Part shown: positions 1-47,839 of the stretch, piece by piece
How the letters are laid out: every line of letters starts with the position of its first letter
How positions within the stretch are numbered: the stretch's first letter is position 1
Assembly: GCA_014190475.1 (NCBI GenBank)
Contig: BJGL01000010.1
Location: 1 to 47,839 of the forward strand
DNA length: 47,839 nt
Reading direction: 5' to 3'
Source: Bacteroidota bacterium
GTDB taxonomy: Bacteria > Bacteroidota > Bacteroidia > Chitinophagales > Chitinophagaceae
Notes under the pieces: model-generated
What the model was told of the DNA's origin: nothing
The model's database searches: none
The model's input: only the letters and a program-made list of their open reading frames with translations
Made by a program: the position numbers and the translations under genes

Positions 1-62
1 ACTACAACGCCAAGTAACATGGCCAGAAGGATATATTGCGTTAGACGGCTTTTGGGTTGCAT
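1..62 (-). CDS. Partial membrane transporter, probable carboxylate/amino acid:cation symporter (N-terminus only)
   Basis: Only the first 20 residues lie in the window. Reading leftward from an ATG at 62-60 they run MQPKSRLTQY followed by a hydrophobic stretch ending in GVV. A short basic head followed by the first membrane helix resembles the start of dicarboxylate/amino acid:cation symporters (DAACS family), but twenty residues cannot prove this. The frame stays open to base 1. The gene is divergent from the amino-acid permease at 195, with 132 bases between them. It could be any multi-pass membrane protein. Confidence 0.35.
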   Translation of the reverse strand, partial: MQPKSRLTQYILLAMLLGVV

Positions 63-194
63 GGCAATTCGTTTAGGTAGGCAGGAGTTCGAAAATCGGT
101 AAAAAAAATGGCAATGAAAAATTTACGGCGGGTGTAAGCGAAGGTGCTCCTGTAAAATGGAATTGTTTATCTTACCAAGCAAATACCAATTGAA

Positions 195-1634
195 ATGTCT
201 ACCCCAACTTCTACTTTCAAGCCAACCTTGAGCTTATTAGATGGTACCATGATTGTTGCCGGATCTATGATAGGCTCGGGAATTTTTATTGTCAGCGCAG
301 ATATTACGCGCAACGTAGGAAGTGCCGGCTGGCTGATTGCTGTGTGGGTGCTCACGGGTTTTATGACATTGACAGCGGCGCTTAGCTACGGGGAGTTGAG
401 TGGCATGTACCCTAAAGCAGGGGGCCAATACGTGTATTTAAAAGAAGCTTACAATCCGCTGATGGGATTCCTATATGGCTGGAGTTTTTTTGCGGTGATT
501 CAAACAGCAACCATAGCGGCTGTTGGCGTTGCCTTTTCTAAGTTTCTTGCTTATTTAGTTCCTGAATTGGGCAACAATTATTTTCTATTTGATGCAGGCA
601 TCACTAAAGTATATGCGGGACAACTGGTGGCCATTTTTATCATTGTATTACTCACTTATATTAACTCTCGAGGAGTGAAAGAAGGTAAGCTAATCCAAAC
701 CATTTTTACCAGTGCAAAATTGCTAGCGCTCTTTGGGCTGATCTTGTTTGGATTTTTACTGGTAAAAAATAGTTATTGGAATGAAAATTGGGCAACGGGT
801 TTTCAGGCTGCACAGAACCTGGGTGCAAAAGATAGCGAAGGTGGACTCCTTCCCACTTCTTGGACTCCCATTGGAGGTGCCGCTCTGATGGGCGCCATAG
901 CAGCGGCTATGGTAGGTTCTATTTTTAGCAGCGATGCCTGGAACAATGTGACTTTTATTGCAGGGGAAATGAAAAACCCAAAACGAAATATTGGGCTGAG
1001 TTTATTACTGGGAACATTGATTGTTACGCTGATTTATGTATCTGCCAATTTGATGTACTTGCATGTGCTACCCCTAGCGGATTTAGCTTTCCCAGCCGAT
1101 GATCGTGTTGCTGTAGCAGCCGCAAACATCATTTTTCCGGCCTTCGGCACTACATTAATTGCTGTATTGATTATGATTTCCACCTTCGGATGTAACAACG
1201 GTCTTATTATGGCTGGGGCCAGAGTATACTACACCATGGCAAAAGATGGTTTGTTTTTCAAACAAGCGGGTACACTCAATAAACAAGCTGTGCCACAGGT
1301 TGCATTATGGGTGCAATGTATTGTAGCGGCCATCTGGAGTTTAAGTGGACGCTACGGACAATTGCTGGACATGATTTCATTTGTAGTAGTACTTTTTTAC
1401 ATGCTCACTATTTTGGGAATTTTTATTTTGAGAAAAAAACAACCCGATGTGGAGCGTCCCTATAAAGCGTTTGGATATCCATTCTTACCAGGGCTTTATA
1501 TTCTGATGGGAGCCGCATTTTGCCTATTACTGATCATTTATAAACCCGAGTTTACCTGGCCTGGATTGATTATTGTGTTGATGGGTGTTCCCCTTTACTA
1601 TCTAGCCCTTGCTCGGGGTAAAAAGCCTGAATAA
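195..1634 (+). CDS. APC-superfamily amino acid permease (LAT/SteT-like)
   Basis: This is a 479-residue inner-membrane protein with about 12 hydrophobic segments, the usual size for the AA_permease_2 family. The substrate-site signature of APC transporters, GSMIGSGIF, is at residues 23-31 in the broken first helix. The sequence after it (GELSGMYPKAGGQYVYL near residue 75) is typical of the LAT/SteT branch, which exchanges or imports neutral amino acids. The helix-8-side loop carries GEMKNPKRNI, also usual for the family. The ATG at 195 gives the expected short cytoplasmic head. A second APC permease follows 61 bases downstream on the same strand with its own promoter-like sequence. The exact substrate cannot be told from the sequence. 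Confidence 0.9.
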   Translation: MSTPTSTFKPTLSLLDGTMIVAGSMIGSGIFIVSADITRNVGSAGWLIAVWVLTGFMTLTAALSYGELSGMYPKAGGQYVYLKEAYNPLMGFLYGWSFFAVIQTATIAAVGVAFSKFLAYLVPELGNNYFLFDAGITKVYAGQLVAIFIIVLLTYINSRGVKEGKLIQTIFTSAKLLALFGLILFGFLLVKNSYWNENWATGFQAAQNLGAKDSEGGLLPTSWTPIGGAALMGAIAAAMVGSIFSSDAWNNVTFIAGEMKNPKRNIGLSLLLGTLIVTLIYVSANLMYLHVLPLADLAFPADDRVAVAAANIIFPAFGTTLIAVLIMISTFGCNNGLIMAGARVYYTMAKDGLFFKQAGTLNKQAVPQVALWVQCIVAAIWSLSGRYGQLLDMISFVVVLFYMLTILGIFILRKKQPDVERPYKAFGYPFLPGLYILMGAAFCLLLIIYKPEFTWPGLIIVLMGVPLYYLALARGKKPE

Positions 1635-1643
1635 TCATAAAAA

Positions 1644-1675
1644 TTGACAGTTTAGGCCCGCATTACCTATCTTAG
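1644..1675 (+). promoter_or_regulatory. Candidate Bacteroidota promoter for the second permease
   Basis: TTG at 1644-1646 is followed after 21 bases by TATCTTAG at 1668-1675. This is close to the Bacteroidota sigma-ABfr pattern TTTG-N19/21-TAnnTTTG, with one mismatch in the downstream box. It sits 20 bases before the ATG at 1696, inside the 61-base gap between the two permease genes, so the second gene may be transcribed independently. Confidence 0.4.
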
Positions 1676-1695
1676 AACTCCTAAAAAACCAACGC

Positions 1696-3189
1696 ATGAG
1701 CTTGTTTGTTAAAAAGCCCTTGGATCAAATTCTTGCCCAAGCGGCAGACAGTGAAAAAGGATTAAAAAGAACGCTGGGAGCAGGAAACCTGATTGCCCTT
1801 GGAATTGGCGCTATCATTGGTGCCGGATTATTTGTACGTACCGCTGCCGCTGCCGGTCAGGCTGCAGGACCTGCTGTAACACTTTCGTTTATTGTTGCAG
1901 CCATTGGCTGTGCCTTTGCGGGACTGTGTTATGCGGAGTTTGCTTCAATGATTCCCATTGCCGGAAGCGCCTATGCATACTCTTATGTTACCATGGGAGA
2001 ATTAGTTGCCTGGATCATTGGTTGGGCGCTCATCATGGAATATGCTTTAGGAGCTGCTACTGTTTCCATCGCCTGGAGCGAGTATTTAAATAAGTTGCTG
2101 GGAGGCTCCATCCCCTATGAATGGTGCCACTCTCCTTTTGAGAGCTTTACCGATTCAGCTGGGGTCTATCACCAGGGAATTATGAATGCACCGGCCTTAA
2201 TCATTTTACTTGCCCTAACACTGCTGCTAATTAAGGGAACACAGGAATCTGCATTGGTGAATGCCGTGATTGTATTTATCAAAGTAGCCATTGTTATTTT
2301 ATTCATTGCAATTGGATGGCAATTTATTCGTCCAGAAAATCATACTCCCTACTTGATTCCTGCTGATACAGCTCCGATTGCAGACCAGGCTGGGAAAATT
2401 ATTGCAGACTACAGTGGCTGGAATAAACACGGTTGGGGTGGAGTACTCGGAGGCGCTGCCATTGTATTCTTTGCTTTCATTGGATTTGATGCAGTAAGCA
2501 CAGCTGCACAAGAGGCCAAAAATCCGAAGCGTGATATGCCGATTGGAATCCTAGGTTCACTTGTTATCTGCACTATACTCTATATTCTTTTTGGACACGT
2601 ACTTACAGGAGTAGCCCCCTGGACTGACTTTGTTGACCCCGAAAAAGGAAGAGAAGCTTCTGTAGCTTATGCAATCAGTACTTACATGACCGATTATCAA
2701 TGGCTGGCAAACGCAGTAACAGTTGCCATACTAGCTGGATTCTCCTCTGTAATATTGGTAATGTTGATGGGACAAAGCCGAATATTTTACACCATGAGTA
2801 ATGATGGTTTGATCCCAAAAGCATTTGGTGAACTTCATCCAAAATTTAAGACACCATACAAATCCAATTGGATCCTCTTTTTATTTGTGGGGGGATTTGC
2901 CGCCTTTGTACCTGGTCACGTGGCCGGTGATTTAACCAGTTTTGGAACGCTGTTTGCTTTTGTGCTGGTCAGTATTGGGGTGTGGATTTTGCGTGTTAAA
3001 TCCCCTGAGATTGAGCGTCCATTCAAGACCCCAATGGTTCCTGTTGTGTGCACACTGGGTGCAATTATTTGTACCGCAATGATAGTAGGATTGGATATGC
3101 AAACCTTAAAAGTGGCTTTCCTGTGGATGGCCATAGGACTGGTTGTTTATTTTGCCTATAGCCGTCATCATAGTAAGCTAAAGAAGTAG
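1696..3189 (+). CDS. Amino acid permease of the cationic amino acid transporter (CAT/YfnA) group
   Basis: This 497-residue APC-superfamily membrane protein has about 12-14 hydrophobic segments. Helix 1 carries the signature [10 protein letters not shown] at residues 37-46. The region reading [20 protein letters not shown], around residues 256-275, is the hallmark of CAT-like permeases. RPFKTP near residue 440 is the usual pre-helix motif. The family imports cationic or broad-range amino acids by proton symport or facilitated transport. It follows another APC permease of a different subgroup, so the pair is not a recent tandem duplication. The ATG at 1696 is the only sensible start. Confidence 0.9.
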
Positions 3190-3215
3190 TAGCTTGCAGC
3201 CCTGAATTTTATTTC

Positions 3216-3938
3216 ATGGGAAGAATTTTTGAAGTACGTAAATCGACCATGTTTGCCCGTTGGGACCGCATGGCCAAGCAGTTTACCCGTATTGGGAAAG
3301 AAATAGTTATTGCCGTAAAAGCAGGCGGAACCGACCCCAATACCAACCCAGCCTTAAGACGTTGTGTGCAAAACGCAAAGAGCGTCAACATGCCCAAGGA
3401 CCGTGTGGAGGCTGCGATCAAACGTGCATTGGGCAAGGAGATGGCCAATTATGACGAAATTCTCTATGAAGGTTACGGGCCACATGGCGTAGCCATTCTT
3501 GTTGAAACAGCTACCGATAATCACGTAAGAACAGTTGCGAATGTAAAATCACACTTCAATAAAGGAGGTGGCAGTTTGGGAAACAGTGGCAGCGTAGCCT
3601 TCCAATTTAAAAAGATGGGGGTTTTCAAATTAAAGCCTGAAGGACTTAACGCAGAAGACTTGGAGTTGGAACTAATCGATGCCGGTCTAGAGGAATTAGG
3701 AGAAAGCACAGGAGAAAATGGAGAAGAAATCCTAGTACTGCGCTGCGGTTTTACTGATTTTGGAAATATGCAAAAAGCGTTGGAAGATCGAACCATTACT
3801 CCACTCAGCGCGGAAGTAGAATGGATTCCAACTGTAACAGTACCTGTTTCTGACGAACAGGCAGAGGAAGTAAGTAAACTAATTGAGAAACTGGAGCAAG
3901 ACGACGATGTGCAAAAAGTCTTTCACAATATGGCATAG
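3216..3938 (+). CDS. YebC/PmpR family DNA-binding/translation factor (TACO1-like)
   Basis: This 240-residue protein matches the YebC/TACO1 family in length and layout: an N-terminal three-helix domain (about 1-75), then two alpha/beta domains. It begins [20 protein letters not shown], the Bacteroidota variant of the usual MAGHSKWANI start. Other family marks are [13 protein letters not shown] (37-49), [14 protein letters not shown] (58-71), [10 protein letters not shown] (near 84-93) and [15 protein letters not shown] (114-128). Members act as transcription regulators or help ribosomes with proline-rich stretches. The stop lies only five bases from the convergent stop of the E1 gene, and no terminator hairpin is visible between them. 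Confidence 0.92.
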
Positions 3939-3943
3939 TTAAT

Positions 3944-6319
3944 TTACTCTGCCATCATTTCCCTTACCACCTGTTCAATATCCTCTGCATTAGGTTTACT
4001 GAAGTAATCTCCGTCACTGCCATAAGCAGGTCGGTGCGGCTTGGCAGTTAGTGTGCGTGGGGCCACATCTAAATATCGATAGCCCCCTTGTTCTTCCATT
4101 ACTTTATTAAAAAGATAAGAAGCAGCACCGCCGGGTACATCTTCATCCACAAATAAAATACGATTTGTCTTTTTTAATGATTGCAGCGTTAGTTGAGGCA
4201 AGTCAAATGGTAACAAAGTCTGTACGTCCACAATTTCACAACTAATTCCATCCGATTCCAAAATGGCAGCAGCCTCTTGTACTATGCGTAACGTTGAGCC
4301 ATATGAAACGATGGTTACATCCTCCCCTTCCTTTATAATTTCAGGCACCCCGAGAGGCACTGTAAACTCAAGCAGATTAGTAGGTAACTTTTCTTTTAAT
4401 CGATATCCATTCAAACATTCAATCACTAAACCGGGATCGTTACTTTGCAACAATGTGTTATACATGCCAACCGCCTGTGTCATATTGCGCGGCACACATA
4501 TATGCATACCACGTAGCGCATGAATAATCATTCCCATTGGAGAACCACTATGCCAAATCCCCTCTAAACGATGACCACGTGTACGAACAATCAAAGGACA
4601 TGCTTGTTTGCCACAGGTACGATAATGGAGTGTAGCCACATCATCACTGAGTGGTTGCAAACCGTATAGTAAGTAATCGAGGTATTGAATTTCTGCAATG
4701 GGTCTAAGACCGCGAAGCGCTAAACCAATGCCGCTTCCCATGATAGTGAGTTCACGAATACCTGTATCAAAAATCCGATCTTTCCCGTGTTTCTCCTGTA
4801 AACCACTAAAACCCTGGTTAACGTCTCCGATTTGACCTAAATCCTCTCCGAATGCAACCAGTTTTGGGTTGGCCGCAAATTGTTTGTCAAAAAATCGATT
4901 GAGCACTTCAAAACCATTGACCGTTGCAGCATCGGAAGCATAGGTTGGTTTTATTGCTGCAATTTTCAGCGCACTCTTGGGACCTTCATCATAGAGATAA
5001 CTACTGTACAACTTTTCTCCTTCATGCTTAAGATTTTGATAAGCGGTCTGCAATGCATCCGCTGCATGATAGGGAGATGCTAATTGGATAGCACGATAAA
5101 GTACACGAAGTATATCTCTTCTTAAGGGATCACGAATCGACTCTAACTCATTGGCGAATGGAAGAAGCTGTTCGCTTATAGTAGGAAAAGATGCTGCTGT
5201 ATTTTTGATTACCGTAACCGCGTGTGTTACTACTTGTTTGAGGGGTGACAGATAGGATTTCCAGGCATGATCCCTTGCTGCTTTTGCTTCTTCTTTTGCC
5301 TCTGTCTGAATTTTTTCTAATTCGCCCTCCTCCGCTAAGCCATTTGAAAGTAGCCACTCCTTCATTTTAATCAGTCCATCCCAACTTCTCTCCCAGTCTA
5401 ATCGCTCAGGAGATTTGTAGCGTTCATGGCTTCCTGAGGTGGAGTGACCTTGTGGTTGCGTTAATTCTTCAACATGAAACAGCACGGGCACATGTTGTTC
5501 TCTAGCTAGTTGAATCCCTTCTTCAAAGGCCTCACATAAACCTGCATAATCCCATCCTTTGACACGATAAAGCTGTAAGCCAGCTTCTGTTTCATTACGC
5601 TGCATGCCTGCCAAGGCTGCAGATATGGAACCTTTTGCGGTTTGATATTCTTTTGGAACTGATATACCATATCCATCATCCCACACAAAAACTACCAATG
5701 GAACTTGCAGAACCGTTGCAGCATTGATTGTTTCCCAAAAATGTCCCTCACTTGTTGAGGCATCTCCAATAGTGGCAAAGCAAACCTCGTTACCATTTTT
5801 TGATAAATGGGAAAAGGACTTAAGCGAGGAAATATTTCTGAATAAACTGGATGCATGGGCCAGCCCTAATGCACGAGGCATTTGCCCGGCAGTGGGCGCA
5901 ATATCGCTGGAACTGTTTTTTGTTTTGGTTAAATCCAACCATTCACCTGTCGCATCCAGAAAGGGAGTAGCAAAGAAATTATTCATTTGACGGCCCCCGC
6001 TAAACGGTTCACGGCTTAAATCTGCATCTGCATATAGCTGAGAAAAAAGCTGTTCTCCAGTTCCCAATCCAGCAGCGAGTATAAATGTTTGATCCCGATA
6101 ATAGCCGCTTCTGAAATCGCCCGGTTTAAAAAACTTGGCCATGGCCACCTGGGCTATTTCTTTTCCATCCCCGAAAATTCCAAACTTAGCTTTCCCGCTC
6201 AGGACCTCTTTACGTCCCAACAGACTGATTTCGCGGCTCAGGCAAGCAAGTTTATAATCCCTTAAAACACTGCTTTTAAAAAGATCAAAAGACAGTTTTT
6301 CCTGGCTGGGTGCTTCCAT
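3944..6319 (-). CDS. Fused alpha/beta E1 component of a branched-chain-type 2-oxoacid dehydrogenase
   Basis: The 791-residue cytoplasmic protein joins two E1 subunits that are separate in many bacteria. The alpha part (about 20-330) has the thiamine diphosphate motif starting GDASTSEGHFWETINAA at 185 and ending in VWDD (212-215), where most family members end in N or NN. The beta part (about 465-791) has VAFGEDLGQIGDV near 488, TGIREL (519-524), the pyrimidine-binding region, and a transketolase C-terminal domain from about 665. A helical linker joins them. Such fused E1 proteins are common in Bacteroidota and decarboxylate branched-chain 2-oxoacids or pyruvate for an E2/E3 complex. No E2 or E3 gene is in the window. 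A promoter-like TAATTTTG lies five bases before the ATG. Confidence 0.88.
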   Translation of the reverse strand: MEAPSQEKLSFDLFKSSVLRDYKLACLSREISLLGRKEVLSGKAKFGIFGDGKEIAQVAMAKFFKPGDFRSGYYRDQTFILAAGLGTGEQLFSQLYADADLSREPFSGGRQMNNFFATPFLDATGEWLDLTKTKNSSSDIAPTAGQMPRALGLAHASSLFRNISSLKSFSHLSKNGNEVCFATIGDASTSEGHFWETINAATVLQVPLVVFVWDDGYGISVPKEYQTAKGSISAALAGMQRNETEAGLQLYRVKGWDYAGLCEAFEEGIQLAREQHVPVLFHVEELTQPQGHSTSGSHERYKSPERLDWERSWDGLIKMKEWLLSNGLAEEGELEKIQTEAKEEAKAARDHAWKSYLSPLKQVVTHAVTVIKNTAASFPTISEQLLPFANELESIRDPLRRDILRVLYRAIQLASPYHAADALQTAYQNLKHEGEKLYSSYLYDEGPKSALKIAAIKPTYASDAATVNGFEVLNRFFDKQFAANPKLVAFGEDLGQIGDVNQGFSGLQEKHGKDRIFDTGIRELTIMGSGIGLALRGLRPIAEIQYLDYLLYGLQPLSDDVATLHYRTCGKQACPLIVRTRGHRLEGIWHSGSPMGMIIHALRGMHICVPRNMTQAVGMYNTLLQSNDPGLVIECLNGYRLKEKLPTNLLEFTVPLGVPEIIKEGEDVTIVSYGSTLRIVQEAAAILESDGISCEIVDVQTLLPFDLPQLTLQSLKKTNRILFVDEDVPGGAASYLFNKVMEEQGGYRYLDVAPRTLTAKPHRPAYGSDGDYFSKPNAEDIEQVVREMMAE

Positions 6320-6324
6320 GGGCG

Positions 6325-6332
6325 CAAAATTA
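6325..6332 (-). promoter_or_regulatory. TAnnTTTG promoter box of the E1 gene
   Basis: Read on the minus strand this is TAATTTTG, a perfect match to the Bacteroidota -7 consensus TAnnTTTG. Only five bases separate it from the ATG at 6319. Transcription would start at or next to the start codon, giving a leaderless or nearly leaderless mRNA. No clear upstream TTTG element is visible. Confidence 0.55.
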
Positions 6333-6410
6333 GGGAGATTAAACGGGGTTATGGAATTGCTAAAAAAGGAGGGCAGAGGGACTACTGGGTCTAAAGGGAT
6401 AATTTTTAAT

Positions 6411-6418
6411 TATATTTG
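6411..6418 (+). promoter_or_regulatory. TAnnTTTG promoter box of the first DUF1573 gene
   Basis: TATATTTG matches the Bacteroidota -7 consensus and lies 20 bases before the ATG at 6439. A clear TTTG element is not seen at the expected upstream distance. The 119-base gap between the E1 gene and this gene is divergent, so both directions need a promoter here. Confidence 0.5.
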
Positions 6419-6438
6419 TTTTTCAAATTCATCTTATT

Positions 6439-6873
6439 ATGAAAAAGGTATTATTCGCTGCCACGCTAAGTTTGTTTTCACTGGTAGTATTTGGCCAAAC
6501 TAAGGTTGATGCCGTTGTTAAAATGAACACGGAAAAACATGATTTTGGAAAAATCAAGCAAGGAGAACCCGTAACTTATTCGTTCGAGATCAAAAACATT
6601 TCTGATAAGCCCCTGGTTGTTGAGAATAGTTGGGCTAGCTGCGGTTGCACCACACCGGAAAGAATTGCCGAACCCATCCAGCCAGGCGCTTCCGCTAAGC
6701 TCAAGGTTCAATACAATGCGGCGGCTGTGGCTCCTTTTACAAAGGACGTCAACATTAAGTTTGCTGGCATAGACGAAGTGAAAACCGTAAAAATTACTGG
6801 TGAGGTATTGAGTACAGAGGCTTTTGCTGAACTGCAAAAACAAGCCCCAAAAGCACCGGTTAAAAAATCGTAA
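6439..6873 (+). CDS. Secreted DUF1573 protein
   Basis: This 144-residue protein starts with a signal peptide (MKKVLFAATLSLFSLVVFGQ) followed by a single Ig-like DUF1573 domain (about 28-128). The domain marks are HDFGKIKQGEPV near 34-45 and a cysteine pair in WASCGCTTPE (about 65-74). DUF1573 domains are frequent in Bacteroidota periplasmic or surface proteins and their role is not established. A closely related protein is encoded at 9638, with the same W-A-x-CGCTTP core. The tail is lysine- and alanine-rich (KQAPKAPVKKS). The gene has its own promoter-like box and ends at a strong terminator. Confidence 0.88.
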   Translation: MKKVLFAATLSLFSLVVFGQTKVDAVVKMNTEKHDFGKIKQGEPVTYSFEIKNISDKPLVVENSWASCGCTTPERIAEPIQPGASAKLKVQYNAAAVAPFTKDVNIKFAGIDEVKTVKITGEVLSTEAFAELQKQAPKAPVKKS

Positions 6874-6894
6874 TCAACCTATTTTCTTCTATGG

Positions 6895-6923
6895 AAACCC
6901 TCTGGCATCCCGGAGGGTTTTTT
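6895..6923 (+). terminator. Rho-independent terminator after the DUF1573 gene
   Basis: An 11-bp stem (6895-6905 with 6910-6920, one G-T pair) closes a CATC loop and is followed by a run of T to 6923. It lies 21 bases after the stop at 6873. It also sits just past the convergent stop of the T9SS gene at 6934 and may work weakly in that direction. Confidence 0.85.
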
Positions 6924-6933
6924 ATTGCCATCG

Positions 6934-8382
6934 CTAGCGCAACAAAGTGAGTTGACCTTTCATGACATATCCATCGCGGAAGCGAATCAAGTAGATATAG
7001 ACCCCCGTTGGCAATGGGTTTCCCTGAAAGTTGCCATCCCAAGTGGCTGCGGTATTGGTAGCATTGAACACCACCTGGCCTGCCCTATCAAAAACTTGTA
7101 CAACTGCCCCCTCTGCTAGATCTAAATTGGGAATATTCCATCGGTCGTTTTTGCCATCACCATTTGGAGTAAAGGCCGTAGGCACATACAGTTTATCAAC
7201 TACGTTGACCGTTACAGTGTCCCGGTTTATGCATCCTTTTCGATTGGTTATATTTAAAATATAAGATTGCAGCTGTGGGGGGTCTGCAAGGGGCCCTGTT
7301 ATAAATGCATCACTTAAATAGAGAGGAGGAGTCCATTCAACTTGATTGTCCGCCATTCCATCTGAAGATCCCAGTAATTGAACAGGTCGTCCAGCAAATT
7401 TGGTTCGATCTGGCCCTGCGTTAACGAGTGGCTTTGAAAAAATATCTACCACATGAATATTGGAAGCAATCCTACAACTGGAGATCCCCAGTGAACCTGA
7501 TTCAGCCACTGTTAATCGATAAAGAAAGTAACCAGGTGCAGAGGGGTTTCTCAAAAACTGAAGGGAATTTGCACCCGGTATATCGGTCCAGGTTCTTGCT
7601 GTGTCTGTGCTCACCTGCCATTGATAAGCGGGTGCCGTGAAGCCCGCAGAAAGATTGCCTTGGTATAAAATTGGAATTTGATTGTATTCACAAACCCTAA
7701 CAGTATCCTGACCGGCCAGCGCAACAGAACGTAAGGTGGGTCCACAAGGTCTGAACTGAATATCATCTAATGCAAGGTCATTTCCACCTCCCCCCGGTGC
7801 GTTATTAGTGATCCGCAATACAACCGTATTAGTACCCAAACCCGTTGTAAAATAGAAGCCGAAAGGCTCCCAAGTGGGTTGAGAAAATACACCAATATCG
7901 CCTGTTGAATATTGATTCAATACAGCACCTGCCGTTGACTCTACCCTAAATGTTAAATTAGGTTTGATTAATGCTGGGTTGTTTACTACGTTCAAAACCC
8001 ATGCAGAAAATTCATACGTAGTATTAGGACAAAGATTAGAAACAGTTTGCAAGAAAAAATCTCCCGGGGTATTGGAAGCGTTGACCATCATAAAAGCTCC
8101 CCCACCCGTGTGATCAGCAGCTACCGAGTGCCATTGTCGACCACAGTTAGACTGAAATGTGGTAATGCTGTATTCGCCATCATTGGGGCAGGCGCCTGTG
8201 GTGAGCCGATAACCAGGTGCAGTAAACGAGTAGTTGGCTGCACCATTTCCAAAATCAATTTTTACTACCGGATCGCCAAGGCTGCCTGTGCATAACTGGG
8301 CATGTAAGTATGAATTATATAAACCTGTATAAAAAAACAGGACTAAAAATAACCTGCAGCAAAAATTGGATTTTGAAAACAC
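6934..8382 (-). CDS. Secreted surface protein with gliding/T9SS type B C-terminal sorting domain
   Basis: The preferred GTG start at 8382 gives 482 residues and a clean signal peptide (VFSKSNFCCRLFLVLFFYTG, then a cleavage region ending HAQ). A promoter box, TACATTTG, lies three bases upstream. An alternative upstream start at 8460 would overlap the divergent aminotransferase gene. The N-terminal half reads like a carbohydrate-binding-like jelly-roll (KIDFGNG, NLCPNTTYEFSAWV, FYFTTGLGTNTVVLRITNNAPGG and LALDDIQF as separate strands). An Ig/PKD-like middle follows. The end has PTAFTPNGDGKNDRW and a YIYLIRF..G..MKGQLTLLR tail. This is the gliding-motility-associated type B domain that directs export by the type IX secretion system. 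Substrate and role are unknown. Confidence 0.85.
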   Translation of the reverse strand: MFSKSNFCCRLFLVLFFYTGLYNSYLHAQLCTGSLGDPVVKIDFGNGAANYSFTAPGYRLTTGACPNDGEYSITTFQSNCGRQWHSVAADHTGGGAFMMVNASNTPGDFFLQTVSNLCPNTTYEFSAWVLNVVNNPALIKPNLTFRVESTAGAVLNQYSTGDIGVFSQPTWEPFGFYFTTGLGTNTVVLRITNNAPGGGGNDLALDDIQFRPCGPTLRSVALAGQDTVRVCEYNQIPILYQGNLSAGFTAPAYQWQVSTDTARTWTDIPGANSLQFLRNPSAPGYFLYRLTVAESGSLGISSCRIASNIHVVDIFSKPLVNAGPDRTKFAGRPVQLLGSSDGMADNQVEWTPPLYLSDAFITGPLADPPQLQSYILNITNRKGCINRDTVTVNVVDKLYVPTAFTPNGDGKNDRWNIPNLDLAEGAVVQVFDRAGQVVFNATNTAATWDGNFQGNPLPTGVYIYLIRFRDGYVMKGQLTLLR

Positions 8383-8385
8383 GCA

Positions 8386-8393
8386 CAAATGTA
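8386..8393 (-). promoter_or_regulatory. TAnnTTTG promoter box of the T9SS gene
   Basis: On the minus strand this reads TACATTTG, a perfect -7 consensus match, three bases before the GTG at 8382. It supports that start over the overlapping upstream codon and implies a nearly leaderless message. Confidence 0.5.
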
Positions 8394-8418
8394 ACCCAAT
8401 ATGAATAACCCCTGTTCT

Positions 8419-8426
8419 TACCTTTG
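8419..8426 (+). promoter_or_regulatory. TAnnTTTG promoter box of the aminotransferase gene
   Basis: TACCTTTG lies four bases before the ATG at 8431. It supports that start rather than the in-frame ATG at 8401, which would lie upstream of the promoter. Together with the opposite box at 8386-8393 it forms a compact divergent promoter pair only 25 bases apart. Confidence 0.5.
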
Positions 8427-8430
8427 TGAT

Positions 8431-9630
8431 ATGCCAGCTATTTCTACCCGAGGTGAACAAATGCCTCCCTCCCCAATTAGAAAACTAGTTCCTTATGCAG
8501 AAGCTGCAAAAAAGAAAGGAACAAAGGTTTATCATCTCAATATTGGACAGCCGGATATTGAAACTCCTGCAGCCATTATGGATGCGGTTAGAAAAGCATC
8601 CATCCCCGTGCTGGAGTATAGCCATAGTGCTGGCAATGAGAGTTACCGTAAAAAGTTAGTAGAATATTATGCTAAAGCAGGCATTTCACTTTCCCATGAG
8701 GAAATCATGATCACAGCCGGAGGAAGTGAAGCTATTCAATTTGGATTTTTTGCATGCTTGAATCCGGGCGATGAGGTAATTGTACCTGAACCCTTTTATG
8801 CTAACTATAACGGGTTTGCTTGTGCTGCGGGAGTAAAAGTTGTACCCATTACATCCATTATTGAAAAAGGGTTTGCCTTACCGCCCATTGCTGAGTTTGA
8901 AAAAGTGTTGACCACAAGATCCAAAGCAATCCTGATCTGTAACCCCAATAATCCAACGGGTTACCTCTACAGCGATCAGGAAATGGAAGCCTTGGGCCAA
9001 CTTTGTAAGAAACATGATCTCTACTTATTTAGTGACGAAGCGTACCGGGAATTTTGCTACACGGGTGAAGCGATGAGCGCACTATCCCTAAATGGCTTGG
9101 AGAAACAAGTAATAGTCATGGACACTATATCTAAACGCTATAGTGCTTGTGGAGCCCGCATTGGCGCCTTTATTACACGCAATAAAGAGGTGTATGCAAC
9201 AGCCATGAAATTTGCACAGGCGCGTTTAAGTCCTCCTGGACTTGCGCAAATCATGGGAGAGGCAGCAGTAGATCTGCCAGCTGATTTTTTTGATGCTCCC
9301 AAGGCTGAATATCAAGCCCGCCGTGACCTATTGGTCAAACGATTGAATCAAATGCCCGGTGTATTTTGTCCCAATCCCGGAGGAGCATTTTATGCGATAG
9401 CTCGCTTACCGATTGATGATTCTGATCGCTTTTGTCAATGGCTACTGGAGTCTTTTTCCTATGAAGGCCAAACGCTCATGCTGGCACCTGCTACAGGCTT
9501 CTATGGCACGGCAGGGCTTGGCAAGCAAGAGGTCCGACTGGCATACGTTTTAAACTTGACATCGATTGGAGCAGCAATGGATTGCTTAGAGAAAGCCCTT
9601 GAAGCATACCCCGGAAGGAAATTGAACTAG
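8431..9630 (+). CDS. PLP-dependent class I/II aminotransferase (aspartate aminotransferase-like)
   Basis: This 399-residue fold-type I enzyme transfers an amino group from an amino acid to a 2-oxoacid using pyridoxal phosphate. Visible marks are NIGQPD (37-42), NPNNPTG (171-177), SDEAYREF with the cofactor-contact Asp and Tyr (201-208), and the Schiff-base lysine K235 in DTISKRYSACGARIG. The start at 8431 (MPAISTRGEQMPPSPIRKL) matches the usual beginning of this Bacteroidota group. The in-frame ATG ten codons upstream lies before the promoter box and is rejected. The second DUF1573 gene follows after seven bases and is probably co-transcribed. The amino-acid preference is not certain. Confidence 0.9.
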   Translation: MPAISTRGEQMPPSPIRKLVPYAEAAKKKGTKVYHLNIGQPDIETPAAIMDAVRKASIPVLEYSHSAGNESYRKKLVEYYAKAGISLSHEEIMITAGGSEAIQFGFFACLNPGDEVIVPEPFYANYNGFACAAGVKVVPITSIIEKGFALPPIAEFEKVLTTRSKAILICNPNNPTGYLYSDQEMEALGQLCKKHDLYLFSDEAYREFCYTGEAMSALSLNGLEKQVIVMDTISKRYSACGARIGAFITRNKEVYATAMKFAQARLSPPGLAQIMGEAAVDLPADFFDAPKAEYQARRDLLVKRLNQMPGVFCPNPGGAFYAIARLPIDDSDRFCQWLLESFSYEGQTLMLAPATGFYGTAGLGKQEVRLAYVLNLTSIGAAMDCLEKALEAYPGRKLN

Positions 9631-9637
9631 ACTGCAT

Positions 9638-10051
9638 ATGAAGCCCATTTTAGCCCTTTTTTTTCCGATAGGTATAATTGCCGTTGCCCAAACGCCAGTT
9701 AATGAAGCGAACCAAGTAAGGTTTAATAAAGGCGTTCATAATTTTGGATTCTTGCAATTAGGGGTACCTGCCACCTGCACCTTTACAATAACCAACGCAA
9801 GCAAGAAAAAGATAGAAATAGAAAAAACCTGGGCTGGCTGTGGATGCACCACCCCTAAAATTAGTCGCAGCAGTGTTGCCCCCGGTCAACAAGCCCAGCT
9901 CAGCGTTACCTATAATGCAGGAGCTGAAGAAGTTTTTCTAAAAGAAATCTATATCAAATTAAAAGGGAGTGACAATATCTATGTGCTTCGTGTAAAAGGG
10001 CAGGTACTGAGCAAAAAAGAGTACCAACAAAAATTTCCCTCTAAAAGCTAA
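9638..10051 (+). CDS. Secreted DUF1573 protein (second copy)
   Basis: The 137-residue product has a signal peptide ending near AVAQ (residue 18) and one DUF1573 Ig-like domain. The domain includes HNFGFLQLGVPATCTF and the core WAGCGCTTPK, closely matching the protein at 6439. It starts seven bases after the aminotransferase stop, so it probably shares that transcript, and it ends at a strong hairpin. Its function is unknown. The conserved Cys-Gly-Cys may be a structural disulfide or a metal or thiol site. Confidence 0.85.
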   Translation: MKPILALFFPIGIIAVAQTPVNEANQVRFNKGVHNFGFLQLGVPATCTFTITNASKKKIEIEKTWAGCGCTTPKISRSSVAPGQQAQLSVTYNAGAEEVFLKEIYIKLKGSDNIYVLRVKGQVLSKKEYQQKFPSKS

Positions 10052-10062
10052 TGCTTACTAAT

Positions 10063-10094
10063 AAAGAAAGCCTCCAATTTGGAGGCTTTCTTTT
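10063..10094 (+). terminator. Bidirectional terminator between convergent operons
   Basis: GAAAGCCTCC (10066-10075) pairs perfectly with GGAGGCTTTC (10081-10090) around an AATTT loop, extended by AAA/TTT. A T run follows on the plus strand, and an A-rich flank gives T-rich sequence on the minus strand. It lies between the DUF1573 stop at 10051 and the convergent lipoprotein stop at 10115, and likely ends both transcripts. Confidence 0.9.
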
Positions 10095-10114
10095 GAATAT
10101 CATGAGAGCAGAAA

Positions 10115-11098
10115 TTACTGCTTTCTTAGAGTTAGTACATACTGACCAGCTGAAACTGTTGGAGCACCAAATACGTGATGGTTCAATAACATTGTCATCA
10201 CTACCGGAGTAGTACAGGAGAAAATAAAGTTTCCTGTTCCAACTGTAGAAACCGCATACTGCGTTGCACTTGGACTTGTACTGTATTTACCATAATACTG
10301 GTTTGTTACAGTAGCTACGCCCGTGCTGGCGTTAACGTTAATCGTCCAAGTTTGAGGACTATTAGCACCAGGATAAGCCATATTAGGATAAATTCCAAAA
10401 GTAGACATTGAAGTAGCTGTAGTGGCTGTAATTGGGCTTGGAATTACATCTCCAGGTGCCCAGTCTTCCCACTGGTCCGTAACAACTACATAATTACCAG
10501 GCATTCTTGCAGGATCAAAAGGACAAACTACACTAGCTCTGAATGAGAAAACAGAGTAGTAAAAGTTAGCTCCACTTCCAGAGAAGTTTGAGTTGTTGAT
10601 GGTGAACTTTTTACCTGATTTGGTAACAGCCTCCACGTAACATGTGAAGATGCTACCCGGAGCAAAGTTTCCAGTATTTACATTCAGCTGCAAGCCGAGC
10701 GCGGTTGCAATTTCCTGTGCAGATACATAAATATCAAAGTAACTAGTATCTCCATCAGCAATGGTGTATTTCTTAATAAAGCGCCAAGCCGTTTGGTTAG
10801 CATTGGTATTGCGAACCACGTAAATGTTTGCAGTTGCTACAGGGTCATTTCCCCATGAACGAACACGCACACCAACACGGGCATTTGCTAAATTACCAGC
10901 GTCCAAGGTGTTTGCTAAAACGCTTTGATCCGTCCAAGTGTTGGTTCCTGGATCAAAAGTAGCCTTACCCTTCAGGTAAGAACCATTTGTCAACCCCGCC
11001 ATAAAACGGTCGAAGTCGTTTTCAGTTTTCTCGGTACAACCCGATAACCAAACGAGGGCTAAAAGGGCTGAAACAAGTACAGAAATTTTTGCTTTCAT
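10115..11098 (-). CDS. SusCD-linked surface lipoprotein of unknown function
   Basis: The 327-residue protein has a lipoprotein signal peptide with lipobox LSGC (Cys21). The rest is beta-rich, with Asn/Thr-rich strands and no motif I recognise. It is the last gene of a SusC-SusD operon, starting 19 bases after SusD, the place often held by SusE/SusF-like ligand-binding lipoproteins. By position it probably binds or retains the ligand of this SusCD pair on the cell surface; this is inferred only from context. The gene ends at the shared terminator near 10063. Confidence 0.7.
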   Translation of the reverse strand: MKAKISVLVSALLALVWLSGCTEKTENDFDRFMAGLTNGSYLKGKATFDPGTNTWTDQSVLANTLDAGNLANARVGVRVRSWGNDPVATANIYVVRNTNANQTAWRFIKKYTIADGDTSYFDIYVSAQEIATALGLQLNVNTGNFAPGSIFTCYVEAVTKSGKKFTINNSNFSGSGANFYYSVFSFRASVVCPFDPARMPGNYVVVTDQWEDWAPGDVIPSPITATTATSMSTFGIYPNMAYPGANSPQTWTINVNASTGVATVTNQYYGKYSTSPSATQYAVSTVGTGNFIFSCTTPVVMTMLLNHHVFGAPTVSAGQYVLTLRKQ

Positions 11099-11117
11099 TT
11101 GAAATTATTTAAACGTT

Positions 11118-12824
11118 TTAGAAACAATTGGCTGAACCGTTATCCCAGAAAACCTTTACGGTATTATCAGTCTTTTGCTTTGCATTTAGGTTGAGCGTAA
11201 CGTGATCGGTTGGATACCAAACACTGCGAATAAAGGGACCAGGTTGAGGATTCAACATGGGCTGCAGGTTTGTGGGCATACCTGTACGACGATAGTTGTT
11301 ATATGGTTCTACCCCATTACCAAAGGAAGCAATGTGGTATTCCTTCATCACTACATTCAACTTAGTCGTATTAGTTGCAGCTGCATCAAATGCACCTAAA
11401 ACTGCATTTACGTATTGAGTTACATCTGCTGTGGAGGGTACAAAGGTAGGATTAGGAGTTACTGTCATAGTACCTGGGAAATTAAGAACCTTAGTGATAG
11501 ATTGTCTAACACCTGCTTCCAATAATGTGCGTGCTGCGGTAGCAGTACCTCCTAAAGCAAGCTGTGCTTCAGCTAGTAAAAAATGAGTATAAGAAGACAG
11601 CCAAATTGGATGTATTCCTGCTCCACGTGCACCAGGTGTACCCGTTAAAGTAACGATACTGGCCTGCACACTTGAAGCGGCTCCTGTGTTTACAGCTAAG
11701 GCATCAAAGTCACCACCGGCGGGGTAAATACCCCAAGCAGTACGGTGCTGACCATCGGGAGGAATACCAGAGGGATCTCCATGATCACGTCCAAAATATC
11801 CATCACCAGCCATACAGTAGGCCATACCAGCGGGGTAATGCCCAGGACTCAATTGACCTTGACAGGCTAAGGCAGTAGCAGGAAGTAAGAACTGTCCAGA
11901 TGAAGTTTGTCCGTTACGGGCAGTGATTTGACGACGGAAATAATAACGAGTACGAGGATCAACTAACCCTTTTTCTGTTACCATCTCCCATGCTAGATAA
12001 GTAGAAATATAAATCCCAACACCGCCAGCGGCGCGGTAACAGCTATTGTACTTGGGATGGCGTGAGTTGGGGTTTTCCAACTGTGTACCAAAACGGAAAA
12101 CAAAATCCTCAGCCTCGGTATCAATAATATCACCCGCAGTTACGATTGCTGCAATCTTAGTGTTTGCACTTGCGTCAACTAAACGTGTAGTCATGTAGGC
12201 CTTCAACTTGAGAGTTTTCGCCAACGTGATCCAACGTGTTTTATTACCATTGTAATATAAGTCGTTGCTTGGGCTAGAAGCTGCTGTCTTTGCAAAATTT
12301 ACAAGAGCAGAATCTAAAAGTGCCAAACAATTTGCATATACATCCTGTCCTTTATCAATTTTAGGATTGATCACGGAATTAGCAGGATTAGCAGCTTCAG
12401 TCCAGGGAACATCACCAAAGAAGTCAACTAAAGCCATCCCCGTGTATGCTTTCAACACCTGACCAATTCCCAAATGGAAGAAACGATTCTGCGCGCGAGC
12501 TAATGGCTCCATAGCGTTGATCTGTGTTAACACATTTCGGTAGGCGCTACCCCAAACACCATTAAATGTTTCCGGACGGTAAGCATTCAGATAGATACTA
12601 CCCCCCATATTCCATTGGCGAGTCATTTCCATCCCACGGTCGGATAGAGAGTTAAATACGTCTGCGAAGCTGAGCTGCGCAGCGTTTAGATATAGATCTG
12701 TATCAGCCTTATCCAACGTTGGAACGTTGGGGTTTGCCAACATATCGTCCAGTCTTTTTTTACAAGACGAAAGTGTTAACAAGGAAGCTGCAACAGCAAT
12801 TAGAATTAATTTATTTCTATACAT
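11118..12824 (-). CDS. SusD/RagB-family outer-membrane lipoprotein (SusD-like_2 type)
   Basis: This 568-residue lipoprotein has lipobox LSSC (Cys21) followed by KKRLDDMLANPN, a start typical of the SusD-like_2 group. The N-terminal half holds helical tetratricopeptide-like repeats (for example YLNAAQLSFADVF and TRWITLAKTLKLKAYM). SusD proteins sit on top of the SusC barrel as a lid that captures ligand. The gene starts 11 bases after the SusC stop and is clearly in the same operon. The ligand cannot be predicted: no glycosidase, polysaccharide lyase or peptidase gene is beside it. Confidence 0.9.
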   Translation of the reverse strand: MYRNKLILIAVAASLLTLSSCKKRLDDMLANPNVPTLDKADTDLYLNAAQLSFADVFNSLSDRGMEMTRQWNMGGSIYLNAYRPETFNGVWGSAYRNVLTQINAMEPLARAQNRFFHLGIGQVLKAYTGMALVDFFGDVPWTEAANPANSVINPKIDKGQDVYANCLALLDSALVNFAKTAASSPSNDLYYNGNKTRWITLAKTLKLKAYMTTRLVDASANTKIAAIVTAGDIIDTEAEDFVFRFGTQLENPNSRHPKYNSCYRAAGGVGIYISTYLAWEMVTEKGLVDPRTRYYFRRQITARNGQTSSGQFLLPATALACQGQLSPGHYPAGMAYCMAGDGYFGRDHGDPSGIPPDGQHRTAWGIYPAGGDFDALAVNTGAASSVQASIVTLTGTPGARGAGIHPIWLSSYTHFLLAEAQLALGGTATAARTLLEAGVRQSITKVLNFPGTMTVTPNPTFVPSTADVTQYVNAVLGAFDAAATNTTKLNVVMKEYHIASFGNGVEPYNNYRRTGMPTNLQPMLNPQPGPFIRSVWYPTDHVTLNLNAKQKTDNTVKVFWDNGSANCF

Positions 12825-12835
12825 GGTTGCGGATT

Positions 12836-15800
12836 TTAGAAGGTTAATCTTAAGCTAGCTCCGAAACGACGAGAGGAAGGAGCAGTCATTAATTCAAAAC
12901 CACGGGCAAAGCTGCTTACTCCCAATGTAGAAGTTTCAGGATCGAAGTTGGTGTACTTAGGGAAGCTAGGTGCCTTATACCAAAGGTTCTGGCCTGATAC
13001 TGTAAAAGAAGCACTTCCGAATGGAGATTTCTTTAACAGATTCTCAGGTATAGAGTAGGACAAAGAAGCTTCACGCAAACGAATTACAGTAGCATCCCAA
13101 ACTCCAAACTCATCAGCAGATACCAGACGGTTGTTAAAGAACACGTCAGAAACTGAGATCTGCACGTTATTGGGTTCACCAGCTTGATTTACACCAGGGA
13201 TTACCCACATTTGCTGACGATCAACCTCTGTGTCTTTAGTTACTCCGCGAGATAATAAGATCAATGGAGTCATCGCAAACATATCACCTCCGCGAGAATA
13301 ATCCCATTGCATACGGAAGGAGAGACGCTTGTAAGAAAAGTTTGTGATACCGGTCAATTGGAAATCAGGATTAGAGTCACCAAGAATGCCTAGTGTAGGA
13401 TCTACGATGTAGTTACCATCAGGACCAACTACTGGCTGATTTCCTTTATTAGGATCACGAAGCACTTTTGAACCATAAATCAAACCGAGTGGCTGGTTGG
13501 GGAAAGCAAACAAACCTAGGTCGCTATACCCTGCCAATCCGATTTGTTGAATTTCATCAGGAAAATCATACGCCTTATTACGGTTTAAGGTAAAGTTGGT
13601 GTTGATATCCCAGTTGAATTTCTTGTTACGGATGATAGTATAACCCAATCCTAATTCAATACCCTTGTTCTCTACTGTAGCAGCATTGATACTTTGTACA
13701 GTGTATCCTGAAGATGGATCCAAGTCTTTATCTAAGATCTGATCAGGGTTTACTCGGCGATATAAAGTCAAATCAAGGTTAACACGGTTGTTGAACAAAC
13801 GTCCTTCAATTCCAAATTCAGTCTCTTTAGACAACTCAGGACGAAGTGCTGTATTTGGACGACGGCCACCCAACGTATTGGAGTTAACAACTGTACCACC
13901 AGAGGTAATAAAGCGGTTTGCTTGGATACCCAGCGTAGCACGCGTTTGATAAGCATCTCCGAAAGAGGCACTGGTTGAATAACCTAAACGCATCTTCAGA
14001 TAATTTACCACTTTGCTGGAACGCAATGCGTCAATAGCAGAGGAAGGGATAAAGGAAGCCGTTACGTTAGGATAAACCTTGTTACGGTTAGCGGACTCGA
14101 ACTTAGAGGACCAGTCGCTTCTTGCTCCTACGTTCACGTATAGATAATCCTTGTAACCAAAGGAGGCAAATCCAAAGGCCCCCAATAGCATTTGCTCAAC
14201 TTTGTAGTCGAGGTCATTACCACTATCACCCGTTTTGTTCTGCGTGATAAAGTTGGAGTGGTCAAATAAATCAAACACTAACTGCTGTGAGCTATATTGA
14301 CCGAATTGCTTGTAATTATTAATGTATGCGTTAGCTCCAGCCTCAACATTCAATGTGATATCATCAGTAAGTTTTGTATTATAACTCGCTAACATGGAGT
14401 GATCCCAAATTGCACGGTTTACATACGTAGTTCTGTAGAAACCGAGCGGGAATTCAGCAGCACCTTTGTTATGTTCATGAATGTGCTCCTCGGCGTAGTT
14501 ATCAAATCCAATTTTGTAAGTAAAGTTGAGTGACTTACCTAAATCGTAACGCAATTGCACATTACCATAAGCACGATTGGTATTCTGCTTCACACGAGAA
14601 TTAGCAATTGTCCAACGCGGGTTGGTAATATCATTACCAGAACGGTAGTAAACGGAAGAACCGTCGGCAGGATTTTGATAAGGCCAGTTCATTAGGTCAA
14701 CTGAAGTTGGCGTATAGATCAAGTCCCCGAAAACAGATACTCCATTATCAGATCCGCTACCGGTACTACTTGCAGTAGGAGGCGTTTTGAATTTAGTAGT
14801 AGTGAAGTTGATAGAAGAAGTTAATGTAAAGTTGTTGGTCAACTTAGCATTACCACCCACACCAAAAGTGTGACGTACCACATCATTCTCAGGAGTAAAT
14901 CCTTTATCGGTAAGTGTACTGAAGTTAGCATTCATTGCTAAACCAGGTCCGCCACCATTGATGTTGATACCTGTGTTGGATACGACCCCTGTACGGAAGA
15001 AATTTTCGATAGAGGGGTAGAATTTATAGTCATACTTTGCCCCAACTAGCTCAGGAAACGCTCCACGCAATGCTGGACGATCGTAAGGGTGAGGTAAGCG
15101 CATAGGAGGATTAGTAAAGGCAATAGATGACCAGTTACTAAAGAAGTTACCTACCGCATTGTTAAATCCATTACCATACTTAGTGGTGTACTCTGGAATG
15201 TTAGCCACTTCATTGGTAAATACAGATTGGCTAACAGTAATTTCTGTTTTCTTGCGTTGACCACGAGATACAGCACCATTCTTGGTAGTGATCAATACCA
15301 CACCATTACGTCCCAAGGAACCATATTGTGTAGTTGCACTCAATCCTTTTAATACACTGACACTCTCAATGTTGTTAGGATCGATATCGAAGAAACGGCT
15401 ACCCGTTTGGTTACCGTATAAGAAACTTCCTTGTGTATTGGTAGAACCATCAAAAGGAACTCCATCCACTACAAATAAAGGTTGAGAGTTACCACTGATG
15501 GTGGATACACCACGAATAGTAATGTTAGTACCAGATCCGGAGATACCACTACTGTTTAAAATATTAACACCCGGAGCTTTACCCTGTAACAAACGCATGG
15601 GGTCGCCCTCAGGACGTAACTCCAATTGTTTTTTGTCTACAGAGGCAACCGCATATCCAAGCGCTTTTTTCTCACGCTTGATACCGAGCGATGTAACTAC
15701 TACCTCTGAAATAGTTTCAGAAGAAGCAGCTAATGTTACTTTGGAAGCATTCGAAGCAGCTACCTCGGTAGCAGCGAATCCAACACTTGAAATAACAAGT

Positions 15801-16009
15801 ACAGTTCCACCATTGGGTACACTCAGGGTAAAACTACCACTGGCATCCGTAGAGGTACCATTCTTGCGATTGTTCTTTTGCACTACAGACGCACCGACAA
15901 CGGGTGCACCTTTGTCATCAAGAACCTTACCAGTTACGCTCTGCTGTGCCATCAATGTGGAAAAACAGAACGTTACTAGCGAAACGAGTAAGAGCAATTC
16001 TTTTCTCAT
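12836..16009 (-). CDS. SusC/RagA-family TonB-linked outer-membrane transporter
   Basis: From the ATG at 16009 the product is 1057 residues (a TTG two codons upstream is less likely). Its order is signal peptide (1-21), a carboxypeptidase-like regulatory domain starting SVTGKVLDDKGAPVVGASV (24-42), the SusC signature around SEVVVTSLGIKREKKALGYA (101-120), a plug domain with ITIRGVSTI and PLFVVDGVPFD (about 130-230), then a 22-strand-type barrel. It imports a SusD-captured ligand using TonB energy. It is the first gene of the operon and 182 bases separate it from the upstream symporter gene, so a promoter is expected there, although only a weak box is visible. Confidence 0.93.
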   Translation of the reverse strand: MRKELLLLVSLVTFCFSTLMAQQSVTGKVLDDKGAPVVGASVVQKNNRKNGTSTDASGSFTLSVPNGGTVLVISSVGFAATEVAASNASKVTLAASSETISEVVVTSLGIKREKKALGYAVASVDKKQLELRPEGDPMRLLQGKAPGVNILNSSGISGSGTNITIRGVSTISGNSQPLFVVDGVPFDGSTNTQGSFLYGNQTGSRFFDIDPNNIESVSVLKGLSATTQYGSLGRNGVVLITTKNGAVSRGQRKKTEITVSQSVFTNEVANIPEYTTKYGNGFNNAVGNFFSNWSSIAFTNPPMRLPHPYDRPALRGAFPELVGAKYDYKFYPSIENFFRTGVVSNTGININGGGPGLAMNANFSTLTDKGFTPENDVVRHTFGVGGNAKLTNNFTLTSSINFTTTKFKTPPTASSTGSGSDNGVSVFGDLIYTPTSVDLMNWPYQNPADGSSVYYRSGNDITNPRWTIANSRVKQNTNRAYGNVQLRYDLGKSLNFTYKIGFDNYAEEHIHEHNKGAAEFPLGFYRTTYVNRAIWDHSMLASYNTKLTDDITLNVEAGANAYINNYKQFGQYSSQQLVFDLFDHSNFITQNKTGDSGNDLDYKVEQMLLGAFGFASFGYKDYLYVNVGARSDWSSKFESANRNKVYPNVTASFIPSSAIDALRSSKVVNYLKMRLGYSTSASFGDAYQTRATLGIQANRFITSGGTVVNSNTLGGRRPNTALRPELSKETEFGIEGRLFNNRVNLDLTLYRRVNPDQILDKDLDPSSGYTVQSINAATVENKGIELGLGYTIIRNKKFNWDINTNFTLNRNKAYDFPDEIQQIGLAGYSDLGLFAFPNQPLGLIYGSKVLRDPNKGNQPVVGPDGNYIVDPTLGILGDSNPDFQLTGITNFSYKRLSFRMQWDYSRGGDMFAMTPLILLSRGVTKDTEVDRQQMWVIPGVNQAGEPNNVQISVSDVFFNNRLVSADEFGVWDATVIRLREASLSYSIPENLLKKSPFGSASFTVSGQNLWYKAPSFPKYTNFDPETSTLGVSSFARGFELMTAPSSRRFGASLRLTF

Positions 16010-16191
16010 TAGCAACTGATTTTTAAAATTTAGTTTGGGCTATCAAATGCAATATACCTACCGAAGGGCAGTAAATAGCACGTGAAAGCTGCATGCGAAC
16101 TTAACAAAATATTCACAAAAAAATAAAAAGTAACTAAAAATTGAATTTGAAAAAAGGGAAAAATGAGTTTACATTATTGATATTCAATAAA

Positions 16192-17400
16192 TTAAAGAGG
16201 GTTTAACTCCTTTTCCATATCCTCCCTTGAAAATAGCTCCTCGTTAATGGATAAAAAAACAGTGGCTACCCCATTTCCGATAAAGTTAGTAATAGCTCTG
16301 GCTTCAGACATAAAACGATCAACACCCAATAATAAAGCTAGTCCCTCAACGGGTATCACTTTAACTGCGCTGAGCGTGGAGGCAAGAATGATAAAACCAC
16401 TACCCGTAACGCCTGCCGCACCTTTTGAGGTCACCATTAAAACACCAAATATGGTTGCCACTTGGCCAACTGTTAAATCCACTTGAAAGACTTGTGCCAG
16501 AAAAATGATGGCCATCGAGAGATAGATAGATGTTCCATCCAAATTGAAGGAGTAACCAGTAGGGACTACCAAGCCAACTACAGAGCGATGACACCCCATT
16601 TTTTCAAGTTTGTTCATCAATGACGGAAGCGCCGCTTCTGAGGAAGATGTTCCCAACACAATCAGCAATTCTTCACGAAGGAAACGAAGAAATTTCCAAA
16701 TACTAACCTGGTAATAGCGTAAAACACTTCCCAATATGAGGATGATGAATAAGAACATAGTGATATAAACACATAACATCAACTTACCCAGCGGTAAAAG
16801 TGCCGCCAAGCCATATTTACCAATCGTAAATGCCATGCCTCCAAAAGCACCAATAGGTGAAAATTTCATTACCCACCCTAGTGCTTTAAAGAGATAGCCG
16901 GATGCCCACTGCACTTTTTCTAATGCAAGTATTTTGTAGCGGGAGCGATTTAAGAAAAGACCAATTAGAATAGAAAGAAGTAAAAACTGAATGGTTGAAT
17001 TTTCTCTAAAAAATGAAAGCATTGAAATGCCTCCACTTTTTTGATAAGCACTCACAGCCGATGGATTAATTCCTGAAGCAATGATTCCAGAACCCGGTTG
17101 TATCAAATAGGCAACTACAACTCCAATCAATAATGCAATAGTGGTAATCACTTCAAAATAAAGGATGGCCTTTCCTCCTATTCTACCTACCCTCTTCAAA
17201 CTATCCATGCCACAAATACCTGAAATAATGGTAACAATAATAATGGGGTTAATAAAAAGCTTTACTACCTCAATAAAATATTTGCCTAATGGCTGCATGG
17301 CCACAGCCATATCGGGATAAAAATGGCCCAGCAAGATTCCCAATGCAATGGCAAGCAACACCCATAGGGTGAGATTTTTTCGAATTGCTTTCAATTGCAT
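16192..17400 (-). CDS. dctA: C4-dicarboxylate:cation symporter, DctA type
   Basis: This 402-residue inner-membrane protein belongs to the DAACS family (glutamate/dicarboxylate:cation symporters). Re-entrant loop 1 has TSSSEAALP (251-259). GYSFNLDGTSIYL (282-294) and SSKGAAGVTGSGF-like TSKGAAGVTGSGF (324-336) follow, then DRFMSEARAITNFIGNGVAT (361-380). The NLDGT form, rather than NMDGT, and the C-terminal half as a whole are those of DctA, which imports succinate, fumarate, malate or related acids with protons or sodium. Its ATG overlaps the stop of the SGNH hydrolase gene by one base (TAATG), which implies translational coupling. It is the last gene of the SusC-SusD-hydrolase-transporter operon. 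No terminator is visible after it. Confidence 0.85.
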   Translation of the reverse strand: MQLKAIRKNLTLWVLLAIALGILLGHFYPDMAVAMQPLGKYFIEVVKLFINPIIIVTIISGICGMDSLKRVGRIGGKAILYFEVITTIALLIGVVVAYLIQPGSGIIASGINPSAVSAYQKSGGISMLSFFRENSTIQFLLLSILIGLFLNRSRYKILALEKVQWASGYLFKALGWVMKFSPIGAFGGMAFTIGKYGLAALLPLGKLMLCVYITMFLFIILILGSVLRYYQVSIWKFLRFLREELLIVLGTSSSEAALPSLMNKLEKMGCHRSVVGLVVPTGYSFNLDGTSIYLSMAIIFLAQVFQVDLTVGQVATIFGVLMVTSKGAAGVTGSGFIILASTLSAVKVIPVEGLALLLGVDRFMSEARAITNFIGNGVATVFLSINEELFSREDMEKELNPL

Positions 17401-18161
17401 TAGAGTGCTTGGGGGATTATGCTGTTTACCACACTAAGACCGAGCGTAATTTCCTCTTTTGTTACTTGCATAATTCTAAAAGTCTCCCCGTCACGATCAA
17501 AGTAATTAAACACTGTTGGCAATGAGGATGGTAATTGTCCAGTAATAGATTTAACAAAACACAATGCTGCAATGAAAGTGCCGAGATTACTAGGATGTGA
17601 GCCATCACTACTGTAGAGAGTGGCCTGTGGCATACTTTTCAAAAATTCCTGCCAGCTATCACCAACTCTAACTCTGGAAGCTCCACACTGTTTTGCTAAT
17701 CGCGAATAAGCGCTATTGATAACCCCTTGCGTTTCCGGCGTTTTTTCTCGTGACCATGTATTATAAATGAAGGGCCTAGCTTTTTTACTTTTAATTAGTT
17801 CACAGAGTAACCCACCGTAATATAACAAACTATCTGGTGCTTCAATTGGACGCATGCTATGGTCATGAAAAACCACAATATCATAGCTACCATTTTGAAT
17901 TAAGGTTTTTGACTTTAATCCCTTATGCTCATTCCAATGCTCGCCCAGGTTAGTACCGCCTACAGTGGACTTTGTACAAATCAATTTTGTATCAAGACTA
18001 TCTGAGATCAGCGACACCATCTGTATCAGGTTGTTGTAGTACGTATAGGAGTTGCCCACAAATAGCACGCGTAATGTGTCGCGGTTTGTTCTTGCCTGTG
18101 CATGGGAGCTAAGCAACAAGACAAAACAAATCAAAGCAAAGTATCCACGCTGAAGTTGCAC
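17400..18161 (-). CDS. Secreted SGNH/GDSL-family hydrolase (DUF4886-like)
   Basis: The 253-residue protein has a signal peptide (about 1-23, ending AQA), so it acts in the periplasm or outside. The SGNH fold is shown by block I RVLFVGNSYTYYNN with nucleophile Ser38, a Gly-Gly at 68-69 in a block II position, and block V SSDGSHPS with Asp186 and His189. Block I has GNS rather than GDS, typical of DUF4886 proteins. The block III Asn is not obvious (FHDHS at 98-102). Such enzymes cleave esters, often acyl groups on sugars. The start is GTG: no in-frame ATG is nearby. It follows SusD by 28 bases and overlaps dctA by one base. Confidence 0.8.
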   Translation of the reverse strand: MQLQRGYFALICFVLLLSSHAQARTNRDTLRVLFVGNSYTYYNNLIQMVSLISDSLDTKLICTKSTVGGTNLGEHWNEHKGLKSKTLIQNGSYDIVVFHDHSMRPIEAPDSLLYYGGLLCELIKSKKARPFIYNTWSREKTPETQGVINSAYSRLAKQCGASRVRVGDSWQEFLKSMPQATLYSSDGSHPSNLGTFIAALCFVKSITGQLPSSLPTVFNYFDRDGETFRIMQVTKEEITLGLSVVNSIIPQAL

Positions 18162-18189
18162 GATGTTTATATTAAATGCAAGGTTCTAG

Positions 18190-19776
18190 TTAAAATCCTT
18201 CGTTCTGAACCATGTTGGGATTATTCTGCACTTGTGATATGGGAATTGGTAAAATGGTTCTGTAATAATAGGAGCTGGTAGTTGCAGTATATTGTACCAG
18301 TCTGGACAACCCATTTCCTGCAGAATTAATTTTCACATAACTAGTCTTTGTGCGATTTAGATCGAATAATCGTTGCCCCTCCAAAGCAAATTCCTTTCTG
18401 CGCTCCACAATTATACTGTCGACATAAGCTACAGCTGTAATACTCCCAACAGGAGGTGTACCAAGAGTTGCAGCAAAAAGTCTGGTTGTGGTGGCTGTAT
18501 CTCTAGAACGACGAATTAGGTTAACATCGGTCAAGGAAGCATTCAATGCAGCAGCATCTCCGGTTTGGAGCGCAATTCGAGCTAAGGCCTCGCCACGACT
18601 TAAATACATTTCAGCTAGACGAAACACCTTTATATTTTCTGCGTAATTTGAAATATTAGTATACTTCAAACAGAGCGGTACGTTCACTTCTCCTCCAATA
18701 GAATTTCGATTTCCGAGCTCCACAAAGCGTCGTCTGGCATCAGTAGGCGTATAGGCTTCATAAAGTCCTTTGAATGTAGTTAATGTAGTTCCGGTGCTCC
18801 GGCTGTTCATAGACTGACGAGTTGCCAAGCATTCTCCGTACCCCAGTTGACTACACAAATAAGCATAGCTATCTGTGCCGGGGTTATCGGTGGCATTATT
18901 GGATACTTCAAAAATTGACTCAAGATTACCTACTGTTTGAAAGCTACTAAACAAGGTTGTGTAAGGAAGTAGGCTAAATCGATTTGAATTGATTACTGCT
19001 GAAGCAGCTGCAACTGCTGTAGCCCAATCCTCCTTATACACCGCGACGCGGGCTCTCAAGGCAAAAACGCCCCAACGGTTAAAGCGAATTTTAAAAAAAG
19101 CTGGGTTGGCGGCACCATTAATGATTACATCCCCAGTGGTATTGAGTCGAGTCAAGGCCTCTTGAATATCTTTTTCTATTTGAGCATATACTTCTGCTGC
19201 TGTGTTTCTTTTGGGATATACAACCTCAGTAACGTTTGTAATCGGCTTAAGTACAAGTGGAACAGAAAGGTGGCTCCCATCAGGGGTATGCGTAAGAGGA
19301 CGAGAGAAAAACTTTGCAAGATCAAAATAGGCCATGGCACGCACTGCATAGGCCTCCCCAACCATTTGTTTTACTTCGGCTGTTTCAATAGAAGTAGCGA
19401 TTCCCAGCAGCTTGCTTTCGTTAGCAATAATCGCATTGGCATTGGTGATAACACGATAGATCTGCGACCACATCCTGCTTACGTTTGCGTCAGTAGCCGT
19501 GTGTGTCATCGTGTTCATTCCTGTATAGCGATTACCTGTTTTAACACTTCGTGTCATATTATCCGAGAGCACCTCTGGAATGACCATAGCATCCCTTCCA
19601 TAATAACTGTAAGACTGCATGAGTGAATACAACCCATTTACAGCAGCTCGGGCAGTTGGCATACTGGAAAATACATCCTCAGTAAAAACGCTTTGCTGAG
19701 GCTTTAAATCGGTAAAACTTTTTTTACAAGACGCCAGTAGTGCCAGCGAAAGGAAAAGAAGAATACTATTTTTCAT
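18190..19776 (-). CDS. SusD/RagB-family outer-membrane lipoprotein
   Basis: The 528-residue lipoprotein has lipobox LLASC (Cys17), then KKSFTDLKPQQSVFTEDVFSS. This is the classic RagB/SusD start with an N-terminal SusD-like_3 domain. Tetratricopeptide-like helices follow (AYAVRAMAYFDLAKFF near residue 140). The C-terminal part has the SusD mark ERRKEFALEGQRLFDLNRT (about 455-475), involved in the SusD fold. It starts 20 bases after the SusC stop and leads into the SGNH hydrolase gene after 28 bases. It is of a different subtype from the SusD at 11118, so the two import systems are not tandem copies. Confidence 0.92.
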   Translation of the reverse strand: MKNSILLFLSLALLASCKKSFTDLKPQQSVFTEDVFSSMPTARAAVNGLYSLMQSYSYYGRDAMVIPEVLSDNMTRSVKTGNRYTGMNTMTHTATDANVSRMWSQIYRVITNANAIIANESKLLGIATSIETAEVKQMVGEAYAVRAMAYFDLAKFFSRPLTHTPDGSHLSVPLVLKPITNVTEVVYPKRNTAAEVYAQIEKDIQEALTRLNTTGDVIINGAANPAFFKIRFNRWGVFALRARVAVYKEDWATAVAAASAVINSNRFSLLPYTTLFSSFQTVGNLESIFEVSNNATDNPGTDSYAYLCSQLGYGECLATRQSMNSRSTGTTLTTFKGLYEAYTPTDARRRFVELGNRNSIGGEVNVPLCLKYTNISNYAENIKVFRLAEMYLSRGEALARIALQTGDAAALNASLTDVNLIRRSRDTATTTRLFAATLGTPPVGSITAVAYVDSIIVERRKEFALEGQRLFDLNRTKTSYVKINSAGNGLSRLVQYTATTSSYYYRTILPIPISQVQNNPNMVQNEGF

Positions 19777-19796
19777 GGTATATTAAATTAAGTTGA

Positions 19797-22700
19797 TTAG
19801 AAGGTTATGTCGAGACCAAAAAGAATAGTGCCGAAAATCGGCGGATTTTGACTAAGCGTTCCGCTTATATCTGTCTCGGGGTCTGTGTTAAATCGCTTGT
19901 CTTTAACGTAGGTAAATAAATTCTGGCCGCGCGCATATACTCGCATTGAACTAATTTTTGACTTCGCTAAGTATTGCTTGGGCACCGTGTAGGTAAGCGA
20001 TATATCACGTAGACGAATATAACTTCCATCATAAATAAAGCGGCTGCTTTCATAGCTACCTGCTGATGACTGTGTACCTAGAAATACCGGCTTGGGCACA
20101 TCCGTGATTTGGCCTGGTCTTGTCCAACGACGGCGATACTCATATTTGCTTAAACCATTGCTCTGATCAGTAAATCCAAGATTCGCATCTGATTTTTGTA
20201 AGTAACCATACGAATCATAAATCTGATTACCCCAGAAAACATATAACTGAAAACTTAATTTAAAGTCGCCGTAGGATAAATTGTTGGTAATACCCCCAAA
20301 GAATTTAGGCAATGCACTACCCATAGCTATTCGAGGCAACGCAGTTGTAAATAAATTGGTGGTAGAATCCTTGCGATCATTCGTATACCAAAGCGCTTCT
20401 CCATTCGCTGGGTTCACCCCTGCATAGGCACGCTGGTAATGGGTATAATAATCAAACCCTACCCGACGATAATAATCGCCAGAGGTTGAAAACAGAGAAT
20501 CAATATCTGTAATAACATTTCGATTAGTGGTGAAGTTGAAATCCGTAACCCATTTGAATCCTTTTTGCTTTTTTGGGGCCACGTTCACCGTAGAAAGTGC
20601 AACCTCTACACCACTGTTCTTCATGGCACCGTTATTAACTGTTATACTAGTCACGCCATTTACACTGGGAATAGACTGGCTAATCAACAACTCAGAGGAA
20701 ACACGGGAGTACCAATCTACATTTCCACTCACTCTTCCTTTAAATAGAGAAAAGTCTACTCCGAAATCTAACGGTATGTTTTTTTCCCAGGTCAGATTAT
20801 CATTTGCTAATTGGTTGAGCGTAATACCTGAAGTTTGGTTGTAATCAGAACCGGCGGTATACAAACCTTGGGAAACGAAATTATCTATACCCTGATTTCC
20901 AGTGTACCCGTAACTACCCCGCAACTTCATTTCACTAATCCACTTTGATTTCATGAAGGGCTCATTAGAAATATTCCACCCAAAACCAACTGACCAGAAA
21001 ATTTCTGACTGATAGTTTTTAGCAAAACGAGAGGATGCATCCTGACGAATAGATCCTGTCAAAAAGTAACGATCTACATACCCATAATTAGCATTGATGA
21101 ACTTACTTACTATGGTATTCATTGTACCCGTACCGGTTGCCGTTTCAATTTGTGAACCACCAGCAGGTGTGCTAGTGCCTGGCGCAATACCATTTACCAC
21201 CACGGTCATATCCACATCAGAGCGACTTTGGGCTTCATACCCTCCAAAAGCTTCAATCTCATGTCCGCGGCCGAATTCACTTTTATATCGAAGAATATTT
21301 GTGCTGATCCAGTTAACGATATCTTGAGAGAAGTTTTGGATACTTCCGCCTACAGCAACAAATGCATTACCAACTCTCGGGTCATTATAAATTGTGCGAT
21401 AAGCATGGTTAAAATCAAGGGCAAAACTTCCTTCGTAGGTTAATCCCTTTAACAATTGATATTTAGTGGAAGCATTCGCACCAATATTATATGTCTTTGC
21501 AATCCGTTTGGTAGTGGCAATAACAGCTGCAGGATTATACCCACTGTTGTACCCCAACTCCCAACTGACACCATCGCTTTTATAAACAGGTAACCAAGGT
21601 GCTAGACGATACATTGCACGAGTAGGATTAGCAAAGAATGAACCTCCGGGAAAATCAGTATTACGTTGGAAATTTCCACTAAAACCTCCTTTAATTCTCC
21701 AGCGGTTTGTCAATTCTGCGCTTGCGTTAACCCTGTAGGTTGCTCGATCATAGTCCACTCCTTTAATAGGCGCCTCAGCCTTGTAGTAGCTTCCGGACAT
21801 ATAGAACGTTGATTTATCATTACCTCCACTTGCACTTAGATTGTATTGGCTGAATTTACCCTGACGCATGACTACATCAAACCAATCTGTATTGATACTT
21901 CGACTAACCCCATTAGCGACTAATGCAGAGTCATAAGAAGCAGGATTCCGTCCAGCATTAATCCAACCCTCTTTGAAATATTGTATATACTCGTCGGTAT
22001 TCAACGTTTTTTGCTCGTCGCGTAAAGTATTATTGATCATACCTTGTTGGACTGTAATATTGATCTTAGCTTTTCCTGGTTTACCGTTCTTGGTAGTAAT
22101 CAAAATAACGCCGTTCGCAGCACGTGATCCATACAAGGAAGTAGCAGAGGCGTCTTTTAATACAGTTAAACTTTGGATATCATTAGGATTAAGACCTGCG
22201 ATGGTATTGGAGTTTCCTCCAGAAATATCGCCACTCACCACTGGAATTCCATCAATAACATATAGAGGAGCAGCACCAGCATTGATAGAACCGATACCCC
22301 GTATACGAACATTAGGAACTGAACCCGGCTGTCCGCTTCCGTTTTGTGATTGAAGTCCGGCAACATTTCCTTGCAGGCTTTCTTGAATAGATGTACTTGG
22401 CGCGTTTTCTAAAACGGCAGGTTTAACCGTTGCGGCTGAGCCTGTAATAGATGATCTCTTTTGAGTGCCATAGGCCACAACCATAACCTCCGAAAGATTA
22501 TTGTCGGATTCTTCCAAAAGCACCATCAGGCTTGTCGTAGCATTGTCAATCCCCTTGATTGTTTTACTGATCATGTTTACGCTCGAAAATTCAAGCGACT
22601 GCCCTTTTTGGATTTCTATCTTGAAACTACCGTCTGCTTTGGTAGAAGTACCCTGACGTGTGCCAGCAGGGCGAACAGAAACGTTTTCAAGCGGAAGATT

Positions 22701-22820
22701 TTCTTTAGCTGATAAGACTTTCCCTGAAACCTGTATGGTTTGGGCATCAGCAACCTGTGAGAAAAAGACGCTGGCTGCGAGCAGGAGTGCGCCTCCAATC
22801 CTGGATGCGATTTTTTTCAT
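19797..22820 (-). CDS. SusC/RagA-family TonB-linked outer-membrane transporter (second system)
   Basis: From the ATG at 22820 the product is 1007 residues (a TTG at 22826 is in frame but less likely). It has a signal peptide (1-27), a carboxypeptidase-like regulatory domain (ISGKV-type, about 28-105), and the SusC signature around LSEVMVVAYGTQKRSSITGS. The plug contains VRIRGIGSINAGAAPLYVID and SLTVLKDASATSLYGSRAAN, and a large barrel with an aromatic end (DITF) follows. It is the first gene of a four-gene operon with SusD, an SGNH hydrolase and a DctA symporter. The gene is divergent from the GGT-like gene at 22940, with 119 bases between the starts for both promoters. Confidence 0.93.
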   Translation of the reverse strand: MKKIASRIGGALLLAASVFFSQVADAQTIQVSGKVLSAKENLPLENVSVRPAGTRQGTSTKADGSFKIEIQKGQSLEFSSVNMISKTIKGIDNATTSLMVLLEESDNNLSEVMVVAYGTQKRSSITGSAATVKPAVLENAPSTSIQESLQGNVAGLQSQNGSGQPGSVPNVRIRGIGSINAGAAPLYVIDGIPVVSGDISGGNSNTIAGLNPNDIQSLTVLKDASATSLYGSRAANGVILITTKNGKPGKAKINITVQQGMINNTLRDEQKTLNTDEYIQYFKEGWINAGRNPASYDSALVANGVSRSINTDWFDVVMRQGKFSQYNLSASGGNDKSTFYMSGSYYKAEAPIKGVDYDRATYRVNASAELTNRWRIKGGFSGNFQRNTDFPGGSFFANPTRAMYRLAPWLPVYKSDGVSWELGYNSGYNPAAVIATTKRIAKTYNIGANASTKYQLLKGLTYEGSFALDFNHAYRTIYNDPRVGNAFVAVGGSIQNFSQDIVNWISTNILRYKSEFGRGHEIEAFGGYEAQSRSDVDMTVVVNGIAPGTSTPAGGSQIETATGTGTMNTIVSKFINANYGYVDRYFLTGSIRQDASSRFAKNYQSEIFWSVGFGWNISNEPFMKSKWISEMKLRGSYGYTGNQGIDNFVSQGLYTAGSDYNQTSGITLNQLANDNLTWEKNIPLDFGVDFSLFKGRVSGNVDWYSRVSSELLISQSIPSVNGVTSITVNNGAMKNSGVEVALSTVNVAPKKQKGFKWVTDFNFTTNRNVITDIDSLFSTSGDYYRRVGFDYYTHYQRAYAGVNPANGEALWYTNDRKDSTTNLFTTALPRIAMGSALPKFFGGITNNLSYGDFKLSFQLYVFWGNQIYDSYGYLQKSDANLGFTDQSNGLSKYEYRRRWTRPGQITDVPKPVFLGTQSSAGSYESSRFIYDGSYIRLRDISLTYTVPKQYLAKSKISSMRVYARGQNLFTYVKDKRFNTDPETDISGTLSQNPPIFGTILFGLDITF

Positions 22821-22939
22821 AAGCAAGAGATTTGGTAGTTTAAGAACGAATATACATCTTAAAATAAATTCATAGGTTCACAGGTCTAATAAAACTAATT
22901 TGTGTCCTACAAAAGACATTTTCTTATCAAGAATCTAAT

Positions 22940-24511
22940 ATGAAAAACAGCCTACTTGTTCTACTTTTCCTATGCAATATTGGCTTGCTTGCTCAACAAA
23001 AAATTGACAGCGCTAATTCAATGGTTGCCTGCGCACATCCTTTAGCTGCTGCCGCAGGAGCAGTCGTTTTAAAACAGGGAGGAAATGCATACGATGCTAT
23101 CACGGCCGCTGCATTTGCATTAAGTGTGGTAGAGCCCTCCATGAGTGGGTTAGGTGGTCGTCTTCAGGTTATACACAGAAATAGCAAAGGAAAGATCAAA
23201 GGAATTGATGCCACTACACAGGTTCCCGCTTCTTATGTACCCGAGACCGCCAATCAAGAAGATGGCTACACTACAATTGGCGTGCCAGGAGTCGTAAAAG
23301 GACTTATTGAGCTACACCACTCAAACGGCCTACTATCTCTACAGCAAGTAATGGCACCAGCCATACAATATGCCAAGGAAGGTTTTCAACTACTTCCAGA
23401 CGAAGCCGATCGATTAAAATCAGTAAAAAAAGATTTACAAATTTTTGAAGCCACCAAAAAGCATTTTTTTGTGGGTGATTCGCTCCCTAAAGGAGGAGAT
23501 TGGCTTAAGCAACCAGCCCTTGCTTCTACATTAGCATCCATTGCAAATGACAAAGGAGAATCATTTTATAAAGGCCCCCTTGCCGCATCACTGATCAAAC
23601 AAGTAAAAGCAGGCGGCGGATATTTAGCATGGGAAGACATGCTTAATTATCGTGCTGAGAATGCTACTCTTTTAAGAGGTACATATAGAGGTTTTGAGAT
23701 TGTCACTATTGGAATGCCTGCATACGGAGCGATCGTGATTGAGATGCTTCACCTGCTTGCACAAAATGATTTAAAGAATTGTACAGAGGAAGAATTTTTG
23801 CTCAAACACGCCAGCGTTCATCAACTTGCTTACGAAGACCGAAAATTTTTAAAGTCAGATCAAGAAAAGTTGACCCGACTTGAATATGCAAAAAAGAGAT
23901 GGCAGGATGCCAACAATAAACAACAAACCCTTACGGATAGTATTGGTTTTCAGAATGGACATACTACGCATCTGGTAGCCAGTGATGCATCTGGTAATAT
24001 TATAAGCCTGACACAATCCCTGGGTCCTACTATGGGATCTAAAGTTGCCGCAGAAGATGGAGGTTTTATGTTAGCCACAACAATGGGACCCTACCTTGGA
24101 AAAATGAACCCCGGCGAACGGGCATCTTCCCATATTGCGCCAGTTCTCATTTTTAAAGATGGAAAACCCTTTATGAGTATTGGAGCAGCCGGAGGGGCTC
24201 GCATTGTTCCTGCCATTGTTCAAACAATCAGCCGAATCATTGACAGGGATCTACCTATTGAACAAGCCCTTGCTGCAGCGCGAGTGTTTCAATTACCCGA
24301 AAAACTTTTAATTGAGAATCATCCAACCATTTTTTGGGAAAACTCCTCTACGCTGAATTTAATCAAGGAAAAGATTAAGCGTATAGAAATCATAAACAAA
24401 CCTGCTCAATTTGGAAGAGTGCATGCCACAATTGCCAGTACTACTGGTAAATGGATCGGCGCTGCAGATCCAGACTGGTCCGGAGTTGCAATCGGAGTGA
24501 CCAACCACTAA
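22940..24511 (+). CDS. Gamma-glutamyltransferase-like Ntn hydrolase, secreted
   Basis: The 523-residue proenzyme has a signal peptide (1-20) and the GGT fold: GGNAYDAITAAAFALSVVEP near 48-66, GLGG (70-73), and the autocleavage site HTTH with predicted catalytic Thr342. SS (396-397) and GAAGGARI (415-422) follow. Cleavage before Thr342 would give large and small subunits. Residues that hold the gamma-glutamyl group in classic GGT are changed: the REMAP arginine region reads DATTQVPAS, and the NNQMDDF region reads ATTMGPY. The fold and catalysis look intact but the acyl group may not be glutamyl. It is divergent from the SusC gene. Confidence 0.85.
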   Translation: MKNSLLVLLFLCNIGLLAQQKIDSANSMVACAHPLAAAAGAVVLKQGGNAYDAITAAAFALSVVEPSMSGLGGRLQVIHRNSKGKIKGIDATTQVPASYVPETANQEDGYTTIGVPGVVKGLIELHHSNGLLSLQQVMAPAIQYAKEGFQLLPDEADRLKSVKKDLQIFEATKKHFFVGDSLPKGGDWLKQPALASTLASIANDKGESFYKGPLAASLIKQVKAGGGYLAWEDMLNYRAENATLLRGTYRGFEIVTIGMPAYGAIVIEMLHLLAQNDLKNCTEEEFLLKHASVHQLAYEDRKFLKSDQEKLTRLEYAKKRWQDANNKQQTLTDSIGFQNGHTTHLVASDASGNIISLTQSLGPTMGSKVAAEDGGFMLATTMGPYLGKMNPGERASSHIAPVLIFKDGKPFMSIGAAGGARIVPAIVQTISRIIDRDLPIEQALAAARVFQLPEKLLIENHPTIFWENSSTLNLIKEKIKRIEIINKPAQFGRVHATIASTTGKWIGAADPDWSGVAIGVTNH

Positions 24512-24512
24512 T

Positions 24513-24773
24513 CTACTTGATAGGCTGCGCAGTTGTGTCGATTGTCAGCACAGATCGCATATCCTTTTGCAAGGAATCAATAGCACCCACCGCTTGCTTT
24601 ACCTGGTTATGCGGTAAAGCACTTTGATCCATCATTAATTTGATAGCCTCCAAGTTCTGCCAATGATAATTGATTTGAGGTTCGGAAAACTTAAATACGT
24701 ATACCTTTTCGCTGGCAAATGCAAGCAGACCAAATAATGCAGTGCCTAATAAAAATGTATTAATTTTCTTCAT
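24513..24773 (-). CDS. Small secreted protein of unknown function
   Basis: The 86-residue product has a signal peptide (about 1-21) and a short helical mature part (YHWQNLEAIKLMMDQS and VKQAVGAIDSLQKDM). No family is recognised. It begins 11 bases after the S74-domain gene and is the last gene of that operon. Its stop is one base from the convergent GGT-like stop. The length and good signal peptide support a real gene; it may be a partner of the upstream secreted proteins. Confidence 0.6.
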   Translation of the reverse strand: MKKINTFLLGTALFGLLAFASEKVYVFKFSEPQINYHWQNLEAIKLMMDQSALPHNQVKQAVGAIDSLQKDMRSVLTIDTTAQPIK

Positions 24774-24784
24774 ACTAGTATATT

Positions 24785-25939
24785 TTAATGTTGCCTTTTA
24801 GTCTCGGCGATTTGTTTTTTTAGTTGTATTACTTCCTGCAATGTAGCTTGTACCAACTGTTGCTGTCTTAATAAATCGGATTTAAGCTCCCCGATAAGAT
24901 GCTGCTGCTCTTTGATAGCCTCAATTAACAGCCCAGCCGTTTCTCCATAATTAATCCCATAAAACCCGTCGGCTTTATTCTGAAAGACCAATTCAGGCAC
25001 TACCGATAAAACTTCCTGCGCAATCATTCCCATCATCCGTTTTGGCAGGGAAGTATCCTTCCAATTATAAGTTACTCCTCGTAATGCCAATACTTTTTCT
25101 AAAGGCTGGGTAATTGTTGCGATATCACGCTTTAGCCGTAGATCAGACGCAGCAGTAGTTAATGTACCGTCCGCACGAAGATTAAGATCCTGGGTATATC
25201 CCCCAGAATTCACAAAGTAAAAACGAGCTGTAGGAGCATAAATATCGCCATTCACTTGTAATTTATAAGCTCCTGCATCCGATGTAGTGTTGACCAAAAG
25301 CTCTCCGGCGGAATTCACAACTACGTGGGGTTTAACAGAGGGCTGATCATTTAAATTTCCTTGAAGCACCAATCCTCCATCTAAACTTCCATCTGATATA
25401 ATGGATCCCCCCACTGCATTACCAGCTGAATTTCTAACTCCGAAATTCAATTGCGCCTTTAAGTTATTTCCTCCCCTAGCAATTAATGAAGTAAACAGTG
25501 ATGTATTTCCCGTTTCATTCACTTGAAATTTTTCAGTGGGGGCAGAAGTTCCGATACCAAGTCTACGGTTAGTTGCATCCCAAAAAAATTCATTGGAACC
25601 TGCCTGAGTATTAGCCCCGCTCCAATATACCACTTGTCCACTTGAGCCACTTCCAGCACCGCTAGTGGGGGTACTCCAATTTAATGTGGCTATTCCTGCG
25701 TTAACTGTACTAACTGATAAAATTTGATTAGCCAGCGGCAATGCAGCAGGATAAATTAAAGAATAGGAATTGGCACCAGTGGGAGGTCGCAAACTAATTG
25801 TATTACCAGTTTGGCCGACCAGACGGACTTCTTTTTGAGCAGTAGGACGTATTGATTGCGCCCACAGAACTGGAAAAAATTTTTCTGCCGGCCCCATCAA
25901 AAGAGCCAGCAGAAAAAATAATTTATAAGGTTTATTCAC
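24785..25939 (-). CDS. Secreted tail-fibre-like protein with peptidase S74 (intramolecular chaperone) domain
   Basis: This 384-residue protein has a GTG start and a signal peptide (about 1-28). The N-terminal module (36-92) begins KEVRLVGQTG and contains PLANQILSVS; it is shared with the next gene upstream. The middle has the GIGTSAPTEKFQVN and YKLQVNGDIYAP repeats common in trimeric fibre proteins. The end (about 263-384) is an S74 chaperone domain with SDLRLKRDI, giving the Ser265/Lys270 pair expected for self-cleavage, then MMGMIAQEVLSVVPELV and a coiled coil (about 340-380). Such domains trimerise the fibre and then cut themselves off. No other phage genes are near, so this is a chromosomal surface protein. 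Confidence 0.82.
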   Translation of the reverse strand: MNKPYKLFFLLALLMGPAEKFFPVLWAQSIRPTAQKEVRLVGQTGNTISLRPPTGANSYSLIYPAALPLANQILSVSTVNAGIATLNWSTPTSGAGSGSSGQVVYWSGANTQAGSNEFFWDATNRRLGIGTSAPTEKFQVNETGNTSLFTSLIARGGNNLKAQLNFGVRNSAGNAVGGSIISDGSLDGGLVLQGNLNDQPSVKPHVVVNSAGELLVNTTSDAGAYKLQVNGDIYAPTARFYFVNSGGYTQDLNLRADGTLTTAASDLRLKRDIATITQPLEKVLALRGVTYNWKDTSLPKRMMGMIAQEVLSVVPELVFQNKADGFYGINYGETAGLLIEAIKEQQHLIGELKSDLLRQQQLVQATLQEVIQLKKQIAETKRQH

Positions 25940-25957
25940 AATACTTATAATAAATGA

Positions 25958-26899
25958 TTACTGATTAATTACAGTCCAATTGCAGCTACCTGTAAATGGC
26001 GCAGAGAAATAGATCGTAAAACCACTGCCTGAGCGTACTACATAGTAAGAAGGAATTGGCATATCAATAGCGCTTCCTTCAAGCGTTACATTGATTGCAT
26101 CGTTTGTATCCACTGAAGTCGCTACTGCAATCGATTCATTTCCAGGAACGGTTACGAGTCCTCTACCCTTTACAAAGGCACTACTCCAGGTAGGCGCAGC
26201 ACCCGCACCATTAGACTGTAGAATTTCACCCGGATTTCCAGCTGCTCCATTCAACTGAAGAGCACTTGTACCTATTAAGTTTAATCCACCAGTAATTGCA
26301 GCTCCGTTATTAGCGGTTAGTAATCCTGTTACAGTTAACGGCCCTCCTACAGTTACCCCGCTTGTGTTTGTACTTAACCCTACCGCCACTACAGAAGCAT
26401 AACTTGCCTTAGAAACTAAACCGTTTGCATCAGAGATTACCACGCCTTCATTTGTTGCAGAAGAAGAAGCAGCACCGGTTGTACCCGATAATGTGTTCAT
26501 CGTGATACCCCCATCTGCAGCAACAGTCATTCGTGTACTTCCATTTGTTTTAACTACCAATGGTTGTGCGTCGGTTGTTCCCAAATAATTGTTTTCGTTT
26601 GTTCCCGTATTCCCCGTCAATGACCAACCAGTGGCATCAGGCGAATTCCACGCCAAGGTTACCGCACTTCCTGAAATATTACTTACAGTTAGCACCTGGT
26701 TGGCAAGAGGTGCCGCGGTAGGCATGGTTAATGAATACGTAGAGGTACCCGATGCCGCTTTCAGTCCAATAAATCCAGTTGGGCCGGTAGGATTTACTAA
26801 TCGAACCTCACGTTGAATGGTGGGTGACTGAGCCATTGATTTAAGGCAGGCGCCTGTTAACAAAATCAAAGTGGCCGTTACAATCCGAAAGTGTTTCAT
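25958..26899 (-). CDS. Secreted modular surface protein (shared N- and C-terminal modules)
   Basis: The 313-residue protein has a signal peptide (about 1-23). Its N-terminal module (REVRLVNPTG, STYSLTMPTAAPLANQVLTVS) matches that of the downstream S74 protein. Its last 60 residues (VDTNDAINVTLEG, PIPSYYVVRSGSG, FSAPFTGSCNWTVIN) match the end of the upstream 346-residue protein. The middle is Gly/Ser/Thr/Asn-rich with fibre-like repeats and few charged residues. No enzyme motif is seen. It starts 35 bases after the preceding gene. It probably forms a fibre or coat on the cell surface; this is inferred from composition. Confidence 0.7.
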   Translation of the reverse strand: MKHFRIVTATLILLTGACLKSMAQSPTIQREVRLVNPTGPTGFIGLKAASGTSTYSLTMPTAAPLANQVLTVSNISGSAVTLAWNSPDATGWSLTGNTGTNENNYLGTTDAQPLVVKTNGSTRMTVAADGGITMNTLSGTTGAASSSATNEGVVISDANGLVSKASYASVVAVGLSTNTSGVTVGGPLTVTGLLTANNGAAITGGLNLIGTSALQLNGAAGNPGEILQSNGAGAAPTWSSAFVKGRGLVTVPGNESIAVATSVDTNDAINVTLEGSAIDMPIPSYYVVRSGSGFTIYFSAPFTGSCNWTVINQ

Positions 26900-26934
26900 A
26901 GTTGTTTGTTTATTTGGTTTTTAAAATTTCAGTT

Positions 26935-27975
26935 TTAATCAACAATTACCCAGGTTACAAATCCTGTAAAAGGAGCAGTAAAATGAACCTCTACCCTGTT
27001 GTTAGGAATATCTCGATAGATATAATAATTAGGAACTGGCCTTGGCACTGCATCAACTTCCATGAGCACACTAATTCCGTCATTACTATCTAACCCGTTA
27101 ACAGGTATAAAAAATACTTCAGCTGCCGTAAGCACAACGCTCCGACTTTTAGATTTTACGCCCAACACCGATTGTGCAGATACCCATTGGGGAGAAAAAC
27201 CAGCACCTCGCGATACCAACAAATCACCCGATGAACCGCTCTGATTATCGATCAAAAGCGGAGTACTATTTCCTTGCAATGAAAGTGAGCCAGCTACCAT
27301 AATACCAGCATTCGCTTGAAGTGATTGCAAAAAAGACTTTTCGCCGCCAACTTGTTGCTGAGTACTGAGATCAACAAAATTTTTAACGGATGAACCTGTT
27401 CCACCATTAGCAATACCAAGTATTCCTCCCAAGACCACATTCCCCTGAGAAGCAGTAGTGGGCGATAATCCTGTTGTGCCCCCACTGAAACTTAGCACCG
27501 CCGCACTTGCAGCAACTTGTTCGGCCATAAGTGCAGTACCCGCGTAAGGAACTAAACCAAATGGAGAAGCACCCAGATCAATCCATTCATTTTGATAATT
27601 CCAGTTCACCACATTCGCAATCGGCTCTATTGCTACTTGAATTTTTAAGGAGTAATTAAGTGTCCGCCAGGGTATATTCAAGATAGAAGCATAAGTTCCT
27701 CCAACACGTGTACCATTTCCAATAATAATCTGAAATATACCCTCGCTATTTGTCCTTGACCGATGCTCCTCAATGAAAACTGGCAATCCCGCAGCAGCAC
27801 CTTGTAGAATGGAAGCTTTAATGTATATGCGTCGATCTTTTGCCGGATTATTATTTCGATCTCTTGCAATAGCTTCAAAATGAATCCCAGGCTGCTGCGC
27901 CAGAACTAAATCTACCTTAGTAATTAAGAGTAAAATAAATGCAATGAAGTAAATAAACTGATTTGCCTTTGTCAC
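26935..27975 (-). CDS. Secreted tail-fibre-like surface protein
   Basis: The 346-residue protein starts with GTG immediately after the preceding stop (TAA-GTG, no gap), which suggests coupled translation. After a signal peptide (about 1-26) comes an N-terminal domain (HFEAIARDRNNNPAKDRRIYIKA.., SEGIFQIIIGNGT) common in secreted Bacteroidota proteins. Fibre-type repeats follow, such as LGIANGGTGSS and DLSTQQQVGGEKSF. The C-terminal 60 residues (LDSNDGISVLME, PVPNYYIYRD, FTAPFTGFVTWVIVD) are homologous to the end of the protein at 25958. No catalytic motif is seen. Confidence 0.72.
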   Translation of the reverse strand: MTKANQFIYFIAFILLLITKVDLVLAQQPGIHFEAIARDRNNNPAKDRRIYIKASILQGAAAGLPVFIEEHRSRTNSEGIFQIIIGNGTRVGGTYASILNIPWRTLNYSLKIQVAIEPIANVVNWNYQNEWIDLGASPFGLVPYAGTALMAEQVAASAAVLSFSGGTTGLSPTTASQGNVVLGGILGIANGGTGSSVKNFVDLSTQQQVGGEKSFLQSLQANAGIMVAGSLSLQGNSTPLLIDNQSGSSGDLLVSRGAGFSPQWVSAQSVLGVKSKSRSVVLTAAEVFFIPVNGLDSNDGISVLMEVDAVPRPVPNYYIYRDIPNNRVEVHFTAPFTGFVTWVIVD

Positions 27976-28485
27976 TTAATTCAATTTTATAAATGGAATA
28001 ACACGATGCAGCTCTTCGCCGTCGACTCGTAAATAATAATTACCCGATTGTAGCCACCCCCAGAAAAAACTTGTCCCCGCTATTAGCTGACTTACAGAAA
28101 TAACTTGTCCCCATAGTCGCTTTCCAGCAGCATCAAAAAGGGATAAACTTAGATTCTGGTCAATATCCAAAAGCCCACTCCCTTCCAAACGCACATAATT
28201 TCGAACCGGATTTGGAAACAATCGAATGTCAATAGGAGTATCTGATGAGTTTGTTTGACAAGTAAGCTCAAACTTGCTACTACCTTTAATAGCGTAGTAT
28301 AAAAACAAACCCGTATTCAACTGTAAACATTCAGTTCGCTTGTTAAAGCTCTGTACCAAACTAGAAGCGCGCATGCCTTGTGAAAATGAACCAACTACAC
28401 TTACCCCATAGAAAGAACCTGATTGCGAAAATCCTTTAAGGGCCATACAAAAAAATAAAAGCGATAATAAGACTAACTGTTTCAT
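27976..28485 (-). CDS. Small secreted protein with T9SS type A sorting domain
   Basis: The 169-residue product has a signal peptide (1-20, ending FSQ). The C-terminal 80 residues form a type A sorting domain: LFPNPVRNYVRLEGSG, LSLFDAAGKRLWGQ, and a GNYYLRVDG..HRVIPFIKLN end. This predicts export through the type IX secretion system and attachment to the surface. The N-terminal part is too short for a known domain. Its ATG overlaps the stop of the upstream lipoprotein gene (ATGA), and the next gene begins at its stop, so it sits firmly in the operon. Confidence 0.78.
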   Translation of the reverse strand: MKQLVLLSLLFFCMALKGFSQSGSFYGVSVVGSFSQGMRASSLVQSFNKRTECLQLNTGLFLYYAIKGSSKFELTCQTNSSDTPIDIRLFPNPVRNYVRLEGSGLLDIDQNLSLSLFDAAGKRLWGQVISVSQLIAGTSFFWGWLQSGNYYLRVDGEELHRVIPFIKLN

Positions 28486-28868
28486 GGACGTAATGAAAAA
28501 TAAAGCGTGTTAGAAACATTATTTTTTGAATACTCCATGACAACATGATCGGACTCCACTTGGCGCAGTAAAAAGGCCTCAATCAACCGGCCATTAGATG
28601 TAATCTGCAAAGAGGTAACAAGCGACTGTTCATCAATATAATAGGTGCCACTAATTCCATCTGAATCATCATACCCTTTTGTAGATTTATCTAACTGAAA
28701 CGAAAATGTAGGCTGACTCGCATATACCAAACTTCCTGCCGGGGTAGAAATTTTTTCCAGGTACCAGGTCTTATCGACAAGCTTGTCCTCCGTGGTCAGA
28801 AAAACAAAATCCTTTTGACAAGAACCCAAACTAAGAAGTATAAATAAATATAGTCCCACCTTTTGCAT
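28482..28868 (-). CDS. Lipocalin-like small lipoprotein, first gene of the surface-protein operon
   Basis: From the ATG at 28868 the product is 128 residues with lipobox LGSC (Cys17), so I prefer this start to a non-ATG start 35 codons upstream. The mature part has a lipocalin-like strand pattern (KTWYLEKIST, TFSFQLDKSTKGYDDSDGISGTYYIDE). Similar small lipoproteins are common in Bacteroidota and have no known role. It overlaps the next gene by four bases (ATGA). A 121-base gap to the upstream membrane-protein gene allows a separate promoter. Confidence 0.7.
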   Translation of the reverse strand: MQKVGLYLFILLSLGSCQKDFVFLTTEDKLVDKTWYLEKISTPAGSLVYASQPTFSFQLDKSTKGYDDSDGISGTYYIDEQSLVTSLQITSNGRLIEAFLLRQVESDHVVMEYSKNNVSNTLYFSLRP

Positions 28869-28989
28869 ATCATACTGGTATTGATACCGGTTGCAAAATA
28901 GGTTCCTGAAAAAAGGATATAAATGACGAACATCAAAGAATCGCTGACTGTAAGGCGCGCCCCCACTGACCAAGAATTGCGACTAGCTA

Positions 28990-29910
28990 TTAGCGTGATG
29001 TAAGATGCGCGCGCTCATATAACTGATGGATATAAAGAATGAGTAGCCCAAATAGAACAGACCCAATGATAAGCGCATTATTTAAGATACCAGAAACAGA
29101 AAAGGAGAGTTTGATTAAAATGGTTGATAAAACAAACCCGGAATTTCTTATTATAGTATGAAAATGATCAGAGTAATAAAAAGAAGCGAGGAGAAGCAAA
29201 ACATCCACGATTATTAAAATCGTAAAAAAATCATCAAAAAATATGGTATTGATATTGGAAAGAGCTGCCATGCCTGATAATTGATTATCAACAACGATAG
29301 CTACCCAAGTTGAAAAAGAATAAACAGCTAAGCCCACTAATACAGGCACTAGCACCAAAGCCAATCCCTTTTTAAGAAACACAAATTGTGCAGTAGGTCC
29401 AGCATGCAAACCGGATTCATCAACTTCAGCAATAGGTCTTTTAACAATTTTGTGATAGAACAAATAGATCAGTAAGAATAAGACCAACGAGGTTACCACA
29501 TCATAAGTAAACTGCAGATCACTCGCATTTTCAAACCAATTAGAAACCAATTTTAATTCTCCCAAATCCTTAAAAATTCTTCGAATCACAATTAATGTAA
29601 TAATCTCGTACTGCTTTCCAATATAAAAGGTTGTTGACTTAGGTAAATAAAAAAGGAGTAAGTACACTTCGTAAACCAGAATAAAAGAAAAGGGAGTATA
29701 GATAGCTGAAATTGGACTACTAAAAAGTGCTATGTCCGTTTGAATCAACCCCTGCTTCGATAATGCAATTAACAGAAGGTGACACAGATAACTCACAATA
29801 GCAAGTGTCAACACTACACGTTCACTTCGCTGTTTAAAGGTGGGAGAAAGTAAAAGACTCCGCCCTTTTTCTACCCAGTTCCTAAACTCCTTTTGGTGTT
29901 GTTGTGCCAT
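28990..29910 (-). CDS. Multi-pass inner-membrane protein of unknown function
   Basis: The 306-residue protein has about eight hydrophobic segments. The first half includes SPISAIYTPFSFILVYEVYLLLFYLP and then YEIITLIVIRRIFKDLGEL, a helix edge with paired arginines that recalls a voltage-sensor-like or channel segment. That resemblance is only visual. The second half has four more helices with few charges. I do not recognise an established family. It lies upstream of the secreted-protein operon on the same strand, but a 121-base gap separates them. Confidence 0.65.
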   Translation of the reverse strand: MAQQHQKEFRNWVEKGRSLLLSPTFKQRSERVVLTLAIVSYLCHLLLIALSKQGLIQTDIALFSSPISAIYTPFSFILVYEVYLLLFYLPKSTTFYIGKQYEIITLIVIRRIFKDLGELKLVSNWFENASDLQFTYDVVTSLVLFLLIYLFYHKIVKRPIAEVDESGLHAGPTAQFVFLKKGLALVLVPVLVGLAVYSFSTWVAIVVDNQLSGMAALSNINTIFFDDFFTILIIVDVLLLLASFYYSDHFHTIIRNSGFVLSTILIKLSFSVSGILNNALIIGSVLFGLLILYIHQLYERAHLTSR

Positions 29911-29976
29911 TTTTTAGTACGTGTGGTAGTAAGATACTAAATCCTTGGCACTCCCTCCCCAACATTATAGTCTAAT

Positions 29977-30008
29977 AAAAAACCCCTCTAAATGATAACA
30001 TAGCGGGG
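29977..30008 (-). terminator. Terminator downstream of the DUF4397 gene
   Basis: On the minus strand CCCC (30008-30005) pairs with GGGG (29986-29983), with an inner CTA/TAG helix and one mismatch, followed by six T (29982-29977). It lies about 110 bases after the stop at 30118 and before the start of the membrane-protein gene at 29910. The stem is short, so strength is uncertain. Confidence 0.5.
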
Positions 30009-30117
30009 CAATAGATAAATTTTAAAAATAAATACTGGGCATAGGACAGATATCTAAATCAATATGCGAGAGTCTTACAGTGTTTACCATACGAAAGCAA
30101 ATTAATGTTGCCTTTTA

Positions 30118-30807
30118 CTAATTATGTATCACAATCTGAGCTCCAAGCGCCTGGGATCCCTGGCCACCCACTAAACCCTTTGCAAAAACAGTATAAATTT
30201 TACCTGCCTGTAACACAATTCCCGGAAGAGTTAGCGCTGAAGTTCCATTCGCTTGAACATCAAATGTATAGGTGCCCGCAGGAACTGGTGTAAAATTCTG
30301 ATTAGCGCTGGCAGTAGCTTGTGTCTCAAAACTACGATTAGCAAAGACCGGTGTAAAAGTTGCTCCTGATAGGGTACCAACCGTCACGATTGGAGCATTG
30401 GGCGAAAGATGAAAAAATCGAATGTGAGCTTGGCCAGTTGCTGGCACTGTAAGATTATCCTCAACCACAATAGCACCAATGGAAGCCAATTGATTATAAG
30501 CAAATACTGAGTAGTATTTATCAGCTGCAAATGTCAGGTTTGCGTTAATTACGGAATTGCTTGTACCCGTTGCATTTACTTTAATATTACGAGTACCTGC
30601 AAAAACTTTTAAATACCCGGTAGCGTCTGGAAAATTTAAAGCAGCTGTGTTTACTTTAACATTATCAACCAATAAATCAACTCCTGGCGCATCAGGGGAG
30701 GCATGTACTATATTGACCGAAGTGGTTGCCTGGGGAGTATCGTCTTTATCGCAAGAGAAGAAAGAGACTGATAAAAATAGGGCGATGAGGATCTGATATA
30801 ATTTCAT
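30118..30807 (-). CDS. DUF4397 domain lipoprotein
   Basis: The 229-residue lipoprotein has lipobox FFSC (Cys19). A DUF4397 domain (about 30-225) follows, marked by VNIVHASPDAPGVDLLVDN and later IRFFHLSPNAPIVTVG, a two-fold repeat of the same motif, then GTYTFDVQANG and an AGKIYTVFAKGLVGG end. DUF4397 proteins are secreted or surface proteins of unknown function found widely in Bacteroidota. The gene stands alone, with a terminator-like hairpin downstream and a divergent GNAT gene upstream. Confidence 0.85.
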   Translation of the reverse strand: MKLYQILIALFLSVSFFSCDKDDTPQATTSVNIVHASPDAPGVDLLVDNVKVNTAALNFPDATGYLKVFAGTRNIKVNATGTSNSVINANLTFAADKYYSVFAYNQLASIGAIVVEDNLTVPATGQAHIRFFHLSPNAPIVTVGTLSGATFTPVFANRSFETQATASANQNFTPVPAGTYTFDVQANGTSALTLPGIVLQAGKIYTVFAKGLVGGQGSQALGAQIVIHN

Positions 30808-30954
30808 ACAACTTTATTTAATGGATAAACATACTATCAACAAAATAGCATTTCAATGACCGTAGTCGTTCTGGTACTATTTTTATACCATTCATCAAAA
30901 AATAAAGGATTACCAGCGTACGCTAATACATAAATAATAGACAGGCTTCTATAG

Positions 30955-30962
30955 TAACTTTG
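30955..30962 (+). promoter_or_regulatory. TAnnTTTG promoter box of the GNAT gene
   Basis: TAACTTTG matches the -7 consensus and is followed after six bases by the ATG at 30969. It argues for that ATG over the in-frame TTG at 30960, which lies within the box itself. No clear -33 element is seen. Confidence 0.5.
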
Positions 30963-30968
30963 ATTTTA

Positions 30969-31472
30969 ATGAACGCTTCGTTATCCATTAGAAAAGTTGA
31001 GAAAAGGGATGAGCCTTATTTAGCCGCAATTATCAGAGCCGTTTTCGAGGAACATAATGCACCTAAAAAGGGAACAGTATATTCTGATCCAACAACAGAC
31101 TATCTGTACGACCTATTTGAAAATGCAGATTCAATACTGTGGGTTGCCGAATGGAACCAGCAATTAGTTGGCTGTTGTGGGGTGTACCCCACCGAAGGTT
31201 TACCTATCAAAACAGCTGAACTTGTAAAATTCTATATAAGCCCTAACGCGCGTGGATTTGGGATAGGAAAACAATTAATCAAAAAAAGTATAGCGTCAGC
31301 AAAAGAAATGGGCTATGAAAAATTATACCTAGAAAGCATGCCACAATTTTCTAAAGCGGTAGATTTTTACAACAGGCTTGGATTTAAGTCACTGGAAAAA
31401 GCGATGGGAAACTCAGGACATACCTCCTGTTCTATTTGGATGCTTTTATCGTTAGAAACTTTAGAAGATTAA
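30969..31472 (+). CDS. GNAT-family N-acetyltransferase
   Basis: The 167-residue cytoplasmic protein has the GNAT fold. The acetyl-CoA loop is RGFGIG (95-100) after the beta strand AELVKFYISP, and the C-terminal part has YEKLYLESMPQFSKAVDFYNRLGF, the usual strand-helix that closes the fold. The family moves an acetyl group from acetyl-CoA to an amine. The substrate is unknown, with no partner gene nearby. The ATG at 30969 is chosen because of the promoter box directly upstream. A hairpin follows the stop. Confidence 0.87.
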   Translation: MNASLSIRKVEKRDEPYLAAIIRAVFEEHNAPKKGTVYSDPTTDYLYDLFENADSILWVAEWNQQLVGCCGVYPTEGLPIKTAELVKFYISPNARGFGIGKQLIKKSIASAKEMGYEKLYLESMPQFSKAVDFYNRLGFKSLEKAMGNSGHTSCSIWMLLSLETLED

Positions 31473-31481
31473 AAGGAATTA

Positions 31482-31511
31482 AAAGGCCCCGGATCAACAT
31501 CCAGGGCCTTT
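31482..31511 (+). terminator. Hairpin after the GNAT gene, probable terminator
   Basis: AAAGGCCC (31482-31489) pairs with GGGCCTTT (31504-31511). An inner GGAT/ATCC helix and CAAC loop are separated by one C-A mismatch. The following sequence is only moderately T-rich. It lies nine bases after the stop at 31472. Confidence 0.6.
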
Positions 31512-31532
31512 CCTATTATTTTCAAAAATAAC

Positions 31533-31549
31533 AGTACCGGGGATAGGAC
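31533..31549 (+). repeat. Imperfect copy of the tRNA-Met 3' end flanking the AT-rich lipoprotein island
   Basis: Positions 31533-31549 match 33917-33933 at 13 of 17 bases, including eight identical bases (AGTACCGG). The latter covers the discriminator and acceptor end of the tRNA-Met gene. The two copies are in the same orientation and enclose 31713-33832. This could be a decayed attachment site, but a match this short could be chance. Confidence 0.3.
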
Positions 31550-31660
31550 GATTATCTAACTTTCTTATTGATGATCTTCTTGATTTTACTGATTGATATT
31601 TAGCTCTTTACGAAAAGCACACGCTTGAGGAATTAGTAATAGAAAAATAATTTTTCACAC

Positions 31661-31690
31661 TTTGGAAAAACCGAAAATATTTTAATTTAC
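31661..31690 (+). promoter_or_regulatory. Candidate promoter of the lipoprotein toxin-like gene
   Basis: TTTG (31661-31664) is followed after 18 bases by TAATTTAC (31683-31690), similar to the TTTG-N19-TAnnTTTG pattern with two mismatches at the end of the downstream box. The ATG at 31713 is 22 bases further on. Confidence 0.35.
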
Positions 31691-31712
31691 ACCCTCCAAA
31701 ACCTATCCTACG

Positions 31713-33497
31713 ATGCAGATTTTTATTAGAAATTATTCTAATCTTTTTGCAATCCTTTTCTTGATCCTGCTGTTTCAATCCTGCAAGAAATCAGATCAAG
31801 TTGCTTCACCAGAAAAAGAGTTATCTAGTCTCGAGAGAAAATTTTTCTTTACTAACAGGACTGGGGATTTAACGGAGGGCAAACTGGTTGACTTTTTAAT
31901 CAGGCAAAACCGTAGCAAAAGCTTTGTTGAAAAAACTACCAAGATTATCGGTTTCCCAAGATGGGAAAAAATGATAACAGTTAAAAGAAAAAATGAAGTT
32001 AGCGGAAGGGGCGCATCGGACTCACTGCTACTTACCTATTTTATTCCATTTGTAAGAGACTCTCAAAATTATGTAAATGCTTCACTTATTATTTCTGTTT
32101 ATCCAAACGACACCTCATTTGCATATCGTTCTGACTGGGAGTATCAATACAAAACGCATGGCTCTCCTATTGTTGATTCTACGGCCGAGGCTCACGCAGT
32201 CTTTTTCATGTTCCTAGACAACAGAACCTTTGGATATACCGAGTTCAACATTACAGATACCAACCTGTTTCCAGAGGCGCTTATAACAAATGGAACACTA
32301 AAAAAACTTAAAATATTAAACACATCTTCTTCGCCAACAGGCAGAGGTAATACAGCGGTTAGTGGAGGAGATTGTCTTCTTTGGGGTAATTATGTTGTAT
32401 GTCCGACTCCAACCTCCCCTACATGCTCAGGTCCTTCAGGATGTGATTATTTAAGCTGCCCTAACGGGGTGTGCCGGCTATATTACGGCTGTGTCCTCTG
32501 GAATCTAAGCTCATTACCAGTTGGAGGGAGCGGCCCAACAGTAGGAACAGGTGGAAGTTACCCAGTAGGAACCGGAGGCTCTGGCAATTCCGGAGGTGGC
32601 TCTCCCAGTCCTTGCCCCGGAACCACTTCCTACCAACGAGGACAAACAGCTACCTATGGGTGTGAACCAGGGTGGAATCCTACCTCTACAACCACAAATT
32701 ACTTGACTTATTTGATAAATATACTTAGCCTAACATCTACACAGGCTTCCTTTCTTCTTCAGAACTCAAACTACCAGGCACCGCTCTACAGCTACATTTC
32801 CCAAAACTTTTCAAGTCAATCAGTACAAATTTGTAAAGAGCATATTGACTTTTTGATGTCAAGGTCCGATTATGTAAATTTTGTAAACAACCATGATATT
32901 ACTGGAAACCAATCATTAGTTTGGTGGATGGATGAAAATTGGTTGGATAACCCCTCAAATTTCAACCTTGACATAACAAGGATAAATAGCCTATATGAAA
33001 GGCTCACAGCAGCCGAAAAGGCCCTTATTGTAATTTTCCCTGTTCAAGCTTTCATAATTAATTTAAATGTTCAAGCGGCATTCGATATGAGTGACTCACG
33101 CATGGGATCAATTCGAGGTCTTAATGATAAAAAAGATGCATTCAGGCACGCATATTTCCAAGCAATTAATACGAGGGATGTTATGGGAAGGATTCTTCCC
33201 TACCCTATTACGGGTTCAGATATTGTAACACTTTTTGCCACTGCACATGAAAGTGAAGTTCCACAGGAATTACAGCTTGAAAGGGAAATGGATATGTTCA
33301 ACAATAGTGTTGGCATTTCATACTGCTGGAATTGCTGGACAACGTCCAATAACAGTATCGCCAATGCAGTTATAGATAAATTAAACAACGGGGAGTTAAA
33401 ATATCTTTCACCATTAAACCATATTCAATCACCAGACTGGCCGCTAGGATTAAATGGAATTCTCTCTTCAACAACAATTAAATGGACAAATCAATGA
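31713..33497 (+). CDS. Lipoprotein with polymorphic-toxin-like layout and DUF6973-like C-terminal domain
   Basis: The 594-residue protein has lipobox FQSC (Cys24). The N-terminal module (about 38-205; FLIRQNRSKSFVEKT, IGFPRWEKMI) resembles a module I recall from Bacteroidota lipoproteins with variable ends. Next comes a Cys-rich stretch (C221, C230, C238, C244, C249, C254, C260), a Gly/Ser/Pro linker (265-305), and a C-terminal domain. That domain has DAFRHA (475-480), FATAHE (508-513) and EMDMFNNSVG (525-534), a pattern of conserved His, Glu, Asp and Asn like DUF6973, which looks enzymatic. A small lipoprotein gene overlaps its stop (ATGA), as an immunity gene would. AT content looks higher than in neighbours. 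The toxin role is inferred. Confidence 0.7.
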   Translation: MQIFIRNYSNLFAILFLILLFQSCKKSDQVASPEKELSSLERKFFFTNRTGDLTEGKLVDFLIRQNRSKSFVEKTTKIIGFPRWEKMITVKRKNEVSGRGASDSLLLTYFIPFVRDSQNYVNASLIISVYPNDTSFAYRSDWEYQYKTHGSPIVDSTAEAHAVFFMFLDNRTFGYTEFNITDTNLFPEALITNGTLKKLKILNTSSSPTGRGNTAVSGGDCLLWGNYVVCPTPTSPTCSGPSGCDYLSCPNGVCRLYYGCVLWNLSSLPVGGSGPTVGTGGSYPVGTGGSGNSGGGSPSPCPGTTSYQRGQTATYGCEPGWNPTSTTTNYLTYLINILSLTSTQASFLLQNSNYQAPLYSYISQNFSSQSVQICKEHIDFLMSRSDYVNFVNNHDITGNQSLVWWMDENWLDNPSNFNLDITRINSLYERLTAAEKALIVIFPVQAFIINLNVQAAFDMSDSRMGSIRGLNDKKDAFRHAYFQAINTRDVMGRILPYPITGSDIVTLFATAHESEVPQELQLEREMDMFNNSVGISYCWNCWTTSNNSIANAVIDKLNNGELKYLSPLNHIQSPDWPLGLNGILSSTTIKWTNQ

Positions 33498-33832
33498 AAA
33501 AACTAATAGCACTTACTCTATTTATTTACTCAAGTTGTCAATATAAGTCTCCAACCGAAATACATCGAGTTAGTATAATTAATGCTAGCAATGATAGACT
33601 AATAACCATCAAGCTAAAAAAAATGTATAAGTATCAAGCAATGATTATTAAAGAAAATAGCATGAATGATACTTGCATGATTGGCCTAATTAAAGTACCG
33701 CCAAGAAAAAAAGGCAAATTATACCGTACTGAATTCCTAAATAACTCTATTGCATATAAATATGTTGCTTATAAAGCCAATTCAGGGACTTTAAAGATTG
33801 AGCATATTTTTTTTGACAACTTTTCGTATTGA
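33494..33832 (+). CDS. Small lipoprotein translationally coupled to the toxin-like gene (candidate immunity protein)
   Basis: The ATG at 33494 overlaps the preceding TGA (ATGA) and gives 112 residues with lipobox YSSC (Cys15). An in-frame ATG at 33482 would put four residues before the same signal and deepen the overlap; it is less likely. The mature protein is basic and Lys/Ile/Tyr-rich (for example RLITIKLKKMYKYQ and PPRKKGKLYR), with a beta-strand pattern and no known family. Coupling to a lipoprotein that carries a toxin-like domain suggests it protects the same compartment, as periplasmic immunity lipoproteins do. There is no direct evidence for binding. Confidence 0.6.
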   Translation: MKKLIALTLFIYSSCQYKSPTEIHRVSIINASNDRLITIKLKKMYKYQAMIIKENSMNDTCMIGLIKVPPRKKGKLYRTEFLNNSIAYKYVAYKANSGTLKIEHIFFDNFSY

Positions 33833-33872
33833 TTCCAATTTAGTTTCAACTATATCAAACACTTGTGGAGAT

Positions 33873-33912
33873 AAAAAAACAAGGACTCTTCAAGAAAATC
33901 CCGAAGAGTCCT
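33873..33912 (-). terminator. Terminator of the tRNA-Met gene
   Basis: On the minus strand AGGACTCTTC (33912-33903) pairs perfectly with GAAGAGTCCT (33891-33882), followed by TGTTTTTTT. It begins seven bases after the tRNA 3' end. Confidence 0.9.
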
Positions 33913-33918
33913 GTTTAG

Positions 33919-33992
33919 TACCGGAGAGCAGACTTGAACTGCCGACCTTCGGGTTATGAATCCGATGCTCTAACCAGCTGAGCTACCCCGGC
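33919..33992 (-). tRNA. tRNA-Met (anticodon CAT)
   Basis: The 74-base sequence folds as a cloverleaf. The acceptor stem GCCGGGG pairs with CTCCGGT (two G-U pairs). The D arm is GCTC-AGCTGGTTA-GAGC, the anticodon loop TTCATAA has CAT at 33958-33956, and the T arm is GGCAG-TTCAAGT-CTGCT. CCA is not encoded. The start differs from an initiator, so elongator Met is likely; a tRNA-Ile with a modified C (also CAT) cannot be ruled out by eye. A perfect terminator follows. Confidence 0.9.
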
Positions 33993-34034
33993 CTACCCCT
34001 TTTGGGGGGCGTAAAGGTAATACATTTTAAGTAC

Positions 34035-35444
34035 TCAAGATATAAGCTCAACAAGGATTTCCAGCTGTTCAGGATTAAGATGATACTCAAAGAAACGCTT
34101 ATCCGTTTCACTTCGAATGTTCTGAACAAGCGAAACTTTCTCCTGACTCAAAAAACTGTATTTCTCATTAATTCGATTAATGATATCACTGCGTACCTTT
34201 TTTTGCATGCCTTGGTTCTTGTCTTTTAAACCTAGTACATAATTAATCTCAGGAATAGACACCGTCTGGTTTTGACGTTGTTTAGCTAATAATAATTCCA
34301 AGAGAGAAAGTTCGGTGGCCGTAAAAGGATGCTTTGACTCCTCCATTTCTTTCGAAAGACTGGTAGCTAATAACTTTCTTTTCTTTTTGTACTGGGCATA
34401 TGTTACAACAAAAAGAAAAATAAAAAGTAGTAGTACCCACAGGTAATCAATTAGCTCAACAGGCTTGCGCCAAATTTGGTTGCTGTGAATTTTAAATTTA
34501 GAAGTATCCACAAAAAGGGAGTCGTAGCGACCGCTAGCAGGATTTATCCAATAAATTTTATCTTGGTCCCAATACCATAACATATAGGGTTGAATCCGCT
34601 GTAATGTTTGTGACAGGATGGGGTCCGCCAACATTTTGATGGAATTAGTCCCAAAGTCAACCCAATAGAGACGGCTAGTAAAGGCAGTAAAAAGCCCTTT
34701 AGGCGTTGCAAACGCCCGATAAGGGGCCCGCACGAGCTCAAATGCCTCCTGACTGAGCTTTCCAAGATACTCCCACTGAAATGTTCGAAGATCAAGTCGA
34801 TAGCTAGTCAACAAATTGGAATGCCCCTCATTCACACGGGATATTCCATCGTTGATGATACGTTGATAAGGGATATATAAATATTTCTCACTGGAGTCTA
34901 CCCAAATACTGTAGCCAGAGGAAACAGAGGCAGGTCCAAATATTTCTTGGTCAAGCACCACAACATCCCATTCGCGATCTTTAAAATTGTAGCGACGAAC
35001 AATCCCATTGGATTTCCAGAAACCATAGCCCCCATACTCATAAATATCCTGGCCCACTTGAAAAACAAACGAACCGATATTATAATTAGCATTTACGGTT
35101 GCATCTAATCGAACAAACTTTAAAGAGTCCGTTAAGGCGCTATTTGGGTTATACTTGAAAAGTCGTCCAGAGTTATGAAAATGGAAATAAAGAGCATCTT
35201 TCACCTTGATAAACTCTCCACTGTTCATTTTAAAAACTGAAGGATCAAATGAAGAGATTAGGCTTAAAGTACCGGCTTCAAAAGTGAAAGAACGTGTGGG
35301 TTTTGATAGTAATTCTTTAAAGAATGGGCTACTATACACATAGAATACTGAATCAGGTCCTATTTGCCGCTGTCCAACTAACTGGATAGACATATGCAGA
35401 AACACTAAGACTAGTAAATTCCTTATAGTATTGATTTTCAGCAA
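34035..35444 (-). CDS. Membrane protein with extracytoplasmic beta-propeller-like domain and cytoplasmic helical tail
   Basis: The 469-residue protein starts at TTG (an in-frame TAA lies four codons upstream and there is no ATG until residue 18). It has a signal peptide (about 1-24), a Trp/Tyr-rich repeated beta domain (about 35-325) with Kelch-like strands (DIYEYGGYGFWKSNGIVRRYNF, TSYRLDLRTFQWEYLG), one membrane helix (332-352), KKKRK, and a cytoplasmic tail (about 370-469). The tail (FTATELSLLELLL, KVRSDIINRINEKYSF, IRSETDKRFFEYHL) resembles tails of other Bacteroidota membrane proteins and could be a winged-helix DNA-binding unit. This would make it a one-component sensor, but that is not proven. 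Confidence 0.65.
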   Translation of the reverse strand: MLKINTIRNLLVLVFLHMSIQLVGQRQIGPDSVFYVYSSPFFKELLSKPTRSFTFEAGTLSLISSFDPSVFKMNSGEFIKVKDALYFHFHNSGRLFKYNPNSALTDSLKFVRLDATVNANYNIGSFVFQVGQDIYEYGGYGFWKSNGIVRRYNFKDREWDVVVLDQEIFGPASVSSGYSIWVDSSEKYLYIPYQRIINDGISRVNEGHSNLLTSYRLDLRTFQWEYLGKLSQEAFELVRAPYRAFATPKGLFTAFTSRLYWVDFGTNSIKMLADPILSQTLQRIQPYMLWYWDQDKIYWINPASGRYDSLFVDTSKFKIHSNQIWRKPVELIDYLWVLLLFIFLFVVTYAQYKKKRKLLATSLSKEMEESKHPFTATELSLLELLLAKQRQNQTVSIPEINYVLGLKDKNQGMQKKVRSDIINRINEKYSFLSQEKVSLVQNIRSETDKRFFEYHLNPEQLEILVELIS

Positions 35445-35560
35445 ACTAATTGGTTATTAACCTGTTTGTTAAAAATAAAATCAGTACCTAAATATAGGAA
35501 ATAACCTGTAACTTAACCAGTTCCATTACTTAATTCAATTAAAAAGAAGTGACCAGTAGA

Positions 35561-35660
35561 TAGATTTGCAATTGTCCAATTATCGGGACCCACCCATTAG
35601 CGATTACCCTTATCATTTATGAAATTCGACCCCTCTGATTAGCTCGGAGGGGTTTCTTTT
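35561..35660 (+). ncRNA. Candidate small RNA or short leader transcript
   Basis: TAGATTTG (35561-35568) is a perfect TAnnTTTG box with no protein gene downstream on this strand. About 60 bases later there is a strong plus-strand terminator. A transcript from about 35574 to 35660 would contain a GTCC/GGAC hairpin and a seven-codon frame (ATG at 35619 to TAG at 35642) overlapping the terminator stem. Alternatively the hairpin simply ends the minus-strand operon. Confidence 0.3.
35629..35660 (+). terminator. Terminator hairpin between two minus-strand genes
   Basis: CCCCTC (35630-35635) pairs with GAGGGG (35647-35652), flanked by A-T, and the plus strand continues TTTCTTTTTT. In the minus direction the hairpin lies ten bases past the stop at 35663 but is followed by only three T, so the better orientation is plus. 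Confidence 0.65.
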
Positions 35661-35662
35661 TT

Positions 35663-37066
35663 CTATCCCAAGCCGTGACTAGTATGCATTTCTGGTATTT
35701 CAACAAATGGAAAGCCCTTCTTGAGCAACCGCTCCCTAAAGTCTACCTGGACTGAATACTCCCCATGCACTAAAAATAAGTGCCTTACCTCCCCAGGAAC
35801 TTGATCTGAAAGCCACTGACAAAGATCCTCGTAATCTCCATGGGCACTCATGCTGGGGATAAGACCAACTGAGGCGTGGACCTCATGCGCCACACCAAAA
35901 ATGCTTACTTCTGACATGCCAGACAGCAAGCGCCCTCCAAGTGAACGAGGCTCACAATAGCCTGTAAACAATATCCCATTGCGCGAGTTTTCAATATTAT
36001 TACTAATATGATGTTTGACTCTGCCGGCATCGGCCATGCCACTTGCTGAAATGATCACCATCGGACCATCTATAAAATTCAACTGTTTCGATTCCTCCAC
36101 TGTTTTGATGTATCGCAACGAAGAAAAGTCAAAAGGATCCAAGTCGCTTTCCATTATTTTTTGAATACTCTTATTAAAGTAGTTGGGATATTTTTTAACC
36201 AATTCAGTCGCCTCCACACTTAATGGACTATCCACATAAATGGGGACAGGTGGGAGACGGTTCTCAAGATCCAGCTGATTTAACTGAAATAGTAGTTCCT
36301 GGGTTCGTCCTACACTAAAAGCGGCAAGGATCAACTTTCCTTTTTTACGGATACAAATCTTATCAATCCACTCCAATAATAAATCAGGGGTTGACTGATG
36401 CAGCGGATGAAGCCTGTTGCCGTAGGTAGACTCCAACAAAATAATCTCAGCCTGCGAGAACGAAGCAGGGGATCGCAAAATAGCATCTCGATAACGACCA
36501 ATATCCCCGCTAAAAGTTAAACGCCGGGTTTCCCCTTTCTCGTGGATCTTTAAGTGAACTGCGGCACTCCCAATAATGTGGCCAGCGTCGGTGAATTGCA
36601 GCTCCACTCCTTCCATAATGGAAGTCCAACTGCCATATTCGGCTGTCTCAAAACAACTAAATGAAGCTTGTGCTTGCTCTTTGGTATAGAGAGGATACAA
36701 CAAGGGTTGATTTTGCTGCTTCCTTCTTTTATTAACGTACCGAATATCATCCTCCTGGATTTGTGCAGAATCCTCGAGTAGCACCATCGCTAACTCCTTC
36801 GTAGCAGGGGTACACCAAATTTTTCCTCGAAATCCTTCCTCGACCAACTTTGGAATTAAGCCTGCATGATCAATATGTGCATGACTAAGCACCATTACAT
36901 CAATGGTCGATGGATCAAAACCAAAATGACGATTCAAGGCATTGGTTTCCTTTCCCATCCCTTGAAAGAGACCACAGTCTAATAAAATTTTTTTTCCGGA
37001 GGAAAGTTCAAGCAAATGCTTTGAACCGGTTACGGTTCTTGCCGCACCATGAAAGGAGATTTTCAT
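35663..37066 (-). CDS. Metallo-beta-lactamase fold beta-CASP RNA hydrolase
   Basis: The 467-residue protein has the MBL metal motif SHAHIDHAG (61-69; H62, H64, D66, H67). A further His lies in TDAGHIIGSA, the Asp in FSGDIGR, the beta-CASP region contains AAFSVGRTQELLFQL, and ISASGMADAGRVKHHI and SAHGDYEDL come near the end. The first residues MKISFHGAARTVTGSKHLL are typical of the bacterial YSH1/CPSF-like branch. Family members act as zinc-dependent endo- or exonucleases on RNA. There is no KH domain. It follows the DUF4442 gene after 23 bases and is the last gene of the lysA cluster. Confidence 0.9.
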   Translation of the reverse strand: MKISFHGAARTVTGSKHLLELSSGKKILLDCGLFQGMGKETNALNRHFGFDPSTIDVMVLSHAHIDHAGLIPKLVEEGFRGKIWCTPATKELAMVLLEDSAQIQEDDIRYVNKRRKQQNQPLLYPLYTKEQAQASFSCFETAEYGSWTSIMEGVELQFTDAGHIIGSAAVHLKIHEKGETRRLTFSGDIGRYRDAILRSPASFSQAEIILLESTYGNRLHPLHQSTPDLLLEWIDKICIRKKGKLILAAFSVGRTQELLFQLNQLDLENRLPPVPIYVDSPLSVEATELVKKYPNYFNKSIQKIMESDLDPFDFSSLRYIKTVEESKQLNFIDGPMVIISASGMADAGRVKHHISNNIENSRNGILFTGYCEPRSLGGRLLSGMSEVSIFGVAHEVHASVGLIPSMSAHGDYEDLCQWLSDQVPGEVRHLFLVHGEYSVQVDFRERLLKKGFPFVEIPEMHTSHGLG

Positions 37067-37089
37067 ACAAAACGAATATGACTGGTAAT

Positions 37090-37563
37090 TTAGGCTTTTC
37101 TCTTAAAGGACCAGGTGATCAAAAAACGAGCCACCTCTATACCTTGCTCGTTATACCCCGATGAAACCACGGGAAGTTCAACGGACTCGCCTGTTTCGTA
37201 CGCCTTTTGTATGGCCTCCTGTAATTCCATCCCTTGCTCACAGGTGAAACGAGTTACACCTGTTGCTTTTTTGAAAAATTGACTCTCAATTCGAATTACC
37301 AACATGGAAATTGCGGGTTTGCGTTGATACAAATGAGCCATAGCCAAGAGGCCTGTACTCATCTCTGCAGCCATTCCTAAACAGGCAAAATAGGTAGAAC
37401 GAAAAGGATTTTTTGTCAAGAACTGATACCTCAATTTTACTATGGCACGACTGGGAGTGATCAGTTCCAAGCGCAGGCCTGCTAAAAAAGCAGCGGGTAA
37501 ACGGGTTAACAGGAAGAACCGAAATAAAAAAGGGTTGCGAATTAATTTAAAAAAAGCTTCCAT
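37090..37563 (-). CDS. DUF4442 hotdog-fold protein (thioesterase-like)
   Basis: The ATG at 37563 gives 157 residues and avoids the overlap with lysA that a start 14 codons upstream would create. The sequence MEAFFKLIRNPFLFRFF.., LITPSRAIVKLRYQFLTKNPFRSTYFACLGMAAEMSTGLLAM matches DUF4442, a hotdog fold related to acyl-CoA thioesterases such as the PaaI group. It begins seven bases after the lysA stop. The role and substrate are unknown, and co-transcription with lysA is likely from spacing. Confidence 0.82.
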   Translation of the reverse strand: MEAFFKLIRNPFLFRFFLLTRLPAAFLAGLRLELITPSRAIVKLRYQFLTKNPFRSTYFACLGMAAEMSTGLLAMAHLYQRKPAISMLVIRIESQFFKKATGVTRFTCEQGMELQEAIQKAYETGESVELPVVSSGYNEQGIEVARFLITWSFKRKA

Positions 37564-37570
37564 ACTTAAC

Positions 37571-38782
37571 TTAAAACCCTTCTTGTGTTCGTAATAAATC
37601 ATCAAGCGTTTCCCTTCGACGAATCAATTGTAATGAACCATCTTTATAAAATACCTCAGCAGGACGAAACCTTGCGTTGTATTGAGAAGCCATTTCAAAA
37701 CCATAAGCCCCGGCATTTTGAATGGACAATAAATCTCCTTCGCGAATCGTAGGTAGTTCCCGATCAGCACCCAAGGTATCCGTCTCACAAATATTTCCAA
37801 CAACTTGATAGGTTTTAACAGGGGCCGAAGGATTGGTTAAGTTTTCAATATGATGATAAGCCTCGTAAAACATCGGACGTATCAATTGATTTAGTCCAGT
37901 ATCAACGCCTGCAAAAGTCAGCGTTTCATTTTCCTTGATCACATTCACCGTAGTAAGCAGATAACCCGCTTCGCAAACCATATATTTTCCGGGCTCAAAC
38001 CACACTTGCAACTTACGTCCGGTTTTTTGCTGGTAGGCCGTGAAAAGTTCTGCTACTGCTTTACCCACCGCATGAATATCAGTTCCTTTTTCACCGGGAT
38101 AATATGGGACTTTAAAGCCACCGCCCAGATCAATAATACGTACATCCGGAAAGTCAGCTACAATGTCTAATAAAAGACGAACACCTTGTACAAAGACGTC
38201 GGCATCCTTGATTTCACTGCCGGTGTGGATGTGTAACGTATGTACCTGAATTTTATAGGCTGAGATTAGCGCATGTACTTGATTTAGTTGTTCAACCGGT
38301 ATACCAAACTTACTAGCCGCATGCCCCGTTGAAATTTTTAGGTTACCGCCAGCCATGATGTTAGGACGAAGCCGTATTCCCACCGGATACGAACTACCAA
38401 ATCGCTTCCCAAATTTTTCAAGGGCAGATAAACTGTCAACATTCACAAACGCACCCAACCCAACGGCTTCTTCGATTTCTGAAAAATGAATACTGTTAGA
38501 GGTATATAATATATTGTTGTTGGGAACACCGGCCTTACGGGCTAATTTGATTTCATTAATGGAACTACAATCTACAGCGCAACCTAAGGAATAAACATAT
38601 CGTAAGACGTGAAGATTAGTGAGCGCTTTAGCCGCATAAAAAAAACGTACATCACAATTAGAAAAGGCTTGCTGTAGACTTTCGTACTGAAAACGAATAC
38701 GATCAGCGTGGTACAAATAGAGAGGAGTGCCGAATTTACGGGCGGCTTCTATGCGTATTTCCGGAGCAAGGTGGGAAAACAT
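37571..38782 (-). CDS. lysA: Diaminopimelate decarboxylase
   Basis: This 403-residue fold-type III PLP enzyme makes L-lysine from meso-diaminopimelate. The PLP lysine is K52 in FFYAAKALTN. Other marks are HIHTGSEI (184-191), DLGGGFKVPYY (218-228), EPGKYMV (263-269), and the active-site Cys332 in GNICETDTLG (329-338), with GAYGFEMASQYN (358-369) contacting the cofactor. Length matches the family. The gene is 18 bases downstream of scpB and seven upstream of the DUF4442 gene. No other lysine-pathway gene is in the window. Confidence 0.93.
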   Translation of the reverse strand: MFSHLAPEIRIEAARKFGTPLYLYHADRIRFQYESLQQAFSNCDVRFFYAAKALTNLHVLRYVYSLGCAVDCSSINEIKLARKAGVPNNNILYTSNSIHFSEIEEAVGLGAFVNVDSLSALEKFGKRFGSSYPVGIRLRPNIMAGGNLKISTGHAASKFGIPVEQLNQVHALISAYKIQVHTLHIHTGSEIKDADVFVQGVRLLLDIVADFPDVRIIDLGGGFKVPYYPGEKGTDIHAVGKAVAELFTAYQQKTGRKLQVWFEPGKYMVCEAGYLLTTVNVIKENETLTFAGVDTGLNQLIRPMFYEAYHHIENLTNPSAPVKTYQVVGNICETDTLGADRELPTIREGDLLSIQNAGAYGFEMASQYNARFRPAEVFYKDGSLQLIRRRETLDDLLRTQEGF

Positions 38783-38800
38783 GAAACGAAGATAACAAGA

Positions 38801-39427
38801 TCAGTCCTCTTGACTTTCGTCAGCAGGCGATTCAGTAATTACTTCATCCTGCACAATAGTCGGCGCAACCAATTGCTCAGCCAATACTTCACGGATTTTT
38901 GGAAGATCGTCCGAAGAGTTGATACCAAAATAGTCCATAAAGCTTCTTGAAGTTGCATAGACCAAGGGATGACCGGGCAACTTCTCGTTACGACCTGCAA
39001 TTACAATCAATTCCTTTTCCAATAATTTTTGGACAGCATAGTCGGAGCTTACTCCGCGAATAGCTTCAATTTCTCCCTTCGTAACCGGTTGCTTGTAGGC
39101 AATAATTGCCAGGGTTTCCAATGAAGCAGTAGTAAGTCTTTTTAAAAACTTATCTCCATTTATTTGGGCAATAGTCCGATGATAGTCCTTTTTAGAAAGG
39201 AACTGCCAACCTCCGCCACTCTGCACTACTTCAAATGGGTAAAAGTCCGATGCATATTTTTCGGTAATTCCGTTCAAAGCAGCTTCTATCTGGTCCAAGG
39301 TTGCCCTGTCCTCCAAAAATCCAAGCGCGTTGTTTACGTAATCCGTTAGCTCAAGCGTTGTCAAAGGACGATCACTTGCAAATATCAGGGCCTCAACATG
39401 AGGCAATAAGGTTGAAATTTCAGGCAT
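38801..39427 (-). CDS. scpB: SMC-ScpA-ScpB chromosome condensation subunit ScpB
   Basis: The 208-residue protein has the two winged-helix domains of ScpB. The marks are LLPHVEALIFASDRPLT at the start, TTASLETLAIIAYKQPVTKGEIEAIRGVSSD (about 97-127) and LPGHPLVYATSRSFMDYFGI (near 150-170). A short acidic tail follows (ESPADESQED). ScpB joins the condensin-like complex with ScpA and SMC. The scpA gene is not in the window. It lies 63 bases from atpG and 18 bases from lysA on the same strand. Confidence 0.92.
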   Translation of the reverse strand: MPEISTLLPHVEALIFASDRPLTTLELTDYVNNALGFLEDRATLDQIEAALNGITEKYASDFYPFEVVQSGGGWQFLSKKDYHRTIAQINGDKFLKRLTTASLETLAIIAYKQPVTKGEIEAIRGVSSDYAVQKLLEKELIVIAGRNEKLPGHPLVYATSRSFMDYFGINSSDDLPKIREVLAEQLVAPTIVQDEVITESPADESQED

Positions 39428-39490
39428 GATTAGAAACTTGAAAATACAAAGAAGCAGAATAGGGCTAACAGAAAATTGTACACAGCCTTA

Positions 39491-40372
39491 TCAACCCTGC
39501 AAAGCAGCGGCTCCACTAACGATTTCCGTTAACTCGGTAGTAATTGCGGCCTGTCGTGCACGGTTGTAGGAGATCTTCAGTGAGCGCAACATTTCATTTG
39601 CGTTCTCACTAGCCTTATCCATGGCCGTCATCCTGGCACCATGTTCAGAAGCGTTAGAGTCAAGTACCGCTTTGTATAGCTGGGTATTTAAAATACGGGG
39701 CATCAGCTCTGCAACGAGCGTGTTCTTTTCAGGATCAAAAATGAAATCAGCTTGAGTGCTGCCTTCCTTTTTCTCTGCTCGAGGAATTGGTAAATAGCGT
39801 TCAGCGACAAAACGTTGTGTGGCCGCATTTTTAAACTGACTGTAAATAATTTCTACCACATCAAATTCTTTATTGAGGAATGCCTGACGTGCTGCAGCTG
39901 CTGCCTCTTGCACCTTTTCAAAGCTCAACTGTAGGAAGATATCCTTAAATGTGGCATCTGTTTTAAAGTTGGACTTCGTAAGATTTTCGTAAGCCTTCTT
40001 TCCAATATTCCAGATGGTTACATTACCATTTTTGGCCTGGTCTGCATACTTTTCAGCAATGGTGCTCTTGGTCAATTTTACCACATTGGCATTAAATGCA
40101 CCCGCCAAACCACGATCGCTACTGATTACAATCAGTAACACTTTCTCTACTGGACGCTCCGCCGCTAGTGCCATCTCGGAACCCGCCTCACTGGCACTTA
40201 CAATGTTAGACAACATGTCCTGCAGCTTCTGGGCATAGGGACGCATTTGAAGAATCGCGTCCTGGGCACGGCGAAGTTTAGCCGCACTTACCATTTTCAT
40301 TGCCTTGGTGATTTGCTGGGTACTTTGTACTGATTTTATTCGGTTTCTGACTTCTTTGAGCTGGCCTGCCAT
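39491..40372 (-). CDS. atpG: F-type ATP synthase gamma subunit
   Basis: The preferred ATG at 40372 gives 293 residues starting [18 protein letters not shown], the family start; a TTG seven codons upstream is rejected. The N-terminal helix region continues [19 protein letters not shown] and the C-terminal helix ends [30 protein letters not shown]. Both match the rotor coiled coil of gamma. It is the rotating shaft of the F1 motor in the cytoplasmic membrane. Other atp genes are not in the window, so atpG is detached from the rest of the operon here, divergent from secA. Confidence 0.93.
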
Positions 40373-40390
40373 GTACGCTTGTTTGGGGTG

Positions 40391-40398
40391 CAAATTTA
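40391..40398 (-). promoter_or_regulatory. TAnnTTTG promoter box of atpG
   Basis: On the minus strand TAAATTTG matches the -7 consensus perfectly and lies 18 bases before the atpG ATG at 40372, supporting that start. Confidence 0.5.
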
Positions 40399-40413
40399 GG
40401 GTTTTTTTTGGCT

Positions 40414-40421
40414 TATATTTG
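40414..40421 (+). promoter_or_regulatory. TAnnTTTG promoter box of secA
   Basis: TATATTTG lies seven bases before the secA ATG at 40429 and 15 bases from the opposite atpG box. It excludes the in-frame TTG at 40408, which would sit upstream of the transcription start. Confidence 0.5.
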
Positions 40422-40428
40422 CCGCCTT

Positions 40429-43400
40429 ATGCTTGGATATATCTCCAAAATATTTGGCGGCAGCAAATCTGAAAAAGACGTTAAGAAAGTTCAACCGCAG
40501 GTAGCTGCTATTAATAGCTTCTTTGCACAATACCAGCAGCTTAGTAATGACCAGTTACGTGGCAAGACCGCAGAATTCCGGTCCCGTATCAAAACGCACC
40601 TGCTTGGAATTGACGAACAAATTGCTACACAAAACCAAGCTGCGGAAAATCTTCCACCTGAAGACCTCAGTGGAAAAGATGCTATTTACCAAGAGGTGGA
40701 CCGTCTTCGCAAACAAAGGAACAAAGAGATTGAGGTTATCTTGGAAGAGCTACTGCCAGAGGCTTTTGCAGTTATCAAAGAGACCGCACGTCGATTTAAA
40801 GAAAACAAAGAGATAGTAGCCACGGCTACTTCACTGGATAAAGATCTCAGCGTAAAACGTGACTATGTTAGAATAGAAGGCGAACAATCTATTTTTAACA
40901 ACAGTTGGACTGCAGCCGGTGCTACAATTACCTGGAACATGGTGCATTATGATGTACAGCTAATTGGTGGTATTGTCCTACACCAGGGTAAAATTGCTGA
41001 GATGGCCACCGGTGAGGGAAAAACTCTTGTTTCTACCCTTCCCGCTTACTTAAATGCATTGCCAGGGGAAGGTGTTCACCTAGTAACAGTCAATGACTAT
41101 CTAGCAAAACGAGATCAGGAATGGAATGGCCCTCTTTTTGAGTGGCTGGGAATAACCGTGGATTGTATCGATAAACATCAACCGAATTCTGAGGAGCGTA
41201 GGAAAGCCTATGCAGCTGATATTACCTACGGTACCAACAATGAGTTTGGATTTGACTATCTGCGGGATAATATGGTGCATAGCCCGGAGGAGATGGTTCA
41301 GCGTAAACACCATTTTGCCATGGTGGATGAGGTTGACTCGGTGTTAATCGATGATGCTCGTACACCGCTGATCATATCTGGACCTGTAGCAAAGGGCGAC
41401 GATCAACAATATCATATCCACAAACCACGTATCCAGCAATTAGTAGTTGAACAAGAAAAAATTGTTCGTAATTGCCTCAACGAAGCTAAACGTCTAATTA
41501 CCGCTGGACAGGACGACCCTAAAACCGGTGGTCTATATTTATTCCGTGCTCATCGCGGTTTGCCTAAGTATGGTCCGGTTATTAAATACCTCAGTGAACC
41601 CGGAATTAAAGTGCTTCTGCAAAAGGCAGAAAATTATTACTTACAGGATCAGCAACGATACATGCCACAGGTAGATGAAGAGTTATTGTTTCACATTGAT
41701 GAAAAGAACAATTCAGTCGACTTGACCGACAAAGGCTTAGCGGCTATCACACGTAGCGGAGAGGATCCAGAATTTTTTGTATTACCGGATATTGGAGTTC
41801 GTTTGTCAGAAGTTGAAAAAAGTGAAGCGAGTGCCGAAGAAAAGATGCAGCTCAAAGAAGCTACACTAAACGAATATGCCCAAAAGGCTGATCGTATACA
41901 CACCGTTCAACAATTGCTAAAAGCTTACACCCTTTTTGCAAAAGATGTAGAATACGTAATCATGGATGGTGCGATTAAGATTGTGGACGAACAAACAGGT
42001 CGTATCATGGAGGGCCGTCGTTACAGTGACGGACTGCATCAAGCTTTGGAAGCAAAAGAAAATGTAAAGATTGAGGCGGCCACACAGACTTATGCCACCA
42101 TTACCCTACAGAATTATTTCAGAATGTACCACAAGTTAGCGGGTATGACGGGTACAGCGGAAACAGAAGCTGCGGAATTGTGGAGTATCTACAAGTTGGA
42201 TGTGGTTAGTATCCCTACTAATTTGAATATGATTCGCGACGACCGCGATGATTTGGTCTACAAAACAAAGCGAGAGAAATTCAAAGCTGTTATTGACGAA
42301 ATAGAATCCTTGAGAAATGCAGGACGACCATGTCTGGTAGGTACCACTTCAGTTGAGGTGAGTGAGTTGTTAGGTCGGATGCTGCAACAAAAGAAAATTC
42401 CACACAACGTACTTAATGCCAAACAACATGCCCGAGAGGCGCAGGTAGTGGCGGAAGCTGGATTAGCCGGTGCTGTTACCATCGCTACCAACATGGCAGG
42501 TAGAGGTACGGATATTAAGCTCGGCCCTGGTGTAAAAGAGGCTGGTGGATTAGCCATCATTGGCACAGAAAGACATGAGAGCCGCCGTGTAGATAGACAA
42601 TTACGAGGTCGTGCGGGTCGTCAGGGAGATCCTGGTTCCAGTCAGTTCTACGTTTCGCTGGAGGATGACTTAATGCGAATGTTTGGTAGCGACAGGATTG
42701 CAGGATTAATGGATAAGCTGGGATATAAAGAAGGGGATGTGATCCAACACAGCATGATTAGCAACAGCATCCAGCGAGCACAGAAAAAAGTAGAGGAAAA
42801 TAATTTCGGGATACGTAAAAGATTATTGGAGTATGATGATGTAATGAACATGCAACGAAATGCAGTTTATAAGCGTCGTAATCATGCTTTATTTGGAGAA
42901 CGTCTTGCTTTGGATATCGACGGAGCTTTTTCCGCACAGGCAGAAGGATTAGTTACTTCATTCCGTGAACAGGAGGACTACGATGGATTTAAGATGGCCT
43001 GTATTTTAAACTTTGGCCTGGATACTTCCATTACCCAAGAAGAATTATTAAAATCCGACGAATCAAAACTCATTGATCGCCTGTATCAGGAAGCCATTGC
43101 AAGCTACACGCGTCATAAACAAGAGGTAGAAAAGCAGGCCATCCCAGTTTTCAAAAATATTCGGTTGACGCAGGGTGCTAATATTGAAAATGTAATTGTT
43201 CCCTTCACCGATGGTCGAAAAGGTTACAATGTGCTAGCCAATTTGGCAAAAACACTGGACTCAAATGGAGCTGAACTATCCCAAGCATTAGAACGATCCG
43301 TTACACTCGCTGTAATTGATGAGAACTGGAAAGAACATTTACGGGCTATGGACGATTTAAAGCAAAGTGTTCAAACTGCCTATCTCGAACAGAAAGATCC

Positions 43401-43725
43401 ACTTGTCATCTACAAAATGGAGGCTTATCAGCTGTTCCGTAACATGAATGCAGATGTCAACCGAAATATCGTCAACTTCCTTTGTCATGCTACCCTACCG
43501 GCGCAACAACAGGAAGCTGGATTACGGGAAGGTCGTCAACAACGTACGGACATGAGTCGTATGCGCGCCAACAAAGAAGAGATTGATACTGCAGGTCAGG
43601 ATTATGCCGCCAATGAGCAAGATAAGCCGGCTCCTGTCACTGCTGGACCCAAGATTGGACGAAACGATCCTTGCCCCTGTGGAAGCGGCAAGAAGTTCAA
43701 GCAGTGTCACGGAAGAGACCTATAA
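40429..43725 (+). CDS. secA: Preprotein translocase motor ATPase SecA
   Basis: From the ATG at 40429 the protein is 1098 residues, longer than the about 900 of Proteobacteria but usual for Bacteroidota, which have inserts in the motor region. It shows Walker A ATGEGKT (about 192-198), Walker [18 protein letters not shown] (about 297-313), the [15 protein letters not shown] motif, [25 protein letters not shown], a scaffold domain, and a C-terminal SEC-C zinc site [18 protein letters not shown]. SecA pushes unfolded proteins through SecYEG using ATP. The start is chosen by the promoter box at 40414. Its stop is directly next to the convergent amidohydrolase stop. Confidence 0.96.
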
Positions 43726-45072
43726 TCAAAAACCCTTCCGAGGCGCTTTTAGTTCGTATTTCTGTTCAAAACGATCGTTCAACAATTTATGTTTGTCTGT
43801 GAGATCGATTTTGCGTCCCTGGATATAAGCTGCAGTCACGTTGCTGTTACGCATGTCTAACAGATCACCACTGCTTACCACAATGTTTGCATCTTTCCCC
43901 ACCTCGATACTACCTGTCTTGTCCGCTACTCCCATGATTCTAGCAGCATTAAGTGTGATGGCAGCCAAAGCCTCTTCCTTATCTAATCCATAAGCAGCAG
44001 CAGTGCCTGCGTTAAAAGCTAAATTTCTTCCACGCGTTTGACTATCATCATCAGAGATAGAGAATAATACGCCTGCTTTCTTTAACTGCGCCGCAGTCTT
44101 ATAAGGCTGATCCACATCATCGTCCCCAGCAGTAGGCAAACTATGCGGCTGTTGTAAGATTACAGAAACATCGTGCTGCTTGAGCAGATCAGCTACCTGA
44201 TAACTCTCGCTTCCGCCCACAATCACCATATCAAATCCAAACTCTTTTACAAAATCAAGTGCCACTAAAATTTGTTTGGCCGTCGTAGCATGCATATACA
44301 ACTTCTGCTTCTTCTCAAACAAATCTTTAACCGCTTCAAATTTTAAATTAGTTGCTTTTCGATCCGTCAGTTGCTGATAAGCTTTTGCCTCTCTGAAAAA
44401 TGTTTTTAATCCTTCCATTTTCTCCAGGCCTTCTTTCACTGGATCGCCACCCTGACCTCCAAAATTTCCCATGCCAAATCCCCCTCCTCCACCACGACCA
44501 CCAAAACTGGGGCGAGGTAGTAAGGAAGGCATGTATACATGTAGGCCAGCATCTGTTTTATAGGCCGCATCTTCCCAATTCCATGCATCTAATTGAACAA
44601 CAGAGGAGGTGCCTGCTACAAAATTTCCTTGTGGCACTACATTGGCTAATAAAATCCCATTGGAGCGAAGCGTATTGATTACTTTGGAATCAGAATTATA
44701 AGCAACAATAGAACGAACACTGGGGTTCATCTCACCAATTTCACGCGCGTCCTGTGTGGCCCGCACTGAACTAATTTCAATGAGACCTAGGGTGCTGGTA
44801 GGGAGAATCAAACCGGGATACAGATCCTGCCCTTTCAAATCAGTAACGTTATCTGCGCCGGCAGGAACGGCAATATTATCCCCTACTGCCTCGATCTTAC
44901 CATTGGTAACTTTGATGGTACCTTTTTGTATTACTTTACCATTCCCAATATGAATGGTGGCATTGGTCAAGTAAAAACTTCCCTTCTGTTCTTTGGCAGG
45001 CAGTACAGTTTCCTGAGCCTGTAAGAGCGATAAGGAGGCCGTCAATAAAGCGCTAAAAATTATCTTTTGCAT
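43726..45072 (-). CDS. Secreted amidohydrolase-family protein with degenerate metal site
   Basis: The 448-residue protein has a signal peptide (1-20, ending LQAQ) and an amidohydrolase frame: beta-sandwich (TNATIHIGNGKVIQKGTIKV.., LKGQDLYPGLI) and a late TIM-barrel part (FSISDDDSQTRGRNLAFNAG; ALAAITLNAARIMGVADKTGSIEVGKDANIVV). The usual PGLIDxHxH is replaced by PGLILPTSTLGLIE, so the first two metal-binding histidines are missing. One barrel His may remain (KLYMHATTAKQI). A Gly-rich insert (GGRGGGGGFGMGNFGGQGG) occurs near residue 195. It starts 23 bases after the large amidohydrolase gene and is likely co-transcribed. It is probably not a standard metal hydrolase. Confidence 0.82.
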   Translation of the reverse strand: MQKIIFSALLTASLSLLQAQETVLPAKEQKGSFYLTNATIHIGNGKVIQKGTIKVTNGKIEAVGDNIAVPAGADNVTDLKGQDLYPGLILPTSTLGLIEISSVRATQDAREIGEMNPSVRSIVAYNSDSKVINTLRSNGILLANVVPQGNFVAGTSSVVQLDAWNWEDAAYKTDAGLHVYMPSLLPRPSFGGRGGGGGFGMGNFGGQGGDPVKEGLEKMEGLKTFFREAKAYQQLTDRKATNLKFEAVKDLFEKKQKLYMHATTAKQILVALDFVKEFGFDMVIVGGSESYQVADLLKQHDVSVILQQPHSLPTAGDDDVDQPYKTAAQLKKAGVLFSISDDDSQTRGRNLAFNAGTAAAYGLDKEEALAAITLNAARIMGVADKTGSIEVGKDANIVVSSGDLLDMRNSNVTAAYIQGRKIDLTDKHKLLNDRFEQKYELKAPRKGF

Positions 45073-45095
45073 AAGAGTGCTTTTTTCGATTTCAA

Positions 45096-47839
45096 TTATT
45101 CAATATCAATTACCAATAAACCGTGGTTGTGCCCGTGATCATGACAACTGTGCATTAGCTGATAACTGGGCTGCGCAGGAATAACCGGCGCACCACTTCT
45201 TTTTTCTCCATTCATTTTACGAACCAGACGCGTTCTTTCCTGATCAACTTTTTGTTGCATTTCCTCATCTTTCACACGATCAAAATAGATGGCGCCATCC
45301 ACGATTGTATAAAGTGATTTGGCATAGATACTCAAGGGATGATCACTCCATACCACCACGTCCGCATCTTTGCCAGGCAATAAACTTCCCACTCGATCCG
45401 CCACATGTAGCATTTTAGCCGGGTTGAGGGTAACCATCTTGAGTGCTTCTTCTTCAGTAACTCCTCCATACTTTACCACTTTGGCAGCTTCCTGATTTAA
45501 TCGACGCGCCATCTCTGCATCATCAGAGTTGATGGCAACTGTTAAACCAACCTTGTGCATGATAGCCGCATTATAAGGAATAGCATCTTCTACTTCCATT
45601 TTATAAGCCCACCAGTCAGAGAAGGTGGAGGCAAACGAGCCATGTTCTTTCATTTTATCAGCTACTTTGTAACCTTCGAGGATATGCGTAAACGTGTTCA
45701 CCGTATAGCCCATTTTATTCGCTACTTCCATGGCACCATTGATTTCACTTTGTACATAAGAGTGACAAGTGATAAATCGACGCTTCTCCAGAATCTCTAC
45801 CAATGCATCCAACTCTAAATCTCGACGAGGCGCAACTGGAGCGGTCAATAATTTTTTATTCTTGCTTGTCTCATAAGCCTTACGTGCAGTTTCGTATTCC
45901 TGCCATTGTTTTTGATAATCCTTTGCACGCGTAAACGCATCCACTAACACCTGCTCAACGCCCATCCGCGTATCAGGATACCGGTTGTTTCCGTTGGGTG
46001 AGGCAGAACGTTTTACATTCTCTCCCAAGGCAAACTTGATTTGACCCGGCCAGTTATTGAACTTTAATCCATCATCATTGGCACCCCAACGCAATTTGAT
46101 CAATTGGGTCTGTCCACCGATCACATTGGCAGATCCATGTAAGATATGTGAAGTGGTAACCCCTCCGCTGAGCTGACGATAGATATTGATATCATCCGGA
46201 TTTAAATTATCGCTGATGCGCACCTCAGATGTTACCGACTGTCCCCCTTCATTGATTGAGGCAGCGGCAATATGTGAATGTTCATCAATTATACCGGCTG
46301 TAACATGCTTCCCTGTACCATCAATTACTTTTGCTTCAGCGGGCGCAGAAATACCTTGGCCAACTGCTGCAATTTTCCCATCTTTTAATAATACATCAGC
46401 ATTCTTGATAATGCCTTGTGCTTCATTGGTCCAAACTGTTGCATTTCGAATCAGGATGGTTTCAGTTTTAGGCTGTTGCCCTTCTTCCCAACCAAAAGGC
46501 AAGAAAGGATAAACCACTTTACCTACGGCAGGCAACTCTTTTCTACGAACACTATCAATAGTGATTGTACCTTGTTTAACAAGTGTGGCCGTCCAGGTTA
46601 AAGGATTTCCCAATGAATCTGTTCCTACTCCATTCCACTCACTACCATTGGAAACACCGCTGAGCCGTGTAGCCGTGAGCGGTAGAGACTGCTCTGCCAT
46701 ACCTGGAAAACGTCCTCCCATACCCGCGCCACGCGTACGTGCACTGTCCAACATTGGACGTTGTCTGACCGGAGCGGGTGCATAATAAATTTTCAACTGC
46801 TTGCCGTCAAAGCTAAAGCGTGAGAGTAACGTATCTTTTGCATACAAGGTTGCTGCACCAGCAGACTTAACCTCTAACGTGTAATTTTCTTTACCAGTTT
46901 GTGTGGTGACCACTAACTGATAAGTGCCTGCTACATTTCCAGCGTCTTCTTTGATGGTGTATTTAATCCCTTGAATCCAATTCTGTAATAAAGTCGTTTT
47001 ATCTTGGAATAAAGGACCTGTTGTGATTAAAAAATTAGCCAATTTACCCTTATCCAAACTACCTACCTTATCATACACGCCTAGCATTTCTGCAGGCGTT
47101 TTAGTTAGGGCATCCATAATTCTATTATCAGAAAGTCCATACTCTTTGGCCTTTTGCAAGTTGCGCGCAAACTGGCTTACACTAGACAAATCTGCTGTGG
47201 TCAATGCAAAGGGAATTCCTGCTTTTTCAAAAGCTGCGGGTTGAGAAGGGGCCAACTCCCAATGCTTCATATCATTGAGTGCCACAAATCGAGCTTCGGC
47301 TGGATCTTCCACATCTTGCGCAGCTGGAAAATTCAAAGGAAGAATAAAGGATGTACCTGTGATTTTCATTTCACTGATACGTTGGTATTCATTTTGTCCC
47401 GCTTTTAAAATGTATTGCACACCAAATTCTTTTCCAATTCGATAGGCTCGTAAATCATTCCATTTATCATTGGCTTCAAAAATCTGGGGTAAAGATTGGT
47501 TATCGTTCCAGGTTTTCAAGGTAAGATTATACCCTTCTTCTTGCGGCTGTGACTTATACCATTGTGCATCGAGATACGTTTGACGAAGCAAGGAAATGTT
47601 TCCCATCATAGAGCTTGGGTAACTCTGGGTAGAGCTTCCTTTGTTGAATGAGTAGTGTGCTGCTGCTTTGTCTTTTAAAATAAGCAGGTTTTCTTTTTCG
47701 TTGGCGAGTGTTACCAAGGTACCGGTACCACGTGCAATTCCATCACGAATATGACTCAACACAGTACCAAAACCCAACTCACGCAGTGCCTTGGCTTTAT
47801 TTTCATCTGAGGTAAATACGGTATGCGCCTGCTGCTCAC
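45096..47839 (-). CDS. Large double-module amidohydrolase (5' end outside the window)
   Basis: The frame is open to the window end (913 residues seen; the first residues seen are EQQAHTVFTS), so the start and signal peptide lie beyond 47839. The N-terminal part (first about 280 residues) is the end of one amidohydrolase module (IMDALTKTPAEMLGVYDKVGSLDKGKLANFLI). A linker follows, then a second complete module with GIIDEHSHIA (HxH), HSYVQ, THILEGYK and INSDDAEMARR as metal ligands. The C-terminus is His-rich (HSCHDHGHNHG), possibly metal binding. Such proteins are secreted or periplasmic in Bacteroidota, possibly acting on peptides or amides; substrates are not known. It is upstream of the smaller amidohydrolase gene. 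Confidence 0.85.
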   Translation of the reverse strand, partial: EQQAHTVFTSDENKAKALRELGFGTVLSHIRDGIARGTGTLVTLANEKENLLILKDKAAAHYSFNKGSSTQSYPSSMMGNISLLRQTYLDAQWYKSQPQEEGYNLTLKTWNDNQSLPQIFEANDKWNDLRAYRIGKEFGVQYILKAGQNEYQRISEMKITGTSFILPLNFPAAQDVEDPAEARFVALNDMKHWELAPSQPAAFEKAGIPFALTTADLSSVSQFARNLQKAKEYGLSDNRIMDALTKTPAEMLGVYDKVGSLDKGKLANFLITTGPLFQDKTTLLQNWIQGIKYTIKEDAGNVAGTYQLVVTTQTGKENYTLEVKSAGAATLYAKDTLLSRFSFDGKQLKIYYAPAPVRQRPMLDSARTRGAGMGGRFPGMAEQSLPLTATRLSGVSNGSEWNGVGTDSLGNPLTWTATLVKQGTITIDSVRRKELPAVGKVVYPFLPFGWEEGQQPKTETILIRNATVWTNEAQGIIKNADVLLKDGKIAAVGQGISAPAEAKVIDGTGKHVTAGIIDEHSHIAAASINEGGQSVTSEVRISDNLNPDDINIYRQLSGGVTTSHILHGSANVIGGQTQLIKLRWGANDDGLKFNNWPGQIKFALGENVKRSASPNGNNRYPDTRMGVEQVLVDAFTRAKDYQKQWQEYETARKAYETSKNKKLLTAPVAPRRDLELDALVEILEKRRFITCHSYVQSEINGAMEVANKMGYTVNTFTHILEGYKVADKMKEHGSFASTFSDWWAYKMEVEDAIPYNAAIMHKVGLTVAINSDDAEMARRLNQEAAKVVKYGGVTEEEALKMVTLNPAKMLHVADRVGSLLPGKDADVVVWSDHPLSIYAKSLYTIVDGAIYFDRVKDEEMQQKVDQERTRLVRKMNGEKRSGAPVIPAQPSYQLMHSCHDHGHNHGLLVIDIE

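Follow-up and report, generated by a model that had tools for sequence, protein, structure and literature searches.

A SusCD operon encoding an SGNH-fold hydrolase and a DctA-type symporter, a probable utilisation locus for C4-dicarboxylate-bearing compounds in Chitinophagaceae

Introduction

SusC-SusD pairs are very abundant in Bacteroidota and are generally read as sugar importers. The nearest printed case that we met to the locus described here is a marine NS5 PUL in which, in the accessible part of the article, a C4-dicarboxylate TRAP carrier adjoins uronate genes (PMC9122927). PahZ1, known from Sphingomonas KT-1 and Pedobacter KP-2, acts on poly(aspartic acid), whose monomer is a C4 dicarboxylic acid, by cleaving its beta-amide bonds (PMC4456602, accessible in part). 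In Comamonas acidovorans, a 43-kDa outer-membrane polymalate hydrolase frees malate as a carbon source; the accessible part of the source describes it as devoid of serine-esterase activity and does not mention SusCD (PMC9210645).

Here we describe an operon carried by a 47,839-nucleotide stretch of DNA from a freshwater-type member of the Chitinophagaceae (hereafter the window). Like the Sus-type PULs of Bacteroidota, it combines SusC-SusD, a secreted hydrolase and an inner-membrane carrier in one run, but its carrier is of the C4-dicarboxylate type. It differs from the NS5 PUL, as far as the accessible text of the latter goes, in carrier family and in the sugar-acid pathway found there. With the PahZ1 system it shares a PahZ1 homologue that holds the hydrolase position in a sister genome (G640), whereas the window genome itself (G000) yields no PahZ-like match and its hydrolase has another fold. 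We regard the locus as a new form of SusCD utilisation locus, in which none of the proteins scanned is a glycan enzyme. In the literature searched, from which most subscription journals were absent, no paper names SusD and DctA together, and the accessible portions of PMC4456602, PMC9210645, PMC7029141 and PMC9122927 do not describe such a locus.

Results

Organization of the operon

Four tightly packed open reading frames occupy positions 16192-22820 of the minus strand, separated by gaps of 20 and 28 bases and then by a one-base TAATG overlap, as the sequence-only reading had described them; profile matches also bore out its assignment of the first two genes to a SusCD importer. The first (19797..22820; start taken as the ATG at 22820, the mechanical ORF beginning at TTG 22826) encodes a SusC/RagA-type TonB-dependent outer-membrane transporter, here called type A, which matches TIGR04056 at 748 bits (cut-off 368) and carries the TIGR04057 signature (66 bits) and the Pfam domains Plug and CarbopepD_reg_2. 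Its counterparts at related loci, some of them partial, are 66-99% identical. The second (18190..19776) encodes a SusD-family surface lipoprotein matching PF14322 (74 bits) and PF07980 (71 bits), with a lipobox-like LLASC read from the sequence. These are followed, on the same strand, by the hydrolase gene (17400..18161), which starts with GTG and has no ATG just upstream, and by the symporter gene (16192..17400). The TAATG stop/start overlap (17398..17402, minus strand), from which translational coupling of the last two genes had been proposed, is present here, but coupling is dispensable, the overlap being exact in three of six related contigs (L032, L033 and L034) and not so in L031, L035 and L036.

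We place the operon's end in the minus-strand intergenic region 3' of the symporter gene (16010..16191). This region contains a conserved block, TTTGTGAA-N5-TGTTAAGTT, identical across six aligned loci (the window and L031-L035), which lies ahead of a second SusC and is a putative promoter. Scans of 15900-23000 gave 15 promoters and 6 terminators where shuffled sequence would give 17.6 and 6.3, and are thus uninformative. The second SusC-SusD pair (16009-11118, same strand, ~180 bases after the symporter), absent from the sequence-only reading, is present at least partly after DctA in L031-L035. We rejected it as part of the operon because it has its own conserved block upstream and does not lie beside DctA in G640, G146, G593 or G734. 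The divergent neighbour at the other end, a gamma-glutamyltransferase gene (22940-24511) also found in L032-L034, was rejected too, since SusC is preceded by FecR and an ECF-sigma-like gene (the latter recognised by eye) in G640 and by another gene (reg84) in G146, G593 and G734.

SusC and SusD stand in tandem as in a PUL, but a glycan-active enzyme (GH, PL) was absent among the 12 window proteins scanned, which comprise the four operon genes and, among the others, their nearest neighbours. A CBM_4_9 match in 6934-8460 lies outside the operon and falls below its cut-off (24.0 vs 25.9 bits). We refer to the locus as PUL-like and do not class it as a PUL.

The hydrolase and the symporter

The 253-aa hydrolase has the fold and the GNS and DxxH active-site blocks of the SGNH superfamily, and its S38, D186 and H189 are invariant in all eight aligned relatives; a signal peptide recognised by eye suggests that it is secreted. 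Its AlphaFold2 model (pLDDT 84.5) superimposes on the DUF4886 structure 4i8i with a Z of 20.8 (206 residues, 2.4 A), on 4s1p with a Z of 20.7 and on acetylxylan esterases with Z of 16-17, its solved structural neighbours being mainly esterases and thioesterases. The label "DUF4886-type" given to it earlier fits the predicted fold but not the profile, PF16227 scoring 18.4 bits under a cut-off of 26.7; the relative in G146 reaches 26.5 bits against the same gathering cut-off. Relative to DUF4886 and other SGNH hydrolases, the enzyme shares fold and catalytic Ser, Asp and His and differs in falling below the Pfam cut-off, in its compact size and in its linkage to a carrier gene. The bond that it would cut is probably an ester, less likely an amide.

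The 402-aa symporter belongs to the SDF (DAACS) family (PF00375, 313 bits vs a cut-off of 27.9), and its best NCBIfam model is DctA (PRK01663), at 494.4 bits slightly below the cut-off of 513. We call it DctA-type rather than DctA proper; relatives in G546, G044, G585 and G618 pass that curated cut-off, and those in G010 (508.6) and G268 (483.8) miss it. With the aerobic C4-dicarboxylate symporter DctA it shares the family and the motifs FNLDGT and DRFMSEAR, which we take to be typical of DctA and which are invariant in 8/8 aligned sequences; it differs in its length, against a 428-position model, and in its place in a SusCD operon. Ser365 occupies the position of an Asp of aspartate transporters, and Arg368 is retained. 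Assuming that both positions have ligand roles in aspartate transporters, this pattern argues against an amino-acid ligand. The substrate would be a C4-dicarboxylate.

Conservation of the gene set

The order SusC-SusD-SGNH hydrolase-DctA, whose conservation in relatives had been put forward as a check, was kept in 6/6 related contigs of a genome contig scan (L031-L036), although the contigs of L031, L035 and L036 break off within SusC. Wherever the hydrolase match exceeded 400 bits, SusC-SusD came before it and DctA after it (10/10 loci: the window, L031-L036, G146, G593 and G734, a sample found through the hydrolase or DctA and hence not blind), and the order held down to 56% hydrolase identity. 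In the more distant Chitinophagaceae G146, G593 and G734, the hydrolase-DctA pair lies behind a different SusCD type, whose SusC is 24-25% identical to type A and whose SusD shows no match. Also in favour of the operon reading, DctA lay within ~1.5 kb of none of 28 distant SGNH relatives (L003-L030). It was likewise absent within that distance of the wide matches G452 and G207 (110 and 108 bits).

Counting against the operon reading are the patchiness of the locus, found in six of the 42 genomes of the genus, three SGNH relatives without a carrier and the DctA genes mostly without SusCD. The three SGNH relatives, G496, G482 and G467 (204-283 bits), have no such carrier alongside. SusCD shared a run with DctA in four of 14 wider DctA neighbourhoods (L083, L084, L085 and L093); in a fifth, L086, a TonB-dependent receptor stands alone. 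Chance or leftover clustering of four functionally unrelated genes would agree with this scarcity, both of the locus in the genus and of SusCD beside the DctA genes examined, but is very improbable in view of the order retained at 56% identity, the recurrence of the pair behind two SusCD types and the swaps of single slots.

Slot replacements

In the same-genus genome G640, whose SusC, SusD and DctA are 66%, 65% and 66% identical to those of the window, the SGNH slot is filled by a PahZ1 homologue (E 2.6e-65), and in G546 by an acetylxylan/feruloyl-esterase-like protein. Other Bacteroidota (G345, G308 and G229) have a DASS (SLC13) carrier instead of DctA after the SGNH gene, G308 with a PahZ1 homologue as an extra hydrolase (E 1.8e-51). 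The hydrolase-carrier pair precedes SusC rather than following SusD in G345 and G229, which counts against the operon reading. The common core is an importer, a serine hydrolase and a dicarboxylate carrier, and it supports a logic of release followed by uptake. That the hydrolase frees the acid carried by the symporter, as suggested from the sequence alone, predicted slot-for-slot replacement of this kind and is to that extent strengthened.

The same replacements bear on whether this is an ordinary glycan locus, in which SusCD would import an acylated oligosaccharide, the SGNH enzyme strip its acetyl or succinyl groups and DctA be an incidental neighbour. The general service of SusCD pairs to glycans, the place of acetylxylan esterases among the nearest solved enzymes after DUF4886 and the esterase-like protein of G546 speak for it. 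We nonetheless hold it to be quite unlikely, as glycoside hydrolases and lyases were missing from the 12 window proteins and from those neighbours of the other loci that were scanned (a minority), and as C4-acid carriers recur, even when swapped for an unrelated family of the same substrate class.

A malic enzyme gene lies beside the G593 version of the locus, and the neighbours in G546 include PckA (754 bits, cut-off 590) and tartrate dehydrogenase (548 bits, cut-off 470); a point against the operon reading is that malic enzyme also adjoins DctA without SusCD in two of the wider DctA neighbourhoods (L091 and L092). The presence of malic enzyme, PEP carboxykinase and tartrate dehydrogenase near two loci suggests that the acid enters metabolism via malate or oxaloacetate.

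PahZ-like genes and polyaspartate

The PahZ1 homologues in G640 and G308 raise another explanation, the scavenging of polyaspartate or isoaspartyl peptides, with SusCD importing aspartate oligomers, the hydrolase cutting amides and DctA carrying aspartate. Amide cleavage by PahZ1 itself counts against our preferred reading of the operon. In favour of that reading, 10 of 18 Chitinophagaceae places with a PahZ-like gene have an SDF carrier no more than 7.5 kb away (binomial ~3e-12, assuming six SDF genes per 4-Mb genome and ignoring genome kinship). DcuC and a beta-aspartyl-peptidase-like gene (over the NCBIfam cut-off in 2/2 tested) occur near the PahZ-like gene in eight of the 12 class genomes having one, frequently accompanied by a MocR-type regulator and an M14 peptidase; these neighbours indicate aspartate at those sites and count against it. 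One G458 gene matches PahZ-like and M14 proteins alike, and on a Microvirga plasmid the PahZ-like gene adjoins an M20 peptidase and an oligopeptide ABC carrier.

A dicarboxylate carrier does not always accompany such genes, which also counts against our preferred reading. G659 (contig of 8.2 kb) and G010 C2 combine type-A SusCD with a PahZ-like gene and no carrier in the stretch read. The plasmid collection held eight PahZ-like and 14 SGNH-like records; five PahZ-like regions inspected had no annotated dicarboxylate carrier (their gene tables being incomplete), nor did the annotated one of two SGNH-like records inspected, the second being unannotated.

Despite these associations, polyaspartate as the substrate of the window locus is unlikely. 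A connection between beta-aspartyl peptidase and the SusCD loci was rejected, as the peptidase exceeded its cut-off in 0/9 of their genomes tested, sister genomes included (G546, G659 and G010 left out), all nine having weak sub-threshold pieces. The window hydrolase is SGNH-fold with chiefly esterase and thioesterase neighbours, the window symporter has Ser for the Asp of aspartate transporters, and malic enzyme and tartrate dehydrogenase adjoin sister loci.

Discussion

Taken as a whole, the operon is probably a SusCD utilisation locus for an oligomer, polymer or conjugate bearing C4-dicarboxylates. Judging from their families, SusD would bind the substrate and SusC import it into the periplasm, where the SGNH hydrolase would cut an ester bond (an amide being less likely) and free the C4-dicarboxylate; the DctA-type symporter would then carry the acid across the inner membrane, and it would join central metabolism via malate or oxaloacetate. 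The freed acid is most likely malate or a close hydroxy-acid, and as the substrate we favour a compound in which a C4 hydroxy-acid, malate for instance, is joined into oligomers or polymers. We propose more tentatively, as a possibility that is itself doubtful, that Bacteroidota use SusCD importers for a natural polymer of C4 dicarboxylic acids, a polyester or a polyamide, that is neither glycan nor protein, beta-poly(L-malate) being the simplest, with SGNH and PahZ-like enzymes as its depolymerases and DctA and DASS as interchangeable monomer carriers. If true, this would explain the natural role of PahZ1, which is known from synthetic poly(aspartate).

A type of locus whose carrier and neighbouring genes point to four-carbon acids would broaden the reading of SusCD pairs. 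It would also hint at the class of substrates that PahZ1 enzymes meet in nature and offer a possible way for lake bacteria to use polymeric organic acids.

Organization and conservation of the putative operon

The window is a single contig; the genome it belongs to totals 1.9 Mb at 98.7% completeness. The four genes all lie on the minus strand, with SusC at 22820-19797, SusD at 19776-18190, a secreted SGNH hydrolase at 18161-17400 and, at 17400-16192, a DctA-type symporter. Their spacings of 20, 28 and -1 bases agree with the sequence-only reading and suggest that the four genes are probably co-transcribed. A second SusC-SusD pair begins ~180 bases 3' of DctA; because a block identical in six aligned loci precedes its SusC, and because the pair does not adjoin DctA in more distant versions of the locus, it was rejected as an operon member and the operon is taken to end at DctA. 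This second run (16009-10115), comprising a SusD of the PF12771 type and then a 327-aa protein with no Pfam or NCBIfam match, is kept in the related contigs L032-L034 as far as these reach; in L035 (4129-6326), the second SusC gives two separate matches with a break near 4470, possibly an assembly error. Divergent from the operon is a gamma-glutamyltransferase gene (22940-24511) also retained in L032-L034, where ~0.5-1.4 kb separate it from SusC versus ~0.1 kb in the window. Three adjoining secreted proteins at 24785-27975 look tail-fibre- or adhesin-like by eye, two of them sharing 47% identity over 83 residues.

A hydrolase pattern scan of a collection in which 84,980 species have one genome apiece, with a reach restricted to close relatives, found the order SusC-SusD-SGNH-DctA in all six related loci (a contig end cuts SusC in three). 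Hydrolase identity among these loci goes down to 56%, and the TAATG overlap between hydrolase and symporter is exact in three of the six. The relatives with names are Bacteroidota MAGs, L035 being titled Chitinophagaceae bacterium UBA2467. L036, titled Sphingobacterium thalpophilum, has a locus 56-69% identical to that of the window, reflecting either transfer or a mislabelled MAG. Within the genus, the hydrolase occurs in 6 of 42 genomes including that of the window; the other five have the match figures of L031-L035 and were treated as the same genomes, counted once. In a DctA alignment search of 394 Chitinophagaceae, an SGNH gene adjoins each of the five best DctA genes (at least 728 bits), and none lies within ~1.5 kb of DctA at the remaining 25 of 30 loci listed.

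The hydrolase had been called DUF4886-type; the name fits as a likeness in predicted fold, the score falling under the DUF4886 cut-off. The structure model (pLDDT 84.5, built from an 8-sequence alignment) matches the DUF4886 structure 4i8i (Z 20.8, 2.4 Å, 206 residues) and 4s1p (Z 20.7, 2.0 Å, 170 residues), followed by esterases including acetylxylan esterases (Z 16-17). Ser38, Asp186 and His189 are invariant in all eight sequences.

Replacement of single components

The proposal that the hydrolase would free an acid imported by DctA gains support from loci in which one component has been exchanged for a functionally similar protein. In genomes G146, G593 and G734, the hydrolase (49-59% identity) and DctA (68-71%) follow another SusCD type, whose SusC is only 24-25% identical to that of the window and in which no match to the window SusD was found. 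G640, a genome of the same genus, has SusC (66%), SusD (65%) and DctA (66%), but its hydrolase slot is filled by an alpha/beta hydrolase; among solved structures, the closest relative of this enzyme is poly(aspartic acid) hydrolase-1 (PahZ1; E 2.6e-65). In G546 the slot protein is above the Pfam BD-FAE cut-off and resembles acetylxylan esterase models below theirs; after it come DctA (663 bits), a gene resembling that of PahZ1 (PahZ-like), and PEP carboxykinase and tartrate dehydrogenase genes, both exceeding NCBIfam cut-offs.

The carrier is exchanged in G345, G308 and G229, where an SGNH gene is followed by a DASS (SLC13) carrier (TIGR00785, 305-323 bits versus a cut-off of 199) alongside a SusC of type B (41-45%). 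The G308 genes run SusC-SusD-SGNH-DASS; hydrolase and carrier precede SusC in G345 and G229. SusD is present in G345 and G308, and the G229 stretch stops after SusC. Among solved structures, the G308 carrier comes closest to VcINDY and to SLC13 members that carry dicarboxylate, citrate or sulfate; since DctA is not known to transport sulfate, the substrate class common to both carriers would be dicarboxylates. A PahZ-like gene joins the SGNH gene in the G308 run, so both enzyme types occur together there.

Beside the DASS versions lie secreted or lipoprotein-like Calx-beta or lamin-tail proteins (L079:14934-16823, L082:4659-6440, L080:10268-13612; the L082 lamin-tail label comes from likeness to the L079 and L080 proteins, not from Pfam), which may bind substrate at the surface. 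G229 encodes a second, GDSL-type lipase/acylhydrolase (L080:5748-6506; PF13472, 48.7 bits), located two genes away from its SGNH gene and DASS carrier. A family of ~415 aa, reg84, recurs near SusC or DctA (L037:14919-16163, L084:14885-16126, L085:1671-2921, L086:12350-13609, L155:10479-11714, L158:53-2560, L162:241-1497); the two members scanned, L084 and L158, had no Pfam match, a single membrane span is likely by eye, and the family is possibly a regulator of these loci.

PahZ-like genes and their neighbours

PahZ-like genes occur at 18 places in 14 of the 394 Chitinophagaceae genomes. Ten of these places have a carrier of the DctA family (SDF) within 7.5 kb (G640, G546, G010 C11, G044, G585 C34, G618, G770 C288, G700, G730 and G047 C50), a binomial probability of ~3e-12 when a 4-Mb genome is generously credited with 6 SDF genes, the independent events being fewer than ten as several of these genomes come from one genus. 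Neither SDF carrier nor SusCD adjoins the gene in G585 C96, G770 C115, G047 C28, G595, G036 and G071; a divergent SusC gene is close to it in G770 C115 and G047 C28. In G659 and G010 C2, the PahZ-like gene comes after a SusCD of the window type (type A) and a secreted protein, and the stretch read shows no carrier. These two loci, the fact that the loci compared were found via hydrolase or DctA, and a glycan-enzyme scan that covered a minority of the neighbour genes make import of a C4-dicarboxylate-bearing molecule slightly less sure, and slightly raise the alternative of a SusCD and SGNH enzyme serving an acylated glycan.

Among 395 genomes of the class, PahZ-like genes occupy 13 places in 12 genomes. 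A DASS carrier adjoins or is one gene off at five (G308, G370, G385, G241, G434), DctA lies within 1.4 kb at one (G268) and malic enzyme adjoins at one (G499); none of the three was seen beside the gene at the other 6 of 13. Eight of the 12 genomes have DcuC and a beta-aspartyl-peptidase-like gene nearby (the latter above cut-off in both genomes tested), frequently together with a MocR-type regulator, porins and an M14 peptidase, company which suggests that these lineages use a polymer of aspartate. The recurrent cluster, often with DASS as well (L110, L111, L112, L113, L114, L116, L117, L119, L120), is a candidate locus for polyaspartate or isoaspartyl-peptide utilization. L120:7804-10833 encodes a 1009-aa protein matching both PahZ-like hydrolase and M14 peptidase, apparently a fusion.

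Nature of the acid proposed to be released

That the window operon itself might free aspartate is a less likely alternative: PahZ1 is described as cleaving the beta-amide bonds of poly(aspartate) (PMC4456602), and PahZ-like genes elsewhere are accompanied by peptidases, including on a Microvirga plasmid. Several observations favour a malate-like acid instead. The predicted SGNH fold is that of esterases. In alignment, the window DctA has Ser in place of the Asp of aspartate transporters and retains the Arg, two positions with ligand roles in those transporters. Beta-aspartyl peptidase was above cut-off in none of nine tested genomes carrying such SusCD loci. Malic enzyme adjoins the G593 locus, and PEP carboxykinase and tartrate dehydrogenase that of G546; malic enzyme also adjoins DctA without SusCD in L091 and L092, and is therefore evidence for how DctA is used, not for the locus in full. 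Use of polymalate by bacteria has a precedent in the malate-releasing outer-membrane hydrolase of Comamonas acidovorans (PMC9210645). The find would be a SusCD locus centred on C4-dicarboxylates, whose novelty lies in the kind of cargo, the kind of machine being already known.
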